NCBI RefSeq assembly: GCF_032302195.1
Contig: NZ_CP135275.1
Coordinates: 6,797,501-6,861,500 of the forward strand
Direction: 5' to 3'
Length of the DNA stretch: 64,000 nucleotides
Source: Paenibacillus sp. MMS20-IR301
Lineage (GTDB): Bacteria; Bacillota; Bacilli; Paenibacillales; Paenibacillaceae
In this document: positions 1 through 64,000 of the stretch, piece after piece
How the letters are laid out: every line of letters starts with the position of its first letter
Position numbering within the stretch: the first letter of the stretch is position 1
The notes under the pieces: model-generated
Told to the model about the DNA's origin: nothing
Seen by the model: only the letters and a program-made list of their open reading frames with translations
Databases searched by the model: none
Made by a program: the position numbers and the translations under genes

Positions 1-36
1 TCTCTCCGTAGCGTTACTTTTAGAAATAAACAGCAT

Positions 37-111
37 GGCTCGTTGGTCAAGGGGTTAAGACACCTCCCTTTCACGGAGGTAACATGGGTTCGAATCCCAT
101 ACGAGTCACCA
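37..111 (+). tRNA. tRNA-Glu (TTC)
   Basis: Cloverleaf with a seven-pair acceptor (GGCTCGT/ACGAGTC, one G-T), anticodon loop CTTTCAC giving TTC, and an encoded CCA. First of a 14-gene tRNA array. Confidence 0.97.
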
Positions 112-134
112 ATTATTTTCATGAGATATCTCAT

Positions 135-210
135 GGAGGCTTAGCTCAGCTGGGAGAGCATCTGCCTTACAAGCAGAGGGTCGGGGGTTCGAACCCCTCA
201 GCCTCCACCA
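135..210 (+). tRNA. tRNA-Val (TAC)
   Basis: Acceptor GGAGGCT pairs with AGCCTCC, anticodon loop CTTACAA gives TAC, and the CCA end is encoded. Confidence 0.96.
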
Positions 211-218
211 TACACATT

Positions 219-275
219 CCCCACAAAGTGAAGCAAAGGCTTCGCAGAGGATTCCGGGTACTTTCCGGGGACCCC
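219..275 (-). repeat. Dispersed palindromic repeat, copy A
   Basis: A 57-base element between tRNA-Val and tRNA-fMet. Read on the minus strand it begins GGGGTCCCCGGAAAGTACC and ends CTTCACTTTGTGGGG, so the ends can pair. The same ends and inner GCGAAGCC-like block recur at about 11.6, 42.5 and 50.9 kb. It has no coding capacity of its own. Mobile (REP- or MITE-like) origin is inference. Confidence 0.6.
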
Positions 276-296
276 AAGGGACAATATTTTTAATGA

Positions 297-370
<74 letters not shown>

Positions 371-400
371 TTAATCTCAAACAAGAGATTTACTTATCCT

Positions 401-478
401 GGAACCGTGGTGTAGTTGGCCTAACATGCCTGCCTGTCACGCAGGAGATCGCGGGTTCGAATCCCGTCGGTTCCGCCA
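401..478 (+). tRNA. tRNA-Asp (GTC)
   Basis: Acceptor GGAACCG/CGGTTCC, anticodon loop CTGTCAC giving GTC, discriminator G and encoded CCA. Its last 18 bases plus 7 downstream bases are repeated exactly about 114 bases further on. Confidence 0.97.
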
Positions 479-574
479 TCTTTATCTGCTTCAGGGATGA
501 GAATCCATATAAGGGTTCGTTGAAGCATAAACTTCGTGAGCATTACATCGCAATCTCGTAACGAAGTGAAGAGT

Positions 575-599
575 ATCCCGTCGGTTCCGCCATCTTTAT
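575..599 (+). pseudogene. tRNA-Asp 3' end remnant
   Basis: Twenty-five bases identical to positions 461-485 (T-arm 3' half, acceptor strand, CCA and 7 flanking bases of tRNA-Asp). No anticodon arm or 5' half precedes it, so it cannot form a tRNA. It is a scar of tandem duplication or of recombination at a tRNA 3' end. Confidence 0.75.
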
Positions 600-617
600 G
601 GTTAACAAAAATTATAT

Positions 618-693
618 GGCTCGGTAGCTCAGTCGGTAGAGCAAAGGACTGAAAATCCTTGTGTCGGGGGTTCGATTCCCTCCCGCGCCACCA
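618..693 (+). tRNA. tRNA-Phe (GAA)
   Basis: Anticodon loop CTGAAAA gives GAA and CCA is encoded. The acceptor strands are GGCTCGG and CCGCGCC, leaving a T-C mismatch at the fourth pair. All other arms are intact, so the call is firm, but the mismatch is unusual. Confidence 0.93.
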
Positions 694-713
694 TTTATAC
701 CATAACTTAATAT

Positions 714-789
<76 letters not shown>

Positions 790-794
790 TCCTC

Positions 795-880
795 GGAGGC
801 TTAGCGAAGTGGCCAAACGCATCAGACTGTAAATCTGCTCACGTACGTGTTCGGTGGTTCGAATCCATCAGCCTCCACCA
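795..880 (+). tRNA. tRNA-Tyr (GTA)
   Basis: Class II tRNA with a long variable arm (86 bases). Anticodon loop CTGTAAA gives GTA and CCA is encoded. Confidence 0.97.
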
Positions 881-885
881 TTTTT

Positions 886-959
886 AGGGGCATAGTTTAA
901 AGGTAGAACAACGGTCTCCAAAACCGTTGGTGTGGGTTCAATTCCTGCTGCCCCTGCCA
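886..959 (+). tRNA. tRNA-Trp (CCA)
   Basis: Acceptor AGGGGCA/TGCCCCT, anticodon loop CTCCAAA giving CCA, discriminator G and encoded CCA tail. Confidence 0.97.
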
Positions 960-985
960 AGTAATTTCATATAAAAGTTTAATAT

Positions 986-1062
986 GGCGGCCGTGGCGAA
1001 GGGGTTAACGCACCGGATTGTGGTTCCGGCATTCGTGGGTTCGAGACCCATCGGCCGCCCCA
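986..1062 (+). tRNA. tRNA-His (GTG), copy 1
   Basis: Anticodon loop TTGTGGT gives GTG. The extra 5' G (position -1) faces discriminator C73, the histidine identity element. CCA is encoded. Confidence 0.96.
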
Positions 1063-1109
1063 TTTCTTTTATAAGAATTATGAGGTAATATTTTAACCGA
1101 ATTTAATAT

Positions 1110-1186
1110 GGCGACTGTGGCGAAGGGGTTAACGCACCGGATTGTGGTTCCGGCATTCGTGGGTTCGAGACCCATCAGTCGCCCCA
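1110..1186 (+). tRNA. tRNA-His (GTG), copy 2
   Basis: Same as the preceding tRNA-His except for compensated changes in the acceptor stem (GCGACTG/CAGTCGC against GCGGCCG/CGGCCGC). The compensation shows that both copies are under selection as tRNAs. Confidence 0.96.
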
Positions 1187-1207
1187 TTTTTTTTGAAAAT
1201 TAAATGT

Positions 1208-1282
1208 TGGGGATTAGCCAAGCGGTAAGGCAACGGACTTTGACTCCGTCATGCATAGGTTCAAATCCTATATCCCCAGCCA
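1208..1282 (+). tRNA. tRNA-Gln (TTG)
   Basis: Acceptor TGGGGAT/ATCCCCA, anticodon loop CTTTGAC giving TTG, encoded CCA. Confidence 0.96.
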
Positions 1283-1289
1283 TTGAAAT

Positions 1290-1364
1290 GCGGACGTGGC
1301 TCAGCGGTAGAGCATCGCCTTGCCAAGGCGAGGGTCGCGGGTTCGATTCCCGTCGTCCGCTCCA
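1290..1364 (+). tRNA. tRNA-Gly (GCC)
   Basis: Acceptor GCGGACG/CGTCCGC, anticodon loop TTGCCAA giving GCC, discriminator T and encoded CCA. Confidence 0.97.
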
Positions 1365-1372
1365 TTTTATTT

Positions 1373-1446
1373 GGTGCCATAGCCAAGTGGTAAGGCAAAG
1401 CTCTGCAAAAGCTTTATCCCCAGTTCAAATCTGGGTGGCACCTCCA
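1373..1446 (+). tRNA. tRNA-Cys (GCA)
   Basis: Acceptor GGTGCCA/TGGCACC, anticodon loop CTGCAAA giving GCA, discriminator T and encoded CCA. Confidence 0.96.
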
Positions 1447-1475
1447 TCATTATTCTAGAACTAATCAATGCATAT

Positions 1476-1554
1476 GCCGGCGTGGCGGAATGGCAGACGC
1501 GCTCGACTCAAAATCGAGTGGGAAACCGTGGAGGTTCGAGTCCTCTCGCCGGTA
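1476..1554 (+). tRNA. tRNA-Leu (CAA)
   Basis: Anticodon loop CTCAAAA gives CAA. The acceptor closes with a G-T pair and no CCA is encoded (TCA follows discriminator A). Last gene of the array, directly before a terminator. Confidence 0.94.
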
Positions 1555-1565
1555 TCAGATAAAAG

Positions 1566-1601
1566 AGTTCATTAGAGATAATCTCTAGTGGACTTTTTTT
1601 A
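1566..1601 (+). terminator. Terminator of the tRNA array
   Basis: Inverted repeat around AGTTCATTAGAGAT and ATCTCTAGTGGACT (G-T pairs allowed), followed by seven T. It ends the tRNA transcript. Confidence 0.85.
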
Positions 1602-1627
1602 TTTATCTTTATAAACCCATTAATAGG

Positions 1628-1669
1628 AAAGTCCTGAATCGCTTCATCTTTCCAGCGGCTCAGGACTTT
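1628..1669 (-). terminator. Hairpin after the cystine-type transporter genes
   Basis: AAAGTCCTGA and TCAGGACTTT form a perfect 10-base inverted repeat just after the minus-strand permease stop. No clean T run follows, so it is a probable weak terminator or mRNA-stabilising end. Confidence 0.5.
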
Positions 1670-1684
1670 GCGTTACCCAATGCT

Positions 1685-2365
1685 TTACTGCGCTTTGTTG
1701 TGATTTACTTCAAAGCGGCGGGCAATCCGGCGTTCAAGGTATTTTTGTATCGCCTCGATACCCATGCACAGCAGCCAATAGATGATGGCTACTAAGACGT
1801 ACATCGACATGTAATCAAATGTCCGGCCGCCGACAATCTTGGCCTTTTGAAAGACATCAGGGACTGTGATCATTGCTGCCAGTGATGTTCCTTTAAGCAG
1901 ATCCATAGCCACATTACTTAATGCCGGTATAGAGATGCGAAAGGCTTGCGGCAAAATAATCAAGCGCAGCACCTGGGGGAAATTAAAGCCCAGTGCGTAT
2001 GCTGCATCCCATTGCCCCCGGTCTACACCGGCAATGGACCCCCGATAGATTTCTCCTATAAAAGCACTGCTTGTCAGTGTAAAACAAATGATTGCGGCTG
2101 CCAATGCCGGAAGTTGGTAAGGCAAACCGAAGTACAGTAAGAATAGCAGAACTAATGCGGGTACTCCCCGCAAAAAGGACAGATAACCGCGAACGAATAC
2201 TTTCATCCATCGGTTAGGCAGCATCCCCAAATACGTCAGCAAGATTCCTAATACATTTCCTGCTAAAAAAGAAATAATCGTAATTCCTAATGTATAAGGT
2301 AGTCCTAAGAGCAAAAATGGCAAGGAACTCCATATTAAGTTGAAATCAAGCGTTGGGATATACAT
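1685..2365 (-). CDS. Polar amino acid ABC transporter permease (TcyB/GlnP type)
   Basis: A 226-residue inner-membrane permease of the His/Glu/Gln/cystine ABC family. Hydrophobic segments occur near residues 15-40, 55-85, 88-110 and 185-210. The cytoplasmic coupling loop carries the family pattern around GVDRGQWDAAYALGFN (about residues 113-128), where the ATPase docks. The start overlaps the stop of the binding-protein gene upstream by one base, so the two are translationally coupled. Known relatives import cystine or glutamine with a separate ATPase, but no ATPase gene is adjacent here. Substrate is inferred from the binding-protein family only. Confidence 0.85.
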   Translation of the reverse strand: MYIPTLDFNLIWSSLPFLLLGLPYTLGITIISFLAGNVLGILLTYLGMLPNRWMKVFVRGYLSFLRGVPALVLLFLLYFGLPYQLPALAAAIICFTLTSSAFIGEIYRGSIAGVDRGQWDAAYALGFNFPQVLRLIILPQAFRISIPALSNVAMDLLKGTSLAAMITVPDVFQKAKIVGGRTFDYMSMYVLVAIIYWLLCMGIEAIQKYLERRIARRFEVNHNKAQ

Positions 2366-3201
2366 CAGTTCTTTGTTTCAGCTTTGGGAATTTCCTGATC
2401 CGATTTCACAGACACATCCGTTTGAAAATACTTTTCGGAAATCTCTGTTAAAGTGCCATCTGTCCGCATATCCGCGAGCATTTGATTGATTTTTTCCCGA
2501 AGCTCATTGTGTTCTTTAACGAACAAAAATCCGGTTTCATTAGGGTTGAAATACACATTTTCTAAGATTTTAACAGGGATATCGGGAAGGGCTCCGATTG
2601 ACATTTTTTGCAGATAATAATCATTGAGAATAACATCAGTACGGCCATTTGCAACATCCGTCAAATACTGATCGTTTGTCGCATTGTCATAGATCACAAG
2701 CTTTGCACCATATTCCTCAGCTAATCTCATATAACTTGTATTCGGCTCGCCTGCTGCCTTTTTGCCTGCCAGATCTTCCAAGGAAGCTATTCCGGAATTG
2801 TCACTCTGCCGTACAATCATACTGTCAAAGGAATGTTTAATTGGCTCGGATAAACTAAATTTCTTCTCACGTTCTGCAGTAAGACCAAAATCATTTGCGG
2901 CCAAATCAGCCTCACCCTTTGTCAAAGAAGCAATTTGCCCGTCCACATTGTATTCTTTAAATTGAATCTCCACACCTAAACGAGCAGCTACTTCTTTGGC
3001 TATATCTACGTCGTAGCCTACTAATTCGTTTTGATCATTGTAATAAGAAGAAGGATAGAGGGTACCTGAAGTTGCTACGGTTAAAACCTTGTCTTGTTCT
3101 ACTTTTGTTAAACTTTGGTCGGAGCTGGCATTACTGCCACAGCCGCTAAGTAAGGCAGCACCTAACACTCCGGTTGCAATTAGCATTGTCCACTTTTTCA
3201 T
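2365..3201 (-). CDS. Amino acid (cystine-type) substrate-binding lipoprotein
   Basis: A 278-residue periplasmic-binding-protein family 3 lipoprotein. The signal peptide ends in LLSGC, giving lipidated Cys21, then a Ser/Asn/Asp linker and two alpha/beta lobes. The start at MKKW was chosen over an ATG 18 bases upstream because AAAGGTG sits at proper spacing before it. The family presents polar amino acids or cystine to the permease encoded immediately downstream. A dyad (ACTACA-N6-TGTAGT) lies about 100 bases upstream of the start. Cystine specificity is a guess from general resemblance to TcyA. Confidence 0.85.
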   Translation of the reverse strand: MKKWTMLIATGVLGAALLSGCGSNASSDQSLTKVEQDKVLTVATSGTLYPSSYYNDQNELVGYDVDIAKEVAARLGVEIQFKEYNVDGQIASLTKGEADLAANDFGLTAEREKKFSLSEPIKHSFDSMIVRQSDNSGIASLEDLAGKKAAGEPNTSYMRLAEEYGAKLVIYDNATNDQYLTDVANGRTDVILNDYYLQKMSIGALPDIPVKILENVYFNPNETGFLFVKEHNELREKINQMLADMRTDGTLTEISEKYFQTDVSVKSDQEIPKAETKN

Positions 3202-3301
3202 TAGTTTCACCTTTCTCATTCTTATTATTTGTGATCGTCAAGCAACTGAAGCAATTGCGAACTTCTGGAAAACTGTTATATAAAAATTATAAATCTATTT
3301 C

Positions 3302-3319
3302 ACTACAAACAACTGTAGT
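3302..3319. promoter_or_regulatory. Dyad upstream of the amino acid transporter
   Basis: Perfect 6-base arms ACTACA and TGTAGT separated by six bases, in an AT-rich region upstream of the minus-strand transporter genes. The size fits a repressor half-site pair. The cognate regulator is unknown. Confidence 0.4.
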
Positions 3320-3430
3320 AAAAGAAAGATTTTTTTGTAATATGAGTATAACAGTTTTTGATAAAATATAAACTGTATCATACAAAAAAATTAAAATTTT
3401 ATAGTTTGGCGGACATAGAATGGGTAAATA

Positions 3431-3474
3431 AAACCCGCAATAAGCTTGAGATATCCCAGGCTTATTGCGGGTTT
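3431..3474 (-). terminator. Terminator of the aldo/keto reductase gene
   Basis: Perfect 15-base inverted repeat (AAACCCGCAATAAGC and its complement) with a 14-base loop. On the minus strand it runs into TTTTATTTA. It isolates the reductase from the transporter genes. Confidence 0.85.
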
Positions 3475-3508
3475 CTGGTTGGCGTATGGTGTTAGGCTTA
3501 ATGCCTTC

Positions 3509-4429
3509 TTAAGGCAGCACATTCCCGGCCGCACGGTAAATCTCGTACCATTCCTGGCGGCTGAGGGTGATATCCGAAGCCTTGGCGATATCCAGCAAGC
3601 GCTTAGTGTTAGTGGTGCCGACGATCGGCTGCATTTTGGCCGGATGGCGCAGGAGCCAGGCAATGGCGATGGCGGTATCCGCTACCCCTTTTTCTGCGGC
3701 AAGACGGTTAATGGTTTCATTCAGCTCAGGGAACTTCTCGTTGCCGAGGAAGACTCCTTCGAAGAAGCCGTATTGGAACGGCGACCAAGGCTGGATGGTC
3801 ATGTCATGCAGGCGGCTGTACTCCAGAATGCCTCCATCATGTACAACGGAGCCGGAGTTCGTCATATTAACGTTGAAGCCGGCATCAATCATGCCTGTAA
3901 CCATAATGCTCAGCTGAAGCTGGTTGAACAGGAGGGGCTGCTTGACGTTTTTCTTCAGCAGTTCAATCTGCAGCGGGTTCAGGTTGCTTACCCCGAAGTG
4001 TTTGACCAGTCCTCTGCTCTCCAGTTGATCGAAGGCTTCAGCGACTTCCTCCGGCTCCATCAGGGTGTCCGGGCGGTGCAGGAGAAGCACATCGACATAA
4101 TCCGTCTTCAGGCGTTTCAGGCTGTTCTCAACGGAGCTGACAATATGCTCTTTGGAGAAATCAAAGAAGCCTTGGCGGATGCCGCATTTGGTCTGAATCA
4201 TCAGCTGGTCGCGAAGCCCCGGGCTTGCAGCCAGAACATCGCCGAATACCTCTTCAGCTTTGCCGCCCGCATAAATGTCCGCATGATCGAAAAAGTCTAT
4301 GCCAGCCTCAAGGGCGCTGTGGATATGTACATCCGCCTCTTGGGGGGACAAGTCAGCAAGCCGCATACAGCCTAGAGAAATTTCTGCTACCTCAAGTGCA
4401 CCGCCGGCAGCGTTAATTCTTTTTACCAT
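3509..4429 (-). CDS. Aldo/keto reductase (YdhF-like)
   Basis: A 306-residue NADPH-dependent oxidoreductase of the aldo/keto reductase superfamily. The catalytic tetrad is visible as Asp48, Tyr53, Lys81 and His118 (in LLLHRPD), and the C-terminal half has the cofactor-binding pattern PIVGTTNTKRL. It belongs to the subgroup of E. coli YdhF by the MRLADLS and FDHADIYAGGK blocks. The physiological aldehyde or ketone is not known. Its promoter has the 19-base spacer typical of MerR control, and a merR-type gene is divergent, so it is probably induced by the effector of that regulator. Confidence 0.9.
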   Translation of the reverse strand: MVKRINAAGGALEVAEISLGCMRLADLSPQEADVHIHSALEAGIDFFDHADIYAGGKAEEVFGDVLAASPGLRDQLMIQTKCGIRQGFFDFSKEHIVSSVENSLKRLKTDYVDVLLLHRPDTLMEPEEVAEAFDQLESRGLVKHFGVSNLNPLQIELLKKNVKQPLLFNQLQLSIMVTGMIDAGFNVNMTNSGSVVHDGGILEYSRLHDMTIQPWSPFQYGFFEGVFLGNEKFPELNETINRLAAEKGVADTAIAIAWLLRHPAKMQPIVGTTNTKRLLDIAKASDITLSRQEWYEIYRAAGNVLP

Positions 4430-4464
4430 TAATTATTCACTCCTTAAATGAAGGTACAGGGTTA

Positions 4465-4495
4465 AGCTTAGACCTTAGAGTTAGGTGTAAGTCAA
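4465..4495 (-). promoter_or_regulatory. MerR-type promoter with 19-base spacer
   Basis: On the minus strand TTGACT (4490-4495) and TAAGCT (4465-4470) are separated by exactly 19 bases. The spacer carries interrupted dyads (CTTA...TAAG and ACCT...AGGT). MerR activators untwist such over-long promoters. The string ACCTTAGAG recurs at 4537-4545, nearer the regulator gene. Confidence 0.75.
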
Positions 4496-4590
4496 CAGAT
4501 TTGTTAGCGCTCTTTTAATAGATTCGGATTGGTGGTACCTTAGAGATAGATCAACTTGCCGCAGCTACAGCGGCGGAATGGGGCTGACAG

Positions 4591-4974
4591 ATGGGATACA
4601 GCATCAAAACCATAGCACAAAAAAGCGGATTAAGCCAATATACCCTGCGCTATTATGAACGGGAAGGCGTGCTGCCTGTTGTGGCCCGGGATGAGCACGG
4701 TAACCGGTGTTTTCATGATGAGGATCTGGAGCTGATTTCACTAATCTGCTGTCTGAAGGATACCGGAATGCCGATCGCCGAGATTAAGCAGTTCATTGCG
4801 TTATCCCAGGAAGGGACAGCAGCGCTGCCGGAACAGCGTAAGCTGCTTCAGGCGCATAAGCTGGAGATTGAGGAGAAGATTAAGTTCTTTCAGAGCTTTG
4901 CGCAAAAGATAGAGCATAAGATCGCTTATTTCTCTTCGTTGGAGAAGGCAGCGGAGACCGCGAATAAAGTGTGA
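4591..4974 (+). CDS. MerR family transcriptional regulator
   Basis: A 127-residue regulator with the N-terminal winged helix-turn-helix typical of MerR (IKTIAQKSGLSQYTLRYYER, about residues 5-24) and a C-terminal coiled coil (about residues 80-120). No effector-domain cysteines are arranged as in metal sensors, so an organic or electrophile signal is more likely; that is inference. It is divergent from the aldo/keto reductase whose promoter has the MerR-type 19-base spacer, and it probably activates that gene. The ribosome binding site before ATGGGATAC is weak. Confidence 0.9.
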   Translation: MGYSIKTIAQKSGLSQYTLRYYEREGVLPVVARDEHGNRCFHDEDLELISLICCLKDTGMPIAEIKQFIALSQEGTAALPEQRKLLQAHKLEIEEKIKFFQSFAQKIEHKIAYFSSLEKAAETANKV

Positions 4975-5235
4975 GCATCCGGCTTAATTACAGCAAACCG
5001 CAGGTATGATTATTGTCGCTGCAGCGCAGACAGGAAAATGCTGTAAGAAGCGGGTGCATGACAGGCAGGAACCGGTCCGGAAGTGCAGGGGAATATAATT
5101 AAATTCCAGTCTGTCCCAACAATAATACCTTACGGGGACTAGGCTTAGGACATACTGCGAAGCGGCTAATACAATAAATTAGCAGGGTAGTGCTGACACA
5201 GTGAAGCTGTGGGAAGCAAAGTAATAGCTAAATTT
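4975..5235. other. Intergenic region without recognisable gene
   Basis: No convincing gene or RNA was seen between the merR stop and the promoter region of the riboswitch transcript. Confidence 0.5.
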
Positions 5236-5254
5236 ATGTTATGATATATAACAT
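5236..5254. promoter_or_regulatory. Operator-like dyad upstream of the riboswitch promoter
   Basis: ATGTTAT and ATAACAT flank five bases, 37 bases upstream of the -35 box. The right half continues as TAACATTATTTA, resembling the TAACATT-AT-CATTTA block in front of ubiD and the DUF2294/ubiX operon. Confidence 0.4.
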
Positions 5255-5291
5255 TATTTATGGCCTTTTCTTGACGAGTCGCTATGTTATC

Positions 5292-5319
5292 TTGACGAAA
5301 TGCTCAGGAATGATATGAT
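5292..5319 (+). promoter_or_regulatory. Promoter of the amidohydrolase operon
   Basis: TTGACG, 16-base spacer and TATGAT, about 100 bases upstream of the riboswitch aptamer. A second TTGACG at 5270-5275 has no good -10 partner. Confidence 0.6.
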
Positions 5320-5418
5320 TAAGGCACTTGAAGAAGCTGTTATTGGAAATCGAGTCAAGTAATATGACATGTTATCGCCGATAGCTGGTTTCTTATCTGA
5401 ATGGACGAATAGAATAAG

Positions 5419-5491
5419 CTCTTGTATAAGCTCATTAATCCGGTTTGAGCGTCTCGACCAGGCGACCGTAAATTGCCCCAGGCTACAGGAG
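5419..5491 (+). ncRNA. Guanine-family riboswitch aptamer with altered binding pocket
   Basis: Three-stem junction of the purine riboswitch fold. P1 is CTCTTGTA/TACAGGAG. J1/2 is TAA (5427-5429). P2 is GCTCA/TGAGC, in a 21-base P2-L2 unit as in B. subtilis xpt, with the conserved GG of L2 at 5442-5443. P3 is GGCGA/TTGCC with L3 CCGTAAA identical to the consensus. Differences are in the ligand core: J2/3 reads GTCTCGACC instead of GTTTCTACC, so the position equal to U51 is G5456; the position equal to A73 is G5482; and the base of P3 has an extra internal loop. C74 (5483) and U75 (5484) are kept. Natural variants of this class are known to bind xanthine, 2'-deoxyguanosine or guanine. Purine-catabolic downstream genes suggest a purine ligand. 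Confidence 0.82.
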
Positions 5492-5547
5492 GTATACGAC
5501 AGGAATTGCTTTTCACTATGCGGATGTATGTATTCGTGTGGTGTGGC

Positions 5548-5570
5548 GGTATCTGCCTGATACCTTTTGT
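5548..5570 (+). terminator. Candidate riboswitch expression platform terminator
   Basis: GGTATC-TGCCT-GATACC followed by TTTTGT. The 3' strand of riboswitch P1 and the bases after it (5486-5503) can pair instead with 5556-5569, which would break both P1 and this hairpin. That predicts ligand-induced termination. The stem is short, so the mechanism is inference. Confidence 0.45.
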
Positions 5571-5674
5571 ATCCTGGGTTATTTGTCGTGCGCAGAAACC
5601 GGAGAAAAGCAGGAGCTGTCCGCCCCAGTCAGAGTGTTGTTTCATACAAATCCTAAAAGAAGAGGTGTGTATTC

Positions 5675-7087
5675 ATGGGTTATGAACTGATCATTAAGAA
5701 TGCGAATATTCCGCAGGGCGACAGACAGGTGCTGACTGACATTCTGGTGGACAAAGGTGTTATTGTCGGGTTTGCCAAGGATATCGCGGCGGAAGCGGAG
5801 ACGGTGATTGATGCAGAGGGCAAACTGGTGCTGCCGGGGGTCATTGATTCGCATACCCACTTTAATGATCCGGGGTTCACACACCGTGAAGACTTTGTTA
5901 CCGGAACCAGCAGTGCTGCGGCAGGCGGGGTTACGATGATTGTCGATATGCCATGCTGCAGCGTGCCTTCGGTACGCTCGGTGGAGAATCTGCATAACAA
6001 GCTGAATGCCCTTGAAGGCAAGGGTGTTGTCGACTATGCAATGTGGGGCGGGATTACTGGTGAGGATGTGCGCAACGATGTGCTGGATATTGTGAAGGAG
6101 CAGGCGGCAGAGGGTGTGGTAGCTTTTAAAGTATATATGACCCCGTCTGTGCCTTCCTACCCGCGGGTTACCGATCCTGAGATGCTCGAAGCCTTCTATG
6201 CTGTAGCGGAAACCGGGATGCCGATCGGGATTCATGCCGAGAATTATGCTATCTGCGATTACTACACCCAGAAGCTGAAAAAAGAAGGGCGGATGGATTA
6301 TCCCGCCTGGGCGGAAGCGCGTAAGATTTTGGCGGAAAAAGCGGCAATCCAGCTGGGCATCAGCTTCTCTGAGGAAACGGGAGCAAGGCTGCATATCGTG
6401 CATATGAGTACGGCGGCCGGTAATCAGCTGATTAAGGAAGCGAAGCTTAAGGGCTTGAAGGTAACTGCGGAATCCTGTCCGCACTACCTGACGCTGAATG
6501 CGGTGGACGCGATGACGGAGTTCGGGACTTTTGCCAAAATTGCCCCGCCGCTGCGCCGTGCAGAAGATAATGAAGCGCTGTGGCAGGGGCTGGCGGACGG
6601 AACGATCGACTTCATGGCAACCGACCACGCCCCTTATGAGATTGCTACGGAAAAAGACGCGCCGGGCATGGATGTCTGGACCTCCTTCCCGGGGATTCCG
6701 GGGGTGGAAACACTCGTGCCGATCATGATCAGTGAAGGCTACAACAAAGGCAGACTGAGCCTGTCCCGGATGGTTGAGCTGCTCTGCACGAATCCGGCCA
6801 TCCACTATGGCCTGTATCCAAAGAAAGGCGCGCTGGAGATCGGAACGGACGCCGACTTCACGATTGTGGATCTGGAAAAGGAATGGACGCTCGACAAAGA
6901 TAAAATGCACTGCAAGCCGAAATATACGCCGTTCCACGGGATGAAGCTGAAGGGCAAGGTGGATAAAACCATTGTCAGAGGCACTCTGGTCTATGATGAC
7001 GAGCTTGGTGTAGTCGGTAAACCGGGTTATGGTGAATTTGTGAAACGGCAGACTATCAGCGAGCTTCCGCGGCTGCTGAAATATTAA
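5675..7087 (+). CDS. Allantoinase/dihydropyrimidinase-type amidohydrolase
   Basis: A 470-residue metal-dependent cyclic amidohydrolase (TIM barrel). The binuclear metal ligands are visible: His60 and His62 (DSHTHFNDPG), probable carboxylated Lys152 (AFKVYMT), His187 (IHAEN), His243 (IVHMST) and Asp317 (TDHAP). The HREDF and TAESCPHYL blocks favour the allantoinase side of the family. It hydrolyses a cyclic amide or ureide, such as allantoin, a hydantoin or possibly xanthine. AAGAAGAGGTG precedes the ATG at good spacing. It lies downstream of a purine-type riboswitch and upstream of a cysteine hydrolase, so it belongs to purine breakdown. The exact substrate cannot be read from sequence. Confidence 0.85.
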   Translation: MGYELIIKNANIPQGDRQVLTDILVDKGVIVGFAKDIAAEAETVIDAEGKLVLPGVIDSHTHFNDPGFTHREDFVTGTSSAAAGGVTMIVDMPCCSVPSVRSVENLHNKLNALEGKGVVDYAMWGGITGEDVRNDVLDIVKEQAAEGVVAFKVYMTPSVPSYPRVTDPEMLEAFYAVAETGMPIGIHAENYAICDYYTQKLKKEGRMDYPAWAEARKILAEKAAIQLGISFSEETGARLHIVHMSTAAGNQLIKEAKLKGLKVTAESCPHYLTLNAVDAMTEFGTFAKIAPPLRRAEDNEALWQGLADGTIDFMATDHAPYEIATEKDAPGMDVWTSFPGIPGVETLVPIMISEGYNKGRLSLSRMVELLCTNPAIHYGLYPKKGALEIGTDADFTIVDLEKEWTLDKDKMHCKPKYTPFHGMKLKGKVDKTIVRGTLVYDDELGVVGKPGYGEFVKRQTISELPRLLKY

Positions 7088-7102
7088 GAAGGAGTGAGCA
7101 TA

Positions 7103-7663
7103 GTGGCCAAACACGCGATAGTGATTATAGATATGCTGAATGATTTCATTCATCCGGACGGGGCTTTGACTTGTCCGAACGGTGCGGGGATTGTGCCCGC
7201 CATTCAGGAGCTGGTGGAATTCAGCCATGAGAATGACATTCAGGTGATCTTCGTACAGGAGGCGCACCGGCAGAATGATGCCGATTTCCGGGTCAGACCG
7301 GTTCATGCCATTAAGGGCACCTGGGGATCGGATTTCATTGCGGAGCTGGCCCCGCAGCCGGACAAGGGCGATTATATTGTGCAGAAAAGACGGCATAGCG
7401 CCTTCAGCTATACGGATATGGATCTGTTCCTCCGTGAGGAGGGGATTGATACGGTGGTCGTCACCGGGGTATGGACCAATGTCTGCGTCCGCTCAACGGC
7501 CTCCGATGCCATGTACCACACCTACAAGGTCAAGTGTATCAGCGACTGCTGTGCCTCCAAGGACGAGGAGATGCACCTCTCGGGTCTGCGGGATATCGGA
7601 ATCTTCGGCGAGGTGCTGACTCTGGCGGAGTATAAAGAGGTTAATGCTGTGGTCAAAGGTTAA
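7103..7663 (+). CDS. Isochorismatase-like cysteine hydrolase
   Basis: A 186-residue alpha/beta hydrolase of the nicotinamidase/isochorismatase family. The catalytic triad is visible as Asp (IIDMLNDF), Lys (VQKRRHSAF) and Cys (WTNVCVRST). Relatives cleave amide or carbamoyl groups (nicotinamidase, ureidoacrylate hydrolase RutB, N-carbamoylsarcosine amidase). GTG 7103 was chosen because AAGGAG ends eight bases before it; the GTG at 7094 overlaps that ribosome binding site. It is co-transcribed with the amidohydrolase and may cleave the ring-opened ureido product. Without the 7094 codons its length is normal for the family. Confidence 0.85.
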   Translation: MAKHAIVIIDMLNDFIHPDGALTCPNGAGIVPAIQELVEFSHENDIQVIFVQEAHRQNDADFRVRPVHAIKGTWGSDFIAELAPQPDKGDYIVQKRRHSAFSYTDMDLFLREEGIDTVVVTGVWTNVCVRSTASDAMYHTYKVKCISDCCASKDEEMHLSGLRDIGIFGEVLTLAEYKEVNAVVKG

Positions 7664-7694
7664 CAGGCTGAATAAACCGGACGATTCTTCAAAA

Positions 7695-7737
7695 GCTCCC
7701 GGCGCACGGCGGATGCCGCTGCGCCGGGGCTTTTTTT
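7695..7737 (+). terminator. Terminator of the amidohydrolase operon
   Basis: Strong GC-rich hairpin (CCCGGCGCA...TGCGCCGGG with inner GGCGG/CCGC) followed by seven T. Confidence 0.93.
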
Positions 7738-11105
<3,368 letters not shown>

Positions 11106-11120
11106 GCGGGTATTGACCAT

Positions 11121-11156
11121 AGGCCATCAGCGGAGTAAACTGCTGATGGCCTGTTT
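11121..11156 (+). terminator. Terminator of lacZ
   Basis: AGGCCATCAGC and GCTGATGGCCT form an 11-base perfect stem, followed by a modest T-rich stretch. Confidence 0.75.
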
Positions 11157-11568
11157 CTTGTTGTAAAAGGAAATTATGTAAATTAAAAATTGTGGATACC
11201 GGTGAAAAGTGGCTTGAGCGGCGTGGAACGGTATTTACGCGAGCCAGCAGACCGGCAGTAAAACAATAGATGGATAAAGTACACTTGCTGCAAGAGCGAA
11301 GAAAGCAAGGTTAAACAGCAAGTGGAAAAAGAGCACTTATTACTAGGGAAACAGGCCAAAGTAAGTGAAATGGACGCAGCTACTAAACAGAAGAATCTTC
11401 GCCGGGAAAAGAGTAACGACTAAGCTAATACCCAGCGCTGTACAGCGCATTTTCTGTAGTAGCGGGCACCTAGCGGAAGCCGTCCCATTTGTGGCAGCAG
11501 GTTTGGACAAAGTAATAGAGCAGCAACCGGACCGTCATTTTGGTTCTTGAGAAGTATTTATGGGTTTC
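11157..11568. other. Intergenic region between lacZ and the repeats
   Basis: No convincing gene. One 61-codon open frame lacks a ribosome binding site and protein-like composition. Confidence 0.4.
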
Positions 11569-11686
11569 GGGGCCCCCGCAAAGTACCTGAATGGCATCAA
11601 TGAGAAACTTCACTTTGTGGGGATAGGTTTCGGGGCCCCCGCAAAGTACCTGGCTTGGCATCGATGAGAAACTTCACTTTGCGGGG
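11569..11686 (+). repeat. Dispersed palindromic repeat, copies B and C in tandem
   Basis: Two direct copies, 63 bases apart, each running from GGGGCCCCCGCAAAGTACCT to CACTTTG(T/C)GGGG with the inner block TGGCATC-ATGAGAAACTT. The CCCCGCAAAGT and ACTTTGCGGGG ends are complementary, so each copy can fold. They belong to the same family as the copies at 219, 42469 and 50876. Confidence 0.75.
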
Positions 11687-11719
11687 ATGGGTTTGCGGGG
11701 ATAGGGTTGTGGGCTTGAT

Positions 11720-12601
11720 TCATGTGAAGCGCTGGCGGTACTCGCGCGGTGACAGCCCCTCGAGCTTCATGAAGCTCGAGCTGAAATAAGGCGCCTGGTT
11801 GAAGCCGACCTCCTCGGCGATCCGGGCGATGGGGAAGCCGGTCTGCATCAGCAGCAGTTTGCTCTGCTCAATCCGGTAGCGGAGCAAATATTCCATCGGT
11901 GAACAGCCGTACTCCTTATTCATGCAGCGGGCGATGTAGACGGGATGAAAGTTAAGGCTGTCTCCGAGCTTGGCGGTGGTGATCTCTTCGCGGTAATGGG
12001 CGCGGAGATAAGAGGCGGCCTGCTCGGCGCATACGGTAGACTGGGAGCCGCGCTGTCCCGGCTTCACCGAGGCGGCGAGCAGCTGCAGAACTTCCTGAAA
12101 GAGAACCTGCTGCCGGAAGCGGACCGCTTCCAGATGAGCGGTAGCCTGCAGCTGCCCCAGCTGGGCCAACAGCTCTTCCGCCTTGGCCGGCTGGAGCAGC
12201 GTGACGAATTGCGGCAGCGCAAGATTAAATGCGCTCATATTGAAGAATGAAGCGGGCAAGCCCCCCACCGGTTCAGTGGAGCTGCCGGAATCCAGACCGG
12301 AACCGGGTAATGGAGGCCACTCATGCGCGGTTTGGAAATGCAGCCAGTAATAGGCGGTATCCTCCCGGCAGCCTTCTGTTCCGAAATGATGGCAGTCCGG
12401 CCGCAGAATCAGGGCATCACCTGCATTAACCATGAACCGCCGCTCTTCTTCACCGATGTACAGGCAGCCCTGCAGGACGACGAGCAGATCAAATACTTTG
12501 ATGTGCTGGCGGTTCGGATGATGATAGCCGGGCGGGTAGCGGTTAAAGCCGCTTGCAATGTAATGCGGCAGGGGCGGGATACGGAAAAGAAGCGGATTCA
12601 T
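11720..12601 (-). CDS. AraC family transcriptional regulator
   Basis: A 293-residue regulator. The N-terminal cupin-like sugar-binding half spans about residues 10-110 (HIKVFDLLVVLQG, GDALILRPDCHHFG). The C-terminal pair of helix-turn-helix motifs spans about residues 190-290 (TTAKLGDSLNFHPVYIARCM; PIARIAEEVGFNQAPYFSSS). It is convergent with lacZ and divergent from the MATE gene. Control of the beta-galactosidase is the simplest guess. The first ATG is used. Confidence 0.88.
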   Translation of the reverse strand: MNPLLFRIPPLPHYIASGFNRYPPGYHHPNRQHIKVFDLLVVLQGCLYIGEEERRFMVNAGDALILRPDCHHFGTEGCREDTAYYWLHFQTAHEWPPLPGSGLDSGSSTEPVGGLPASFFNMSAFNLALPQFVTLLQPAKAEELLAQLGQLQATAHLEAVRFRQQVLFQEVLQLLAASVKPGQRGSQSTVCAEQAASYLRAHYREEITTAKLGDSLNFHPVYIARCMNKEYGCSPMEYLLRYRIEQSKLLLMQTGFPIARIAEEVGFNQAPYFSSSFMKLEGLSPREYRQRFT

Positions 12602-12763
12602 TATATGGCCTCCTGAGGGTGGTTTGGATATTGAAAGTTTAGGTTTGAGATCTGGTACATTTCCCAGAGTATATCATCTATAATTTATCTCGGGCAAGTT
12701 TGAATTGTCAGGCAACATGACGGAAATACAGCAGCCGGGTACCGGCAGGGGAGGGTTTGTACT

Positions 12764-14161
12764 GTGAAAACTATGGGCGGGAAGAGCGGACTGTGGATGC
12801 TGGCCTGGCCTATATTTATTGAGATATTTCTGCAAACATTGCTTGGAACCGTGGATACCCTCATGGTCAGCCGGATCTCAGATGATGCAGTGGCGGTCGT
12901 AGGGATCTCCAACCAGCTGTTCGGTGCCTTGATTACACTGTTTACCACCTTCGCCGGAGGTGCAGGTATATTGATTGCCCAGCGCCTCGGCTCCGGCCGG
13001 AATGATGAGGCCCGTACCATTGCGATCATGGGGGTAAGCGTCAGCACGCTCCTGGGATTTGCCGTCAGCATCGTTCTGCTGCTGTATGCTGATCCGGTTG
13101 CACGGATGCTCCATATTACCGGCGGTCTGCTTCCGCTGTCACATGTTTACCTTACCTATGTAGGCGGCGGGCTCTTCCTGGTCGGCATGACAGCTTCGCT
13201 CGGCTCGGCCATCCGTAATACAGGCAACACTAAGGGGCCGATGTACACAGGGGTCGCTGTGAATGTAATCCATATTGTACTGAATTACATCCTGATCTTC
13301 GGTATGTTCGGCTTGCCGGAGATGGGCCTTGGCGGCATTGCCGTCTCGACGATGATCAGCAGACTGCTCGGCGTGGCTGCCCTGCTGTATATGTTCAGCA
13401 GCGCCTTCGAACGCCGGATCCGGCTGCCGGACTTCCGGATCTTCCACCGTAGATTATTTACGGAGATTCTCAGAATTAGCTGGCCGCTCGGACTGAACTC
13501 CTCTTCCTGGGTGCTGTCGCAGCTGGTGATCTATTCTTTTCTCGCCATGCTGGGCGCTAAAGAGCTGGCTGCGCGGACATACTTGAATACGCTCGAATCC
13601 TTCTGCTTCACCTTGGGTTATGCTATCGCTATGGCCGGACAGATTCAAATCGCCCATCTGTTCGGGGCAAAGCAGACGCAGGAAGCATACCGCAGTGCCT
13701 TTCGGACGCTGTTCATCGGCCTGGCTATTGTCAGTGCCAATGTGGTGCTGCTGTACCTCTTCGGCCGCAGGCTGCTTGGATTCTTCACAGCTGATCCGGA
13801 GATTGTAGCCATCGGTGTCTCGCTGCTTGCGCTGAACCTCCTGCTGCAGCCTGCCAAAATGCTGAATATGGCGATGGGGAATTCGCTCAATGCCATCGGC
13901 GACACGCGTTATACGATGGTAGTCTCCATGATCTCGATGTCGCTGATCGGCGTGGGCGGCTCCTACTGGCTCGGTATCTCATCGGGCTGGGGGCTGCTTG
14001 GCATCTATTGCTGCATGATAGCTGATGAAGCGGCAAGAGGCGGGCTGGTCCTGCTGCGCTGGCGGAAGCGGAAGGTGCTCAGGCAGGCGGAAATGCAGTT
14101 TAACGGCCATTCGCAGGGCATACGGGAGACGCCTTGCAAGGCTTTTACAGTTGAGATGTAG
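12764..14161 (+). CDS. MATE family efflux transporter
   Basis: A 465-residue multidrug and toxin extrusion antiporter with about 12 membrane helices in two six-helix halves. Family patterns near the start are WPIFIEIFLQTLLGTVDTLM and LGSGRNDEA. It exports cationic drugs or metabolites with Na+ or H+; the substrate is unknown. The start is GTG, preceded by GGGGAGGG at about eight bases. The gene is a single unit divergent from the AraC regulator and ends at a strong terminator. Confidence 0.92.
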   Translation: MKTMGGKSGLWMLAWPIFIEIFLQTLLGTVDTLMVSRISDDAVAVVGISNQLFGALITLFTTFAGGAGILIAQRLGSGRNDEARTIAIMGVSVSTLLGFAVSIVLLLYADPVARMLHITGGLLPLSHVYLTYVGGGLFLVGMTASLGSAIRNTGNTKGPMYTGVAVNVIHIVLNYILIFGMFGLPEMGLGGIAVSTMISRLLGVAALLYMFSSAFERRIRLPDFRIFHRRLFTEILRISWPLGLNSSSWVLSQLVIYSFLAMLGAKELAARTYLNTLESFCFTLGYAIAMAGQIQIAHLFGAKQTQEAYRSAFRTLFIGLAIVSANVVLLYLFGRRLLGFFTADPEIVAIGVSLLALNLLLQPAKMLNMAMGNSLNAIGDTRYTMVVSMISMSLIGVGGSYWLGISSGWGLLGIYCCMIADEAARGGLVLLRWRKRKVLRQAEMQFNGHSQGIRETPCKAFTVEM

Positions 14162-14185
14162 GCCAGAACTCTTAATATAAGCCAA

Positions 14186-14210
14186 CGCCCCACTTTGTGG
14201 GGTTTTTTGG
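14186..14210 (+). terminator. Terminator of the MATE gene
   Basis: CCCCAC-TTT-GTGGGG followed by six T, enclosed by AACGCC...GGCGTT. The CACTTTGTGGGG string matches one end of the dispersed repeat family. Confidence 0.88.
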
Positions 14211-14425
14211 CGTTCAATTCTGCTGTTCGTGCACCAAAGTAGGAAAAGTACACCCGACGCTTGGCAATAAAATACAGGAATAGCCGGAAGCTTCACTGTT
14301 CAGCTGCAGAGGGTGTCTTCTATACTCAGGTCATACATTGGACGAAGTCATACGGGCCTTCAGAGTGGAGGCTCCGGAAGCCAGTGCTGCTGCAACTTAT
14401 ATAGAGGTATAGGAGAGTGAAGGCT

Positions 14426-15448
14426 TTGAGACACCGTAAGCGCAAGGCAGGCATGCTGCTTGCCACCCAGCTTCCCTTGCAGGACAGCGGCAGGCTGTCA
14501 CCGCAAATTGATTCCGGCCCCCGGATAAGAAGGAAGAAAAGCTTTCTGCATGAGCTGATCCACAACCGGGTTCTTTTTCTGATGCTGCTGCCGACCTTGC
14601 TGTTCTTCCTGGTTAATTCGTACTTTCCGATGGTTGGTGTGTATTATGCGTTCACCCAGTTTGATTTCAATTCCGGGCTGTTCGATGCCCCGTTCATCGG
14701 GATGAAGAACTTTGAGTTCCTCTGGAAATCGGGCACACTGGTGAAGCTGACGCTCAATACGATCGGCTATAATCTGGCTTTCATCCTGCTGGGCAACGTG
14801 CTGGCCATTGTCTGTGCGATTCTGCTGAGCGAGCTGCGCCACAAATGGTTCAAGAAGCTGACCCAGTCCATCATGTTCCTGCCGTATTTCGTTTCCTTCG
14901 TTATTCTGAGTGTTATCGTCTACAACGTGTTCAATTATGATAACGGTTTCTTGAATACGCTGCTTGCCCGGTTCGGAGCCGGACCTGTTGATGTCTACAA
15001 TAAGCCGGTGGTCTGGATCTTCCTGATTGTCCTATTCTATCTCTGGAAGAACCTCGGCTACAGCATGGTCATCTATCTGGCAGCTATTACAGGGATCAGC
15101 GATGAATATTATGAAGCGGCCAAAATTGACGGAGCGCATATTTTCCAGCGGATCTGGTACATCACGGTGCCGATGCTGAAGTCCACCTTTGTCGTGCTGC
15201 TGCTGTTCTCGCTCGGAAGCATTATGAAGGGGCAGTTTGATCTCTTTTACCAGCTGATCGGCAATAACGGGGTGCTGTACAATACGACAGATATTCTGGA
15301 TACGTACGTGTTCCGTTCACTCAAGGTGACCTTTGATATCGGAATGGCTACGGCGGCCGGCCTGTACCAATCGCTGTTCGGCTTCATTCTGATCATGACG
15401 GTGAACTACATTATCCGCAAAATAAACGATGATTACGCGCTGTTCTAG
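14426..15448 (+). CDS. Sugar ABC transporter permease (LplB type)
   Basis: About 340 residues with six membrane helices after a charged N-terminal extension, and the permease EAA loop near YYEAAKIDGAHIFQRIWYI. It belongs to the LplB/carbohydrate-uptake-1 branch that imports oligosaccharides in Paenibacillus and Bacillus with a shared ATPase encoded elsewhere. TTG 14426 is preferred because AGGAG ends ten bases before it; a GTG at 14417 abuts that site. First gene of the permease, permease, binding-protein operon. Confidence 0.88.
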   Translation: MRHRKRKAGMLLATQLPLQDSGRLSPQIDSGPRIRRKKSFLHELIHNRVLFLMLLPTLLFFLVNSYFPMVGVYYAFTQFDFNSGLFDAPFIGMKNFEFLWKSGTLVKLTLNTIGYNLAFILLGNVLAIVCAILLSELRHKWFKKLTQSIMFLPYFVSFVILSVIVYNVFNYDNGFLNTLLARFGAGPVDVYNKPVVWIFLIVLFYLWKNLGYSMVIYLAAITGISDEYYEAAKIDGAHIFQRIWYITVPMLKSTFVVLLLFSLGSIMKGQFDLFYQLIGNNGVLYNTTDILDTYVFRSLKVTFDIGMATAAGLYQSLFGFILIMTVNYIIRKINDDYALF

Positions 15449-15463
15449 GAGGAGAGAAAGAGC

Positions 15464-16357
15464 ATGCATATCAAAGACGATCACTATACGAGGCTGCTGC
15501 AGGGGCTGGCGTATACGGTCATTATACTGGGCTCCCTGGCCTGTCTGATCCCGTTCCTGCTGATTATCTCGGCCTCGCTGACCTCCAATGACTCAATTAT
15601 CCGGGACGGCTATCATCTGATTCCGGCAGAGTTCTCCCTGGAAGGGTACAAGACGGTATTCACATTCCCGGATGAGGTGCTGCGGGCATATGGGGTAACC
15701 CTGTTTACCACGGTGACGGGTACGGCGCTGGGATTGTTCTTCATGACGATGGCCGGGTATGTGCTGGCCCGCAAGGATTTCAAATACCGCAATACCTTCT
15801 CGTTCTACATCTATTTCACTACGCTGTTCGGCGGGGGACTGGTGCCCTGGTACATTATGATGACCAAATATCTGAACCTGACGGACTCGTATGGGGCCTT
15901 GATTTTTCCGGGGCTGATGACACCGTTTCTGATCATTCTGATGAAGAATTTCATCAGGTCCGCTGTGCCCGAGGAGCTGTTCGAATCCGCCAAGATTGAC
16001 GGGGCCGGTGATTTCAAGATATATTGGCGGATTGTGCTGCAGCTGTCGATGCCCGGCATCGCTACGGTCGGCCTGTTTCTTGCCCTGGCTTACTGGAATG
16101 ACTGGTTCTCATCCTCGCTGTTCATCAATGATACCCATAAGTATCAGCTGCAGTTCCATCTGTACAATGTGATTAACTCCGCTCAGTTCATTGCCAATAT
16201 GGGTGCGGGGACCGGCGTGAGCCTTGGGGGGGATCTGCCTACAGAGTCGACGAAAATGGCGATGGCCATCGTTGTCACCGGGCCTATTCTGTTCCTGTAC
16301 CCGTTCATCCAGCGTTATTTCGTTAAAGGCCTGACAATCGGCGCGGTCAAAGGTTAG
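15464..16357 (+). CDS. Sugar ABC transporter permease (LplC/YtcP type)
   Basis: A 297-residue partner permease with six membrane helices and the EAA-loop pattern LFESAKIDGAGDFKIYWRIV. AGGAGGAG precedes the ATG after a 15-base gap from the upstream gene. Pairs with the LplB-type permease to form the channel. The long non-helical segment near QFIANMGAGTGVSLGGDLPT is characteristic of this subgroup. Confidence 0.9.
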   Translation: MHIKDDHYTRLLQGLAYTVIILGSLACLIPFLLIISASLTSNDSIIRDGYHLIPAEFSLEGYKTVFTFPDEVLRAYGVTLFTTVTGTALGLFFMTMAGYVLARKDFKYRNTFSFYIYFTTLFGGGLVPWYIMMTKYLNLTDSYGALIFPGLMTPFLIILMKNFIRSAVPEELFESAKIDGAGDFKIYWRIVLQLSMPGIATVGLFLALAYWNDWFSSSLFINDTHKYQLQFHLYNVINSAQFIANMGAGTGVSLGGDLPTESTKMAMAIVVTGPILFLYPFIQRYFVKGLTIGAVKG

Positions 16358-16439
16358 AACTGAACGGCAGGATTGTGCTGTCACAAGGGTCTGCCGTTCA
16401 GCTAACATAGAGTTACGGTATTGCGGAATGGATGCAAGG

Positions 16440-16520
16440 AGCTATGCTAACAAAACTTAGCGTATGCTTCCGAAGCGAGTTTTGTACGAAGTCATGAAGA
16501 AAGCTATGCAAACAAAACTT
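16440..16520 (+). promoter_or_regulatory. Repeat-hairpin device before the binding-protein gene
   Basis: The 19-mer AGCTATGC(T/A)AACAAAACTT occurs at 16440-16458 and 16502-16520. Between them AGTTTTGT (16478-16485) can pair with ACAAAACT of either copy, around an inner GCTTCCGAAGC hairpin. The second copy abuts the AGGAGGG ribosome binding site, so the two pairings would expose or hide translation signals or direct RNA processing. Function is inference. Confidence 0.5.
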
Positions 16521-16534
16521 TTAGGAGGGTTCAA

Positions 16535-18130
16535 ATGAAAAAGAATGCACGGAAAAAACCGCTGGCGGTCCTTACGGCCATGCTGGCGGTCTCGCTTCTC
16601 GCTGCAGGATGCGGCGGCAATAACAGCAACCAAGAGGCTTCAGGCACTGCAGACAGCGGCAAAAATAACACGGCGGCAGCCACGGAAGGTACCGCAGCTA
16701 CAGCAGAACCCGGCATAGACACTTCGAAGAAAGTGGAGCTGCAGTTCTATATGCTCGGTGATGCGCCTAAGGATCTTCCGGCGATTGAGGCGGAAGTCAA
16801 CAAGATGGCTCTGGAGGAGCTCAACACTACCGTTAAATTCAACTACACCAGCTGGACGGACTGGGATCAGAAATATAAGCTGCTGCTCTCCTCCGGCCAG
16901 GCGATTGATCTGATCTTCACGGCGGACTGGACGCAATATGCTTCATATGCCAAACGCGGCGCATTCCTGGCCCTGGATGATCTGCTGCCTAAGGCTGCAC
17001 CGGAGCTGCAGAAATTCGTCCCTGAGTCGATGTGGGAGGATGTTAAGGTTGACGGCAAAATCTACACTGTACCTGCAACTTATAAGGAGTATGTGACCAA
17101 TGGCTTCGTGTGGCGTGAGGATCTGCGCAAGAAATACAATCTGCCGAAGCCTACCGATCTGGCCAGCTATGAGGCCTACATGGACGGAATCAAGCAGAAC
17201 GAGCCGGATCTGATGCCGGCTTCCCTGAACAGTGACGTCGGCAATAATCTCCATTACATTTATACTGAGCTCAACAAGATGGTCGGCGCGCTGCCTTACG
17301 GCATGGGCGTGAAATATGAGACTCCTACTGAAGTCTATTCTTACTGGGGCTCCGATGAGCAAAAAGAAGAGCTGAAGACGATGAAGCGCTGGCAGGAGAA
17401 GGGCTTCATTCCGAAGAACGTGCTGAACATTAAGGATACGATGCAGGATCCGATTACTTCGGGCAAAGCAGCAAGCATGTTCGGGGATAACCCTACCCGC
17501 TTCAACGATATGGTCATGAAGATCAGCACGACCCATCCTGAATGGGAGCTGGGCTATTCGCCATTCGGATTAACGACGGGGTATGCTACACCGGTGCACC
17601 CGGTCCACAACGGCTTCGCCATTCCGAAGAGCAGCAAAAATCCGGAACGGGCGCTCGCCTTCTATGAAAAGCTGGTGCTGGACAAACGCTACAACCAGCT
17701 GACGGAATACGGGATTGAAGGCAAGAACTATACTGTCGAAGACGGCTACTATAAGCTGCTCGGCACCAGCCAGACCAACGGCTTCACACGTGAGGGCATG
17801 AACGGCTGGGCCTGGAGAAATCCGGAGTACATGCTGTTCGACAAGGGCTTTGACGGAGTGAAGGCCATCTTCGATGAGCTCGATAAAATCCAGAAGCCGG
17901 ACCTGTTCCTCGGCTTCGCTGAAGATTATTCCTCCTATCAGGCGGAGAAAGCGGCGCTGGAGCAAGTGGAGAAGCAGTACCTGTTCCCGCTCCAGGCCGG
18001 GCTGGTAGATGATATCGACAAGGGTCTTGACACCTTCCTGCAGAAGGCCAAGCAGGCCGGACTTGAGAAGATTCAGGCGGAATGGACGAAGCAGTGGAAT
18101 GCTTATGTTGCGGAGAAGGGAATCAAGTAG
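16535..18130 (+). CDS. Extracellular sugar-binding lipoprotein (LplA type)
   Basis: A 531-residue solute-binding lipoprotein. The signal peptide ends LLAAGC (lipid Cys26), followed by an Asn/Ser/Ala/Thr-rich linker and the LplA-like fold beginning KKVELQFYMLGDAPKDLPAI. It captures an oligosaccharide and delivers it to the two permeases upstream. AGGAGGG precedes the ATG. The separate leader hairpin suggests that it is expressed more strongly than the permeases. The sugar is unknown; the neighbouring membrane AraC regulator probably responds to it. Confidence 0.92.
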   Translation: MKKNARKKPLAVLTAMLAVSLLAAGCGGNNSNQEASGTADSGKNNTAAATEGTAATAEPGIDTSKKVELQFYMLGDAPKDLPAIEAEVNKMALEELNTTVKFNYTSWTDWDQKYKLLLSSGQAIDLIFTADWTQYASYAKRGAFLALDDLLPKAAPELQKFVPESMWEDVKVDGKIYTVPATYKEYVTNGFVWREDLRKKYNLPKPTDLASYEAYMDGIKQNEPDLMPASLNSDVGNNLHYIYTELNKMVGALPYGMGVKYETPTEVYSYWGSDEQKEELKTMKRWQEKGFIPKNVLNIKDTMQDPITSGKAASMFGDNPTRFNDMVMKISTTHPEWELGYSPFGLTTGYATPVHPVHNGFAIPKSSKNPERALAFYEKLVLDKRYNQLTEYGIEGKNYTVEDGYYKLLGTSQTNGFTREGMNGWAWRNPEYMLFDKGFDGVKAIFDELDKIQKPDLFLGFAEDYSSYQAEKAALEQVEKQYLFPLQAGLVDDIDKGLDTFLQKAKQAGLEKIQAEWTKQWNAYVAEKGIK

Positions 18131-18135
18131 AGGGG

Positions 18136-18169
18136 AGCCCCGGAAGCCTTATGGCTTTTGGGGCTTTTT
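18136..18169 (+). terminator. Terminator of the Lpl operon
   Basis: AGCCCC...GGGGCT with inner AGCC/GGCT, then TTTTTG. Confidence 0.85.
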
Positions 18170-18220
18170 GTGTCGGGTGCAGGTGCTCAAGTGCAGGCAT
18201 GACGTAGTAGGGAATCTGAG

Positions 18221-18274
18221 TGCGTTGGGTGCGTTAGGTGCGTTGGGTGCGTTGGGTGCGTTGGGTGCGTTGGG
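18221..18274. repeat. Nine-base tandem repeat (six copies)
   Basis: Six head-to-tail copies of TGCGTTGGG, one with a single change. Lies between the convergent Lpl operon and regulator gene. Likely a slippage-prone VNTR without coding role. Confidence 0.9.
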
Positions 18275-18311
18275 TGGACGCTCCGAGAACGGAATGATGT
18301 TCCAATCGCTG

Positions 18312-18362
18312 TTGTGTCCGGATTTTTTTGATTCTACCTTGTCGGTGAAAATCCGGACACAA
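18312..18362. repeat. Perfect 15-base inverted repeat
   Basis: TTGTGTCCGGATTTT and its exact complement flank 21 bases. Could act as a bidirectional terminator, because each strand has T-rich sequence at the hairpin base. Confidence 0.6.
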
Positions 18363-18490
18363 AGGCGACCGCTTCGCTTCTCCACATTCATTCCGTCCTC
18401 TCCGCTGTTTAAGCGGTATCCGGACCGGACGTGCCAAGGCTGCCAGTAAGCGTGGGCGCCGGCTTCTGTGGCAGGGGGAGGAAGCAGAAG

Positions 18491-18520
18491 AGCCAGTCTC
18501 CGTGTACATGGAGACTGGCT
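18491..18520 (-). terminator. Hairpin downstream of the membrane AraC regulator
   Basis: AGCCAGTCTCC and GGAGACTGGCT flank eight bases. On the minus strand it follows the regulator gene; the tail CTCTTCTGCTT is only moderately T-rich. Confidence 0.6.
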
Positions 18521-18527
18521 GAAGCAG

Positions 18528-18601
18528 AGCGGGCTTGGTGTTCCACCGAAGCGGGGGAGCGCGGAGCGGGCTTGGTGTTCCACCAAAGCGGGGGAGGGCG
18601 G
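18528..18601. repeat. 37-base tandem duplication
   Basis: Two adjacent 37-base copies beginning AGCGGGCTTGGTGTTCCACC, with two mismatches, immediately after the regulator stop codon. Confidence 0.85.
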
Positions 18602-18609
18602 AGATAGCG

Positions 18610-20847
18610 CTACGTGCTTACATGCTTCGAGCGGCGGTAATCGGTAGGTGTCGTGCCGAAGCTGCGCTTGAACATCCGGTGCAGATAGGAGCTGCTGGTG
18701 AAGCCGCAGCGCTCGGCGATGGTGGTTACCGGCAGGTCGGTGTTCTCCAGCAGGGAGCATACCTCGCGCAGCCGTACCTCCAGGATGACATCGACGATGC
18801 TGTTCATGGTCTGCTGCTTGTAGAGGCGGCTGATATAGATCGGCGACATATCAAGCTCATCGGCGAGCTGGTTGAGGCTTAGATTGGGCTTCATGTACGA
18901 TTCGCTGATTTTCTGGTTAATCAGGCAGATCAGGTCATGCTGCTTGGTATTTTTTTTGTCAGCCAGCTGGTCGCGTATATTGTTGAAGAGGGCGGAGAAG
19001 GCCTCCTCCAGCTCGGTTACGGTCTCGATTGAATCCAGGCAAGGCAGGCCGGTAAATCCGTCATTTTGTAAACGGTTACGTTTCTGTACAGCTGCAACGA
19101 TCTCCCGTACGGTCACGCTCAGTCTGGATACAGCCAGCTGTACCGTCTGGAAGGGATACCCCTCCGTCTCCCGGATAATGCTGCTGAACTGTTCGGCGGC
19201 ATCCTCCAGTTTCCCGCTCAGCAGTGCGTCGGCCAGCTTCTTCTCCCTGTCGGTAGGATAATGGTAATTGCCGGACTCCCGGATGCAGACATCCCGGGCG
19301 TTAATTATACAGCCATGTCCATAGAACAGGCGGTGCTCCGAAGCTTCCCTGACCTGCTTGTAGAGCTGGTGCAGCTGGTCTGCGTTGCGGTCGATGTGGC
19401 TGTAGGTGAGGGTGAGGCTGATTTTCAAATAATCGGAACAGGCCTGCTGGATCTGCCGGAGCAGCGCCTCGATCAGTCCCGTATCTGTGTACTCTACAGG
19501 ATCAATTATGTTCAGCAGCACCAGGATGCCGTCATCGTTCATGTCTACAGTCTCCACGCGGTAGGTCTGGCCGCATATCTCCGAGGCGATATTCATAATG
19601 GCGAACTTGGAGGCCAGCAGATAGGAGGAACGGGCTTCCCTGAATTCTTTGTAATGATCTATTCTGAGCAGAATCAGGCGGTAATCATCATTGAAGGTGA
19701 AATGAATCCCGAGCTGGCGCAGCTTATCCATCTGCTGGATGGATTGCAGGGGCTTCAGGCCGAGAATCAGATCGCGCAGTGTATTTTGCCGGATCATGAA
19801 CATGCTGTCGCGCTTCTCGGTTTCGAGAATATTCATCTCACTGACAATCCGGTCGATCGGCAGATAGAGGCTTCTGGACATGAGCCAGGAGAGGGCAATA
19901 CCGCCCACCAGAATAAGCGCGGCAATCAGCAGGGTGGCATTCCGGATGTTATTGGTCTGCTCCATGATGGTGTTATAAGGCGTAATCCGCACATACTGCC
20001 AGTCTAAGTCATCCGGCGCCGTATAGGAGATCAGCGAATTCACGCCGCCGAAGGAGTCGATGAAATACCCCGCATCGCGGCCCTTGATCCGCTGCTGAAT
20101 CCAGCCGGATTCCTCCCGGGACAGCTCCTGCTGCTCCAGGCTGTTGCCGGAGAGGAAGGCGCCCTGATCCGCAAGAATAAATGTAGCACTCTTAGAATCT
20201 ACCGAACTGGTAATTTCCTTGTTGATCCAGGGTGCAGAAATATTCACGATGACGGCAGAATTGATGGTCCGGTCCCAGCCGATAGCATCCAGGCACAAAA
20301 AAGTATAAGCCCGAACCTGGTCATTCTCCCTCGCGCCATTAGAGTAGACTCTGGGGATCGGCGTGAAAGCCTTATAGTCCTGGTAATGACCCAGTATATC
20401 CAGAATGGGCTTATCCACCAGCTCCTGCTCGGTAAACACACCGTTCTGGCCATGGGAGGAGGCGATGTAAATCTGCCCGCTTTTGGGATTATACACATAG
20501 ATGGATTCAATATAAGGCATAGAGCTTAAGTAATTGCCCAGCTCGGACATGGCAGCCGTGACATCATAAATATCGGGCTTATCGTAGAAAACAATTTTGG
20601 AAATCGTGCTGTTGCGGTAGATTTGAAAAGAAAGTGACTGTGCAGCATCGGTCATATTGACGACTTCCCTGCTAGTCTGTGTGAGGTTGCTGAGGTCGGA
20701 GCGGAACGCCTGCTTTTTTTCCACCCCGATGTAGTAGTTGTAATAAATGATGGTGGAGACCAGAAAAGTTAAGGAAACGCAAAGCGTAATACTGATCAAT
20801 AATCTGCTGTACAGCGCTCTCTGATTGCCGATCTTGTTCCGTCTCAT
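18610..20847 (-). CDS. Membrane-anchored AraC family regulator with extracellular sensor
   Basis: A 745-residue one-component sensor. A membrane helix at about 15-40 and another at about 300-325 bracket an extracellular Cache-like domain of about 260 residues. A HAMP-like linker and cytoplasmic region follow, ending in an AraC DNA-binding domain (about 640-740; LNQLADELDMSPIYISRLYK and VTTIAERCGFTSSSYLHRMF). Such regulators in Paenibacillus sit beside Lpl transporters and switch them on when the oligosaccharide or its binding protein is sensed outside. It is convergent with the Lpl operon. The ribosome binding site AGGGGGC is modest. Confidence 0.9.
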   Translation of the reverse strand: MRRNKIGNQRALYSRLLISITLCVSLTFLVSTIIYYNYYIGVEKKQAFRSDLSNLTQTSREVVNMTDAAQSLSFQIYRNSTISKIVFYDKPDIYDVTAAMSELGNYLSSMPYIESIYVYNPKSGQIYIASSHGQNGVFTEQELVDKPILDILGHYQDYKAFTPIPRVYSNGARENDQVRAYTFLCLDAIGWDRTINSAVIVNISAPWINKEITSSVDSKSATFILADQGAFLSGNSLEQQELSREESGWIQQRIKGRDAGYFIDSFGGVNSLISYTAPDDLDWQYVRITPYNTIMEQTNNIRNATLLIAALILVGGIALSWLMSRSLYLPIDRIVSEMNILETEKRDSMFMIRQNTLRDLILGLKPLQSIQQMDKLRQLGIHFTFNDDYRLILLRIDHYKEFREARSSYLLASKFAIMNIASEICGQTYRVETVDMNDDGILVLLNIIDPVEYTDTGLIEALLRQIQQACSDYLKISLTLTYSHIDRNADQLHQLYKQVREASEHRLFYGHGCIINARDVCIRESGNYHYPTDREKKLADALLSGKLEDAAEQFSSIIRETEGYPFQTVQLAVSRLSVTVREIVAAVQKRNRLQNDGFTGLPCLDSIETVTELEEAFSALFNNIRDQLADKKNTKQHDLICLINQKISESYMKPNLSLNQLADELDMSPIYISRLYKQQTMNSIVDVILEVRLREVCSLLENTDLPVTTIAERCGFTSSSYLHRMFKRSFGTTPTDYRRSKHVST

Positions 20848-21058
20848 AAGCAGCCCCCTGATTCACTGTGTACTCTGGCGTTACCGGCCTGATCTATATT
20901 GTTCATAGTACGATTATAAGCTTCAGGCCATGAACAGGACAGTAGAGCAAGGTTACAACAGTGAACAGGATGAAGAATCCGGCAGTGAACAAATACAATA
21001 TCTGTGTACAAAAGCTACATGCAGCGCTGAAGATTAACGGTAAGGAGTATCACGGTCA

Positions 21059-21685
21059 TTACAGGGCAACGCCTGAGTCCGGTTCAGTGATCTGCATCAG
21101 CAGCGGGGTGACCTTGTAGCCGTTGACCGGGGCCAGATCCTGCGAGCAGGAGGAGAGGGCGGCGATTACATCTGTCAAAGCCAGTAGGGCGACATAATCA
21201 CCGGGCCGGGAGAGCGGCTCTTCAATTACGTAGTCGAGATTCTCGTCCAGTGCATTGTTCATGAACCAGTTGATGGGGTCCGGCAGCTCCTTATGGCCCA
21301 GCTGATATTTGTGAAGCGCCTTCTGCAGGTTATCATGGCAGTTCGGATGCTCCTCCAGCCCGAAGTCAACTTTATACCGGTAATAGTCGCAGGCCGGAAA
21401 AAAGAAATCATGTCTGCCCACCGTATCCATCGTCAGCTGCATCAGCGGCCGGCGGCGGTTGCTGTAGAGGCCGTCGCCGGGCTTCAGCCGGATGCTGCTG
21501 AGCGAGGCCCGCATATGTACGGGAGAGACATGCTCGTCAGGGTCAGCGGCATTGTAGCAGACGAAATCGCCGACCTGCTTGCCTTCGGTATCGATGATGT
21601 AGAGCGTCTGGCCTTTACGCACAAGTGCACTTCTGCCTTCGTAGGCGGGAACGAAAATTTCTTCGACTATTCTTCCTTTGGTCAT
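21059..21685 (-). CDS. DUF1989 (urea carboxylase-associated family) protein
   Basis: A 208-residue protein of the DUF1989 family, recognised from the GKQVGDFVCYNAADPDE, RRRPLMQLTMDTVGRHD and CHDNLQKAL blocks with conserved His, Asp and Cys residues. Family members accompany urea and guanidine carboxylases, and some act in carboxyguanidine deimination. Here it ends the microcompartment operon after the cyclase-family gene, with a 25-base gap and AGGTG before the ATG. A role in handling a nitrogen-rich purine breakdown product is inference. Confidence 0.8.
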   Translation of the reverse strand: MTKGRIVEEIFVPAYEGRSALVRKGQTLYIIDTEGKQVGDFVCYNAADPDEHVSPVHMRASLSSIRLKPGDGLYSNRRRPLMQLTMDTVGRHDFFFPACDYYRYKVDFGLEEHPNCHDNLQKALHKYQLGHKELPDPINWFMNNALDENLDYVIEEPLSRPGDYVALLALTDVIAALSSCSQDLAPVNGYKVTPLLMQITEPDSGVAL

Positions 21686-21710
21686 GATCCAGTCACCTGC
21701 CTTCTATAGT

Positions 21711-22394
21711 TTATTCGATGAATACCGCGACAGCGCGGACTGGAGAGCCGGTGCCCCGGCGGATCCGGAGCGGCAGCCCGAAATACAGGAACCGCTTCTG
21801 GGCGATCAGATGCAGGTTGCAGAGGTTCTCGGTGTTGGTCATCCGGTATTCCCGGCAGATCAGATGTCCGGAGAACAACGGGTCGAGCGGATTGTCGATG
21901 GAGGGTGCATCAATGCCGATATTAATAATTCCCTGCTTCGCCAGCCATCCGGCAGCCTCGTAATCCAGCCCGGCATACCGGGTCAGCCATTCTTCGCTGC
22001 CGTAAGCGCGGTTATAATGACCGGTATAGAGCAGTACAATATCGCCTTTATCCAGATGGAGATGATCCTTGTGCAGCGCCTGTTCCAGGTCATAGCGGGT
22101 AATATAGGCATCCGGTGAGATGTGGGACAGGTCCAGGCAGACAGCCGGTCCGTAAAAATACTCCAGCGGCATCTCATCAATCGTCGGCCCGAGCGGATCG
22201 TATTCGTATATGGCATCGCTGTGGGTGGGACCGTGTTCGTTAATCAGCAGATTATTGGTGGCGAACTCGAAGCCGAGCCTGCTCTTGCTCTCGGCATGGC
22301 TCATATTGGGAAAGATCATCGTCTTCTGATGGGGCGGGAATACCGGCATGCCCTGATAGATTTCCTGGGACAGATCTATGACTTGAATACCCAT
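21711..22394 (-). CDS. Cyclase/kynurenine formamidase-like metal hydrolase
   Basis: A 227-residue member of the cyclase family (PF04199). The metal-binding region reads INEHGPTHSDAIYEYDP, equivalent to the HxGTHxDAP motif, with GxD and SIDN-type blocks towards the C terminus. Family members hydrolyse amides or cyclic amides. Start ATG 22394 has AAAGGAG seven to eight bases upstream; an open frame continues 24 codons further without a ribosome binding site. It lies between adenine deaminase and DUF1989 in the same operon, so it probably acts on a purine-derived amide or ureide. Confidence 0.82.
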   Translation of the reverse strand: MGIQVIDLSQEIYQGMPVFPPHQKTMIFPNMSHAESKSRLGFEFATNNLLINEHGPTHSDAIYEYDPLGPTIDEMPLEYFYGPAVCLDLSHISPDAYITRYDLEQALHKDHLHLDKGDIVLLYTGHYNRAYGSEEWLTRYAGLDYEAAGWLAKQGIINIGIDAPSIDNPLDPLFSGHLICREYRMTNTENLCNLHLIAQKRFLYFGLPLRIRRGTGSPVRAVAVFIE

Positions 22395-22434
22395 GGGATG
22401 GCTCCTTTCTAATTCAGAAAAAGGGTAAACGGTA

Positions 22435-24249
22435 CTAGGCGAGCGGCGGCAGTACGGTGAAGGCATCGGCGTCGATCAGGCCGATATCGGTGATTTTCCA
22501 GGCCGGGCTGGTGACGAGTGAGAGGAAGGAGAGATGCATGAACGGCACATGCAGGGTGCAGCCCAGCTCCTCACGGGCCAGCCGGTGCAGCTCGCTGATT
22601 CTTGCGCTCATCTCTTTGCCGGTCAGCTCATCGGTCATCAGCCCGCCGATCCGCAGCGGCAGATCACCGACGACCTTGCCGCCTTCAATCATGGCAATGC
22701 CGCCGTCCATGGCGATGACCCGGTTGACGGCTGTTACCATATCGGCATAATTGGTGCCGGTGACGATGATGTTATGCGTGTCGTGGGCCACGCTTTCGGC
22801 AATGGCGCCTGCCTTAAGCTGCATGCCGCGGACGAAGGTTTTGCCGATCTTACCGCTGCGGCCATGCCGCTCTACCACAAGCAGGGGCAAGAGATCCTCC
22901 TGAACGGAAGGCTGCACAACACCATCCTGCACGGTAGCGGTATAAATGCCGGAACCGGTCAGGTTCTGGTCCGGAATGACCTCGATGGCGCGGATACGGA
23001 CTGTTCCGCTGGCACCTTCCGCAGAGAGCTGCAGGTCAGCGAGCTTAACCGGTTTCCGCTTGACCGACTTTTTCACGGATTCGGGATAGATATAGGAGGG
23101 AATCTCGCGTGTCAGCTCACCTTCGCTGGCAACCTTGACTCCGCTGATGTACACCCCGGCAATGGTCATTTGCACCAGGTCGCTGATTACGGCAATGTCG
23201 GCTTTTTTGCCCGGAGCGAGTACTCCGATATCCTGAAAGCCGAAATGAGCGGCCGGATTGATAGTTGCCATCTGAATGGCTTCAACCGGATCGATACCGG
23301 CGGCGATGGTCCGGCGGATGATATCGTTCATGTGGCCGTTCTTCAGCAGATCCTCCGGCACCATGTCATCCGAGACCAGAATAGCCCGCCGGGAATCCAT
23401 GCCCTCCTCGGTGATTACCCGGATGCATTCCGCCATATTGCGCTGGGAGGAGCCTTCGCGCATGAATACACTGACCCCGTAACGCAGCTTCTCCATCATT
23501 TCTTCCTTGGTTGTAGTCTCATGGCAGGAGACATGACCGCCGCCGCAGATGATATGGGCAGCCAGCTCGGGGCCCGACAGGCCGGGGGCGTTGCCCTCGA
23601 TGCTTTTGCCGATAGATTTGGCATAAGAGACGGAAGCGAGCAGATCATCGATCAGGTATGGGGCATTCCGGTAGACCGGATGGACGTTGCTGAAGCCCTG
23701 CAGCTCACCAATGCCTTGAACAAGGCCGTCTGCCAGCAGCTCCGCCATATCCTTAGAAGTGATGTCTGCACCCGCCGTCTCAAGGCCGGGCACATCAGGT
23801 GTGAGGCAAGGCACCGTAAACAGCACGCGGTTTGGCAGGGTCTTGGCTTCATCAATCATTGCTTTCATTCCGGGAACCCCGAGTACATTGCCGATCTCAT
23901 GCGGATCGGCCACCAGGGTGGTCGTTCCGGTGGGAATAGACAGCTTGGAGAATTCGGTAACGGTCAGCATTGCACTCTCGAAATGCATATGGGAGTCGAT
24001 AAAGCCGGGACTGATGAATTTGCCGCGCATGTCCTCGACCACCGTAGACGGGCCGATCAGCTTGTCGGCCTTACCGACAAGGAGAATCCGGTCGCCTGCT
24101 ACGGCAACATCTCCTTCGTAGATTTCACGGGTTATTACGTTAATGATGTAGCCGCCTTTCAGAACAAGGTCGGCCGGATGCCGGCCGGAGAGCAGGACAT
24201 CAATCATACGCCGCCGCTGGATGGCATCTTTGATCTCTGTTGTAAGCAT
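22435..24249 (-). CDS. ade: Adenine deaminase
   Basis: A 604-residue metal-dependent deaminase converting adenine to hypoxanthine and ammonia. The amidohydrolase HxH is His87/His89 (DSHMHFES), and the Ade signature DPHEIGNVLG starts at Asp115. The C-terminal adenine deaminase domain begins near residue 415. Length is normal for Ade. GGAGGAGG lies ten bases before the ATG and the EutN stop is four bases upstream, so the gene is in the BMC operon. B. subtilis Ade works in the cytosol; here the neighbours suggest encapsulation or association with the shell, but no clear terminal targeting helix was seen. Confidence 0.93.
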   Translation of the reverse strand: MLTTEIKDAIQRRRMIDVLLSGRHPADLVLKGGYIINVITREIYEGDVAVAGDRILLVGKADKLIGPSTVVEDMRGKFISPGFIDSHMHFESAMLTVTEFSKLSIPTGTTTLVADPHEIGNVLGVPGMKAMIDEAKTLPNRVLFTVPCLTPDVPGLETAGADITSKDMAELLADGLVQGIGELQGFSNVHPVYRNAPYLIDDLLASVSYAKSIGKSIEGNAPGLSGPELAAHIICGGGHVSCHETTTKEEMMEKLRYGVSVFMREGSSQRNMAECIRVITEEGMDSRRAILVSDDMVPEDLLKNGHMNDIIRRTIAAGIDPVEAIQMATINPAAHFGFQDIGVLAPGKKADIAVISDLVQMTIAGVYISGVKVASEGELTREIPSYIYPESVKKSVKRKPVKLADLQLSAEGASGTVRIRAIEVIPDQNLTGSGIYTATVQDGVVQPSVQEDLLPLLVVERHGRSGKIGKTFVRGMQLKAGAIAESVAHDTHNIIVTGTNYADMVTAVNRVIAMDGGIAMIEGGKVVGDLPLRIGGLMTDELTGKEMSARISELHRLAREELGCTLHVPFMHLSFLSLVTSPAWKITDIGLIDADAFTVLPPLA

Positions 24250-24252
24250 AGG

Positions 24253-24534
24253 CTATAAGCCTCCTCCTCTGGGACAATCTACACTATCTACAATTCCGAC
24301 AATGGCCGCATCGACTGGAGCATTCGGATGCTGCGTGGCTCTTGAAGCTACGCTGCCAACCGCGTATAGGATGGTCTCCCCGATGCCCGCGCCTACGGTG
24401 TCAACTGCAATAACCGGCTGACCCGCAGACGTATGATCAGGAAGGATGGGCTGCACAATCAGCAGCTTGGCACCAACGAGATTCTCGTCTTTACGCGTAG
24501 CCACGACGTGTCCTGTAATGATTCCCAGCTTCAT
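24253..24534 (-). CDS. BMC vertex shell protein (EutN/CcmL family)
   Basis: A 93-residue EutN/CcmL (BMC-P) protein, the pentamer that caps microcompartment vertices. It begins MKLGIITGHVVATRKDENLV and contains the family's AVDTVGAGIGE and the VGIVD ending. Start 24534 was chosen for GAGGTG eight bases upstream; 15 in-frame codons upstream were dropped. Presence of this family indicates a closed polyhedral shell. Its gene lies between the flavoprotein-like gene and ade. Confidence 0.93.
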   Translation of the reverse strand: MKLGIITGHVVATRKDENLVGAKLLIVQPILPDHTSAGQPVIAVDTVGAGIGETILYAVGSVASRATQHPNAPVDAAIVGIVDSVDCPRGGGL

Positions 24535-24550
24535 GTGATAGTCACCTCGA

Positions 24551-25309
24551 TTATTCGAATCCTGCATGGATAATTTCAATTCCGTAATGCCGGGCAGTGT
24601 CTCTGGCCAGCGGAGTAATTATGGATGGCCCGTTCAGGCGGATGGCGGTCCTGCCCAGCCCGGCAGCCCCGCGGATATCCTCTGCAGTCAGCACCTGCTT
24701 CCCGGGCGGTGCAGCACCTGCGGACACCCAGCTGCTAATGCCGGAGGGGGTAAGCAGCTTGATTCCGTAACCGGCTATAGTGGATACCATACCTTCTATT
24801 CCCGCTTTCAACAGGGGACTGGCCTGTGATAGACCCCGCTCCCCCCAGAGGTAATGGTCCGGCTGGGCTCCTAGAGTCAGAGCACCTACAGGCTTGCCGG
24901 CACATAAGGCCTCGATAATCAGCCTTACGAAGGGATGCCCGGTATCCAGCTGGACAAGCCGGGAGAGGAGGGAGAGCGAAAGTACAGGGATGAACAAGGC
25001 TTCCGCATCGGCTGATGTTGGCAGTACAGACTGCCCGGGGCGGATGAAATCATCCACTCCGGTGCAGGCGGCGAACTGTCTGGTGCTGCCCGTATCAAGC
25101 AGCGGATCATCAACCCATAAGCGCAAGCGCAGCCGGGGCTGGCCTGCACTTAAGCTGCGTACAGCGGCATACCCTTCCTCCATGCCGATAAAATGCCCGG
25201 CCAGCAGCACCAGCACCCGGGGATGATCCTCGTTTAATTGTGCCGCTCTGGAGCGGTAAGACAACCCCAGCAGGGCATTCTCAGCAAGCGTGCTATGCCG
25301 GCTGTCCAT
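24551..25309 (-). CDS. BMC-associated flavoprotein-like protein
   Basis: A 252-residue protein not assigned with certainty. The start of the fold (HPRVLVLLAGHFIGMEEG) and the pattern LFIPVLSLSLLSRLVQLDTGHPFVRLIIEALCAGKPV (split here: LFIPVLSLSLL, then FVRLIIEALCAGKPVGAL) resemble flavoproteins of the PF02441 fold found in other microcompartment loci. FMN binding and an electron-transfer or scaffold role are inference. No strong ribosome binding site precedes the ATG; the BMC-H stop is nine bases upstream, so coupling is likely. Confidence 0.55.
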   Translation of the reverse strand: MDSRHSTLAENALLGLSYRSRAAQLNEDHPRVLVLLAGHFIGMEEGYAAVRSLSAGQPRLRLRLWVDDPLLDTGSTRQFAACTGVDDFIRPGQSVLPTSADAEALFIPVLSLSLLSRLVQLDTGHPFVRLIIEALCAGKPVGALTLGAQPDHYLWGERGLSQASPLLKAGIEGMVSTIAGYGIKLLTPSGISSWVSAGAAPPGKQVLTAEDIRGAAGLGRTAIRLNGPSIITPLARDTARHYGIEIIHAGFE

Positions 25310-25317
25310 AGGAGCGC

Positions 25318-25599
25318 TTATTCAATGCCTTTGGACAGTAAGGCGCGTTCCACTTCACTGTGCGGGCGCGGAATGACATGGACAGACACCAGCTCCCCAA
25401 CCCGCTTGGCGGCTGCGGCTCCCGCATCGGTAGCGGCTTTTACCGCGCCGACATCCCCGCGGACCATAACGGTAACGAGACCGAAGCCGATCTTCTCGTA
25501 GCCACAGATCTCCACGTTGGCAGCCTTCACCATGGCGTCGGCTGCTTCGATTGCACCAACAAGCCCTTTAGTTTCAATGAGTCCAAGTGATTCTCCCAT
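25318..25599 (-). CDS. BMC-H hexameric shell protein
   Basis: A 93-residue single BMC domain of the PduA/EutM/CcmK family ([20 protein letters not shown], then [19 protein letters not shown] and [10 protein letters not shown]). Hexamers tile the shell facets and their central pore passes small metabolites. GGAGG lies nine bases before the ATG. Typical length with no extension. Confidence 0.96.
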
Positions 25600-25697
25600 A
25601 ATAAAAAACCTCCATAAGTTTAGTTGTATTCAGAAGCAGCCTGCTGTAAATTGACTGCACGGCGAGGGGACAAGGCGACGGTATATTGGCGTGGGAA

Positions 25698-26195
25698 TTA
25701 CTGCTCAGGTTCTTGATCAGCGGGGCCTGGGTCAGGATTAGAGCTGGTGCCGGAGCTGGAATCAGAGCGAGAGTCTGCGCCAGGGCTGAGATTGGGATCA
25801 GGGCTAGATTCGGGATTAGAGGCTGGGTTAGAGCCAGGATTAGAATGAGAGCCAGATCTTTGAGGCACGGCATAGCGCGAATTTGGATCCGCAACTGCTG
25901 GTTGTACAGGCTGGAAGCGGGACAGTATTTTGCTGTTCACATCTTCATGTGCCTTAGCGATAACACGGGCGGACACGACGGTGCCGATCCGCATGGCTGC
26001 CACTTTACCCGCATCCACTGCAGCACCGACTGCGGCGACATCACCGCTGAAATGAATGGTGACGCCAAGTGAACCGCCAACGCCGATGATCCTCTCAACG
26101 GCAATCAGCTGTACATCCGCCGCTTTCAGCGCTGCATCTGCTGCGGAGACGGCGGTAGTGTATCCGAGAGTTTCAATCAATCCGAGAGCCAGCAT
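25698..26195 (-). CDS. BMC-H shell protein with Ser/Asn/Pro-rich tail
   Basis: A 165-residue protein: BMC domain in residues 1-90 (MLALGLIETLGYTTAVSAAD; SGDVAAVGAAVDAGKVAAMR), then a tail of about 70 residues of low complexity rich in Ser, Asn, Pro, Asp and Gly. ATG 26195 has AGGAGG eight bases upstream; 33 codons of open frame before it were rejected. Tailed BMC-H proteins are known (EutK, PduK, CcmO relatives), but this tail matches none that I recognise. It could line the lumen or recruit cargo. Confidence 0.9.
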   Translation of the reverse strand: MLALGLIETLGYTTAVSAADAALKAADVQLIAVERIIGVGGSLGVTIHFSGDVAAVGAAVDAGKVAAMRIGTVVSARVIAKAHEDVNSKILSRFQPVQPAVADPNSRYAVPQRSGSHSNPGSNPASNPESSPDPNLSPGADSRSDSSSGTSSNPDPGPADQEPEQ

Positions 26196-26374
26196 GTTCA
26201 GCTCCTCCTTTGTAAATTCTCCTTCGCAGTACGCGTTAAGGCAAAGTGATACGGACAGCCCGCCCAAGGTTAAAGTCAATCCGTTCAAAGTCAATCAATT
26301 CAAAGTCATCAGCTCAAAGAAATTCGGCTCAAAGTTATTCTGTGAATTCAGCTTGCCGGGTATAGAGCTTATTA

Positions 26375-27664
26375 TTATTTATCTGTGAGCTCTGTTAAGG
26401 CGGGTAAAACAGCAGCCAGCTCTGCGTCAGACCCGCTGAGTATGCAGTAGCTGCGCTCTGCACGAAGACTCAGGCTTGTGCCCGGGCAGCTGACGAGCAG
26501 CCGCTCTGCGCAGCCGAGGCTATTCCAGCGTGAAGCGGCATCGATGACGGCGATGGCATCCTGCTGGCCGGCAGCCAGATGCCGCCGCAGCAGAGGGCCC
26601 GGCTGCAGACTGGAGTAACCCCGGATCTGCCGGATGGAATCGCGCTGCAGAGCTCCGGCCAGTTCTGTCAGCAGGCGGGCCAGCAAGCCGGCATCGTTGC
26701 TGAGCAGCAGCAACTCGAACCCGCCGCTGCTGCCGCCCCACTGGACATCTGCTTCCAGTGCGGGATTCGCGGCCAGCAGCGCCTCTACGGCGAACAGCTG
26801 GCCCGGATGGCTGGCTGGAGCGCTCAGCACACCGGCTGAGCTATAGCCGCGGCCCGCAGTGCCCAGCACCGGGCGGAGCCTGCTGCTGATTACAGGGAAC
26901 AGCCAGGCATCCAGTGTTTCATCCCGGAGCAGTGGGAGCGGGCTGTCCGGTGAAGTGTTGCCCTGGCCGTATACTGCGACCGGCGGAACCGGAATCCCTC
27001 TGAAGTGGCTGGCCTCCGGGCAGCTGTCTTGCCGGCAGAGGCGATCTCCTGCCGGATGCCCGGGGCTGTGCACCTGCGCAAGACCGCCCGCACAAGTTGC
27101 AGGCGGGCAGGAAGCGTCGCCGGAAGCGGCAGGCTGCGCAAGCCCGTCAGGCAGTGAGCGCAAGAGCAGTGGGGACAGACAGCGCTCGGCGAAGCTCTGT
27201 GTATTCCCGGAAGCCGGCCCGGCCGGGGCAGGCAGGGTTGCTGCGTCTCCTGAGGGCCGCTCAGGTGAGCGGCTCCCGGTTTGCAGCTGTGCAGCATCCA
27301 GCGAATGGGTGTCGTACGACGAGCCGGGCAAACCGGGCCAGCCGAGCGGGGCCAGCCGCTTCGAGGCCTGCTCCTTCTGGTAGTTGATCCGCTTGATTCC
27401 GCCGTTAGGCTTGAGGCAATCCCCAGGCTTCACGCATGTGCTTAGGCAGTCCGCTTTGCTGTCCGGCGAATAGAGATGGCCGACTGGAGAGAGTGCAGGA
27501 GCGTGAGCTGAATCGGAACTGGCGGCTGGTGCGTGAACGGGAGCATGTGCTGAAGCAGAAATTCCAGCTGGAACGTGAGCCGTAGCCGGACTTGCAGCGG
27601 CGGAAGGAGTAGTGCGATTCCGCTCCAGAACCTCAGTAACTATGCTCTTCATGAAATCAGACAG
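26375..27664 (-). CDS. Putative divergent trimeric shell protein with long disordered N-terminal region
   Basis: About 429 residues. Residues 1-18 (SDFMKSIVTEVLERN) look like an amphipathic encapsulation helix. About residues 20-235 are low-complexity, Pro/Ala/Ser/Gly-rich with scattered Cys. The last 190 residues read like two weak BMC-like halves (FAVEALLAANPALEADVQWG ... LLLLSNDAGLLARLLTELA; AIAVIDAAS ... YCILSGSDAELAAVLPAL), in the manner of EutL/BMC-T. AGGAGG sits nine bases before an in-frame CTG at 27664, while the first ATG (27652) is 21 bases away, so a CTG start is suspected. Identity is inference; another BMC-associated protein is possible. Confidence 0.5.
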   Translation of the reverse strand: MSDFMKSIVTEVLERNRTTPSAAASPATAHVPAGISASAHAPVHAPAASSDSAHAPALSPVGHLYSPDSKADCLSTCVKPGDCLKPNGGIKRINYQKEQASKRLAPLGWPGLPGSSYDTHSLDAAQLQTGSRSPERPSGDAATLPAPAGPASGNTQSFAERCLSPLLLRSLPDGLAQPAASGDASCPPATCAGGLAQVHSPGHPAGDRLCRQDSCPEASHFRGIPVPPVAVYGQGNTSPDSPLPLLRDETLDAWLFPVISSRLRPVLGTAGRGYSSAGVLSAPASHPGQLFAVEALLAANPALEADVQWGGSSGGFELLLLSNDAGLLARLLTELAGALQRDSIRQIRGYSSLQPGPLLRRHLAAGQQDAIAVIDAASRWNSLGCAERLLVSCPGTSLSLRAERSYCILSGSDAELAAVLPALTELTDK

Positions 27665-28413
27665 GGGTAATCACCTCCTATAGGTAATGCGTACAGTGTG
27701 AGTGGCTTCCCGGGCAGCCGTGAAATTTGGGGTAACTTGTACAGAGACGGCGGCCAAGTTAGGGAGAGCACTACCTGATGTCTTTAACTGCACTTTGTAC
27801 AACTAAATCGTCTGATGTTCTGCCTCTCACCTGTTTAGTTGTATTTCGTACAATTAAATCACCAAGAATGAGTGGTTTTGCTTATTTAGAGAATATTTAG
27901 TTGTACGAACTGCAGTTATAAGCTGCGAGCGTAGCTGTACGTTGCTTTTAATTGTATAGAATACAACTATCGTATCTGTGAGTTCCCCATAGAATGTATA
28001 TGGACAATGGATTCTATGGATAGCTGTGAAAGTCCGGCGTGCGTTAGTATGTTACTGGAATGGACGTGGCTTGCCGGAGTGCGAATGTTGTATTTACCAC
28101 GATATCAGCTCTGGTGCTCTATTAGTTATTAAGAAATCACTGTGTCTGATAGATCTGGTAGAGGTCAGAGTAAATACTGCTATTCCTCGTGATCCATGCG
28201 GAGCGTACAGCCCTTATGTCCCCGAAAATAGAACGTTTAGCACTGCTAACGGAGCGTAGTCCGCTTATTGCTTCTTCAAGAGGCAGATTTGAGGCAAATG
28301 CCTCCGCATTAAGTACGCTGGTGTCCGTTAGGCAGCAGGATGAAGGCTTCCAACGGAAATAAGGGCCAATGTATCCGTAGGATGTAAGTGAATTCTCTCT
28401 CCGGAAGCCCTGG
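27665..28413. other. Long intergenic region inside the BMC locus
   Basis: About 750 bases without a convincing gene, splitting the BMC operon after the first BMC-H. The 27.8-28.0 kb part carries repeated TTTAGTTGTA/TACAACTAAA palindromes. The 28.0-28.4 kb part shows nothing recognisable; two short open frames there lack ribosome binding sites. A second promoter for the distal genes may lie here. Confidence 0.5.
27796..27969. repeat. Cluster of TTTAGTTGTA/TACAACTAAA palindromes
   Basis: TACAACTAAATC (27799), GTTTAGTTGTATTTCGTACA followed by ATTAAATC (27832-27859), ATTTAGTTGTACGA (27895-27908) and TTTTAATTGTATAGAATACA followed by ACTA (27946-27969). Alternating orientation gives several inverted pairs. 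They may be operators or a dispersed intergenic repeat of this genus. Confidence 0.6.
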
Positions 28414-28680
28414 CTACAACAGCATCCGCGCCAGATCAGAGTGCGGGCGCGGGATAACATTTGAAGCAATGAGCTCTCCTCCAGTACGCGGGTAAGCAGC
28501 AATACCCGCGTCAACGGCAGCCTGGACTGCGGCGACATCACCTTCGACGATTACTGTAATAAGCCCCGATCCTACCCGCTTGAAGCCGGTCAGCTTCACG
28601 TTTGCCGCCTTGCACATCGCATCCAGCGCTTCCAGTGCCGGAGTAAGTCCCCGGGTCTCGATCAATCCGATAGCTTGCAT
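28414..28680 (-). CDS. BMC-H hexameric shell protein
   Basis: An 88-residue single BMC domain ([54 protein letters not shown]). GGGAGGTG lies five bases before the ATG. It is the first shell gene of the operon, just downstream of ubiD. It differs enough from the 25.3 kb BMC-H to give a mixed-facet shell. Confidence 0.96.
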
Positions 28681-28830
28681 AATACACCTCCCGATAAGCT
28701 TTGGCTGTTGAGCAAATTAAACTGAAGTATTGAGAGCCGCGTTGCTGATGAACCCTGGTTAAGGTGCCAAGTCTGCAGCTGCAGCAGGCAGTTGCAGCAG
28801 GCAGTTGCAGCAAGCGTCCTGCTCTGCGCT

Positions 28831-30174
28831 CTACAAATATTCCGCCAGCTCGATCTCCTCCTGGCCGGGGATGGAGGTCCGCTTGTAATGCTCAGCTTCG
28901 GCCAGCGGATAGGTAGCATCGATGCCCATTTTGGCCGAGACGCCCCGCAGGTTATGCGACGGCTCAAGCGGCGAGCCTTTGGCCCCGCTGACGATGAAGA
29001 TGTCGAGGTCGGCCTGGACGCGGGTGGCGATCGCCCACTCGACATCGAGCGGGTCCAGCAGATCGACGTCCTCATCGATGACGACAGCATGCTTCAGATC
29101 CTTATCGCCTGCGAAGGCGGCGAGCAGGGCGGTTTTGCCGTCGCCCTCCTGAACCTTCCTGATCCGGATGACCGCATGGTAACGGCCGACACCGCCCATG
29201 GTGATGTGGACATCCTTAACGCCGGGGACAACCTGGCGTACTGAGCCCAGCAGGGCGATTTCACGGGCAATCGCCATCGGCAGCTTCTCCTCATAGCTGG
29301 CGGGGAGAATGGTCTGCCAGACCGGGTTGTTCCGGTAGGTAACGGCGGAGAATTCTACAACCGGCTGCTCCGTGCGCGGGCCGTAGTATCCGCCGAGTTC
29401 CCCGAACGGGCCTTCCGGCTCGCGGACCCGCGGGAGAATCCGGCCCTCGAACACCACCTCGGCTTCAGCCAGCACCTCAAGGCCGATTGTCTTGCAGCGG
29501 ACGACCTCAAGCGGCTGGCCGAGCAGGGCAGAGGCCACCTCCAGCTTGTCGGCATGGAACAGATGGGTGCTGATCTGGGAAGCCAGCACGACTGCCGGAA
29601 CAATCCCGAACATGAAAGCCGCCTCCATCGGCTCGCCGCGTTCCTCTAGCTCTCTGAACTGCTGGAACAGCTCAGGCGAAGAGATCAGTATGCTGGTCCG
29701 GTTGCCGTCCAGCAGCTGCATCCGCCGGATGGAGGTGTAACGCTTCTGTCCGTCAGCGCCTCTAACAACCATGACACCGGAGACATAGTAGGCTCCGCTG
29801 TCCAGAGCATTATAGGTGCACACGGGGAACAGCTCCTCCAGCCGGATGCCGGAGGTAAGCACATTCTCGTGCACCGGAGCCTGAGCGCTGCGCTTCGTAG
29901 GCAGCGGACGGACTATGGCCTCGATTAGCCGGGGCAGCAGCTCCGCAGGCTGCATCCCCATGCTCTCGGCCAGCAGCTCCTTGGAGCCGCCAAGCCCGGC
30001 AGCCATCGGCATCCTATACCCCTTCACCCTCTGGAAGAGCATAGGCTGCATGCCCTTCACGGCCTTAATCACTGCCCCAAGCTCAAACCGCGGGTCCACC
30101 TCCTTGCGGATCTTCAGCAGCCGGCTGCTGTGCTCCCAATGCTCCAGCAGCTCACGAACATTAATAAAAGCCAT
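28831..30174 (-). CDS. UbiD family decarboxylase
   Basis: A 447-residue prenylated-FMN-dependent (de)carboxylase of the UbiD family, cytosolic or compartment-associated. Recognisable blocks are PEGPFGELGGYYGPR (active-site and metal region), KDVHITMGGVGRYHAVIRI and the C-terminal VIDEDVDLLDPLDVEWAIAT. Start 30174 has GGGAGGTG eight bases upstream; an open frame continuing a further 149 codons runs through the leader RNA and was rejected. UbiD enzymes act on aromatic or heteroaromatic acids. Here an imidazole carboxylate from purine ring opening is an attractive but unproven substrate. The cofactor enzyme UbiX is encoded 9 kb away behind the same leader. Confidence 0.9.
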   Translation of the reverse strand: MAFINVRELLEHWEHSSRLLKIRKEVDPRFELGAVIKAVKGMQPMLFQRVKGYRMPMAAGLGGSKELLAESMGMQPAELLPRLIEAIVRPLPTKRSAQAPVHENVLTSGIRLEELFPVCTYNALDSGAYYVSGVMVVRGADGQKRYTSIRRMQLLDGNRTSILISSPELFQQFRELEERGEPMEAAFMFGIVPAVVLASQISTHLFHADKLEVASALLGQPLEVVRCKTIGLEVLAEAEVVFEGRILPRVREPEGPFGELGGYYGPRTEQPVVEFSAVTYRNNPVWQTILPASYEEKLPMAIAREIALLGSVRQVVPGVKDVHITMGGVGRYHAVIRIRKVQEGDGKTALLAAFAGDKDLKHAVVIDEDVDLLDPLDVEWAIATRVQADLDIFIVSGAKGSPLEPSHNLRGVSAKMGIDATYPLAEAEHYKRTSIPGQEEIELAEYL

Positions 30175-30267
30175 AGGAACTGGCACCTCCCAGCAATAAG
30201 TAATTTTTGTAATGCATACAGCACAGCTCCGGTGTGCATCCCCTGCTCCTATTGGGAAACTGAAAAC

Positions 30268-30386
30268 AAAAAAAGGAAGCCGCAGATATAGAGAAACAAG
30301 ATTCTCTACATCGCGGCTTCCTTCATTCTGTGAACAGAAATGGGGCAAACCTTTATGCTCTAGCGGCTGACCAGGATACAATCGAG
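30268..30386 (-). ncRNA. Leader RNA with terminator upstream of ubiD
   Basis: On the minus strand: GATTGTA, CTGG, a variable stretch, AAGGTT-GCC, ATTTCTGTT-ACAGA, then TGAAGGAAGCCGC leading into a roughly 20-base terminator stem (30275-30321) and seven T. The leader before ubiX has the same blocks. From the stem's GCGGC to TACAATC the two align without a gap over 71 bases, conserved at both ends and variable in the middle. It looks like a terminator-type riboswitch or protein-controlled attenuator. I do not recognise a known class. Confidence 0.75.
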
Positions 30387-30427
30387 ATACAGCCGTTATA
30401 AGTGATATTCGCGTAAGCTTAAATCCC

Positions 30428-30471
30428 ATTATAGCGGTATAACGCAAAAAGTAAATGATTAATGTTACATT
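30428..30471 (-). promoter_or_regulatory. Promoter and operator block of the ubiD/BMC operon
   Basis: On the minus strand TTTACT, 16-base spacer and a perfect TATAAT, preceded by AATGTAACATTAATCA. The 19 bases covering the -35 box and upstream block match the promoter of the DUF2294/ubiX operon at 18 of 19 positions with identical spacer length. Confidence 0.75.
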
Positions 30472-31225
30472 ACATAACCTTGCTGCTGGTGCGGAAGGTA
30501 CGCGGGGAGAGCCCGATCTCTCTTTTGAACATATTGCAGAATTGGGCATCATTGACGAAGCCGGCAGCAGCAGAGACCTCAGAGATATGCATCTGGGTGT
30601 GCAGCAGCAGGGACTTGGCATAATCCAGGCGTTTCAGTAAAAGATAACGGTGCGGGGACTCGCCAAATCTTTCCTTGAACAGATGACGGAAACGGTCATA
30701 GCTGTAACCGGACATTTCAGCAAGCGTAGCTACCGAGAGCTTGTGCCGGTAATGCTCATTCATATAATTTAGCACATACTGCATCTGGTCCTCTGCCGGA
30801 GAATGGAAATCTGAGGCGCTGAGCAGCCGCTGGAGATACACCGTGATTTCGCTCATCTGCAGATTCAGCAGCTCGGCGAACCCGTCGCGCTTGCGCTTGA
30901 ATTCCTCATTCATCCGCTGCAGCGTCTGCAGGACCGTATGCTCCTTATCATCATCAAAAACACCGGACAGCGAATTGATAATCGGATTGCCGCAATGAAA
31001 GCCGACGAACAGCACCTCCGGGCTGGGCTGATGATTCTCGTCATGCTTGAAGTTAGGCGGAATCAGGCCGAAGCTGTTGGGGCGGAAATGATAGCTGCGC
31101 GGTCCGATACTGCAGGTGCCCTGGCCGTGGATATAGTACACAAGCTCGAAGCATTCATGCTGATGCGGAGGGATATAAGTATTCGCCTCATGCTCTGCAT
31201 TTACAATATATAGGACACGATCCAT
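30470..31225 (-). CDS. AraC family transcriptional regulator of the purine/BMC region
   Basis: A 251-residue regulator: N-terminal cupin (HQHECFELVYYIHGQG, about 22-37) and C-terminal double helix-turn-helix (about 150-250; LSVATLAEMSGYSYDRFRHL). CGGAGG lies seven bases before the ATG. Its stop codon overlaps the conserved promoter block of ubiD and it is divergent from the nucleoside importer. It is the best candidate for the activator that binds the GTAACATT block. The ligand may be a purine base or nucleoside. Confidence 0.88.
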   Translation of the reverse strand: MDRVLYIVNAEHEANTYIPPHQHECFELVYYIHGQGTCSIGPRSYHFRPNSFGLIPPNFKHDENHQPSPEVLFVGFHCGNPIINSLSGVFDDDKEHTVLQTLQRMNEEFKRKRDGFAELLNLQMSEITVYLQRLLSASDFHSPAEDQMQYVLNYMNEHYRHKLSVATLAEMSGYSYDRFRHLFKERFGESPHRYLLLKRLDYAKSLLLHTQMHISEVSAAAGFVNDAQFCNMFKREIGLSPRTFRTSSKVM

Positions 31226-31318
31226 GGTGAGCCTCCGTTTATGATCATTTAGCCGAATCGTACAAAAAGTTGACCGAAAATATATAAATATTTATCTGTT
31301 CTTTTGTTATGATCTTAT

Positions 31319-31381
31319 CAATAAAACCGAAGATTCTCAACTGGACTGGCCATCTTGTTCGGGTTTTGCTCGGTTTTATTG
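31319..31381 (+). promoter_or_regulatory. Leader inverted repeat upstream of the nucleoside importer
   Basis: CAATAAAACCGA and its exact complement TCGGTTTTATTG enclose 39 bases, about 170 bases before the lipoprotein start. AATGTAACAT follows at 31385-31394, sharing ten bases with the ubiD promoter block. TATGAT at 31307-31312 may be a -10 box. Attenuation is possible but there is no long T run. Confidence 0.45.
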
Positions 31382-31551
31382 CTAAATGTAACATGAAATG
31401 TTTGTTTTCATAGTAAAATGCTTATTTTCAGAAACTCGCCAGTTATTTGTTTGAGTCATCCAATACTAGTGGTTTAACAAATCGTGTAATTGGAATTTTA
31501 TGCTTTTTCATCAGTGTTGATCAAATACAAACAGGGGTGTGAGCTTAGATA

Positions 31552-32688
31552 ATGAAAAAGAATATGCTCGTTATATTGTTGCTGGCGGTAATGGTGCTGG
31601 TCGCTGCATGCGGAAACAACAAGTCCGGTAATGGTAATTCCGCCAATACGGGAAGTAATGCCGGGGGCGGGGAAGCGGCTGCTGGGGACAAGCTGAAAGT
31701 CGTGCTGCTGATCCCGGGGACGCTGGGTGACAAGTCGTTTTTTGATGCGGCGAACAGCGGTCTGCAGAAGGTAAAGGACGAGCTTGGTGCAGAGACTAAG
31801 GTTGTAGAGATGGGTGCGGACAAAACGAAATGGGAACCGACCTTTAATGATATCGCAGCTGAGGATTGGGATGTAGTGATCTCAGGCGGCTCGGAAATTA
31901 CGGAAATGTTCAATGCGACAGCAGAGGCCAATCCGGATAAAAAATTCATCAACTATGACACCGACATCGAAGAAGCTCCGGAAAATATGTACAACATGTC
32001 TTATTCGACCAATGAAGTCTCTTTTCTGGCCGGAGCGGTAGCAGCGCTTGCTACGCAGTCCGACATGCCAAATGCCAACCCGGAGAACGTGATCGGTTTC
32101 GTGGGCGGGATGGATATTCCCGGAATTAACGCGTTTCTTGTAGGTTACATCCAGGGTGCACAGTATGTTGATCCGGATGTAAAGGTTGCGGTATCCTATG
32201 CCGGCGATTTCGTGAACCCTGCCAAGGGTAAGGAATTGTCGCTGATCCAGTACAACTCGGGTGTGGATGTTATTTTCAACGTAGCGGGCGGTACAGGACT
32301 TGGGATCTTTGATGCGGCCAAAGAGAAGACGAAATATGCGATCGGTGTTGACTCTGACCAGGCCATGCTGCTGAAGGATACAGACAGTGATAAGGCTAAC
32401 CTGATCGTCACATCGGCGATTAAAAAAATCGATATGGCCATCCTCGGCGCAGTGAAGAAGCTGCAGGACGGCACGCTTGAGATGGGTAAACGCGATGTAC
32501 TGGGCTTCGTAGAAGACGGTGTGGGCATTGCTGAGAATGACATCTACACAAGCGTATTCCCGGCAGAGCTGCAGGCCAAGGCGGAAGAAGTGAAGCAGAA
32601 GCTGATCAACAAGGAAATTACGGTTGACAATGCTATGGGTATGGAGACCTCTGAGGTTGAGGCCATCCGTAATGCCGTTAAACCTTAA
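31552..32688 (+). CDS. BMP family nucleoside-binding lipoprotein
   Basis: A 378-residue lipoprotein (lipobox VAAC, Cys20) of the BMP/PnrA family, with a Gly/Asn/Ser linker and then the fold beginning KVVLLIPGTLGDKSFFDAAN. Family members (PnrA, NupN) bind purine and pyrimidine nucleosides outside the membrane. It begins the importer operon, followed by an attenuator-like hairpin and then ATPase and permeases. The nucleoside hydrolase three genes on supports nucleosides as substrate. Confidence 0.92.
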   Translation: MKKNMLVILLLAVMVLVAACGNNKSGNGNSANTGSNAGGGEAAAGDKLKVVLLIPGTLGDKSFFDAANSGLQKVKDELGAETKVVEMGADKTKWEPTFNDIAAEDWDVVISGGSEITEMFNATAEANPDKKFINYDTDIEEAPENMYNMSYSTNEVSFLAGAVAALATQSDMPNANPENVIGFVGGMDIPGINAFLVGYIQGAQYVDPDVKVAVSYAGDFVNPAKGKELSLIQYNSGVDVIFNVAGGTGLGIFDAAKEKTKYAIGVDSDQAMLLKDTDSDKANLIVTSAIKKIDMAILGAVKKLQDGTLEMGKRDVLGFVEDGVGIAENDIYTSVFPAELQAKAEEVKQKLINKEITVDNAMGMETSEVEAIRNAVKP

Positions 32689-32735
32689 GTTCATTAAGAA
32701 CAAATATGCTTAAATAAAAAAGTTTACAAAGCTCT

Positions 32736-32783
32736 GCAGTTGGCGGCTCTTCGTTTGGGAAGAGCTCCAGCTGCCTATTTTTT
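32736..32783 (+). terminator. Terminator between binding protein and ATPase
   Basis: Long imperfect stem (GCAG...CTCTTC with GAAGAG...CTGC) followed by ATTTTTTG. It probably lets through only part of transcription, keeping the binding protein in excess. Confidence 0.8.
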
Positions 32784-32818
32784 GCAGGGCCACTTAAGTT
32801 GAAAGGCGTTGATGACCC

Positions 32819-34381
32819 ATGGCGAACGCTCTGCTGGAAATGCGGGGAATCACCAAAGTATATCCGAACGGTGTTGTAGCCAACAAAGACGTTGAATTCT
32901 CCTTGCGTGAGGGTGAAATCCATGCGATTGCCGGGGAGAACGGAGCCGGTAAATCGACTCTGATGAAGATCATGTTCGGGCTGGAGGAGCCGAGTGAAGG
33001 CGCGGTCTATATCCGCGGAGAACAGGTGAAGCTGCAGTCCCCGCAGGATGCGATCGACCGGGGCATCGGCATGGTTCATCAGCATTTCATGCTCGTGCCT
33101 TCTTTTACTGTGGCTGAGAACATGGTGCTGGGCATGGAGCCGCGCAAAGGCGTGGGCTTCAATTATGCGGAAGCCGTGCGTCTGACCGAGGAAACGGCAC
33201 GTAAATATAACCTCTCTGTAAATGCCAAGGCGAAGGTGGAGGATCTGAGCGTCGGCATGAAGCAGAAGGTGGAAATTCTGAAGGCCCTGGTGCGCGGGGC
33301 CAAGATCCTGATCCTGGATGAACCGACCGCTGTGCTGACTCCGCAGGAGACAGAAGAGCTGTTCCATGAGCTGCAGCAACTGAAGGAACAGGGACATACC
33401 ATCGTCTTTATCTCGCACAAGCTGAAGGAAGTCAAAGCGATCTGTGACCGGATTACGATTATGCGCGGCGGCAGAAGTGAAGGGGTCCTCCAGATCAGTG
33501 AAGTCACGGAGCAGGAGATTTCACGGCTGATGGTCGGCCGGGATGTTGTGCTGAAGTACGATAAGGACAGTATCCCGGATGGTAAGCCTGTGCTTACCGT
33601 GAATCAGCTTAGCGCGCTGGACAGCCAGGGCAAAGCTCTGCTGTCAGAGATCAGCTTCTCGGTCCGGGAAGGCCAGATTGTCGGCATCGCGGGTGTTGAA
33701 GGCAACGGGCAAAGCCAGCTGATTGAGGCGCTGACCGGCGGTCTGCGCGGCGTGTCCGGCAGCGGCTCGGTCAAGGTGAGGGGGACGGATATCCGTGAGC
33801 TCGACATCTTAGGCATCCGCAGCCTCGGCGTGTCTTATATCCCGGAGGACCGGATGCGCCAGGGTGCGGCGGGAGAGGCCAGCATTGCGGACAACCTGAT
33901 CTCCACCCGGTACCGGGCGAAGGATATGAATAAGGGACCTTTCCTTAACGGTTCCAGGATTGCGGCTCTGGCGGTATCGCTCGTAGAAGAATTCAAAGTA
34001 CGCTGCTCCGGCCCGCAGCAGCAGATCGGTATGCTGTCCGGCGGCAATATGCAGAAGGTCGTTGTCGCGAGGGAATGCTCCACCAATCCGCAGCTGCTGA
34101 TCGCCGAGCAGCCGACCCGGGGCGTCGATATCGGGGCTGCGCAGTTCATCCATCAGAAGCTGCTGGAGCTGCGCTCGGCTAATTGCGCCACCTTGCTCGT
34201 ATCGGCCGATCTGAATGAGATTCTGGAGCTGAGCGACAGTCTGCTCGTCATGTATGAGGGCCAGATCGTTGCGTACTTCGAAGATCCTTCCGCCGTAAGT
34301 GAGGAAGAGCTGGGACTCTATATGCTGGGGATTAACCGGCAGGACAAAGAGCAGACCGGGAGGGCTGTAAACCATGTTTAA
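32819..34381 (+). CDS. Nucleoside ABC transporter ATPase (NupO type)
   Basis: A 520-residue tandem ATPase with two ABC domains. The N-terminal Walker A is GENGAGKST (about 41), the signature LSVGMKQKV and Walker B ILILDEP. The C-terminal domain has a degenerate Walker A (GVEGNGQSQL), with LSGGNMQKVVVARE and LIAEQPTRGVD, as usual in sugar/nucleoside importers of this class. It powers the two permeases that follow. Its stop overlaps the next start by eight bases. Confidence 0.94.
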   Translation: MANALLEMRGITKVYPNGVVANKDVEFSLREGEIHAIAGENGAGKSTLMKIMFGLEEPSEGAVYIRGEQVKLQSPQDAIDRGIGMVHQHFMLVPSFTVAENMVLGMEPRKGVGFNYAEAVRLTEETARKYNLSVNAKAKVEDLSVGMKQKVEILKALVRGAKILILDEPTAVLTPQETEELFHELQQLKEQGHTIVFISHKLKEVKAICDRITIMRGGRSEGVLQISEVTEQEISRLMVGRDVVLKYDKDSIPDGKPVLTVNQLSALDSQGKALLSEISFSVREGQIVGIAGVEGNGQSQLIEALTGGLRGVSGSGSVKVRGTDIRELDILGIRSLGVSYIPEDRMRQGAAGEASIADNLISTRYRAKDMNKGPFLNGSRIAALAVSLVEEFKVRCSGPQQQIGMLSGGNMQKVVVARECSTNPQLLIAEQPTRGVDIGAAQFIHQKLLELRSANCATLLVSADLNEILELSDSLLVMYEGQIVAYFEDPSAVSEEELGLYMLGINRQDKEQTGRAVNHV

Positions 34382-35420
34382 AGTAAAATATTTCGAGGCG
34401 ATCCGTACAGCGGCAGTCATTGTCATTGCGCTCTTTATTGCCTTTCTGATTATCTCGCTGGTCAGTGACCAGCCGGTGAAGACGATCGGCATCTTCCTGC
34501 TGGAGCCGTTCTCTACTAAAGGGCATATCGGTAATGTCATAGAGATGGCTATTCCGCTGATGTTCACCGGTCTTGCCGTCTCGCTCCTGTTCCGGGCCAA
34601 TATGTTCAACCTGGGGGCGGAAGGGATCTTCTATTTCTCCGGTGTGGTTGCTACTACATTAGCCATCCACCTCAGCCTGAACAGCTGGCTGCATCCGCTT
34701 GTAGCGATACTCGCAGGCGCGATTGTCGGGGCACTGCTGTCGGCTATTCCCGGAATTCTCAAAGCGAAGTGGAATGCCAATGAGCTGGTGACTTCGCTCA
34801 TGTTTAACAATATCCTGTTCGGGGTCGGACTGTACCTGCTGAACTACCATCTGCGGGATGCCAAGGCCTTCGCCAACGTTTCTTTTAAATTCGAGAAAAC
34901 TGCGCAGCTGAGCAAGCTTTTTGCCGGCACACGCATTCATACCGGGCTCATTATTGTGCTGGTGCTGATCGTGCTGGCCCATCTGTTCCTCTACCGGACC
35001 AAGTGGGGCTATGAGCTGCGGATGACCGGCGTGAACCGGGATTTCGCCCGTTATTCGGGCATGAAGACTGCCAAAGTAATCATTCTGGTTCACCTGATTG
35101 CCGGGTTCATTGCCGGGATGGGCGGCTCGGTGGAGGTGCTCGGGATGTACAGCCGGTTCCAGTGGACTTCACTGCCTGGTTACGGCCTGGATGGTGCGCT
35201 GGTGGCCATGCTGGCCAAGAACAATCCGCTTTCCGTCATCGTCTCCGCGCTCTTCCTGGCCTATATCCGTATTGGAGCCGACTTGATGGCGCGTCTGTCC
35301 GATGTGCCGTCCGAGATGATCTCGATCATTCAGGCGGTTATTATTCTTCTCATCTCGGCTGAGCAGTTCCTCAAGTTCTGGAAGAACCGGATGCTGCTGA
35401 AGGAGGCGAAGGAAGCATGA
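34374..35420 (+). CDS. Nucleoside ABC transporter permease (NupP type)
   Basis: A 348-residue BPD-transp-2 family permease with about nine to ten membrane helices (AMIPLMFTGLAVSLLFRANMFN-like entry, NLGAEGIFY motif near 78-86). It overlaps the ATPase gene by eight bases and the next permease by four (ATGA), showing tight coupling. Forms the nucleoside channel with the second permease. Confidence 0.92.
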   Translation: MFKVKYFEAIRTAAVIVIALFIAFLIISLVSDQPVKTIGIFLLEPFSTKGHIGNVIEMAIPLMFTGLAVSLLFRANMFNLGAEGIFYFSGVVATTLAIHLSLNSWLHPLVAILAGAIVGALLSAIPGILKAKWNANELVTSLMFNNILFGVGLYLLNYHLRDAKAFANVSFKFEKTAQLSKLFAGTRIHTGLIIVLVLIVLAHLFLYRTKWGYELRMTGVNRDFARYSGMKTAKVIILVHLIAGFIAGMGGSVEVLGMYSRFQWTSLPGYGLDGALVAMLAKNNPLSVIVSALFLAYIRIGADLMARLSDVPSEMISIIQAVIILLISAEQFLKFWKNRMLLKEAKEA

Positions 35421-36352
35421 ATAGTCTGCTGAATGTTATTCTGACGACGGATTTCGCCTTCTCGGTGCTGCGTGTAACGACGCCAATCCTGTTCGCTGCG
35501 CTGGGTGCACTGATCTCAAACCGTGCCGGTATCATCAACATTGGGATGGAAGGGATTATGCTCGTCTCGGCTTTGGCCGGGGTCATTGTGAGTGCTTATA
35601 CGCAAAGCGCCTGGGTCGGACTGCTTGGTGCCGTTGTTTCGGGGACGCTGATCGCCGGAATTCTGGCCTTTTTCACCCTGAAGTTCAAGACCCATATCAT
35701 TCTCGGCGGTGTGGCGATTAACATGTTCGCTTCGGGCGGTACGGTATTCATTCTGTATCTGCTCAGCGGAGATAAAGGTTCTTCCACTTCCTTAGCAAGC
35801 AAAGTGCTGCCAAGTGTGCAGATCCCGCTGCTGAAGGAGATCCCGGTGCTGGGTCCGATTCTGTCGGGACATCACATACTGACTTATTTCTCGATTCTGT
35901 CCGTGCTTGTTGTCTACTATCTGCTGAACCGCACGCCGCTGGGGCTGCGTATCCGTTCGGTGGGCGAGAATCCGCATGCGGCCCAGTCGGTTGGCGTCAG
36001 TGTGGTTAAGATTCAATATACTGCGCTGCTGCTCAGCGGCTTCTTCGCCAGTCTGGGCGGCGCCTACATGTCGATGGGCTATCTGTCCCTGTTCACGCGG
36101 GATATGGTGGCCGGCCGGGGCTGGATTGCGATTGCCGCTGAATCGATGGGCCGGAGCACAACGGTCGGGACCGCATTAACCTCTCTGTTATTCGGCGCAG
36201 CCGATGCGCTCTCCAACGCTCTGCAGGTGCTGAAGATTCCGGCGGAGCTGATCGCTACGCTGCCTTATGTGGCAACGGTGATCGGTCTGATCATCTACGC
36301 GGTCTCGGAGACCCGGAAGAAGAACAAGAAGCTTAAGACGACTGTGAAATAG
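35417..36352 (+). CDS. Nucleoside ABC transporter permease (NupQ type)
   Basis: A 311-residue partner permease with about nine helices. The family motif NIGMEGIMLVSALAGV is near residues 42-57 and VGENPHAAQSVGVSV forms the cytoplasmic loop. Translation begins in the ATGA overlap with the previous gene. Completes the importer. Confidence 0.92.
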   Translation: MNSLLNVILTTDFAFSVLRVTTPILFAALGALISNRAGIINIGMEGIMLVSALAGVIVSAYTQSAWVGLLGAVVSGTLIAGILAFFTLKFKTHIILGGVAINMFASGGTVFILYLLSGDKGSSTSLASKVLPSVQIPLLKEIPVLGPILSGHHILTYFSILSVLVVYYLLNRTPLGLRIRSVGENPHAAQSVGVSVVKIQYTALLLSGFFASLGGAYMSMGYLSLFTRDMVAGRGWIAIAAESMGRSTTVGTALTSLLFGAADALSNALQVLKIPAELIATLPYVATVIGLIIYAVSETRKKNKKLKTTVK

Positions 36353-36397
36353 ATGACTGTGTGAATTGAACTATAAACCAACAAGGGAGCGACACTA

Positions 36398-37354
36398 ATG
36401 CCAACACCTATTATCATTGACTGTGATCCGGGGCATGATGACGCGATTGCCATTCTGCTTGCGCTGGCTCATCCGGAGCAGCTGGACATCCGGGGGATTA
36501 CAACGGTCGGAGGCAACCAGATTCTTGATAAAATCACCGACAATGCGCTGAAGATCCTCAGCTTCGTGAATGCTGATATTCCTGTAGCCAAGGGAGCGGC
36601 CGCGCCGCTGCTCGGCAAGCTCGTTACCGGAGAAGAAGCGCATGGCGAATCCGGTATGGACGGCCCGGCGCTTCCGGCCAGCAAATTCAAGCCCGTAGAG
36701 CAAGGCGCTGTGGAGTTTATGCTGGACATTATCCGTTCCTCCGAGGAGAAGATTACCCTGGTGCCGACGGCCCCGCTGACGAATATTGCCCTCTTGATTA
36801 CAGCTTATCCGGAAGTGAAGGAGAGAATCGAGAAGATTTCGCTGATGGGCGGCGGGCTGGCTTACGGCAATGTGACCCGGACAGCGGAATTCAATATTTA
36901 TGTGGATCCGGAGGCGGCGAAAATTGTATTCGAATCGGGGATTCCGATTGTAATGAGCGGGCTGGATGTAACGGATAAGGCGGCTATTTTTGAAGAGGAG
37001 ATTGAAGAGCTTAAGACCCGCGGCCCCGTATCTGTTATGGTCGGTGAGCTGCTGGATTTCTACTCAATCTATGGCAAAAAAATGGGCTTCGTCGGCAATG
37101 CGCTGCATGACCCGTGCGCCATTGCCTGGCTATTGCACCCGGAGCTGTTCGAGTCGGAGCATCTGCATGTTACGGTGGAGACCGAGGGCAAGCTGACCCG
37201 GGGGATGACTGTGGCCGACCGGCGCAAAAAGCCGGAGCATCCGGCCAATACAGAGGTGCTGCTCGGCGTAGACCGTGAAGCGTTCATCAAGCTGCTCTAT
37301 GATTCACTGGACCGGTTAGACCGCGGGCTCGGGTCCGCGGCAGGAGCAAACTAA
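36398..37354 (+). CDS. Ribonucleoside hydrolase (IunH/RihA type)
   Basis: A 318-residue calcium-dependent N-ribohydrolase that splits nucleosides into base and ribose. The N-terminal DCDPGHDDA places the Ca ligands at Asp10, Asp14 and Asp15, and NALHDPCAIAWL supplies the late His-Asp pair. The block VPTAPLTNIALL is typical. Cytosolic, acting on nucleosides brought in by the importer just upstream. AAGGGAG precedes the ATG. Its free bases would feed adenine deaminase and the microcompartment genes. Confidence 0.93.
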   Translation: MPTPIIIDCDPGHDDAIAILLALAHPEQLDIRGITTVGGNQILDKITDNALKILSFVNADIPVAKGAAAPLLGKLVTGEEAHGESGMDGPALPASKFKPVEQGAVEFMLDIIRSSEEKITLVPTAPLTNIALLITAYPEVKERIEKISLMGGGLAYGNVTRTAEFNIYVDPEAAKIVFESGIPIVMSGLDVTDKAAIFEEEIEELKTRGPVSVMVGELLDFYSIYGKKMGFVGNALHDPCAIAWLLHPELFESEHLHVTVETEGKLTRGMTVADRRKKPEHPANTEVLLGVDREAFIKLLYDSLDRLDRGLGSAAGAN

Positions 37355-37356
37355 CG

Positions 37357-38757
37357 ATGGCAGGCTGGGAACGTCTGCAGGAGACGGTGCGGCTGGAGCT
37401 GCAGCAGCGCATCGAGGAAGGATGCCGGACCGGCAGCCTGGCAGAGAAGCTGGCTGCTGCCGGCAGTGATGAGCAGCAGCTGATGGAGGTCTACCGTGAG
37501 CTGATGGAGCTGGGCGTGGCGGCAGACTTCCCGTATCAGGAGCCGTCCGATCTGGCGGGAATCCGGGAGCTGCGGCCGGAGGGTCCGCGCCGGCTGGCGG
37601 TGGAGTGGACGCCGGAAGAGTGGCGCGACAGGTTCTACGGAGCCTGGCTGGGCCGGAGTGTCGGCTGTGCACTGGGCAAGCCGCTGGAGTACTGGGACTA
37701 CCTGTACGGGAAAGACGGGCGAACCGGCTGGGAGAATATTGAGCTGTGGTTCCGGGGCGCGGATGCCTGGCCGATCAAGGGATATACACCGGAGCATTCG
37801 ACAGCGCGGGAGGAATACGGCCTGGGCTTAAGCGACTGGTCGTTCACCAGTACCCGGGAGAAGATCAGCTACATGGAGAGTGACGATGATATCCGTTATA
37901 CCGTCCTTGGACTGATGCTGCTGGAGCAGAAGGGGCTGGACTGGGATTCGTGGGACATCGGCAAGCTGTGGCATAAGCATCTGACCTACAGCCAGGTCTG
38001 CACGGCGGAAACGCAGTCTTATATGAATTTTGCTGCGGAGACCTCCCATCTGCACGGTGACAAGCCGGAGGATTGGCCGCTGCGGCAGGAACGGGTACGG
38101 ATGCATCTGAATCCTTACCGGGAATGGATCGGTGCAGCTATCCGTGCAGACGGCCTCGCCTACGGAGCGGCGGGTCATCCTGAGCTGGCTGCGGAGCTGG
38201 GCTGGCGGGATGCTTCCTTCTCGCATGTGAAGAACGGAATCTATGGCGAAATGTTCAATGCGGCGATGATCTCCGCTGCGTTCGCGGGCCTGGATAACGA
38301 GCGGATTGTGGAAATTGGGCTGAGCGAAATCCCGAAGACGAGCAGATTGGCTAAGGATGTGCTGCGTGGAGTAGCTATTGCCCGGCAGGCGCGCAGTGAA
38401 CGGGAGCTGGTCAGCACGCTGTGGGAGGAGTTCAGCCATTATGATCCGGTGCATACCAATAACAACGCGGCGATTGTCGCAGCCTCGCTGGTGTACGGCG
38501 GCAATGACTTCGAGAAAGCTGTAGTTACCTCAGTAAGCGCCGGAATGGATACAGATTGCAACGGTGCGACTGTAGGCTCCATTATGGGCGCGAAGCTGGG
38601 TGCAGCCCGGCTTCCGGCTAATTGGACGGCTCCGCTGAATGACCTGCTGTACGCAGATCTGCCGGGCTTCCACCCGATTCCGATTTCGGAGGTGGCCGAG
38701 CGGAGCTATCAGGTGTTCCTGAAGATCCGGACAAGTCCTCAAACTTCCCCAAACTAA
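37357..38757 (+). CDS. ADP-ribosylglycohydrolase family protein
   Basis: A 466-residue protein of the ADP-ribosylglycohydrolase fold. Magnesium-binding patterns appear as ESDDDIRYT (about 174-182) and MDTDCNGATVGS (about 399-410), and GRSVGCALGKPLEYW (about 105-119) matches the N-terminal core. An N-terminal helical extension of about 80 residues is extra. It starts two bases after the nucleoside hydrolase stop. In this place it may split an ADP-ribose-like or other ribosylated nucleoside rather than modify proteins; that is inference. Confidence 0.85.
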   Translation: MAGWERLQETVRLELQQRIEEGCRTGSLAEKLAAAGSDEQQLMEVYRELMELGVAADFPYQEPSDLAGIRELRPEGPRRLAVEWTPEEWRDRFYGAWLGRSVGCALGKPLEYWDYLYGKDGRTGWENIELWFRGADAWPIKGYTPEHSTAREEYGLGLSDWSFTSTREKISYMESDDDIRYTVLGLMLLEQKGLDWDSWDIGKLWHKHLTYSQVCTAETQSYMNFAAETSHLHGDKPEDWPLRQERVRMHLNPYREWIGAAIRADGLAYGAAGHPELAAELGWRDASFSHVKNGIYGEMFNAAMISAAFAGLDNERIVEIGLSEIPKTSRLAKDVLRGVAIARQARSERELVSTLWEEFSHYDPVHTNNNAAIVAASLVYGGNDFEKAVVTSVSAGMDTDCNGATVGSIMGAKLGAARLPANWTAPLNDLLYADLPGFHPIPISEVAERSYQVFLKIRTSPQTSPN

Positions 38758-38762
38758 ATAAT

Positions 38763-38814
38763 AACGTAAAGCAGCGATTCTTCTGTCACTTGGAGAATCG
38801 CTGCTTTACGTTTG
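38763..38814 (+). terminator. Terminator of the nucleoside operon
   Basis: AACGTAAAGCAGCGATTCT and its complement form a stem of about 18 pairs around a 12-base loop, followed by TTTGTTGG. Confidence 0.82.
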
Positions 38815-39152
38815 TTGGTCAATAGCGGACTAAGTACGCCGAAGTATGGCTCTAGAGTGGACTATAGAGGAGGAAACACTAACTGCCCGATTCAAATACG
38901 AACACCTGCCGCCGGAAGCTTCGGACAAATCGGGTACTTCGGACACTTTGGGTACTTTGTGTCCTACGGACACCACGGACCTTATTGGTTGATTTTCAGC
39001 CTGTTTAGCGTATTTACGGACACCACGGCCCTTATCCGCCACTTTTCTTCTGATATCTCCGCTTTTCTGGCGAAATAACGGCGCTGATGTCCGTAAGGCC
39101 AGCATTCAGGCGCTTTTCCGCATTTTAACGTCTCTCCTGTCCGTAACGCTCC
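38815..39152. other. Intergenic region without recognisable gene
   Basis: Contains scattered CGGACAC and GTCCGTAA strings but no gene with a ribosome binding site. An 88-codon open frame here has repetitive composition and is not supported. Confidence 0.45.
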
Positions 39153-39411
39153 GGATGAGGAAAATAGGTGCACAAATGCCCCTAAATCCTCCAGAAGTAG
39201 CCCGGATGAGGAAAATAGGGGCACAAGTGCCCCTGAATCCTCCCAAAAGCAGCCCGAATGAGGAAAATAGGTGCACAAATGCCCCTCAATCCTCCCAAAA
39301 GTAGCCCGAATGAGGTAAATAGGGGCATTAATGCCCCTGAATCCTCCCAAAAGTAGCCCGAATGGGGAAAATAGGGGCACAAGTGCCCCTAAATTCTCCA
39401 AAAGTAGCCCA
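39153..39411. repeat. Tandem array of five 52-base hairpin repeats
   Basis: Units start at 39153, 39204, 39256, 39308 and 39360 with GG/GAATGAGGAAAATAGG, followed by a near-palindrome GGGGCACAAGTGCCCC and TGAATCCTCCCAAAAGTAGCCC. Changes in the palindrome arms are often matched on both sides (GGTGCACAAATGCCCC is the exception). No spacers, so not CRISPR. Confidence 0.92.
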
Positions 39412-39426
39412 GACAGAAGCCTATTG

Positions 39427-39652
39427 GCTGCTTCCGGGCTGGCCCCTTCGGCCGCAGGCCGTTACAGCCCTGCCTAAGTCTCTCTCAGCGCTGCATCAGC
39501 TGCTTTCGGGCTGGCCCCTTCGGCCGCAGGCCGTTACAGCCTTGCCTAAGTCTCCCCCAGCGCTGCATCAGCTGCTTCCGGGCTGGCCTCCTCGTCCCGC
39601 AGGCCGGCACAGCCCCGCTAACCTTCCCCCCAGCGCTTCATCAACTGGTTAT
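39427..39652. repeat. 72-base tandem repeats derived from the ubiX 3' end
   Basis: Three units start at 39427, 39499 and 39571 with GCTGCTTCCGGGCTGGCC. The third runs into the end of ubiX: its CCCCAGCGCTTCATCA is coding, and the first two units carry the matching CAGCGCTGCATCA. The array therefore appears to have arisen by repeated duplication around the ubiX stop codon. Confidence 0.85.
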
Positions 39653-40172
39653 CAATGCCCAGCGCATCAAGCACGCGGGCATTCATGAAGTTTACCAGCT
39701 CCCAGATCTCTGTGGGGTGATTGTAGAAGCCCGGCGAAGCCGGCATGATATCCGCCCCGGCCCGGGCAATCCGCAGCATATTCTCCAGATGGATCAGATG
39801 GAGCGGGGTTTCGCGCGGCACAATAATGAGCCGCCGCTTCTCCTTAAGCACTACGCTGGCCGCCCGGCTGAGCAGGGTATCGCCCATGCCGTTCGCGATG
39901 GCGCCCAGCGTATTCATGGAGCAGGGGATAATCACCATCCCGTCTGTCTTGAAGGAGCCGCTGGCTACAGGAGCGAACAGATCATTATTGGACAGCACAG
40001 TGGAATATCTGGCTAGCTCCTGCATTTCTGTACCGCACTCATACTTCAGCACGTTCTCACCGGCGCCGGTGGCGATAACATAAGTTTCGATCCCGAGCTG
40101 ATGCAGGCTGCGGACCAGCGAGTAAGCGTAGATGGAGCCGCTTGCTCCGGTAATGCCGACAATGATTTTCAT
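39618..40172 (-). CDS. ubiX: UbiX family flavin prenyltransferase
   Basis: A 184-residue enzyme making prenylated FMN from FMN and dimethylallyl phosphate, the cofactor of UbiD decarboxylases. Signature blocks: VGITGASGSIYAYSL (3-17), PCSMNTLGAIANG (about 100-112) and RRLIIVPRETPLHLIHLENM (about 131-150). AAAGGAG precedes the ATG. Transcribed from the DUF2294 side through a leader RNA shared with ubiD, so cofactor and enzyme are co-regulated. Its C terminus lies inside a tandem-repeat unit. Confidence 0.93.
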   Translation of the reverse strand: MKIIVGITGASGSIYAYSLVRSLHQLGIETYVIATGAGENVLKYECGTEMQELARYSTVLSNNDLFAPVASGSFKTDGMVIIPCSMNTLGAIANGMGDTLLSRAASVVLKEKRRLIIVPRETPLHLIHLENMLRIARAGADIMPASPGFYNHPTEIWELVNFMNARVLDALGIDNQLMKRWGEG

Positions 40173-40228
40173 GGCGTAAGCTCCTTTGGAATACAGTAGT
40201 TGTTTTGCAGGTAAAGGCGGGATGCAAC

Positions 40229-40345
40229 AAAAAAAGAAGCCGCAGACATAGAGAAGAGACTCTCTATCTCGCGGCTTCCTTCAGTCTGTAAACAGAAATC
40301 AGGCCAACCTTAGGCAGATTCAGCACACCCAGAGTACAATCCGGG
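40229..40345 (-). ncRNA. Leader RNA with terminator upstream of ubiX
   Basis: Second copy of the ubiD leader: GATTGTA, CTGG, AAGGTTGGCC, ATTTCTGTTTACAGA, TGAAGGAAGCCGC, terminator stem (40236-40278) and seven T on the minus strand. It sits between the DUF2294-like gene and ubiX, so it would control ubiX separately from the gene before it. Conservation is strongest in the 5' GATTGTA block and around the terminator. Confidence 0.75.
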
Positions 40346-40364
40346 CAGACCGGTATTCACTGAT

Positions 40365-40724
40365 CTATTCTGTGATAATAATTGTGCTGGCCCAGCCGGT
40401 ACCCGGATCATAATCCCGGAGTACACCAGTGACAGGCAAATTCAGTTCATCCGTCAGCCTGTGCCGGATCTTCCGCTTGAACTCCTGATGGAGCGCGGCG
40501 TCAACCGCCTGCTTCAGCTCAGGGTAGTTCTCCTCCAGTGCCCGCAGGGCAGTGACCCGCTGATGCTTCACCAGAAAAAGGAGCATAGACTCGCCGGCGG
40601 CATCTATTCTCAGCTGTGTAACCCCGACTCCGTACAATTCCTTGTGGACTTCATTGTAGCAGCGGGAGAGGCGCTTCTTGAACTCATTGGAAGAAAGAAG
40701 AGCGGTGACTGTCAAGAATATCAC
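40365..40724 (-). CDS. DUF2294-like protein
   Basis: About 119 residues, resembling the DUF2294 family (pattern FKKRLSRCYNEVHKELYGVG, then VTALRALEENYPELKQAVDA and TGVLRDYDPGTGWASTIIIT). Function unknown; relatives occur beside redox and cofactor genes. The first in-frame start is a GTG that abuts AGGGAA; a TTG nine bases downstream has better spacing. It shares its promoter block with the ubiD operon and precedes the ubiX leader, suggesting a role in the UbiD/UbiX system. Confidence 0.6.
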   Translation of the reverse strand: MIFLTVTALLSSNEFKKRLSRCYNEVHKELYGVGVTQLRIDAAGESMLLFLVKHQRVTALRALEENYPELKQAVDAALHQEFKRKIRHRLTDELNLPVTGVLRDYDPGTGWASTIIITE

Positions 40725-40768
40725 TTCCCTGTGTGAATTATTACCGGATGATCCAAGAAATTAACCTA

Positions 40769-40809
40769 ATTATAGTGGAAAATCTCAGAAAGTAAATGAT
40801 CAATGTTAC
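40769..40809 (-). promoter_or_regulatory. Promoter and operator block of the DUF2294/ubiX operon
   Basis: On the minus strand GTAACATTGATCATTTACT overlaps a TTTACT -35 box, followed by a 16-base spacer and TATAAT. The block differs at one of 19 positions from that upstream of ubiD, and spacer length and -10 box are identical. Confidence 0.75.
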
Positions 40810-40925
40810 TTTATCTCACTCGAAATATTTGCTTAACTTGTAATTCACATCATAGACCTTGTATGTTAGCATTGTTTGTAATTAATTGGCTAACAAATAT
40901 GGAGTTGAAGATTGGAGCGGGGTTC

Positions 40926-42467
40926 ATGCTGAAAGTCATGATTGTTGACGATGAGCCGTGGGTGCTTGAAGGGCTCAGAACGATGGTCGACTGGGAGAAA
41001 TCCGGTTTTGAAGTCTGTGCCGAAGCGCTTAGTGCCGGGGATGCCCTGCGGCTGATTCAGGAGCATAAGCCGGATCTGCTGCTTACAGACATCAATCTTC
41101 CGGTGATGAGCGGGCTTGAACTGATTGCTGCGGTGAAGGAAGTGATGGACCAGCCGCCAAGGTTCGTTATTCTGAGCGGATATGATGATTTTGGTTATGC
41201 CCGTACTGCCCTTCGTCAGAAGGTGGATGGTTATTTGCTGAAGCCGGTTGATGAGGAGGAAATCGGGGGGCTGCTGTTAAAGATCAGAGGCATTATTCAA
41301 AATGAAATCGCTTCCAGGGAAGAGGAGCGTAAAAAGCAAAATCTCCTGGTCAATAATCTGATCAGCCGGTTCTTCCAGGGAGAATGGAATGAGGAGCTGG
41401 AAAATATGGCAAACAGCCTGATGGGGCTTCAGCCGGATACGGAGCTGCAGTGCATGCTTGCGGCAGCCATCTCAGGCCTGATTAACCCGGATGAAGGAGC
41501 TGCTGAAGGCTTCCCGGGTGAGCTTGGTTACGTCTTCCAGGACCCTGCGGGCAGAGCGGGACTCCTTGTCCGTTCTGCAGGAATGTCCCCCGAAATCCTT
41601 GAGACGGCCGCCGTTCAGGTCCAGAAGGCGCAGTCGGAGAGGCTTGGTGTCCCTGTGGCGGTAATGATCAGCGGCAGAAGAGCGGGAATACGCTCCCTTC
41701 AGGAATTGTATGCACAGACCCTTGAGGTCTGGGGCTCTAAATACCGGTGTGAGAAGGGCGGGATTTTCTATTACAACGATCTGGGAGCAGCGGGCCAAGT
41801 TCTGGAATTAGCTGAAGGGCATTTTAACCGGGTGCTTGAAAAGGTTAAGGCAGGTGAGTCTGGGCAGATTCAGAGCTGTGTCCGGGAAGCCTTCGCAGCC
41901 ATTACGGGCAAGCCGCTGAAGATCGATGCTGCCCAGGCCGAAGTAGCCCATCTGGAGATGACCTTATGCCGCAATATTGCGGAAATGCAGGGGGACCCGG
42001 ACAGAATCATGAGTGTGATGCGGACCGAATATGGCAATCTGGGCGGACTTGGGGATTATTACAGGCTGAGCCTGTATGTGGACAGACTATGCCTGCTGGC
42101 TGCGGCTTATCTGGCTGAACTGCGGGCGGACAATGAAGGAAACACGATCTATAATGTTATCCAGTATGTGGATCTTGAGTTCCGCAGCAAGCTGCAGCTT
42201 CAGGATATTGCCAGGCAGTTTCACATGAATTCGGCTTATCTGGGTCAGCTGTTCCGTAAAGAGACGGGCCGCAGCTTCAGTGATTATCTGAATGAGAAAC
42301 GGATTGAAGCAGCCAAGGGCCTGCTTAAGCGCACTCAGCTCAAAATATCGGATATCGCGCTGCAGGTGGGTTTCTCGAATACGGATTATTTTATCGATAA
42401 GTTCAAGGGAAGGGTAGGCTCTTCACCTTCGGTCTACAAGAATGCCCACAGGAATAAGCAGCCTTAA
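40926..42467 (+). CDS. Response regulator with AraC DNA-binding domain (YesN type)
   Basis: A 513-residue response regulator: receiver domain 1-125 with Asp9, Asp10, phosphoacceptor Asp55 (LLLTDINLP) and Lys106 (YLLKPV), a central linker, and an AraC-type DNA-binding domain at about 410-510 (LQDIARQFHMNSAYLGQLFR). ATG 40926 has GGAGCGGGG upstream; 41 codons of open frame before it were dropped. It precedes a YesM-type kinase and a second regulator of the same kind. It probably activates the xylo-oligosaccharide operon or a related target. Confidence 0.92.
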   Translation: MLKVMIVDDEPWVLEGLRTMVDWEKSGFEVCAEALSAGDALRLIQEHKPDLLLTDINLPVMSGLELIAAVKEVMDQPPRFVILSGYDDFGYARTALRQKVDGYLLKPVDEEEIGGLLLKIRGIIQNEIASREEERKKQNLLVNNLISRFFQGEWNEELENMANSLMGLQPDTELQCMLAAAISGLINPDEGAAEGFPGELGYVFQDPAGRAGLLVRSAGMSPEILETAAVQVQKAQSERLGVPVAVMISGRRAGIRSLQELYAQTLEVWGSKYRCEKGGIFYYNDLGAAGQVLELAEGHFNRVLEKVKAGESGQIQSCVREAFAAITGKPLKIDAAQAEVAHLEMTLCRNIAEMQGDPDRIMSVMRTEYGNLGGLGDYYRLSLYVDRLCLLAAAYLAELRADNEGNTIYNVIQYVDLEFRSKLQLQDIARQFHMNSAYLGQLFRKETGRSFSDYLNEKRIEAAKGLLKRTQLKISDIALQVGFSNTDYFIDKFKGRVGSSPSVYKNAHRNKQP

Positions 42468-42468
42468 A

Positions 42469-42526
42469 CCCCCGCAAAGTGGGGCATTGGCTTCGATGAC
42501 TGCTCAGGTACTTTGCGGGGATCCCG
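42469..42526 (-). repeat. Dispersed palindromic repeat, copy D
   Basis: Read on the minus strand it starts GGGATCCCCGCAAAGTACCT, has TCATCGAAGCC inside and ends CCCCACTTTGCGGGG. Same family as copies A, B, C and E. Fills the gap between the response regulator and kinase genes. Confidence 0.75.
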
Positions 42527-42571
42527 AATCTTATAAATTCTATAATGATAAGAAGGCTTGGTGCATAAGGC

Positions 42572-44389
42572 ATGTGGAAAAAAAGATTCAAATTCACAAC
42601 CATCGTCAACGATATTCCGCTTAATTATAAGTTTTACCTTATCTACATTGTCGGGGTGCTCCTGCCTATAATGGTGCTTAATCTCGTATTCTTAGACCGG
42701 ATTACGGATCTCATCAAATCCAGAGAGCAGCAGAATCTGGAGATATCCCTGGAGCGGGCGCGCAGGGATATTCGTGATTTTATCGAAGGCGGAGTCTCTG
42801 TTGGTTATACCCTGTCTACGGATAAGAACCTCTATGAGATGCTGGACCGGACTTATGCGGACTCCATAGAGTTCTATAATATGTTCGACGAGCAGCTCAG
42901 GGACCGGCTGAACAGTTATATGCCCGTGAACAACCAGCTTGAGCGGATCAGTATCTATACGGACAACCGCACCATTGTATCCGGCGGCAACTATCAGGTG
43001 ATGAACGATAAAGTATGGGCGAGCGACTGGTACAGGCAGGCTAAGAATGCGGATACCCAGGTTTTTGTTACCGCTTACCGGACAAGTGAGAACAAGAATC
43101 TGGCTTCGTCCACACCTACGTTAAGTGTCATTGAATGGATGAACAGCTACAACAATTTGAACAAGTACGAGAAAGTGCTGCGGATTGATCTGGATTTGAG
43201 TGAGATTTACGACATTATTGTGCGGGAAAAAGATTACTTGAGCCTCTATCTGATCAACGAGCAGAACAAAATTGTGATGTCGGCGGACAGCGGCTACCAG
43301 CGGATCACTGAAGAGCCTTACCCTGTATTTGATCAACTGGGGGACGATCAGCGGGAGGATGTCCACGTAGTTGCCGTAGGTACGGCTAACTATCTCAAGG
43401 GCTGGCGGATTGTCGGAATCACGCAGGGGGAACGGATTACCAAGGCCATTCTGGATATTCGCCTGTATGCAGCCGGGCTGGCAACAACACTCACGCTGCT
43501 GACCAGCGGATTTATCTATATCATGCTGCGCTCCTACAACTACCGGGTGAAACGCCTGTCCCGCCATATGCAGAAGGTGAGCAATGAGAAGTTTGAGCTG
43601 ATTGCCATCGATGAAGGCCGGGATGAGATTGGCGGCCTGATCCATAATTTCAACCGGATGACTTCAAGAATCCATTCGCTGATCAATGATGTGTATAAGC
43701 TCGAGATCCGGAGCAAGAACCTGGAGATGGAACGTGTCAGGGCGGAGCTGAACTTCCTGCAGAGCCAGATGAACCCCCATTTCCTGTTCAACACGCTGAA
43801 TGCGATTCTGGTCGTGTGCACCAAGAACCAGTATAACGATGTTACGGATATTGTGAAAAGCCTGTCGAAGCTGCTGCGCAGACTGCTCAGCTGGAAGGAA
43901 GATCTGGTGTCAGTGCAGGAAGAGATTACCTTTATTGAAATGTATCTCAAAATCGAGAAGTTCAGGTTCAGGGATAAATTCGACTACGTGTTTGAGATTG
44001 ATGAGCAATCGCTGAACTACAAGATTCCGAAGCTGAGCATGCAGCCGCTGGTGGAGAATTCCTGCAAGCATGGCCTGCAGACGATTGAAGGGCTCGGGGT
44101 TATCCGGGTGAGAACGGCCGTGCTGGATAACCGGCTGCAGATTACGGTATCGGATAACGGCAAGGGCATCCAGCCGGATAAGCTGAAGGAGCTGCTGTTT
44201 GCCATCCGCAATGAGGATTCCTCCGGGTCAAATATCGGAATCCGCAACGTATACCGCAGGCTTGAGCTGTATTATGCAGATCAGGTACGCTTCGAGATCA
44301 CCAGCACACCGGAGCTGGGAACCGTAGTAACCTTTGGAATTCCCCTCAGGCTGCTTGAGGTGAATCATCCCCCGGAAGGCGAGGTGTAG
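42572..44389 (+). CDS. Sensor histidine kinase (YesM type)
   Basis: A 605-residue membrane kinase. A membrane helix at about 20-45 and another at about 290-315 flank an extracellular Cache-like sensor, followed by HAMP (about 315-370), the His_kinase domain with the phosphorylated His in QMNPHFLFNTLN, and a HATPase domain (VENSCKHGL; VSDNGKGIQ). It senses extracellular oligosaccharide or its binding protein and phosphorylates a YesN-type regulator. Three bases separate it from the regulator downstream. AAGG sits close to the ATG and AAGAAGG lies further up. Confidence 0.93.
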   Translation: MWKKRFKFTTIVNDIPLNYKFYLIYIVGVLLPIMVLNLVFLDRITDLIKSREQQNLEISLERARRDIRDFIEGGVSVGYTLSTDKNLYEMLDRTYADSIEFYNMFDEQLRDRLNSYMPVNNQLERISIYTDNRTIVSGGNYQVMNDKVWASDWYRQAKNADTQVFVTAYRTSENKNLASSTPTLSVIEWMNSYNNLNKYEKVLRIDLDLSEIYDIIVREKDYLSLYLINEQNKIVMSADSGYQRITEEPYPVFDQLGDDQREDVHVVAVGTANYLKGWRIVGITQGERITKAILDIRLYAAGLATTLTLLTSGFIYIMLRSYNYRVKRLSRHMQKVSNEKFELIAIDEGRDEIGGLIHNFNRMTSRIHSLINDVYKLEIRSKNLEMERVRAELNFLQSQMNPHFLFNTLNAILVVCTKNQYNDVTDIVKSLSKLLRRLLSWKEDLVSVQEEITFIEMYLKIEKFRFRDKFDYVFEIDEQSLNYKIPKLSMQPLVENSCKHGLQTIEGLGVIRVRTAVLDNRLQITVSDNGKGIQPDKLKELLFAIRNEDSSGSNIGIRNVYRRLELYYADQVRFEITSTPELGTVVTFGIPLRLLEVNHPPEGEV

Positions 44390-44392
44390 CCC

Positions 44393-45937
44393 GTGAAATA
44401 CAAAGTGTTATTGATTGATGATGAACCGAGTGCCCTTGAAGGCATGCAGCTGTGGATCAACTGGGAGGAGCTCGGCTTCGAGCTGTGCGGTACCTGCGGC
44501 AACGGCCGGGAGGGGCTGCAGCTGATGAAGCAGCTGCAGCCGGACCTGGTCATTACAGATGTGAATATGCCGCTGATGAATGGTCTGGAGATGATCGAGG
44601 CCTGGCAGCAGCAGAATACCGGCAGACCCAAGTTTGTGATACTGAGCGGCTACAGTGAGTTTGAGTATGCCCGCACGGCAATCAGCTACGGAATCAGCCA
44701 CTATCTGCTGAAGCCGGTCTTTCCGGAGGAGGCTGCCGAGGAGCTGCGGGAGATCCATCAGGAGCTGGAGCAGGAAGAAAGCCGCAGAATGATTCATGAG
44801 ATTGCCTCTGAGGAAGAGGCGGCGGCCTTGATCAGAGGCCTGTTGTACGGGAAGAAGGGAGACCAGGCACTGCAGAATCAGCTGGATGCCCTGCCCGGCT
44901 TCCGGGAAGCCGGTGCCTGGAACCTGTGCCTGCTGCAGACTGTCCCGGAGCTGTATGCTGAACTGCGGGGAAGAACGGCGTCCCTGCTGGCCGCCTATCC
45001 GGCTATTGTGATGATCGATCTGGAGGCGGGGCTGCTTGGGATCGTCTACGGGATGCCGGCAGACAGCCGGGAAGTCAGCAGGGCAGAGGAGGCACTCAGT
45101 GTGCTACTGCAGGAGTACAGCGGAAGCATGCTCTATATAGCGGCTGGAGCACCTGTGACTTCTTTGCTTTGTATAGAAGACAGCTACTGCAGCGCCAAAG
45201 AGACTTTGCTGCATTTCTTTTACGCCCCCGATGCTGCCGGGGTTCTGACTTACCGTGAGATAGAGGGGAATGCCTTCAGCTACAGCTATGACCATATCCG
45301 GCTGATGGATGCCCTGCTGGACTCCGTCAATCTGCTGGATCTGGACGGTTACCGCCAGGCGCTGGAGGAGGCGGAGCAGAGCTTCCGGGCACAGCAAGTA
45401 GCACCGGAGGTGGTGAAGAAATTTGTGATTCATCTCATGTACCGGATATTTGAGCTTGTGCCCGGAGCGGAGAATTCAGGCGGGGAGCAGGGGCCGGCAG
45501 GGCTTGAAATCCCGGAGATCCAGCAGGCCATGTACTCGCTTAGCAGCTTGCTCGGCCGTTTATTATCCTGCGGTGAAAGGGCAATACACCTCCTGGTGCG
45601 TGAGCAGAATCATAAGTCGCATGGAATCGTACAGGAGATCAACCGGTATATCGGGGAGCATTATCATGAAAGCCTGAGCATTCAGAAGCTGGCCGAGGTG
45701 TTCTTTCTCCATCCCGTATATCTGGGTCAATTATTGATCAAGAAGAATGGGATGACCTTCAATGAGCAGCTGCATCAGCTGCGGATTCAGGCAGCGGCGC
45801 ACCTCCTGCGCGGGAGTAAGCTGAAGCTCTCCGAGATTGCCGAGCGGGTAGGCTATGCCAATTACGGGCAGTTTCTGAAACGCTTTGAGAAGGAAATGCA
45901 TATGGGACCCAGCGAGTACCGCCAGGGAAAGTTCTAA
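44393..45937 (+). CDS. Response regulator with AraC DNA-binding domain (YesN type)
   Basis: A 514-residue regulator: receiver with Asp9, Asp10, phosphoacceptor Asp56 (LVITDVNMP) and Lys107 (YLLKPV), a variable middle, and an AraC DNA-binding domain at about 410-512 (IQKLAEVFFLHPVYLGQLLI). It is coupled to the kinase gene and directly precedes the LplA-type operon, so it is the cognate activator. Together with the regulator at 40.9 kb it makes a regulator-kinase-regulator set. Confidence 0.93.
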   Translation: MKYKVLLIDDEPSALEGMQLWINWEELGFELCGTCGNGREGLQLMKQLQPDLVITDVNMPLMNGLEMIEAWQQQNTGRPKFVILSGYSEFEYARTAISYGISHYLLKPVFPEEAAEELREIHQELEQEESRRMIHEIASEEEAAALIRGLLYGKKGDQALQNQLDALPGFREAGAWNLCLLQTVPELYAELRGRTASLLAAYPAIVMIDLEAGLLGIVYGMPADSREVSRAEEALSVLLQEYSGSMLYIAAGAPVTSLLCIEDSYCSAKETLLHFFYAPDAAGVLTYREIEGNAFSYSYDHIRLMDALLDSVNLLDLDGYRQALEEAEQSFRAQQVAPEVVKKFVIHLMYRIFELVPGAENSGGEQGPAGLEIPEIQQAMYSLSSLLGRLLSCGERAIHLLVREQNHKSHGIVQEINRYIGEHYHESLSIQKLAEVFFLHPVYLGQLLIKKNGMTFNEQLHQLRIQAAAHLLRGSKLKLSEIAERVGYANYGQFLKRFEKEMHMGPSEYRQGKF

Positions 45938-45992
45938 ACTTTTCCGGGGGTACACCTTTAGTTCGGTCGTATTTTAGCGGGCAGATCCCCTC

Positions 45993-46019
45993 TATAATTC
46001 ATTTATGTAAGTGCTTACA
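45993..46019 (+). promoter_or_regulatory. Promoter -10 box and cre-like site of the xylo-oligosaccharide operon
   Basis: TATAAT (45993-45998) without a good -35 box, as expected for an activator-dependent promoter. TGTAAGTGCTTACA (46006-46019) is a near-perfect palindrome fitting the CcpA cre consensus apart from the central CG, and lies just after the start of transcription, where it would block the operon when preferred sugars are present. Confidence 0.7.
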
Positions 46020-46051
46020 AATTAAAGACCAACACATTATGGAGGTGCTTT

Positions 46052-47761
46052 ATGGGGGGCAAGAAGAAAGCGGTGTATAAGCTATCCCTGATTGTTCTGT
46101 TATCCTTAAGCTTTACCCTATCCGGCTGCGGAGGCAACAATAGCGGCAACGGCAACAAAGCAGGCACTGCAGCCGATAACGGAGGAGCAACTGCGACACA
46201 GACGGCAGCGGCAGACACGGATGGCAAGATCGAGCCGTTTGAGATCAGCTTCTTCATCGGTGAAGCCGGCCAGCAGCCGACGCCGGACAACAAGATTTTC
46301 AAGAAAATCAAGGAAGAAACAGGCGCCAGCTTTAACTTCGAGTATCTGGCAGGAGACATTAACCAGAAGCTCGGTGTTATGATCGCCGGGCAGGATTATC
46401 CGGATGTGATGACCGGGAATACCAAGCTAACAGCGGCGGGCGCTTACCAGCCGCTGGAAGACTTAATCGAACAATACGCACCTAATTTGAAAGCGCATTA
46501 TGCAGACTACTGGAACATGATGAAGGACCCGAATGACGGGCATATCTATATCCTGCCGAACTACGGGGTGTATAACGGGGAAGTGAACAGCGCCTGGTAT
46601 TCCGGTCCGGCGTTCTGGATTCAAAAAGCGGTGCTGAAGGAATTCGGCTATCCAAAAGTCAAAACTCTGGATGAATACTTCGACCTGATTGCCAAATATA
46701 AAGAGAAATATCCGAAAATTGACGGAAGTCCGACGATCGGCTTTGAAATCCTGAACTCGGACTGGAGAAACTGGGGATTGTTCAACGCACCGCAGCATTT
46801 GATCGGGCATCCGAACGACGGCGGCGTTGTGGTCAATGATGGCGTAGCGGAGATTTTTGCGGACAAGGATTATGCCAAGAAATACTACCAGAAGCTGAAT
46901 GAGATGAATCAGCTCGGCCTGATTGATAAAGAAACCTTCGTGCAGAACTACGACCAGTATATGGCGAAGCTGTCCAGCGGTACAGTTCTCGGCATGTTCG
47001 ACCAGCACTGGAACTTCAGCGCAGCGGAAGACTCCTTAACGACTCAAGGGAAGATTGAGCGGACCTATGTAGGGCTTCCTCTCGTGTATGATACAGCTAC
47101 TACAGACTACTACCGCGATCTTGCGGTACTGAACCTGAACAACGGCTTCGGGATCAGCATCAATGCCAAAGATCCGGTCAAGATTATTAAACTGCTCGAT
47201 ACGCTGATCAGCGAAGACTGGCAGAAGACCCTGGCCTGGGGAATTGAAGGCGAGGATTACATTGTCGAGAACGGAAGATTCATGAAGACGCAGGAGCAGC
47301 GTGACAATGCTGCTGATCCGACCTGGCAAATGGCGAATAAAGCGAAGACCCTCTTCGGCTATCTGCCAAAAATCGAGGGCAGCTACAGTGACGGCAACTC
47401 TACAGATGCATCAGCCCAGCCTGAAGAATATGCAGCCAGCGTGAAGCCGTACGACAGGGAAGTGCTGGATGCCTACGGGTTTAACAGCTATGTTGATTTC
47501 TTCAGCAAACCGCCGGCCAACCCTGTCTACTATCCGGCCTGGTCGATTGACCTCGTGGAAGGCTCGGATGCCAAAATTGCCAATACCAAGCTGAATGAGC
47601 TGTCCACCAAGTACCTGCCGAAGGCTATTCTGGCTGATCCTGCAGATTTCGATTCCGTCTGGGGCGATTATACCGGAGATATTCAGAAGGCCAATGTGAA
47701 GGCATATGAAGACAAGATCAACGAGCAGATCAAGTGGAGAATTGAGAAGTGGAGTAAATAA
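46052..47761 (+). CDS. Extracellular sugar-binding lipoprotein (LplA type)
   Basis: A 569-residue lipoprotein (FTLSGC, lipid Cys26) with a Gly/Asn/Ala/Thr linker and the LplA-like fold starting ISFFIGEAGQQPTPDNKIFK. GGAGGTG precedes the ATG. The gene order lplA, lplB, lplC-type, xylanase after yesM/yesN resembles aldouronate/xylo-oligosaccharide uptake clusters known from Paenibacillus, so xylo-oligosaccharides are the likely ligand. Confidence 0.92.
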   Translation: MGGKKKAVYKLSLIVLLSLSFTLSGCGGNNSGNGNKAGTAADNGGATATQTAAADTDGKIEPFEISFFIGEAGQQPTPDNKIFKKIKEETGASFNFEYLAGDINQKLGVMIAGQDYPDVMTGNTKLTAAGAYQPLEDLIEQYAPNLKAHYADYWNMMKDPNDGHIYILPNYGVYNGEVNSAWYSGPAFWIQKAVLKEFGYPKVKTLDEYFDLIAKYKEKYPKIDGSPTIGFEILNSDWRNWGLFNAPQHLIGHPNDGGVVVNDGVAEIFADKDYAKKYYQKLNEMNQLGLIDKETFVQNYDQYMAKLSSGTVLGMFDQHWNFSAAEDSLTTQGKIERTYVGLPLVYDTATTDYYRDLAVLNLNNGFGISINAKDPVKIIKLLDTLISEDWQKTLAWGIEGEDYIVENGRFMKTQEQRDNAADPTWQMANKAKTLFGYLPKIEGSYSDGNSTDASAQPEEYAASVKPYDREVLDAYGFNSYVDFFSKPPANPVYYPAWSIDLVEGSDAKIANTKLNELSTKYLPKAILADPADFDSVWGDYTGDIQKANVKAYEDKINEQIKWRIEKWSK

Positions 47762-47806
47762 GCCGCTGGAATACATTCGTTCATACTTTTGATCAACAGG
47801 GGGTGC

Positions 47807-47825
47807 GGGGCCGTCAGGACGGCCC
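47807..47825 (+). other. Hairpin between binding-protein and permease genes
   Basis: GGGCCGTC and GACGGCCC with a minimal loop and no T run. Probably an mRNA 3' protector that raises binding-protein mRNA over permease mRNA. Confidence 0.6.
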
Positions 47826-47866
47826 TTCACCTCCTGAATTTAAAATGATTGTGTGGGGAGATCAAC

Positions 47867-48835
47867 ATGGATGAGACCTTAGGGAAAGAAAGTGCCGCCT
47901 TGCATCCAAAGAAAAAAAAGAAGCAGCCCATTACCTGGTCGCTCATCAAAAACCAGAAACAGCTGATTTGGATGTCTGTTCCCTTGTTGCTGTATATAAT
48001 TCTTTTTGCTTATGTCCCGGTCTGGGGCTGGACCATGGCTTTCCAGAATTACCGCCCGGCGCGTGCCTTCAGTGAACAGGAGTGGGTCGGCTTCAAGCAG
48101 TTCCGGTTTCTGTTTACAGATGATAATTTCCTCCGTGTCCTGCGCAATACGCTGGCGATGGGGATTATCAACCTGGTTCTCGGGTTTGTCACTGCGATTG
48201 TTCTTGCCCTGCTGCTGAATGAAATCCGTAAGGTGTTCTGGAAAAGGCTGGTGCAGACGGTCTCTTATCTGCCGCATTTCCTGTCCTGGATTATCGTTAC
48301 CGGGATTGTGGCAACATCGCTCTCCATCAATGACGGTATTGTCAATATTGTCCTGATGAAGCTGCATATTATCAGCGAGCCGATCCTGTGGCTCAGCCAG
48401 GGCAAGTACTTCTGGGGCATTGTCGGCGCTTCCCATGTGTGGAAGGAAGTCGGCTGGAATACCATAATCTATCTGGCTGCGATTGCCTCCATTGACCCGG
48501 CGTTATATGAAGCTGCTGAGATTGACGGTGCGAGCCGGTACAAAAAAATGAGATTTGTAACGCTTCCCGGAATTAAAGCGACGATTGTTATCCTGCTGAT
48601 TATGTCTGTCGGACATGTGCTTGAAGCAGGCTTTGAAGTACAATATCTGCTCGGCAACGGGCTTGTGGTGGACTGGTCGGAGACCATTGATATCTTCGTC
48701 CTTAAATACGGGCTGGCGCAAGGCAACTATTCACTGGCAACCGCAGGCGGGATCTTCAAGACGGTCGTCAGCGTCACCTTGCTGCTGATGGCGAACTGGA
48801 CCGCGAAACGGCTCGGGGAAGAGAGGTTGTTATAG
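47867..48835 (+). CDS. Sugar ABC transporter permease (LplB type)
   Basis: A 322-residue permease with six membrane helices and the EAA-loop pattern LYEAAEIDGASRYKKMRFVT. ATG 47867 has GGGGAG eight bases upstream; an in-frame TTG 18 bases earlier overlaps no suitable site. Pairs with the following permease; its ATPase is not encoded in the operon, as usual for this family. Confidence 0.92.
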   Translation: MDETLGKESAALHPKKKKKQPITWSLIKNQKQLIWMSVPLLLYIILFAYVPVWGWTMAFQNYRPARAFSEQEWVGFKQFRFLFTDDNFLRVLRNTLAMGIINLVLGFVTAIVLALLLNEIRKVFWKRLVQTVSYLPHFLSWIIVTGIVATSLSINDGIVNIVLMKLHIISEPILWLSQGKYFWGIVGASHVWKEVGWNTIIYLAAIASIDPALYEAAEIDGASRYKKMRFVTLPGIKATIVILLIMSVGHVLEAGFEVQYLLGNGLVVDWSETIDIFVLKYGLAQGNYSLATAGGIFKTVVSVTLLLMANWTAKRLGEERLL

Positions 48836-48836
48836 C

Positions 48837-49796
48837 ATGGCCAACCAGCAAGTGAGCCCTGGCATGAAGTCAGGCATATCTGCGAAAAAAAGCCTGAGAC
48901 CCAGCGGACTGGAGCCGGTGCTCTTCCATAGCTTCAATACCGTCTTCATGATCTGTCTGGTGCTCGTTACTTTATATCCGTTCCTGAATACCATTGCCGT
49001 GTCCTTCAATGCAGGGAATGATACCATCCGCGGCGGCATTTATCTGTGGCCTAGGGACTGGACCCTGCAGAATTACAAGGCAATCTTTGCCTCAGGCACC
49101 ATTTTTGATGCCTTCTGGATTTCGGTAGCCCGCACGGTGATCTCAACGCTCCTAAATATCTTCCTGACCACCATGCTCGCGTATACCTTAAGCCGCAAGG
49201 AGTATGTGTTCCGCAAGCCGATTACGGTGATCTTCGTACTGACGATGTATTTCAGCGCCGGTCTGATTCCGAACTATTTCCTGATTAAGGACCTCAATCT
49301 GCTGAACAGCTTCTGGGTCTACATTTTCCCGTCCATGATCAGTGCCTTTAATATGATTGTAATCCGTACCTACATCGGTACGATACCGGAAAGTCTGCTG
49401 GAATCGGCCAGAATTGACGGTGCGGGTGATTTCAGAATTTTCATGCGTGTCGTATTCCCGTTATGCAAGCCGGTGCTGGCAACTATCGCTCTCTTTGTGG
49501 CCGTAGGGGCCTGGAACTCCTGGTTTGATGCCTTCATCTATACTTCCTCCAAGCAGCATTTAAGCACCCTGCAGTATGAGCTGATGAAGCTGCTGTCTTC
49601 AACCATGAACTCGAACAGTAATCCGAACGTAGCCGCAGGGGTAGGGATGAATCAGGATTCCGCCAAAGCGATGGTAACTCCGCTGTCGATCCGGGCCGCG
49701 ATTACTATTGTAGCTTCCGTGCCTATTCTCCTGGTCTATCCGTTCATGCAGAAATACTTTGTTGTCGGACTGAATGTCGGCAGTGTGAAGGAGTAG
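48837..49796 (+). CDS. Sugar ABC transporter permease (LplC/YtcP type)
   Basis: A 319-residue permease with six helices, EAA-loop LLESARIDGAGDFRIFMRVV and the subgroup insertion near NSNPNVAAGVGMNQ. Starts one base after the previous stop. Second half of the channel. Confidence 0.92.
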   Translation: MANQQVSPGMKSGISAKKSLRPSGLEPVLFHSFNTVFMICLVLVTLYPFLNTIAVSFNAGNDTIRGGIYLWPRDWTLQNYKAIFASGTIFDAFWISVARTVISTLLNIFLTTMLAYTLSRKEYVFRKPITVIFVLTMYFSAGLIPNYFLIKDLNLLNSFWVYIFPSMISAFNMIVIRTYIGTIPESLLESARIDGAGDFRIFMRVVFPLCKPVLATIALFVAVGAWNSWFDAFIYTSSKQHLSTLQYELMKLLSSTMNSNSNPNVAAGVGMNQDSAKAMVTPLSIRAAITIVASVPILLVYPFMQKYFVVGLNVGSVKE

Positions 49797-49829
49797 CTGA
49801 AACGATAATGCGAGTAAGGAGTGTTAGCT

Positions 49830-50843
49830 GTGAGGGAAAGCCTGGATTTCAAGGAGCCGGCACTGAAGGCGGTATTTGCAGATGATTTCAAAATTGGTGC
49901 AGCGGTAAATCCGCGGATGATTGCTGCGCAGGAAAGTCTGCTGGCTTATCATTTCAACAGCATTACCGCTGAGAATGAAATGAAATTCGAAAGTCTGCAT
50001 CCTGCAGAGGAAGTCTATCGTTTCGGGGCCGCAGATGAGCTGGCGGCCTTTGCCCGGAAGCATGGCATGGCACTGCGAGGACATACCCTCCTATGGCATA
50101 ATCAGACATCCGATTGGCTGTTTAAGAACAAAACGGGAGAGGCCGTGGACAAGAATACGCTGCTGGCCCGGCTCAAAAGCCATATTGAGACCGTGGTCGG
50201 GCGCTACCGGGGAGAAATCTATGCCTGGGATGTGGTCAATGAGGCGGTCGCCGATGAAGGCGGGGAGCTGCTGCGCCCGTCCAAATGGCTGGAGATTGCC
50301 GGACCGGACTTCATCGCCGAAGCGTTCCGGTTCGCACATGAAGCCGACCCGCAGGCGCTGCTCTTCTACAATGATTATAATGAATCCCAGCCGCAGAAGC
50401 GGGATAAAATCTGCAAGTTATTGAAATCCCTGCTGGATCAGGAGGTGCCGGTGCACGGTGTCGGCCTCCAGGCCCACTGGAATCTGTACGATCCGGGCCT
50501 GGATGAAATCCGCACCGCGATTGAGAAATACGCGTCGCTCGGTCTTCAGCTGCAGCTTACGGAGCTGGATATGTCGCTGTTCCGCTTCGATGACAGGCGT
50601 ACGGATCTTAAAGCTCCGCCTGCGGAGCTCCTGGAGTTACAGGCGGAGCGGTACGAAGCCGTGTTCCGGCTGCTTAAGGAATACCGCGGGGTCATCTCCT
50701 CGGTCACCTTCTGGGGTGCAGCCGATGATTATACCTGGCTGGATGATTTCCCGGTCCGGGGGCGGAAGAACTGGCCGTTCCTGTTCGATGAGCAGCATCA
50801 GCCGAAGCCGGCATACCAGCGGATTGTATCCGGGCTTTGCTGA
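49830..50843 (+). CDS. Endo-1,4-beta-xylanase, GH10, intracellular
   Basis: A 337-residue family 10 xylanase barrel. The acid/base is Glu138 (WDVVNEAV) and the nucleophile Glu245 (LTELDMS); HTLLWHNQ is also conserved. There is no signal peptide or carbohydrate-binding module, so it should cleave imported xylo-oligosaccharides in the cytosol, like XynA2 of aldouronate clusters. GTG 49830 is chosen because AAGGAG ends eight bases before it; the GTG at 49821 overlaps that site. No alpha-glucuronidase or beta-xylosidase gene is next to it. Confidence 0.94.
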   Translation: MRESLDFKEPALKAVFADDFKIGAAVNPRMIAAQESLLAYHFNSITAENEMKFESLHPAEEVYRFGAADELAAFARKHGMALRGHTLLWHNQTSDWLFKNKTGEAVDKNTLLARLKSHIETVVGRYRGEIYAWDVVNEAVADEGGELLRPSKWLEIAGPDFIAEAFRFAHEADPQALLFYNDYNESQPQKRDKICKLLKSLLDQEVPVHGVGLQAHWNLYDPGLDEIRTAIEKYASLGLQLQLTELDMSLFRFDDRRTDLKAPPAELLELQAERYEAVFRLLKEYRGVISSVTFWGAADDYTWLDDFPVRGRKNWPFLFDEQHQPKPAYQRIVSGLC

Positions 50844-50875
50844 GCCGTCTTTTTGCTAGATAAGAATGTAAATGT

Positions 50876-50934
50876 CCCGGGTTCCCCGCAAAATACCAGA
50901 GTCAACCTCGCAGCCCAAACCCCACTTTGTGGGG
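50876..50934 (+). repeat. Dispersed palindromic repeat, copy E
   Basis: CCCGGGTTCCCCGCAAAATACC at the left and ACCCCACTTTGTGGGG at the right, with CCTCGCAGCCC inside. Same family as copies A-D; its right end doubles as the xylanase operon terminator. Confidence 0.65.
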
Positions 50935-50940
50935 TTATTT
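50918..50940 (+). terminator. Terminator of the xylo-oligosaccharide operon
   Basis: AACCCCAC-TTT-GTGGGGTT followed by ATTTTG. Confidence 0.8.
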
Positions 50941-51181
50941 TGCATTTCACTTGAACTGTAGAATAATCCCAATCGCTCCCGTACATCCTTATAAAGCTTC
51001 ATTTTTTTCATATCCCGTACTAATTATTATCAAAAAAATGATGACACAGCGGATAAGATACCTTATTATTTAAAGAGATTTTTAATAAAACAGTTTTTAA
51101 ATAATTATGATACAAGAAACGGTAAAAGAAATTCAAAGGCAGAGGGCTTTAGTCTAGGCAGTCTATTAAGGAGGGCTTCAT
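50941..51181. promoter_or_regulatory. AT-rich upstream region of the methionine-type transporter
   Basis: No gene and no S-box or T-box pattern. TATGAT near 51107 is a possible -10 box. The ribosome binding site AAGGAGGG ends six bases before the proposed ATT start. Confidence 0.4.
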
Positions 51182-51943
51182 ATTCTATCGCTTAATCAGG
51201 TAAGCAAGAGCTTCGATCTGAAGAACGGCAGATATCCGGCTGTGGATGAAGTATCCCTTGAAGTGAAGGCCGGGGCGGTCCACGGCATTATCGGGGCGAG
51301 CGGAGCCGGCAAATCCACCCTGCTGCGGCTGATTAACCTGCTAGAGCGGCCCGATAAAGGAACGGTAAGGGTAGACGGCAGGCTGCTTACTGAGCTGCCG
51401 GATCAGGAGCTGCGGCGGGAACGGCAAAGAATCGGCATGATTTTTCAGCAGTTTAATCTGGTGGGCAATGCGACTGTCAGCCGGAATGTGGCCATCCCGC
51501 TGGAGCTTGCCGGGGTGCCGCGGGCCGGGAGGATGAAGCGGGTGGAGGAATGCCTGCAGTTTGTCGGGCTTGCTGACCGGGCGGATGAGTACCCGGCCCG
51601 GCTGAGCGGCGGCCAGCGCCAGCGGGTGGCCATTGCCAGGGCACTGGCGAACCATCCGAAGCTGTTGCTGTGCGATGAACCTACCTCCGCACTTGATCCG
51701 GGGACGACAGCTGATATTCTGGGTGTGCTCCGTCATATTAATGAGGTGCTGGATGTAACGATAGTAATTGTTACGCATGAGATGGATGTGATCAAGCAGA
51801 TCTGCAGCGGGGTGTCTGTAATGGAGCGGGGGAGAATTGTAGACAGCTTCTCCCGTGCTGAGGGCGGCTTTCTGCCGCCGGCAGGCTCCTCCGGTTCCTA
51901 CCGTGAGCGGATTACCGGAAGAGCGGGGGGGCCTTATGCTTGA
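51182..51943 (+). CDS. Methionine-type ABC transporter ATPase (MetN family) with ATT start
   Basis: About 253 residues. Walker A GASGAGKST, Q-loop IFQQFNLV, signature LSGGQRQRVAIARA, Walker B LLLCDEPTSALD and switch VTHEMD. It powers the MetI permease. The reading frame continues upstream of the first ATG (51242) through the expected N terminus (SLNQVSKSFDLKNGRYPAVD) to an ATT codon with AAGGAGGG six bases before it. Without those 20 residues the first beta strand is lost, so ATT is taken as the start. It lacks most of the C-terminal regulatory domain of longer MetN proteins. Confidence 0.85.
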   Translation: MLSLNQVSKSFDLKNGRYPAVDEVSLEVKAGAVHGIIGASGAGKSTLLRLINLLERPDKGTVRVDGRLLTELPDQELRRERQRIGMIFQQFNLVGNATVSRNVAIPLELAGVPRAGRMKRVEECLQFVGLADRADEYPARLSGGQRQRVAIARALANHPKLLLCDEPTSALDPGTTADILGVLRHINEVLDVTIVIVTHEMDVIKQICSGVSVMERGRIVDSFSRAEGGFLPPAGSSGSYRERITGRAGGPYA

Positions 51944-52598
51944 GAGCATGCTGAAGTATCAGGAACAGATGTGGCATTCAATCGGGGAGACCTTTGTCAT
52001 GGTCGGAATCTCAATAGGTGCTGCAGTACTGCTGGGGCTTCCGCTCGGGACCCTGCTGTATTTTTGCCGCAAAGGCCAGCTCTATGAGAACAGAAGCCTG
52101 TCGCTCATATTGAACAGCGTCGTCAATGTGGTCCGTTCATTTCCGTTCCTGCTTCTCGTTGTGGCCCTGATTCCGTTCACCCGCCTTGTCGTAGGTACAG
52201 CTATCGGTACGCTGGCCTCTACCGTTCCGCTGTCGATTGTCGCCATTGCCTACTATTCCAGGCTTGTGGAGCAATCTTTGCTGGAGGTTCCGCGGGGGAC
52301 GATTGAAGCAGCCTTGTCGATGGGGGCATCAAAGCCGGGGGTGATCTTCAAGTTTCTGTATGTCGAGGCCCGTTCGGGGCTGGTGCTCGGACTGACGGCT
52401 TCCACGATCAGCTTCATTTCCTTTTCAACTGTAATGGGAGTCGTCGGCGGGGGGGGTGTAGGCGACTTCGCCATCCGCTACGGATATCAGCGGTTCGAGA
52501 CAGAAGTGATGATCTACGCCATCCTGGTCATGATTGTGCTGGTGCAATTGATCCAGTTCACAGGAAGCACGGTAGCAAGACTGCTGGATAAACGCTGA
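51936..52598 (+). CDS. Methionine-type ABC transporter permease (MetI family)
   Basis: A 220-residue permease with five membrane helices and the coupling loop VPRGTIEAALSMGASKPGVI. ATG 51936 overlaps the ATPase stop by eight bases. Typical MetI length. Methionine or a related sulphur compound is the expected substrate. Confidence 0.93.
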   Translation: MLESMLKYQEQMWHSIGETFVMVGISIGAAVLLGLPLGTLLYFCRKGQLYENRSLSLILNSVVNVVRSFPFLLLVVALIPFTRLVVGTAIGTLASTVPLSIVAIAYYSRLVEQSLLEVPRGTIEAALSMGASKPGVIFKFLYVEARSGLVLGLTASTISFISFSTVMGVVGGGGVGDFAIRYGYQRFETEVMIYAILVMIVLVQLIQFTGSTVARLLDKR

Positions 52599-52639
52599 CA
52601 GACTGCAAGACTATATAATAATGGGGGTTAGATGAAACG

Positions 52640-53482
52640 ATGAAGACGACGACGAAAGCTGCTTTTCTACTGACATTACTTGTATTGGTGCTTGCACTTG
52701 CGGGCTGCGGACAAGGAAATAATAAGGAGGCTGCCGGGACTCCGGCCGCCGGGAGCACTGAGCCTGTGAAGATTAAAGTGGCCTCGCTGATTCCGCCAAT
52801 GACAGATATCCTTGATATTGTACAGCCGATTCTGAAGGAACAGGGCGTGGACATGGAAATTGTAATCCTGTCCGATAATGTGCAGCCGAACGAAGCACTG
52901 GCGAACAAGGAGGTGGATGCGAACTTCTTCCAGCATCTGCCTTACATGGAGCAGTTCAATGCGAGCAAAGGGGCTAACCTGGTTGGGGTACAGCCTGTGT
53001 ACGATGCCATTTATGGCGGTTATTCCAAGCGCTATAAGGCTATTGCCGATCTGCCGGATGGAGCAACCCTCGTGATGGCGAATGACCCGTCGAATATCGG
53101 AAGGTCCCTGCAGATGTTCGCGGATGCCGGACTGATTACGCTGAAGGACGGCGTAGGCATCCAAGCGACCCAGGCCGACATTACTGCCAATCCCAAGAAC
53201 TATAAGTTCGAGGAGGTCGACCTGCTGATGCTGGCCCGTATGCTGGATGATGCTGATCTTGTGGCGATGACTCCGGCGTATGCCAGCCCGCTCGGGCTGA
53301 CTCCGAAGAAGGATGCGCTGATTACTGAAGGGGAAGATTCCGCGTTTACCATCACGCTTGTTGCTCGTGAAGACAATAAGGATGCTGATGCGATCCGGAA
53401 GCTGGCCAGAGCAATCAGTGGTCCGGAGGTGAAGAAATTCCTGGAAGATAACTATGCGGATATCGCGCTGCCTGCTTTTTGA
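52640..53482 (+). CDS. Methionine-type substrate-binding lipoprotein (MetQ/NlpA family)
   Basis: A 280-residue lipoprotein (LALAGC, lipid Cys23) of the NlpA family. The fold begins IKVASLIPPMTDILDIVQPI and contains VDANFFQHLPYMEQFN, the family hallmark. Presents methionine or an analogue to MetNI. Third gene of the operon, 41 bases after the permease. Confidence 0.93.
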   Translation: MKTTTKAAFLLTLLVLVLALAGCGQGNNKEAAGTPAAGSTEPVKIKVASLIPPMTDILDIVQPILKEQGVDMEIVILSDNVQPNEALANKEVDANFFQHLPYMEQFNASKGANLVGVQPVYDAIYGGYSKRYKAIADLPDGATLVMANDPSNIGRSLQMFADAGLITLKDGVGIQATQADITANPKNYKFEEVDLLMLARMLDDADLVAMTPAYASPLGLTPKKDALITEGEDSAFTITLVAREDNKDADAIRKLARAISGPEVKKFLEDNYADIALPAF

Positions 53483-53541
53483 GGCATAGCCCGGATGCAT
53501 TAAGCTAAAATTCATTAGGCTAAAATCACACGGCCGTATGC

Positions 53542-53580
53542 ACAAACAGCCTTCTCCCATTAACGGAGAAGGCTGTTTGT
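53542..53580. terminator. Bidirectional terminator between metQ-type and phosphoesterase genes
   Basis: ACAAACAGCCTTCTCC and its exact complement form a 16-pair stem with a 7-base loop; each strand carries TGTTTGT at the hairpin end. Lies between convergent genes. Confidence 0.85.
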
Positions 53581-53604
53581 ATAGCGTTTAGTCGATTAAG
53601 ATAA

Positions 53605-55320
53605 TTAACTATGCGCTTTAATAGTGTTAAAGACCGTAAATTGTACGGATTCTACCCAGGTTCCTGTGCTGAAATCCCTTCCACGGACAAGCACTCTGTC
53701 AGCATAGACTTCTACATAATAGCCCTGGCTGCCCGTCTTGCGTTCATCCGCATCCGTCCATAGATAGGCAACCGATGAGGCGTTGAACATTGTGGCGTTC
53801 TGCCCGTTACCGGGAGCCATCGTCTTATCGTTCTCAAGCTCCCAGTGGGTATGCCCGGTGAAGAGCAGGGTTTGCGGATGCTTCGCCAGGATGGCGCGCA
53901 GCTCCTCATCCTGCATAACACCGTACCATTCCTGAGCTTCCAGCGACCCGGCTACGGTATCCTTCAGCGGCTGGTGCAGGAAGAGGAAGACAGGCTGCTG
54001 CGGCAGCGGTGCTGTGCCTGATCCTGCGTTACCCCGCGCCGGGCCGCCGATTCCTCCTTCTCCTGCCCGTTCCCCCAGCTTACGGTCCAGCCACTCCAGC
54101 TGCTTATCTGACAGATTGCAGAATATAGGCAGATTCTCCTCAGTCCCGAGGAATATGAAATGATATCCGCCGATCCAGTGGTCATGATACGGCCCCGGCA
54201 TGGCCATATGGGCGGTGAACATCGAAATGCGCGATTCCCAGTGGCCGAGTCCCACATCATGATTGCCCACGGTATACAGGATTTCCGGCAAGGCGTCTTG
54301 ATGCAGCTGCAGGATGCGTCCGACCTCTGCATATTCTTCCGGGAGACCATGATCAGTGACATCCCCGATATGCATGATTCCGCTGCTGCCCTTGGCGTGG
54401 ATGGCCAGATCCTGCAGCGCCTGTCCGAAATTCAGATTGTATTCATGCGCCGGATCGGCCGTGACATGAGTATCGGTAATAATCTGAAAAGTCAGCAGGG
54501 GTTCTGTTCCGCTATGTCCGGCTGTACTGACTTGGAGATGGCCCGCCTTAATACCCAGCTCTGCATAAGATTGCACAAGGCAATCAGCATCCGGCAAAAG
54601 CGTATGTCCAGCCTCCGCTAACGCTCTGCCGGTAATTCCGATGGCTACGGCAGCTCCGGCCGCCTTGGCCATCCGCATATCCCCGTTCGTATCGCCGATG
54701 ACCGCGGCTTCTGCCGGATCTACCCCGAGCTGCCCGCAGGCAAGCAGTGCCATGTCGGGGAAGGGCTTGCCGCGCTCTACCTGATCCGTACCGATCACGG
54801 CGTTGAAGTACCCGCGCAGGCCAAGCCAGCGGAGATGGCTCTCGGCCGCTTCCGTCTCGTCGGCAGTGACTACAGCCAGCGGAATGCCCGCAGCTGCGCA
54901 GTCGTCAAGGAATTGCAGCAGGCCTGGGAGAGGGATTACAGGTTTGGTCTGCTCCATCAATTCATCGGCTTCCAGGCGGCAGAGGTCGACCAGTTCCATG
55001 GATTCAGCCCAGGACAAGCCAAGCAGATAGCCCTGCCAGGACAGAATGGCATACAGGTCACTCATGGTTCCCATGGCCAGCGGGCCATTGCGGTCGTATC
55101 CGGTAATGCTGCCGTCCGCATCGTGAATGGTTCCGAGCAGCGCAGACAGGTGCTGCGCCGGAAATTCAAGGCTGCGCTGCTGCAGCTGGCGGGAGAATGC
55201 TGCAAGGAAACATTCGCCCCAGCTGCCCCAGAGGGAGATGAACTCCAGAATAGTACCATCCTTGTCGAACAGAATGGCGGACACGGAATGCTCCCCGTGC
55301 GGGGTAATAAGCTTAGACAT
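53605..55320 (-). CDS. HAD phosphatase-metallophosphoesterase fusion protein
   Basis: A 571-residue two-domain cytosolic protein. Residues about 13-255 form a HAD hydrolase (nucleophile Asp19 in LFDKDGT, VVTAD, KPFPDM, GDTNGDMRMAKAAG). Residues about 275-565 form a calcineurin-like phosphoesterase (ITDTH, GDVTDHG, GNHD, GHTHWEL). HAD domains remove phosphate from phosphomonoesters, and the second family cleaves phosphodiesters or cyclic nucleotides. The neighbours are a Ugp-like importer and a GbsR-type regulator, so the fusion may hydrolyse an imported phosphodiester and then its monoester. I know no standard name for this fusion. Confidence 0.85.
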   Translation of the reverse strand: MSKLITPHGEHSVSAILFDKDGTILEFISLWGSWGECFLAAFSRQLQQRSLEFPAQHLSALLGTIHDADGSITGYDRNGPLAMGTMSDLYAILSWQGYLLGLSWAESMELVDLCRLEADELMEQTKPVIPLPGLLQFLDDCAAAGIPLAVVTADETEAAESHLRWLGLRGYFNAVIGTDQVERGKPFPDMALLACGQLGVDPAEAAVIGDTNGDMRMAKAAGAAVAIGITGRALAEAGHTLLPDADCLVQSYAELGIKAGHLQVSTAGHSGTEPLLTFQIITDTHVTADPAHEYNLNFGQALQDLAIHAKGSSGIMHIGDVTDHGLPEEYAEVGRILQLHQDALPEILYTVGNHDVGLGHWESRISMFTAHMAMPGPYHDHWIGGYHFIFLGTEENLPIFCNLSDKQLEWLDRKLGERAGEGGIGGPARGNAGSGTAPLPQQPVFLFLHQPLKDTVAGSLEAQEWYGVMQDEELRAILAKHPQTLLFTGHTHWELENDKTMAPGNGQNATMFNASSVAYLWTDADERKTGSQGYYVEVYADRVLVRGRDFSTGTWVESVQFTVFNTIKAHS

Positions 55321-55361
55321 GCTGCTAACCTCCTGTTTGCGGTTATACCATCTGCTACAGA

Positions 55362-56708
55362 TTATTTTAATTTATCCAGTGCCGCCTGTGCAGTCTCCTG
55401 TGCTTCCTTCAGCGCTTCCGCAGCAGGGATATTCTCGATCTGCACCTTATCTGCAGCAATCTTCAGGGCATCGTTAATTTTGCCGCCGGTCGGGTCCTGG
55501 AATGGAGCGGAGGCATGGGAAGCCTGCTGCAACGGGATTTTGATCTGCGGATTGGTCTCGCTGAAAGTAACGAAGGCCGGATCCTCAAGGGCAGATTGGC
55601 GGACAGCGATATATCCGGTATTAATCGACCAGAAGGCCGTATTCTCGGAGCTCGTGAAGTAAGTCAGCCATTTCATCGCGGCCTGCTTCTCGGCATCGCC
55701 GGCTTTCGCAGGAATTCCGGCCATGATAGCTTCTGCTACCGGCTTGCCTTCACCGGTGCCTTCCCAGCCCGGCTGTTCCATTGCGGCTACGATATTGAAA
55801 TCGAGGTCGCCCTGGTCGCCGCTGGAGCCGGTGTATCCGGCCGCCTGGCCTTTCATTACATCGTCAATGGTCTTGTACCAGTACTCCCAGCCTTGTCCGC
55901 CGGAGTGGATACGCATGGTTCCATCCTCATGAATCGATTTGCGGAAGAAGTCCCAGGTCTCGGTCCATTCCGGTGAGTCAATCGTTACGGTCTTGCCGTC
56001 CTCGCTAAGAATGCTGCCGCCTTTGCTGAATACCGCATCAATCATATTGCCGGAGCCCCACATCGGCTCCCAGCCGTAGAAGCTGGTTTTGCCGCCTTCA
56101 GCAACCGTCATCGCCTTAGCGGCTGCGGCCAGATCTTCCCAGGTCTTAATCCGGCTGGCATCAATGCCGCTCTTCTCAAAAGCATCCTTACGGTAATACA
56201 TTACCTGCGTTGTACCATACATAGGAAGGAAATACTGCTTCCCGTCAACCTTGCCCTGGTTCAGGAAGGTCTGGACGAAATCCTCCGGATTGAACTCAGG
56301 CTGGGCGGTGATCAGTTCATCCATTTCAGCGAAATAGCCTTTGCGGGCCCAGTCTACATTCGACGAGAGAACGGCTGCAGGAACTTGTCCGGTGGCAATT
56401 GCGGCCTGGAGCTTCTGCTGGGTTTCGGTGTAATCCGCCTGCACAATCCCTTTAACAATCACTTCCTGCTGGGAGGCGTTGAATTTCTGAATGAGCGATT
56501 CCATATTTTCACCGAGCTTGCCGCCGAGTCCATACCAGAATTCAATTGTTACCGGAGCGCTTGCGGCCGGAGCAGCTTCAGCGGCAGGCACTGTGCCTGC
56601 GCCGTTTGCTGAAGTGTTATTAGTGGATGCAGCATTATCGCCGCAAGCGGTCAGTACGGAAAGTCCGGCAATCATGGATACTGCGGTTAATCTTTTAAAT
56701 GCGTTCAT
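55362..56708 (-). CDS. Extracellular solute-binding lipoprotein (UgpB-like)
   Basis: A 448-residue family 1 solute-binding lipoprotein (VLTAC, lipid Cys22) with a Thr/Ala/Asn linker and the fold starting ITIEFWYGLGGK-like text (PVTIEFWYGLGG). The FWYGLGG block and overall pattern resemble UgpB, the glycerol-3-phosphate/phosphodiester binder, though sugars cannot be excluded. The third of three consecutive ATG codons has the best distance to GAGGAG. It is the third gene of the operon, before the phosphoesterase fusion. Confidence 0.85.
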   Translation of the reverse strand: MNAFKRLTAVSMIAGLSVLTACGDNAASTNNTSANGAGTVPAAEAAPAASAPVTIEFWYGLGGKLGENMESLIQKFNASQQEVIVKGIVQADYTETQQKLQAAIATGQVPAAVLSSNVDWARKGYFAEMDELITAQPEFNPEDFVQTFLNQGKVDGKQYFLPMYGTTQVMYYRKDAFEKSGIDASRIKTWEDLAAAAKAMTVAEGGKTSFYGWEPMWGSGNMIDAVFSKGGSILSEDGKTVTIDSPEWTETWDFFRKSIHEDGTMRIHSGGQGWEYWYKTIDDVMKGQAAGYTGSSGDQGDLDFNIVAAMEQPGWEGTGEGKPVAEAIMAGIPAKAGDAEKQAAMKWLTYFTSSENTAFWSINTGYIAVRQSALEDPAFVTFSETNPQIKIPLQQASHASAPFQDPTGGKINDALKIAADKVQIENIPAAEALKEAQETAQAALDKLK

Positions 56709-56742
56709 CATCATTCTCCTCTTGGTTTGAAAGTGTAATATA

Positions 56743-57585
56743 TCAGCCTTTACTGGAACCTGCGGTCATGTTGACACTTTGCATAATCGTTTTTTGGGCC
56801 AGCAGGAACACAAGCAGCAGGGGGGCGATGGTGAAGGCGCTGGCGGCCATGATCAGCGGCCATTTCAATCCGTAAGCACCTCCTTCCACGAAAAAGCTGC
56901 GCAGTCCGGCCGAGACCAGCTGCAGGGCAGGGTCCTTGGTAATCAGCATCGGCCAGAAATAGTTGTTGTAATGATCTATGAAGGTAATCAGTGCCAGTAC
57001 CGCGAAGGACGATCTGGTCACCGGCATCAGTATGGTCCAGAGAATCCGCATATGGGATGCCCCGTCGACCTCGCCGGCCTCAACCAGCTCATGCGACACC
57101 TGGAGGAACGCCTGGCGGATCAGAAAAATGGCGAAAACGCTGACGCAGTTGGACAGGATCAGGCCGCCGTAAGTATTAAGCAGATGCAGCTTGGACAGCA
57201 CGAGATAGCTCGGCAGATAAACTGCAGTAGCAGGAACCATATAACCAAACAGGATGACTCCGGCAAAAATCCCCTTCAGGCGGAATTTCATATGGGTCAG
57301 CGCATACGCCATCATACCGGAGTTAATGGTCTGCAGAATAACAATACAGCTGGCGACGAAAATGCTGTTGCCCATATATCTTGCGAACGGCGCTTCATTC
57401 CACGCAGCCGCGAAATTGCCCCAGAGCGGTGTCTCCGGCCAAAGCGTCGGCGGGGAGCGCCAGATTTCATCATTGGTTTTCAGCGCGCTGGTTACCATCC
57501 AGTAGAACGGGAAGGCCATCAGCAGGGATAGTGCGGCGAAGAAGAGATGGCGGGCCGTTCCGCCCAGCCGTGGGAAGATACGCAA
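56743..57585 (-). CDS. ABC transporter permease (UgpE-like)
   Basis: A 280-residue permease with six helices and the EAA loop LVEAGEVDGASHMRILWTIL. The start is TTG with GGAGGT eight bases upstream. Follows the UgpA-like permease and precedes the binding protein. No ATPase gene is present in the operon, so a shared MsmK/UgpC-type ATPase is expected. Confidence 0.9.
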   Translation of the reverse strand: MRIFPRLGGTARHLFFAALSLLMAFPFYWMVTSALKTNDEIWRSPPTLWPETPLWGNFAAAWNEAPFARYMGNSIFVASCIVILQTINSGMMAYALTHMKFRLKGIFAGVILFGYMVPATAVYLPSYLVLSKLHLLNTYGGLILSNCVSVFAIFLIRQAFLQVSHELVEAGEVDGASHMRILWTILMPVTRSSFAVLALITFIDHYNNYFWPMLITKDPALQLVSAGLRSFFVEGGAYGLKWPLIMAASAFTIAPLLLVFLLAQKTIMQSVNMTAGSSKG

Positions 57586-57645
57586 GCGGTGAGACCTCCT
57601 TTAGGAAAAATATAGAATACAGCCGGTGCCGCCAGTAAATACCGG

Positions 57646-58527
57646 CTATTGATAATGGGTGGTCCGCTTGCTGATGCCCAGTGACAGTACCGACAGCAGC
57701 ATACAGAGCATTACCAGAACGACGGCAACGGTGGAAGCCTCGCCGATCTGGAACGATTCGAAGGCGGACTGATAATACAGGTAGAGCAGAGTACGGGTGG
57801 AGCCCGACGGGCCGCCCTGGGTCAGCACGTTGATCTGATCGTAAGCCTGGAGCGCCTGGACGAGCTGCACTACAAACAGAAACAGAGTGGTTGGCGAGAT
57901 CAGCGGCAATGTAATGCGGAGGAACTTCTGCAGCGGGCTTGCCCCGTCAAGCTCCCCGGCTTCCAGCAAGTCGGCCGGCACATTCCGCAGCGCCACCAGA
58001 TAGAAGATCATTGCCCAGCCCATCGATTTCCAGATGGTGACCAGCAGGACGCCGATCAGCGCCCACTGCGGGTCTTGCAGCCAGCCGATGCCTTGCAGAC
58101 CGAGGGCACCCAGCACTGTGTTGGCGAGGCCGACCTCCGGCTCGTAAATCCAGGACCACACTATGGATACAGCAACTGTCGGCGTGACCCAAGGCGAGAA
58201 CAGCAGCGCCTGATAGAAGGCGGAGCCCTTCAGCTGACGGTTCATGAGCAGGGCTAGTCCCAGGCCCAGAACGATGGTCGGCAGCACGCTGCCTGCGCAG
58301 AACAGTGCGGTTACGCGAAGCGCTTTGTAAAAAGCCGGATTGCTGAACAAATCCGTATAATTTTGAATGCCGATAAACGTTTTCTCCGGGCTCATGAAAT
58401 CCCATTCCATGAAGCTGAGATAGAGCACATACAGCAGCGGTGCGAGCCAGAACAGAACGAACGGCACCATCGCCGGCAGTGTGAACAGCACGGGCGTAAG
58501 CCTGCTTCTAAGCTTTGAGCGTGTCAT
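57646..58527 (-). CDS. ABC transporter permease (UgpA-like)
   Basis: A 293-residue permease with six helices (RLTPVLFTLPAMVPFVLFWL first) and EAA loop LLEAGELDGASPLQKFLRIT. ATG 58527 (MTRSK) lies downstream of a good minus-strand promoter; the open frame continues 30 codons further, but that part would lie upstream of the expected transcript start. First gene of the operon. Confidence 0.88.
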   Translation of the reverse strand: MTRSKLRSRLTPVLFTLPAMVPFVLFWLAPLLYVLYLSFMEWDFMSPEKTFIGIQNYTDLFSNPAFYKALRVTALFCAGSVLPTIVLGLGLALLMNRQLKGSAFYQALLFSPWVTPTVAVSIVWSWIYEPEVGLANTVLGALGLQGIGWLQDPQWALIGVLLVTIWKSMGWAMIFYLVALRNVPADLLEAGELDGASPLQKFLRITLPLISPTTLFLFVVQLVQALQAYDQINVLTQGGPSGSTRTLLYLYYQSAFESFQIGEASTVAVVLVMLCMLLSVLSLGISKRTTHYQ

Positions 58528-58570
58528 TTTCGTTCCGATACCCCATTCCATGATCATTGTTGTGTGCGGT

Positions 58571-58599
58571 ATAATGCAGATAAGAATTCCTCTGTTCAA
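58571..58599 (-). promoter_or_regulatory. Promoter of the Ugp-like operon
   Basis: On the minus strand TTGAAC, 17-base spacer and CATTAT, ending about 45 bases before the permease start and divergent from the GbsR gene. Confidence 0.6.
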
Positions 58600-58749
58600 A
58601 AAAAATTGTACACTCAAGCGGTGCTGCTGTGGTCAAGCCGGGGTAAACACCGTTCGGAAATTGTGTAAAACTTGACCTGATCTGTTGCGAAAATTCAGTT
58701 TTGTGTAATGCAGAGTGAACAATTCTAATGGGAATGAAGGTGCATCCGA

Positions 58750-59313
58750 ATGAAGCAGACTGCATTTGGCGAGGACAACGGCCGGATCTCTCCACGGGAG
58801 CAGCTGCTGCGCGGGGTAATTGATGCGATCGCGCAGACGATGGATTTATATGGAGCGAATTATTCCTTCGGCCAGCTCTATGGAATCATGTTCTTTGAGG
58901 ATAAGCCGATGACGCTGGAGGAAATGAAGCAGGTCATGAATATGAGTAAAAGCAATATGAGCTACGGCGTCCGTGCTCTAATGTCCTCCCGGATGGTTAC
59001 GAAGCTGGAGGAGAAGCGTGAGCGGAAGGAGCTGTATGTGGCGGAGACGGATTTCTTCCAAGCCTTCCGGAATTTCTTCACCTTGAAGCTGCAGCGGGAG
59101 ATCGATGTGATGCAGGAGGCCGTGGGGTTAGCGGTGCCGGAACTTCAGGCGCTGGCTGATGCGGAGGATACGCCCGAAGAGGAGCGTGAAGCCTGCCTCA
59201 GGGATCTCGATAAGCTGAAGCATGCGGCTGAATATTATGTCTGGCTGCAGCAGTTCGTGCTGGGATTGGCAGAAGGAGCTGTATTTGCCAGCGGTTTGCC
59301 GGACAGCGAGTAG
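58750..59313 (+). CDS. GbsR/MarR family transcriptional regulator
   Basis: A 187-residue winged-helix regulator of the GbsR family (MTLEEMKQVMNMSKSNMSYG as recognition region; FGQLYGIMFF near the start). B. subtilis GbsR and OpcR are choline-responsive repressors of osmoprotectant uptake. This gene is divergent from the Ugp-like operon and probably represses it, hinting at a choline- or ethanolamine-type phosphodiester as substrate; that link is inference. GAAGGTG lies seven bases before the ATG. Confidence 0.88.
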   Translation: MKQTAFGEDNGRISPREQLLRGVIDAIAQTMDLYGANYSFGQLYGIMFFEDKPMTLEEMKQVMNMSKSNMSYGVRALMSSRMVTKLEEKRERKELYVAETDFFQAFRNFFTLKLQREIDVMQEAVGLAVPELQALADAEDTPEEEREACLRDLDKLKHAAEYYVWLQQFVLGLAEGAVFASGLPDSE

Positions 59314-59391
59314 CTGCCGTGTCCCAGGAGAAGCTGCGGCGGTGCCCCAATTCGGAGTTTCGCAGTAAATATCCCCTAGCATTATCATGCT

Positions 59392-59447
59392 CAAGCCTTG
59401 GCCCGAACCAGCTTCTCCAGCTGGTGGACCAAGGCTTGGTTTTTTTT
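59392..59447 (+). terminator. Terminator of the gbsR-like gene
   Basis: CAAGCCTTGG and CCAAGGCTTG form the outer stem with inner CCAGCT/AGCTGG, then eight T. Confidence 0.9.
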
Positions 59448-59623
59448 GCGTATCAAGCATGCCTACGAATCGTTACGCTCACGGAAGAATTAGGATGGTA
59501 TTCTAACGATTGACGAGAGTATCTCCCGTTTATTTTACGAAACGTTTGAATCTGCTGTTTAATGATAACGATTAGTCGTAGTACGTATGAATCATGCTAT
59601 AATTTTGCCCAGGAGGCGGTTGC

Positions 59624-60076
59624 ATGGATGAACTGGATAACAAAATTCTGAAGCTGCTGGAAGGAAACGGGAGACTGTCCCATGAAGAGATCAGCAGGCT
59701 GCTGCATATTTCACGGCCATCGGTGCATCAGAGAGTCGGCAAGCTGGAGCGGAGCGGTGTTATCAAAGGCTACAAGGGGATTGTAGACTGGGGGAAGCTG
59801 GATCAGAAGATCAAGGTTATGATCTCCGTGAAGGTGGTCAGCCAGAGCTTCCGTGAGGCGGCAGACCAGATTATCCGCATTCAAATTCCCGGAGTGAGCA
59901 TTCTGGAATGCCAACGGATGGCGGGGGAGTGGTGCATGCTGCTGAAGGTGCGGGTCACCTCGCCCGAGGAGCTTACCCTGCTGCTTGATGAGATGCTCCG
60001 TATTCCGGATGTGAAGGAAACGACGACGACGTTTATTTTATCTACTATATATGAAGACGGAATCAAGGGAGTGTGA
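59624..60076 (+). CDS. Lrp/AsnC family transcriptional regulator
   Basis: A 150-residue regulator: helix-turn-helix at about 5-45 (LSHEEISRLLHISRPSVHQR) and a RAM effector-binding domain after residue 65. Members sense amino acids. GGAGG lies seven bases before the ATG. It is followed six bases later by an EamA exporter, which it probably controls as an amino acid efflux switch. Confidence 0.92.
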   Translation: MDELDNKILKLLEGNGRLSHEEISRLLHISRPSVHQRVGKLERSGVIKGYKGIVDWGKLDQKIKVMISVKVVSQSFREAADQIIRIQIPGVSILECQRMAGEWCMLLKVRVTSPEELTLLLDEMLRIPDVKETTTTFILSTIYEDGIKGV

Positions 60077-60082
60077 TGCGGC

Positions 60083-61054
60083 ATGATGAAGAAGGCGAAA
60101 GTGAATCCTGTGTACGTAACTGGCATAGCATTATTATCCGTTTATTTATTTTGGGGAGGCACTTATGCCGGCATGAAAATTGCGATTGAGACGATGCCGC
60201 CCTTCCTGATGGCCGGAGTGCGTTTTTTTGCAGCCGGAGCGGTGCTTTATATCCTCTCCAGATTAAGCGGAGCGAAACGTCCGGCGCGGCGCGAGTGGAG
60301 ATCGTCAGCTATTGTCGGCGCACTGCTGCTGCTGGGAGGCAACGGGCTCGTGGCCTGGTCGGAGCAAAGAGTATCCTCCTCTATTGCATCTCTGATTGTG
60401 GCGGCTGTTCCGGTATGGATGATGCTGATGAGCTGGTTTGGCCGCGGCGGCAAACGGCCGAGTGCCGGCATCATTGCAGGCGTTGTGCTTGGACTAGTGG
60501 GCATAGCTGTGCTGGTATTCCAGCCGGGACATACGGGCGGGGGCGGTGCTACCCATCTGCCCGCTATTATTACCCTGCTGCTGGCGTCCGTAAGCTGGGC
60601 GGCAGGCTCCATGTACTCGCGGAACGCTGTAATGCCGGAGTCTCCGCTGATGTCTACGGCGGCTCAGATGCTGACGGGAGGCGCGCTGCTGCTGGTTTTC
60701 TCCTATTTTACCGGGGACTGGTCGAAACTTGATGTGACCGTAATCTCTGTCCGTTCGTACATGGCGCTCGGCTATCTGATCGTCTTCGGTTCGATTGTCG
60801 GATACACGGCTTACATCTGGCTGCTCAAGAACGCCGACGCCGCGCTGGTCTCAACCTATGCTTTTGTCAATCCGGTAGTGGCAGTGCTGCTTGGCTGGCT
60901 GCTGGTCGGTGAACAGCTTACCGTCAATACGCTGACTGCAGCGGTGATCATCGTTGCTGCCGTGGTTTTGGTCACTATATTCCGCAGCAGACCCCAGCGT
61001 ACGGCAACTCAAGCAGCGCTTGATATACAAAAACAGCAGCAGTCGGTACACTGA
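60083..61054 (+). CDS. EamA family (DMT) transporter
   Basis: A 323-residue ten-helix drug/metabolite transporter with two EamA repeats; conserved patterns are WGGTYAGMKI near the start and AYIWLLKNADAALVSTYAF-type text in the second half. Probably exports amino acids or related metabolites, in line with the Lrp regulator just upstream. Two ATG codons in tandem occur; the first is used. Confidence 0.9.
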   Translation: MMKKAKVNPVYVTGIALLSVYLFWGGTYAGMKIAIETMPPFLMAGVRFFAAGAVLYILSRLSGAKRPARREWRSSAIVGALLLLGGNGLVAWSEQRVSSSIASLIVAAVPVWMMLMSWFGRGGKRPSAGIIAGVVLGLVGIAVLVFQPGHTGGGGATHLPAIITLLLASVSWAAGSMYSRNAVMPESPLMSTAAQMLTGGALLLVFSYFTGDWSKLDVTVISVRSYMALGYLIVFGSIVGYTAYIWLLKNADAALVSTYAFVNPVVAVLLGWLLVGEQLTVNTLTAAVIIVAAVVLVTIFRSRPQRTATQAALDIQKQQQSVH

Positions 61055-61081
61055 GAGCATCTTAGCCGAAGGGGTGGAAGC

Positions 61082-61786
61082 ATGTTTGACATGTTGAAGG
61101 TGGGCAGGAATATCGTTAGATTGAGGGGAGCAGCGGGACTGACTCAAATGGGGCTCGCAGACAAGCTGGGAATCAGCTATCAGGCGGTCAGCAACTGGGA
61201 GAGAGGCGCGAGTATGCCGGATATCTCCAAGCTTCCGCAGCTGGCGGAAATCTTTGGCACCGGTATTGATGAGATCCTCGGAGAAGGTCAGGGGCAGAGC
61301 TCCCGGATGATTGAAGGCTTACTTAATCATGCAACCGGAGAATATTTCCAGGATCATGAAGTATCTGCACAAGAGCTTGCGGATATTGCGCCTCTGCTGC
61401 AACTGGAGCAGATTGGTGAAGCCTTTGAGCATGTGAAGGAGGGGGCCGCAGTAAGCGATTTGCTGGCGCTGGCCCCGTTCTTAAGTGAAGAGACACTGGA
61501 TCAGTGCGCCGGGCAGATTGCTGCAAAAGAAGGTTCGGGTGCGTTAATCCCGCTGGCTCCGTTCTTAAGTGAAGAGGCGCTGGGTGAACTGGCGGAGGCA
61601 GCGTTCAAGAAGGAAGGCTCGGGAGCATTGATCCCGCTGGCCCCGTTCTTAAGTGAAGAGGCGCTGGAAGAACTGGCGGAGGCAGTGTTCAAGAAGGAAG
61701 GCCCCAAAGCGCTGTTGCCGCTAGCCCCGTTTCTCGATGAGGATATTCTGGGTGAGTGGGTGTCCCAGGCCTTCAAAATCAAGTAA
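61082..61786 (+). CDS. XRE family regulator with C-terminal 30-residue repeats
   Basis: A 234-residue protein: XRE helix-turn-helix at about 8-66 (GLTQMGLADKLGISYQAVSN), a linker, then four repeats of about 30 residues (LxPLAPFLSEExLxELAExxFKKEG) at about 120-232. The repeats predict stacked helical pairs that may bind a protein partner or each other. The nucleotide repeats are highly alike, pointing to recent internal duplication. AAGGGGTGG precedes the ATG. Target unknown. Confidence 0.88.
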   Translation: MFDMLKVGRNIVRLRGAAGLTQMGLADKLGISYQAVSNWERGASMPDISKLPQLAEIFGTGIDEILGEGQGQSSRMIEGLLNHATGEYFQDHEVSAQELADIAPLLQLEQIGEAFEHVKEGAAVSDLLALAPFLSEETLDQCAGQIAAKEGSGALIPLAPFLSEEALGELAEAAFKKEGSGALIPLAPFLSEEALEELAEAVFKKEGPKALLPLAPFLDEDILGEWVSQAFKIK

Positions 61787-61790
61787 GGTT

Positions 61791-61810
61791 CACTTCTATA
61801 AATAGAAGTG
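61791..61810. promoter_or_regulatory. Perfect palindrome after the XRE gene
   Basis: CACTTCTAT-AA-ATAGAAGTG, starting four bases after the stop codon. Could be an operator or part of the 3' end structure. Confidence 0.5.
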
Positions 61811-61822
61811 ATGAAGGAACAG

Positions 61823-61868
61823 AAAAAAAGCTGACCCTTGGCAGAATATCTGCTAAGGGTCAGCTTTT
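61823..61868. terminator. Bidirectional terminator
   Basis: AAAAAGCTGACCCTT with AAGGGTCAGCTTTTT and an inner GCAGA/TCTGC stem. T runs exist in both directions. Confidence 0.9.
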
Positions 61869-62153
61869 TACTTAATACATCCCTGTCACCGCTGAGACGC
61901 GGCTAATGGTGGTTTACTCGGCAAGCGCCGCAGGCCCAGCCTTGCTAAGGCCAGAATGGTGATAGATACTGTTGGCGGTTGAATCGCATCAGTGCACAGG
62001 ATTTTATATGCGGATTTCCCGCGGTCTGTGGTCGTGCCTGTGCCCCCGACTAAGGTCCAGTACATAAAACCGTCCACAGTCTGTTTTGAAAAGCCGAGGA
62101 TTACCCTAGAATAAGGTTATAAGAAAGAGGTCAACGAAAGGCGGTGAGAAAAA
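61869..62153. promoter_or_regulatory. Upstream region of the LiaI/PspA cluster
   Basis: No gene. GAAAGGCGGTGAG is the ribosome binding site for the first gene. No confident promoter or LiaR-type operator was assigned. Confidence 0.4.
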
Positions 62154-62453
62154 ATGCAAAGAAAAGGTAACGGACTGGCAATTGCGTTGATCGTAATCGG
62201 AGCTGTAATGCTGCTGGGAATACTGCCTCATCTGATTCACGGGATCTTCGGTATCCTGTTCCCGGTATTGCTGGTTGTTCTCGGATACTACGGAATCAAG
62301 AGCGGACGCAAAATTATCGGCTGGGTGGTACTCTTCATCGGTATCATGTCCCTGATCTCCAAGCTTTCCTGGATTATCGGACCGCTGCTGGGAATTGCTC
62401 TGGTAGTGTGGGGCATCTCGGTGCTCCGGGGCAAACGCAGCAGAACATATTAA
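62154..62453 (+). CDS. LiaI/LiaF-like small membrane protein
   Basis: A 99-residue protein with four hydrophobic segments (about 8-22, 24-42, 50-65 and 70-90) and a basic tail (GKRSRTY), like the LiaI/LiaF transmembrane domain. In Bacillus, LiaI anchors the PspA homologue LiaH to the membrane under envelope stress. It heads a cluster with two PspA homologues and a PspC domain protein. Confidence 0.8.
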   Translation: MQRKGNGLAIALIVIGAVMLLGILPHLIHGIFGILFPVLLVVLGYYGIKSGRKIIGWVVLFIGIMSLISKLSWIIGPLLGIALVVWGISVLRGKRSRTY

Positions 62454-62500
62454 GAATCACATCCTTTACTTAAAAAGAAGCAGGGAGGGAACAGGAGATC

Positions 62501-63181
62501 ATGAGTGTTTTTCGCAGAATGAGGGATATCACCGTAGCTAACTTGAATGAACGCCTGGAACAGAGCCAGGACCCCGTGAAGCTGATTGATCAATTTCTAC
62601 ATTCAACCCGTGAAGAGATCGGGGAGGCCGAGCGGCTGTACCAGCAATACGCTTCCCATACGAAGCAATTGCAGCAGCAGGTGAATCAGGCAACCGCGAT
62701 GAGAAACAAACGTGAAGAGCAGGCGCTCCTTGCACTCAAGGCAGGGGAGGATCATCTCGCCAAGCTGGCACTGCAGGAGAAGATTATCCATGAAGAGAAG
62801 CTGGAGCAATACAGCGGGCTGCTGGAGACGAGCCAGCAATCACTCTTCGATCTGGAAAGCCAGCTGAATGAACTCAAAATCGAGTATCAGACAGTATACA
62901 GCAAGCGCCAGTATTATGCAGCTCGGATGGAGTCGCTGCGGCTGCAGCAGCGCATGAATCAAAGAGCCGGCGCCTACGGCAATGCCGGTGATGTGCCCAA
63001 GATGTTCGGACGTCTGGAAGACAAGATGACGGACTGGGAGCTGGAAGCCAAGAGTCTGCGTGACCTGCGCCGGATGGGACAGGAATATGCAGTTCAGGCT
63101 GGAGAGACGGTAGCGACAGTGCTCGAAAGAGAAATGGCCCGCCTCAAGGAGAAGCTGAACAATGATGGCAGAAAGGAGTAG
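62501..63181 (+). CDS. PspA/IM30 family protein
   Basis: A 226-residue coiled-coil protein of the PspA/IM30/LiaH (bacterial ESCRT-III) family. It starts with an amphipathic helix (MSVFRRMRDITVANLNERLE), then the family pattern SQDPVKLIDQFLHSTREEIG and long heptad-rich helices. It polymerises on stressed membranes to stop proton leakage. The end overlaps the ribosome binding site of the PspC-domain gene. Confidence 0.93.
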   Translation: MSVFRRMRDITVANLNERLEQSQDPVKLIDQFLHSTREEIGEAERLYQQYASHTKQLQQQVNQATAMRNKREEQALLALKAGEDHLAKLALQEKIIHEEKLEQYSGLLETSQQSLFDLESQLNELKIEYQTVYSKRQYYAARMESLRLQQRMNQRAGAYGNAGDVPKMFGRLEDKMTDWELEAKSLRDLRRMGQEYAVQAGETVATVLEREMARLKEKLNNDGRKE

Positions 63182-63185
63182 TACT

Positions 63186-63677
63186 ATGACCCGATTGTAC
63201 CGTTCAACCCGAGACAAGGTAATGACAGGGCTGGCAGGCGGATTGTCCGAGACTCTCGGCATCGACTCCACGCTGTTCAGGATTCTGCTGGTGGTGAGCA
63301 TTCCCTTCAGCGGAGGCGCAACAATCCTGGTATACCTTATCGCGGCGATGGTAATCCCCAAAGAACCTACTCAATATAACCCCTTCGGACCTGGACCCGG
63401 CGGACCTTACGGCGGCCCCTACTCAGGCAGACCTGAACATGGGCATCACGGGCACCACGGACATCACGGACATCACGGGCATCATCACGGCGCTCCTGGA
63501 CATAACGGACAGCCGGGGCAGGGGGGCTACCCTCCCGGTTATGACAAGGCTGGTGCATACGCGGCTCCGGATTCCGGACTGGATGCCATGATGAAGGACA
63601 TTGAGAAGAAAGCACTGCAAAAAGAAGTTGAAGAGCTTAAACAAAAACTTGCTAAATACGAGAAGGGAGAATTGTAA
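63186..63677 (+). CDS. PspC domain protein with His/Gly-rich linker
   Basis: A 163-residue membrane protein. The PspC domain covers residues 1-60 (YRSTRDKVMTGLAGGLSETL, then a hydrophobic helix ILVYLIAAMVIP). A Gly/Pro/Tyr segment follows, then a His-Gly repeat at about 82-100 that may bind metal, and a C-terminal coiled coil (about 138-163). ATG 63186 has AAAGGAG seven bases upstream. Probably tethers or regulates the PspA homologues made on both sides. Confidence 0.9.
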   Translation: MTRLYRSTRDKVMTGLAGGLSETLGIDSTLFRILLVVSIPFSGGATILVYLIAAMVIPKEPTQYNPFGPGPGGPYGGPYSGRPEHGHHGHHGHHGHHGHHHGAPGHNGQPGQGGYPPGYDKAGAYAAPDSGLDAMMKDIEKKALQKEVEELKQKLAKYEKGEL

Positions 63678-63680
63678 ATC

Positions 63681-64000
63681 ATGGGAGTATTTAAACGGAT
63701 TAAGGATATGACTAAAGCGTCGGTAAACGACATGTTGGATAAGGTAGAGGACCCGATTGTAATGCTGAATCAATATCTGCGCGATATGGAGGCCGAAATT
63801 CATGAGGCTGAAGTAACGGTTGCAAAACAGATGGCTAACGAACGCCGCATGAAACAGCGTGTGGATGAAGCAGCCAAGGTATCCGGACAACGCGGAGCAC
63901 AGGCTGAGCTCGCACTCAAGAACGGCCAGGAGGAAGTTACCCGCAAGCTGCTGGAAGAGAAGATCTATTTCGACCAGAAGCATGCTGAATACAGTGAGCT
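63681..64000 (+). CDS. PspA/IM30 family protein (partial, runs off the window)
   Basis: The first 106 codons of a second PspA/IM30 homologue, starting MGVFKRIKDMTKASVNDMLD with the pattern VEDPIVMLNQYLRDMEAEIH. It starts three bases after the PspC stop codon. It differs clearly from the 62.5 kb copy, so the cluster carries two paralogues. Confidence 0.93.
   Translation, partial: MGVFKRIKDMTKASVNDMLDKVEDPIVMLNQYLRDMEAEIHEAEVTVAKQMANERRMKQRVDEAAKVSGQRGAQAELALKNGQEEVTRKLLEEKIYFDQKHAEYSE

Follow-up and report, generated by a model that had tools for sequence, protein, structure and literature searches.

A probable Bacilli-type Xau (BUF1) microcompartment for xanthine degradation in Paenibacillus sp. 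MMS20-IR301

Results and Discussion

The shell-protein locus at positions 21059 to 30174 of the window (the whole 64,000-nucleotide stretch of the Paenibacillus sp. MMS20-IR301 chromosome analysed here) is likely a Bacilli-type Xau (BUF1) microcompartment degrading xanthine to glycine. The BUF loci were put forward as what might be a third type of metabolism housed in microcompartments (Axen 2014, PMC4207490), and Ravcheev 2019 (PMC6620236) predicted a xanthine-utilisation (Xau/BUF1) compartment in several genomes including that of Bacillus fordii DSM 16014, its role in xanthine use resting on gene content. The preliminary description of this DNA had recognised a kinship with catalogued loci of unknown function, and these are indeed the BUF loci. 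Xanthine is the best reading of the substrate. The compartment type and its pathway prediction are already published; what is new is the wiring, a hidden shell protein and two enzyme assignments. With a riboswitch of a xanthine-binding class on its entry gene, the system becomes testable in a Paenibacillus; a likely function is offered for a DUF and for a misnamed "adenine deaminase", a shell protein missed by sequence searches is uncovered and a candidate new regulatory RNA is indicated.

Reading together the genes, their order, presence, absence and conservation, the protein folds, the riboswitch signature and the leader conservation, we infer the following reactions, transport route, encapsulation and regulation. 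A PnrA-type ABC transporter would import purine nucleosides, a nucleoside hydrolase would split them and guanine would be deaminated to xanthine, which would turn on xauA-xauC through a xanthine-II riboswitch. XauA would open the six-membered ring and XauC would take off the carbamoyl group, and the resulting 4-amino-imidazole-5-carboxylate would then cross the shell. Inside, the UbiD-family XauD, with a prenylated-FMN cofactor from UbiX, would decarboxylate it to 4-aminoimidazole, the Ade-like XauE would convert this to 4-imidazolone and the cyclase-family XauF would open the remaining ring to give formiminoglycine. The DUF1989 protein would hydrolyse this product, yielding N-formylglycine and ammonia; glycine and formate would then be released by an M20 enzyme whose gene lies elsewhere. 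The shell would consist of three BMC-H proteins, one BMC-P protein and a hidden BMC-T of PduB-like type; the arm of this last protein, disordered and resembling a signal peptide, may tie core to shell. The shell would hold the two unstable free imidazoles with their enzymes. A leader RNA before ubiD and ubiX may gate both operons via attenuation.

The core locus and its conservation

The ten genes of the core locus are as follows.
21059-21685, minus: DUF1989 protein (PF09347), proposed formiminoglycine iminohydrolase
21711-22394, minus: cyclase-family metal hydrolase XauF (PF04199), proposed 4-imidazolone hydrolase
22435-24249, minus: Ade-like amidohydrolase XauE (adenine-deaminase domains, Pfam), proposed 4-aminoimidazole deaminase
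24253-24534, minus: BMC-P shell vertex protein, EutN/CcmL (PF03319)
24551-25309, minus: flavoprotein-fold accessory protein, distant TIGR02536 relative (fold and weak profile match)
25318-25599, minus: BMC-H shell protein a (PF00936)
25698-26195, minus: BMC-H shell protein b, C-terminal tail variable (PF00936; ORF opens at 26294)
26375-27652, minus: hidden BMC-T shell protein, 425 aa (fold)
28414-28680, minus: BMC-H shell protein c (PF00936)
28831-30174, minus: UbiD-family decarboxylase XauD (PF01977, PF20695, PF20696), proposed 4-amino-imidazole-5-carboxylate decarboxylase

Pfam searches bear out the earlier inventory of one minus-strand locus in which three BMC-H genes and one BMC-P gene stand with genes for UbiD, DUF1989, an Ade-like amidohydrolase and a hydrolase of the cyclase family; the flavoprotein-like gene is borne out by fold. 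The Pfam searches also confirm its statement on the usual enzymes, as no aldehyde dehydrogenase, alcohol dehydrogenase or phosphotransacylase was matched among the ten locus proteins. The classical metabolosome core is absent from the locus and the shell set is complete (BMC-H, BMC-P and, by fold alone, BMC-T). A search of all proteins for BMC profiles, which the preliminary description had suggested, found no PF00936 match in the 7.69-Mb genome beyond the three BMC-H genes. The system extends beyond 21059-30174 to xauA-xauC (5675-7663), UbiX (39618-40172), two leader RNAs and a riboswitch. Several starts were reassigned: EutN (ORF 24253-24579) likely begins at 24534 judging from orthologue length, the second BMC-H (ORF 25698-26294) at 26195, and the cyclase, whose ORF opens at 22466, at 22394 where its orthologues begin. 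The flavoprotein-like gene (24551-25309) gave no Pfam match and its product scores only 26.9 bits against TIGR02536 (cut-off 152.6); its model (pLDDT 92, pTM 0.79) resembles CoaBC/UbiX flavoprotein folds at E ~5e-5 and TM 0.4 to 0.6.

Using the flavoprotein-like protein as query, we found 24 Paenibacillaceae loci, and all ten core genes are kept in every one of them, which is more than chance would give. The preliminary description had named loci in which ade and the cyclase part from the shell genes as evidence against its interpretation, which survives this check: both stay in 24/24. BMC-H a is 100% identical in 18 of these loci and 89 to 94% identical in the other 6. The cyclase itself was the query that gave six further loci in other Bacilli and a set of 80 named loci, 71 of which bear BMC genes, so that there ade alone is a test: it is kept with the shell genes in 6/6 and 70/71 respectively, the sole exception (L188) lying on a short contig. 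The ten-gene core is present in five of the six other-Bacilli loci, and the only gap in the sixth (L093) is the lack of EutN beside the core.

A BMC-T-fold protein hidden from sequence searches

The fifth shell protein at the locus is, by its fold, a PduB-like BMC-T. Its gene encodes a signal-peptide-like N-terminal helix, a disordered linker with an NYQ motif and a C-terminal PduB/EtuB-like tandem BMC domain (26378-26935); a CTG at 27664 may be the translation start. The tandem BMC fold spans the whole domain, 181 of whose 186 residues can be superposed in alignments with 3io0 and 4fay, and the match to the EtuB profile is weak (E 0.034). Since the protein has no PF00936 match in Pfam, we class it as working like PduB, not as a relative by sequence. 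It is ~15% identical to PduB and EtuB, from which it also differs by a linker of ~220 residues that carries the NYQ motif and joins the helix to the shell domain. A signal sequence on a shell protein has a precedent in PduB (PMC12108088). An encapsulation-peptide pattern occurs in 95/95 BMC-T orthologues, although this pattern is loose and also matches folded N-termini (78/82 XauC, 93/113 BMCa).

Relation to the predicted Xau system

Gene order and core are the same as in Siminovitchia fordii DSM 16014 (L122), which we equate with the Bacillus fordii DSM 16014 of Ravcheev on the shared strain number. The Paenibacillus locus resembles Xau/BUF1 in lacking an aldehyde dehydrogenase core, in its shell set and, by family alone, in its two ring-opening hydrolases, two amidohydrolases and aromatic decarboxylase (XauA, C, D, E and F). 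It differs in that the front-end genes form a separate unit 13 kb off behind a xanthine-type riboswitch, that a nucleoside transporter and hydrolase adjoin the locus, and that DUF1989 and the hidden BMC-T are given roles in the present analysis. The genome also lacks a PF02738 xanthine dehydrogenase and a formiminotransferase. Ravcheev 2019 found xanthine dehydrogenase in all its Xau genomes and placed it outside the shell, as it did the formiminotransferase XauG, which is missing from the clusters of two Bacillus genomes (PMC6620236). Because xanthine dehydrogenase is accessory by that account, we file the locus as a Xau variant despite its absence. PF02738 matches were obtained in 11 of 24 genomes. 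The comparison drew on 80 loci, including the clostridial relatives L190, L192, L193 and L196 but not Alkaliphilus metalliredigens, the basis of Xau.

Leader RNAs and neighbouring genes

The following features lie upstream of ubiD.
30270-30397, minus: leader RNA, copy 1 of 2, structured and bearing an intrinsic terminator; precedes the ubiD-BMC operon
30470-31225, minus: AraC-family regulator upstream of ubiD
31552-36352, plus: PnrA-type nucleoside ABC transporter, with binding protein, ATPase and two permeases (PF02608, PF00005, PF02653)
36398-37354, plus: inosine-uridine-type nucleoside hydrolase (PF01156)
37357-38757, plus: ADP-ribosylglycohydrolase-family protein (PF03747)
39618-40172, minus: UbiX-family protein (PF02441), proposed flavin prenyltransferase for UbiD
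40232-40356, minus: leader RNA, copy 2 of 2, structured and bearing an intrinsic terminator; precedes ubiX
40365-40724, minus: gene for a small protein of 119 aa, immediately upstream of the second leader copy

UbiX is found in 22 of the 24 Paenibacillaceae stretches, and homologues of the 119-aa protein, which has no Pfam match, recur across xau loci. The leader before ubiD and ubiX matches no Rfam family; its core is AAGGTTNGCC...CTGTTYACAG, with a hairpin upstream. That it might be a mere transcription terminator of the upstream gene, sensing nothing, is somewhat unlikely. The intrinsic terminator is its strongest feature, the ubiX copy directly follows the 119-aa gene, and opposite-strand matches of the leader model to such terminators alone score up to 34 bits, so that weak leader matches in other Bacilli are little proof. 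However, the ubiD copy lies behind another gene (AraC) and still keeps the upstream hairpin and the core, and two strong copies are present in genomes where ubiX lies apart from ubiD.

DUF1989 and the proposed exit to glycine

DUF1989 probably deiminates formiminoglycine, a sequence-based assignment suggested by its exchange, along with M20, for formiminotransferase plus cyclodeaminase between two Neobacillus species: DUF1989-M20 in one (L126) is replaced by FtcD-FchA in the other (L128), with the same flanking neighbours. DUF1989 and FtcD never occur in one locus among the 80 named loci. Since this split mostly follows that between Bacilli and Clostridia, the chief independent event is the exchange seen in Neobacillus. 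An M20 homologue was found in 15/15 genomes, and in 45 of the 64 BMC loci carrying DUF1989 it lies in the same stretch as the locus.

Alternatively, DUF1989 could stand off the main path and handle a side product (guanidine or carbamate), formiminoglycine being left to an unrecognised enzyme. PMC11271267 mentions a carboxyguanidine deiminase among the characterised DUF1989 relatives, and of the ten loci (of 80) that carry neither DUF1989 nor FtcD within the stretch covered, four have BMC-H (L179, L192, L193 and L196). We nonetheless find such a side role somewhat unlikely, given the invariance of the Cys3-His residues (C99, H113, C116 and C180 in 78 unique sequences), the gene position after the cyclase, the mutual exclusion with FtcD, the Neobacillus exchange and the absence of FTCD_N (PF07837, formiminotransferase XauG) from all 31 genomes with DUF1989 in the locus.

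The S. fordii cluster is followed by glycine riboswitches in tandem and by genes that read as glyA and a serine dehydratase, which favours glycine as the product; such riboswitches occur in only one of seven scanned loci, and 5 of 80 loci, with limited flanks, have a glyA-like gene. The fuller proposal, its parts taken jointly, is speculative and clearly less likely than not. It holds both that the ubiD/ubiX leader is a ligand-sensing RNA of an undescribed kind (or else is acted on by a dedicated antiterminator) that reads a pathway metabolite, so that two RNA switches would control the organelle (xanthine at entry, the second for the compartment), and that DUF1989 is a formiminoglycine iminohydrolase providing a folate-free exit to glycine.

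The front end and its purine riboswitch

Three features make up the entry unit.
5402-5505, plus: purine riboswitch aptamer, xanthine-II type (RF00167), 170 bases upstream of xauA
5675-7087, plus: XauA homologue, dihydropyrimidinase/allantoinase-type amidohydrolase (Amidohydro_1), proposed xanthine ring-opening enzyme
7094-7663, plus: XauC homologue (73%), isochorismatase-family hydrolase (PF00857), proposed to decarbamoylate 4-ureido-imidazole-5-carboxylate

The XauA homologue shares 66% with the L095 protein that occupies the XauA position, and its closest PDB chain is the L-hydantoinase 1gkr, followed by allantoinases. The riboswitch scores 53.7 bits against RF00167 (gathering score 37) and shows, in the RF00167 alignment, U51G and a two-base insertion before J3-1. 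Xanthine-II riboswitches are defined by U51G, the J3-1 insertion and a two-base J2-3 insertion, and a member from Paenibacillus allB (92 allB RNA) binds xanthine with a KD of ~36.5 uM (Hamal Dhakal 2022, PMC9295807). Our aptamer, assigned to this class by U51G and the J3-1 insertion and predicted to sense xanthine, shares with it the genus and an allantoinase-type gene downstream; that gene is allB (pucH) in the published case, whereas here it is a predicted microcompartment pathway gene. A purine riboswitch precedes xauA by 119 to 170 bases on the same strand in 11/11 scanned loci. Its core motif occurs in 19 of 25 Paenibacillaceae genomes (0 with a reversed-pattern control) and in none of the six without a close xauA, the xauA search having covered 17 of the 25. 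That the entry gene, within this window, is preceded by a riboswitch from a class with measured xanthine binding is independent evidence for the substrate.

These six Paenibacillaceae loci keep the core and M20, but where xauA and xauC are missing they have a gene of the creatininase family along with an isochorismatase gene other than xauC. They could suggest that the true substrate is some other nitrogen heterocycle converging on the amino-imidazole carboxylate, with xanthine one of several entries. We regard this as decidedly unlikely, since the window genome has xauA, xauC and the xanthine-type riboswitch, and xauA is found in 56 of the 71 named BMC loci within the stretch covered.

Enzymes of the predicted compartment

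The "adenine deaminase" is probably a 4-aminoimidazole deaminase, as judged from its residues and profile scores. It shares the overall family and most active-site motifs with adenine deaminase (TIGR01178) but has SCHE in place of DHE-type motifs and, in the GH motif, Asn instead of His at residue 220 (Asn in 112/112 rows, His in 14/14 non-locus paralogues). Its score of 466.5 bits falls just below the curated cut-off (472.5), while three locus-type relatives from other genomes reach 473.9 to 475.5 bits.

The preliminary description had placed purine-ring catabolism in a shell without the usual core, with an unstable imidazole as a plausible reason, and this part stands; adenine deaminase as the organising enzyme probably does not, because TIGR01178 is missed, the conserved His is Asn and no PF02738 xanthine dehydrogenase that could process hypoxanthine further was matched in the genome. 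A compartment centred on adenine, with deamination to hypoxanthine inside and the other enzymes acting on later purine products, is very unlikely: among solved structures the enzyme comes nearest to adenine deaminase 3nqb (E 1.9e-78) and the cut-off is missed by just 6 bits, but 3nqb keeps the His, the genome carries two further full-length Ade-like paralogues and the riboswitch on xauA bears a xanthine-type signature.

UbiD exceeds the TIGR00148 cut-off and likely starts at 30174, and the solved relatives of XauF are kynurenine formamidase and isatin hydrolase.

Compartment type and conservation

The minus-strand locus at 21059-30174 carries the genes named in the preliminary description: three BMC-H, one BMC-P (EutN), UbiD, an Ade-like amidohydrolase, a cyclase-family hydrolase, DUF1989 and a flavoprotein-fold protein. 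Their order is UbiD, BMC-H, a 425-aa protein (26375-27652), BMC-H, BMC-H, flavoprotein-fold (24551-25309), BMC-P, Ade-like, cyclase-family and DUF1989. The three BMC-H genes are the only PF00936 matches in the whole 7.69 Mb genome. With the flavoprotein-like protein as query, matches were found in 29 of 392 genomes sampled across the order. The comparison of synteny proposed earlier, using the same query, found the ten-gene set intact in 24/24 Paenibacillaceae loci, a count covering the 28 loci besides the window's own minus four SPU-like ones (L058-L061).

Gene order relates the locus to that of Siminovitchia fordii DSM 16014, which reads xauA, xauC, ubiX, ubiD, BMC-H, 425-aa homologue, BMC-H, BMC-H, flavoprotein-like, EutN, ade, cyclase, DUF1989, M20 and deaminase. 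In Ravcheev 2019 (PMC6620236), Bacillus fordii DSM 16014 is among the xanthine utilisation (Xau) genomes and the Xau enzymes are given by reaction type; the cluster was earlier described as BUF (Axen 2014, PMC4207490). Judged by this comparison, made via S. fordii, the window locus is assigned to the Xau/BUF1 compartment type. A literature search of one collection found no experimental study of the Xau compartment.

To survey the type more widely, named genomes were scanned with the cyclase alignment and the best 80 of 503 loci were kept, so that distant relatives are under-sampled. A BMC-H gene was present in 71 of these best 80; the nine with no BMC-H in the stretch include several short contigs. 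Among the 71 BMC-H loci of the best 80 (cyclase being the query), UbiD was found in 71, Ade-like and EutN in 70 each, the 425-aa protein in 65, DUF1989 in 64, and xauA and xauC in 56 each within the available stretches. Several Paenibacillus loci are represented twice (e.g., L037 and L160), and rows thus overlap. A class-level scan likewise used the cyclase query; of the 11 loci taken, 6 are xau and 5 (L098-L102) lie in other contexts.

The SPU-like compartments L058-L061, from another family of the order, carry a Bmp-type nucleoside transporter. Kinship with them was rejected: the common features are EutN, BMC-H and the Bmp-type transporter, and the gene content of L059 differs, with DeoR-like, triosephosphate-isomerase-like and aldehyde-dehydrogenase-like proteins. 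These names come from visual inspection of the sequences, L058 and L059 having been read gene by gene.

Some minor features were also noted. About 750 bases without a gene (27665-28413) separate the 425-aa gene from the first BMC-H gene and may hold an internal promoter. Fourteen tRNA genes (37-1554, plus strand) open the window. In the xau locus L093, EutN is missing between the flavoprotein-like and Ade-like genes.

Front end and putative xanthine riboswitch

A search of 17 genomes, with the protein at the xauA position of L095 (a relative's locus) as query, located the proposed ring-opening and carbamoyl-removing genes inside the window, preceded by an RNA element:

5402-5505, purine riboswitch (Rfam), before xauA and on the same strand
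5675-7087, xauA, 66% match
7094-7663, xauC, 73% match

A close xauA (64 to 66%) was found in 11 of the 17 genomes, and in the other six the best match reached 31 to 36%. In the loci of these six (L051-L053, L055-L057), which lack a close xauA, a creatininase-family gene occurs along with another type of isochorismatase, possibly a non-orthologous replacement of the front end.

All 11 Paenibacillus xauA loci scanned, the window included, have a purine riboswitch on the xauA strand, at a distance of 119 to 170 bases upstream of the gene. Two marks of the xanthine-II class are seen in the window copy: position 51 is G, and two extra bases are inserted ahead of J3-1 (numbering as in PMC9295807). 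In that paper, the xanthine-II RNA tested, from allB of Paenibacillus sp. DMB5, had a xanthine KD of about 36.5 uM and rejected the other purines tested, with an architecture suggesting an ON switch; this allB would be a xauA orthologue. The xanthine-II core motif was found in 19/25 Paenibacillaceae genomes (reversed-pattern control, 0) and was not found in the six genomes without close xauA. The riboswitch, a candidate xanthine-binding copy in the window, would be an independent pointer to xanthine as substrate. A second xanthine-II-type motif precedes a 348-aa oxygenase-like protein (by eye) in eight Paenibacillus genomes (L229, L234, L238, L240, L242, L246, L249, L255), in agreement with the 'dioxygenase' associations mentioned in PMC9295807.

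Substrate and the Ade-like enzyme

The Ade-like protein had been read as an adenine deaminase, a reading that is probably wrong. It scores just under the adenine deaminase cut-off, with some locus-type relatives just over, and its residue 220 is Asn in 112/112 rows (95 unique sequences; one row, L173, is a short contig without BMC-H). The matching site is His in the Carboxydothermus enzyme of L180, in all 13 paralogues from the searched genomes and in the solved enzyme 3nqb; we take this replaced His to be a metal ligand. Adenine as core substrate was rejected as unlikely. In clostridial relatives the Ade-like protein stands with XauA, XauC, UbiD and the cyclase, and deamination of 4-aminoimidazole is the predicted activity that fits best for it (XauE).

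As for the input, a PF02738 xanthine dehydrogenase is missing from the window's genome, which does encode a protein matching the S. fordii cluster deaminase at 73%. Given this deaminase homologue together with a nucleoside transporter and a nucleoside hydrolase, the likely input would be guanosine or guanine, then xanthine. Free 4-aminoimidazole and 4-imidazolone are unstable, and the benefit of the shell would be to keep both together with the enzymes consuming them.

At the other end of the pathway, S. fordii is the one locus out of 7 scanned to show tandem glycine riboswitches; they lie behind the cluster, ahead of presumed glyA and serine dehydratase genes. GlyA, SdaAA, SdaAB, SsnA and FchA are presumptive gene-name labels; the identities of FchA and FtcD are Pfam-supported.

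Proposed alternative last steps

No locus among the best 80 of 503 contains DUF1989 as well as FtcD, the folate formiminotransferase: 64 have DUF1989 only, 6 FtcD only, none both and 10 neither, a split that largely tracks Bacilli versus Clostridia. One exchange, however, falls within a single genus. The locus of Neobacillus mesonae (L126) reads cyclase, DUF1989, M20 and deaminase; N. notoginsengisoli (L128) has the same gene order through the cyclase, with FtcD and FchA directly after the deaminase, and DUF1989 and M20 were not found in its available stretch. The pair is a naturally occurring exchange of the pathway's final steps, DUF1989-M20 versus FtcD-FchA. None of 31 genomes with DUF1989 in the locus gave an FTCD_N match, in a search that did match in 1 of 14 control genomes.

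DUF1989 relatives have a Cys3-His zinc site (our alignment holds 78 unique sequences among 108 rows). They include a carboxyguanidine deiminase (Schneider 2020, as cited in PMC11271267), whose chemistry is close to taking the imino group off formiminoglycine. We consider it rather probable that DUF1989 acts as a formiminoglycine iminohydrolase; the presence of FtcD and FchA in L128 slightly raises the likelihood of this role, and also that of the joint reading with the leader RNA described below. The M20 hydrolase, which could deformylate the DUF1989 product, occurs in the stretch of 45 of the 64 DUF1989-bearing BMC loci (among the best 80 of 503). M20 homologues are present in 15/15 Paenibacillaceae genomes tested, that of the window's genome matching at 69% over residues 2-323 of 387.

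Two loci depart from these arrangements. In the xau locus L179, DUF1989 and FtcD are both missing from the stretch, and formate-tetrahydrofolate ligase-like and FolD-like genes (by eye) lie behind it. In L180 (Carboxydothermus islandicus), the cyclase shares 66% identity with the locus enzyme and is accompanied in its stretch by genes for FtcD, FchA and serine-dehydratase-like proteins; BMC-H was not found in the stretch available, and L180 is possibly a shell-free version of the pathway.

Leader RNA and an associated protein

An element of about 126 bases, comprising an upstream hairpin, the core AAGGTTNGCCYNATNTCTGTTYACAGANTGNAGGAAGCCG and an intrinsic terminator, precedes ubiD and ubiX:

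30270-30397, minus strand, leader copy
40232-40356, minus strand, leader copy
40365-40724, minus strand, 119-aa protein upstream of the ubiX leader

A known Rfam family was rejected, as just microRNA and sRNA models appeared (E up to 5), all below gathering scores. A model derived from 18 copies gave strong matches (at least 88 bits) in 23 of the 100 genomes searched from the genus. The locus position is known for 19 of these 23, and in all 19 the strong matches lay exclusively at the xau locus. Two strong copies are found where ubiX stands apart from ubiD; the window's genome has two, both at the xau locus, and no other. Weak matches (35.8 to 39.4 bits) in five loci of other Bacilli (L092, L094, L095, L096, L171) precede the first xau operon gene (xauA or permease). 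Opposite-strand matches to the terminator itself reach 34.2 bits, so we regard these weak matches, which score only slightly higher, as no more than suggestive; those under 34.2 bits, and L157 on the other strand, were not counted. There is modest covariation: of 29 pairs, 6 have both partners altered in one or more sequences. Ligand sensing is a candidate function of the leader. The 119-aa protein, labelled 'DUF2294' but without a Pfam match to any family, has homologues that neighbour xau genes elsewhere in the Bacilli and is a possible partner of the leader.
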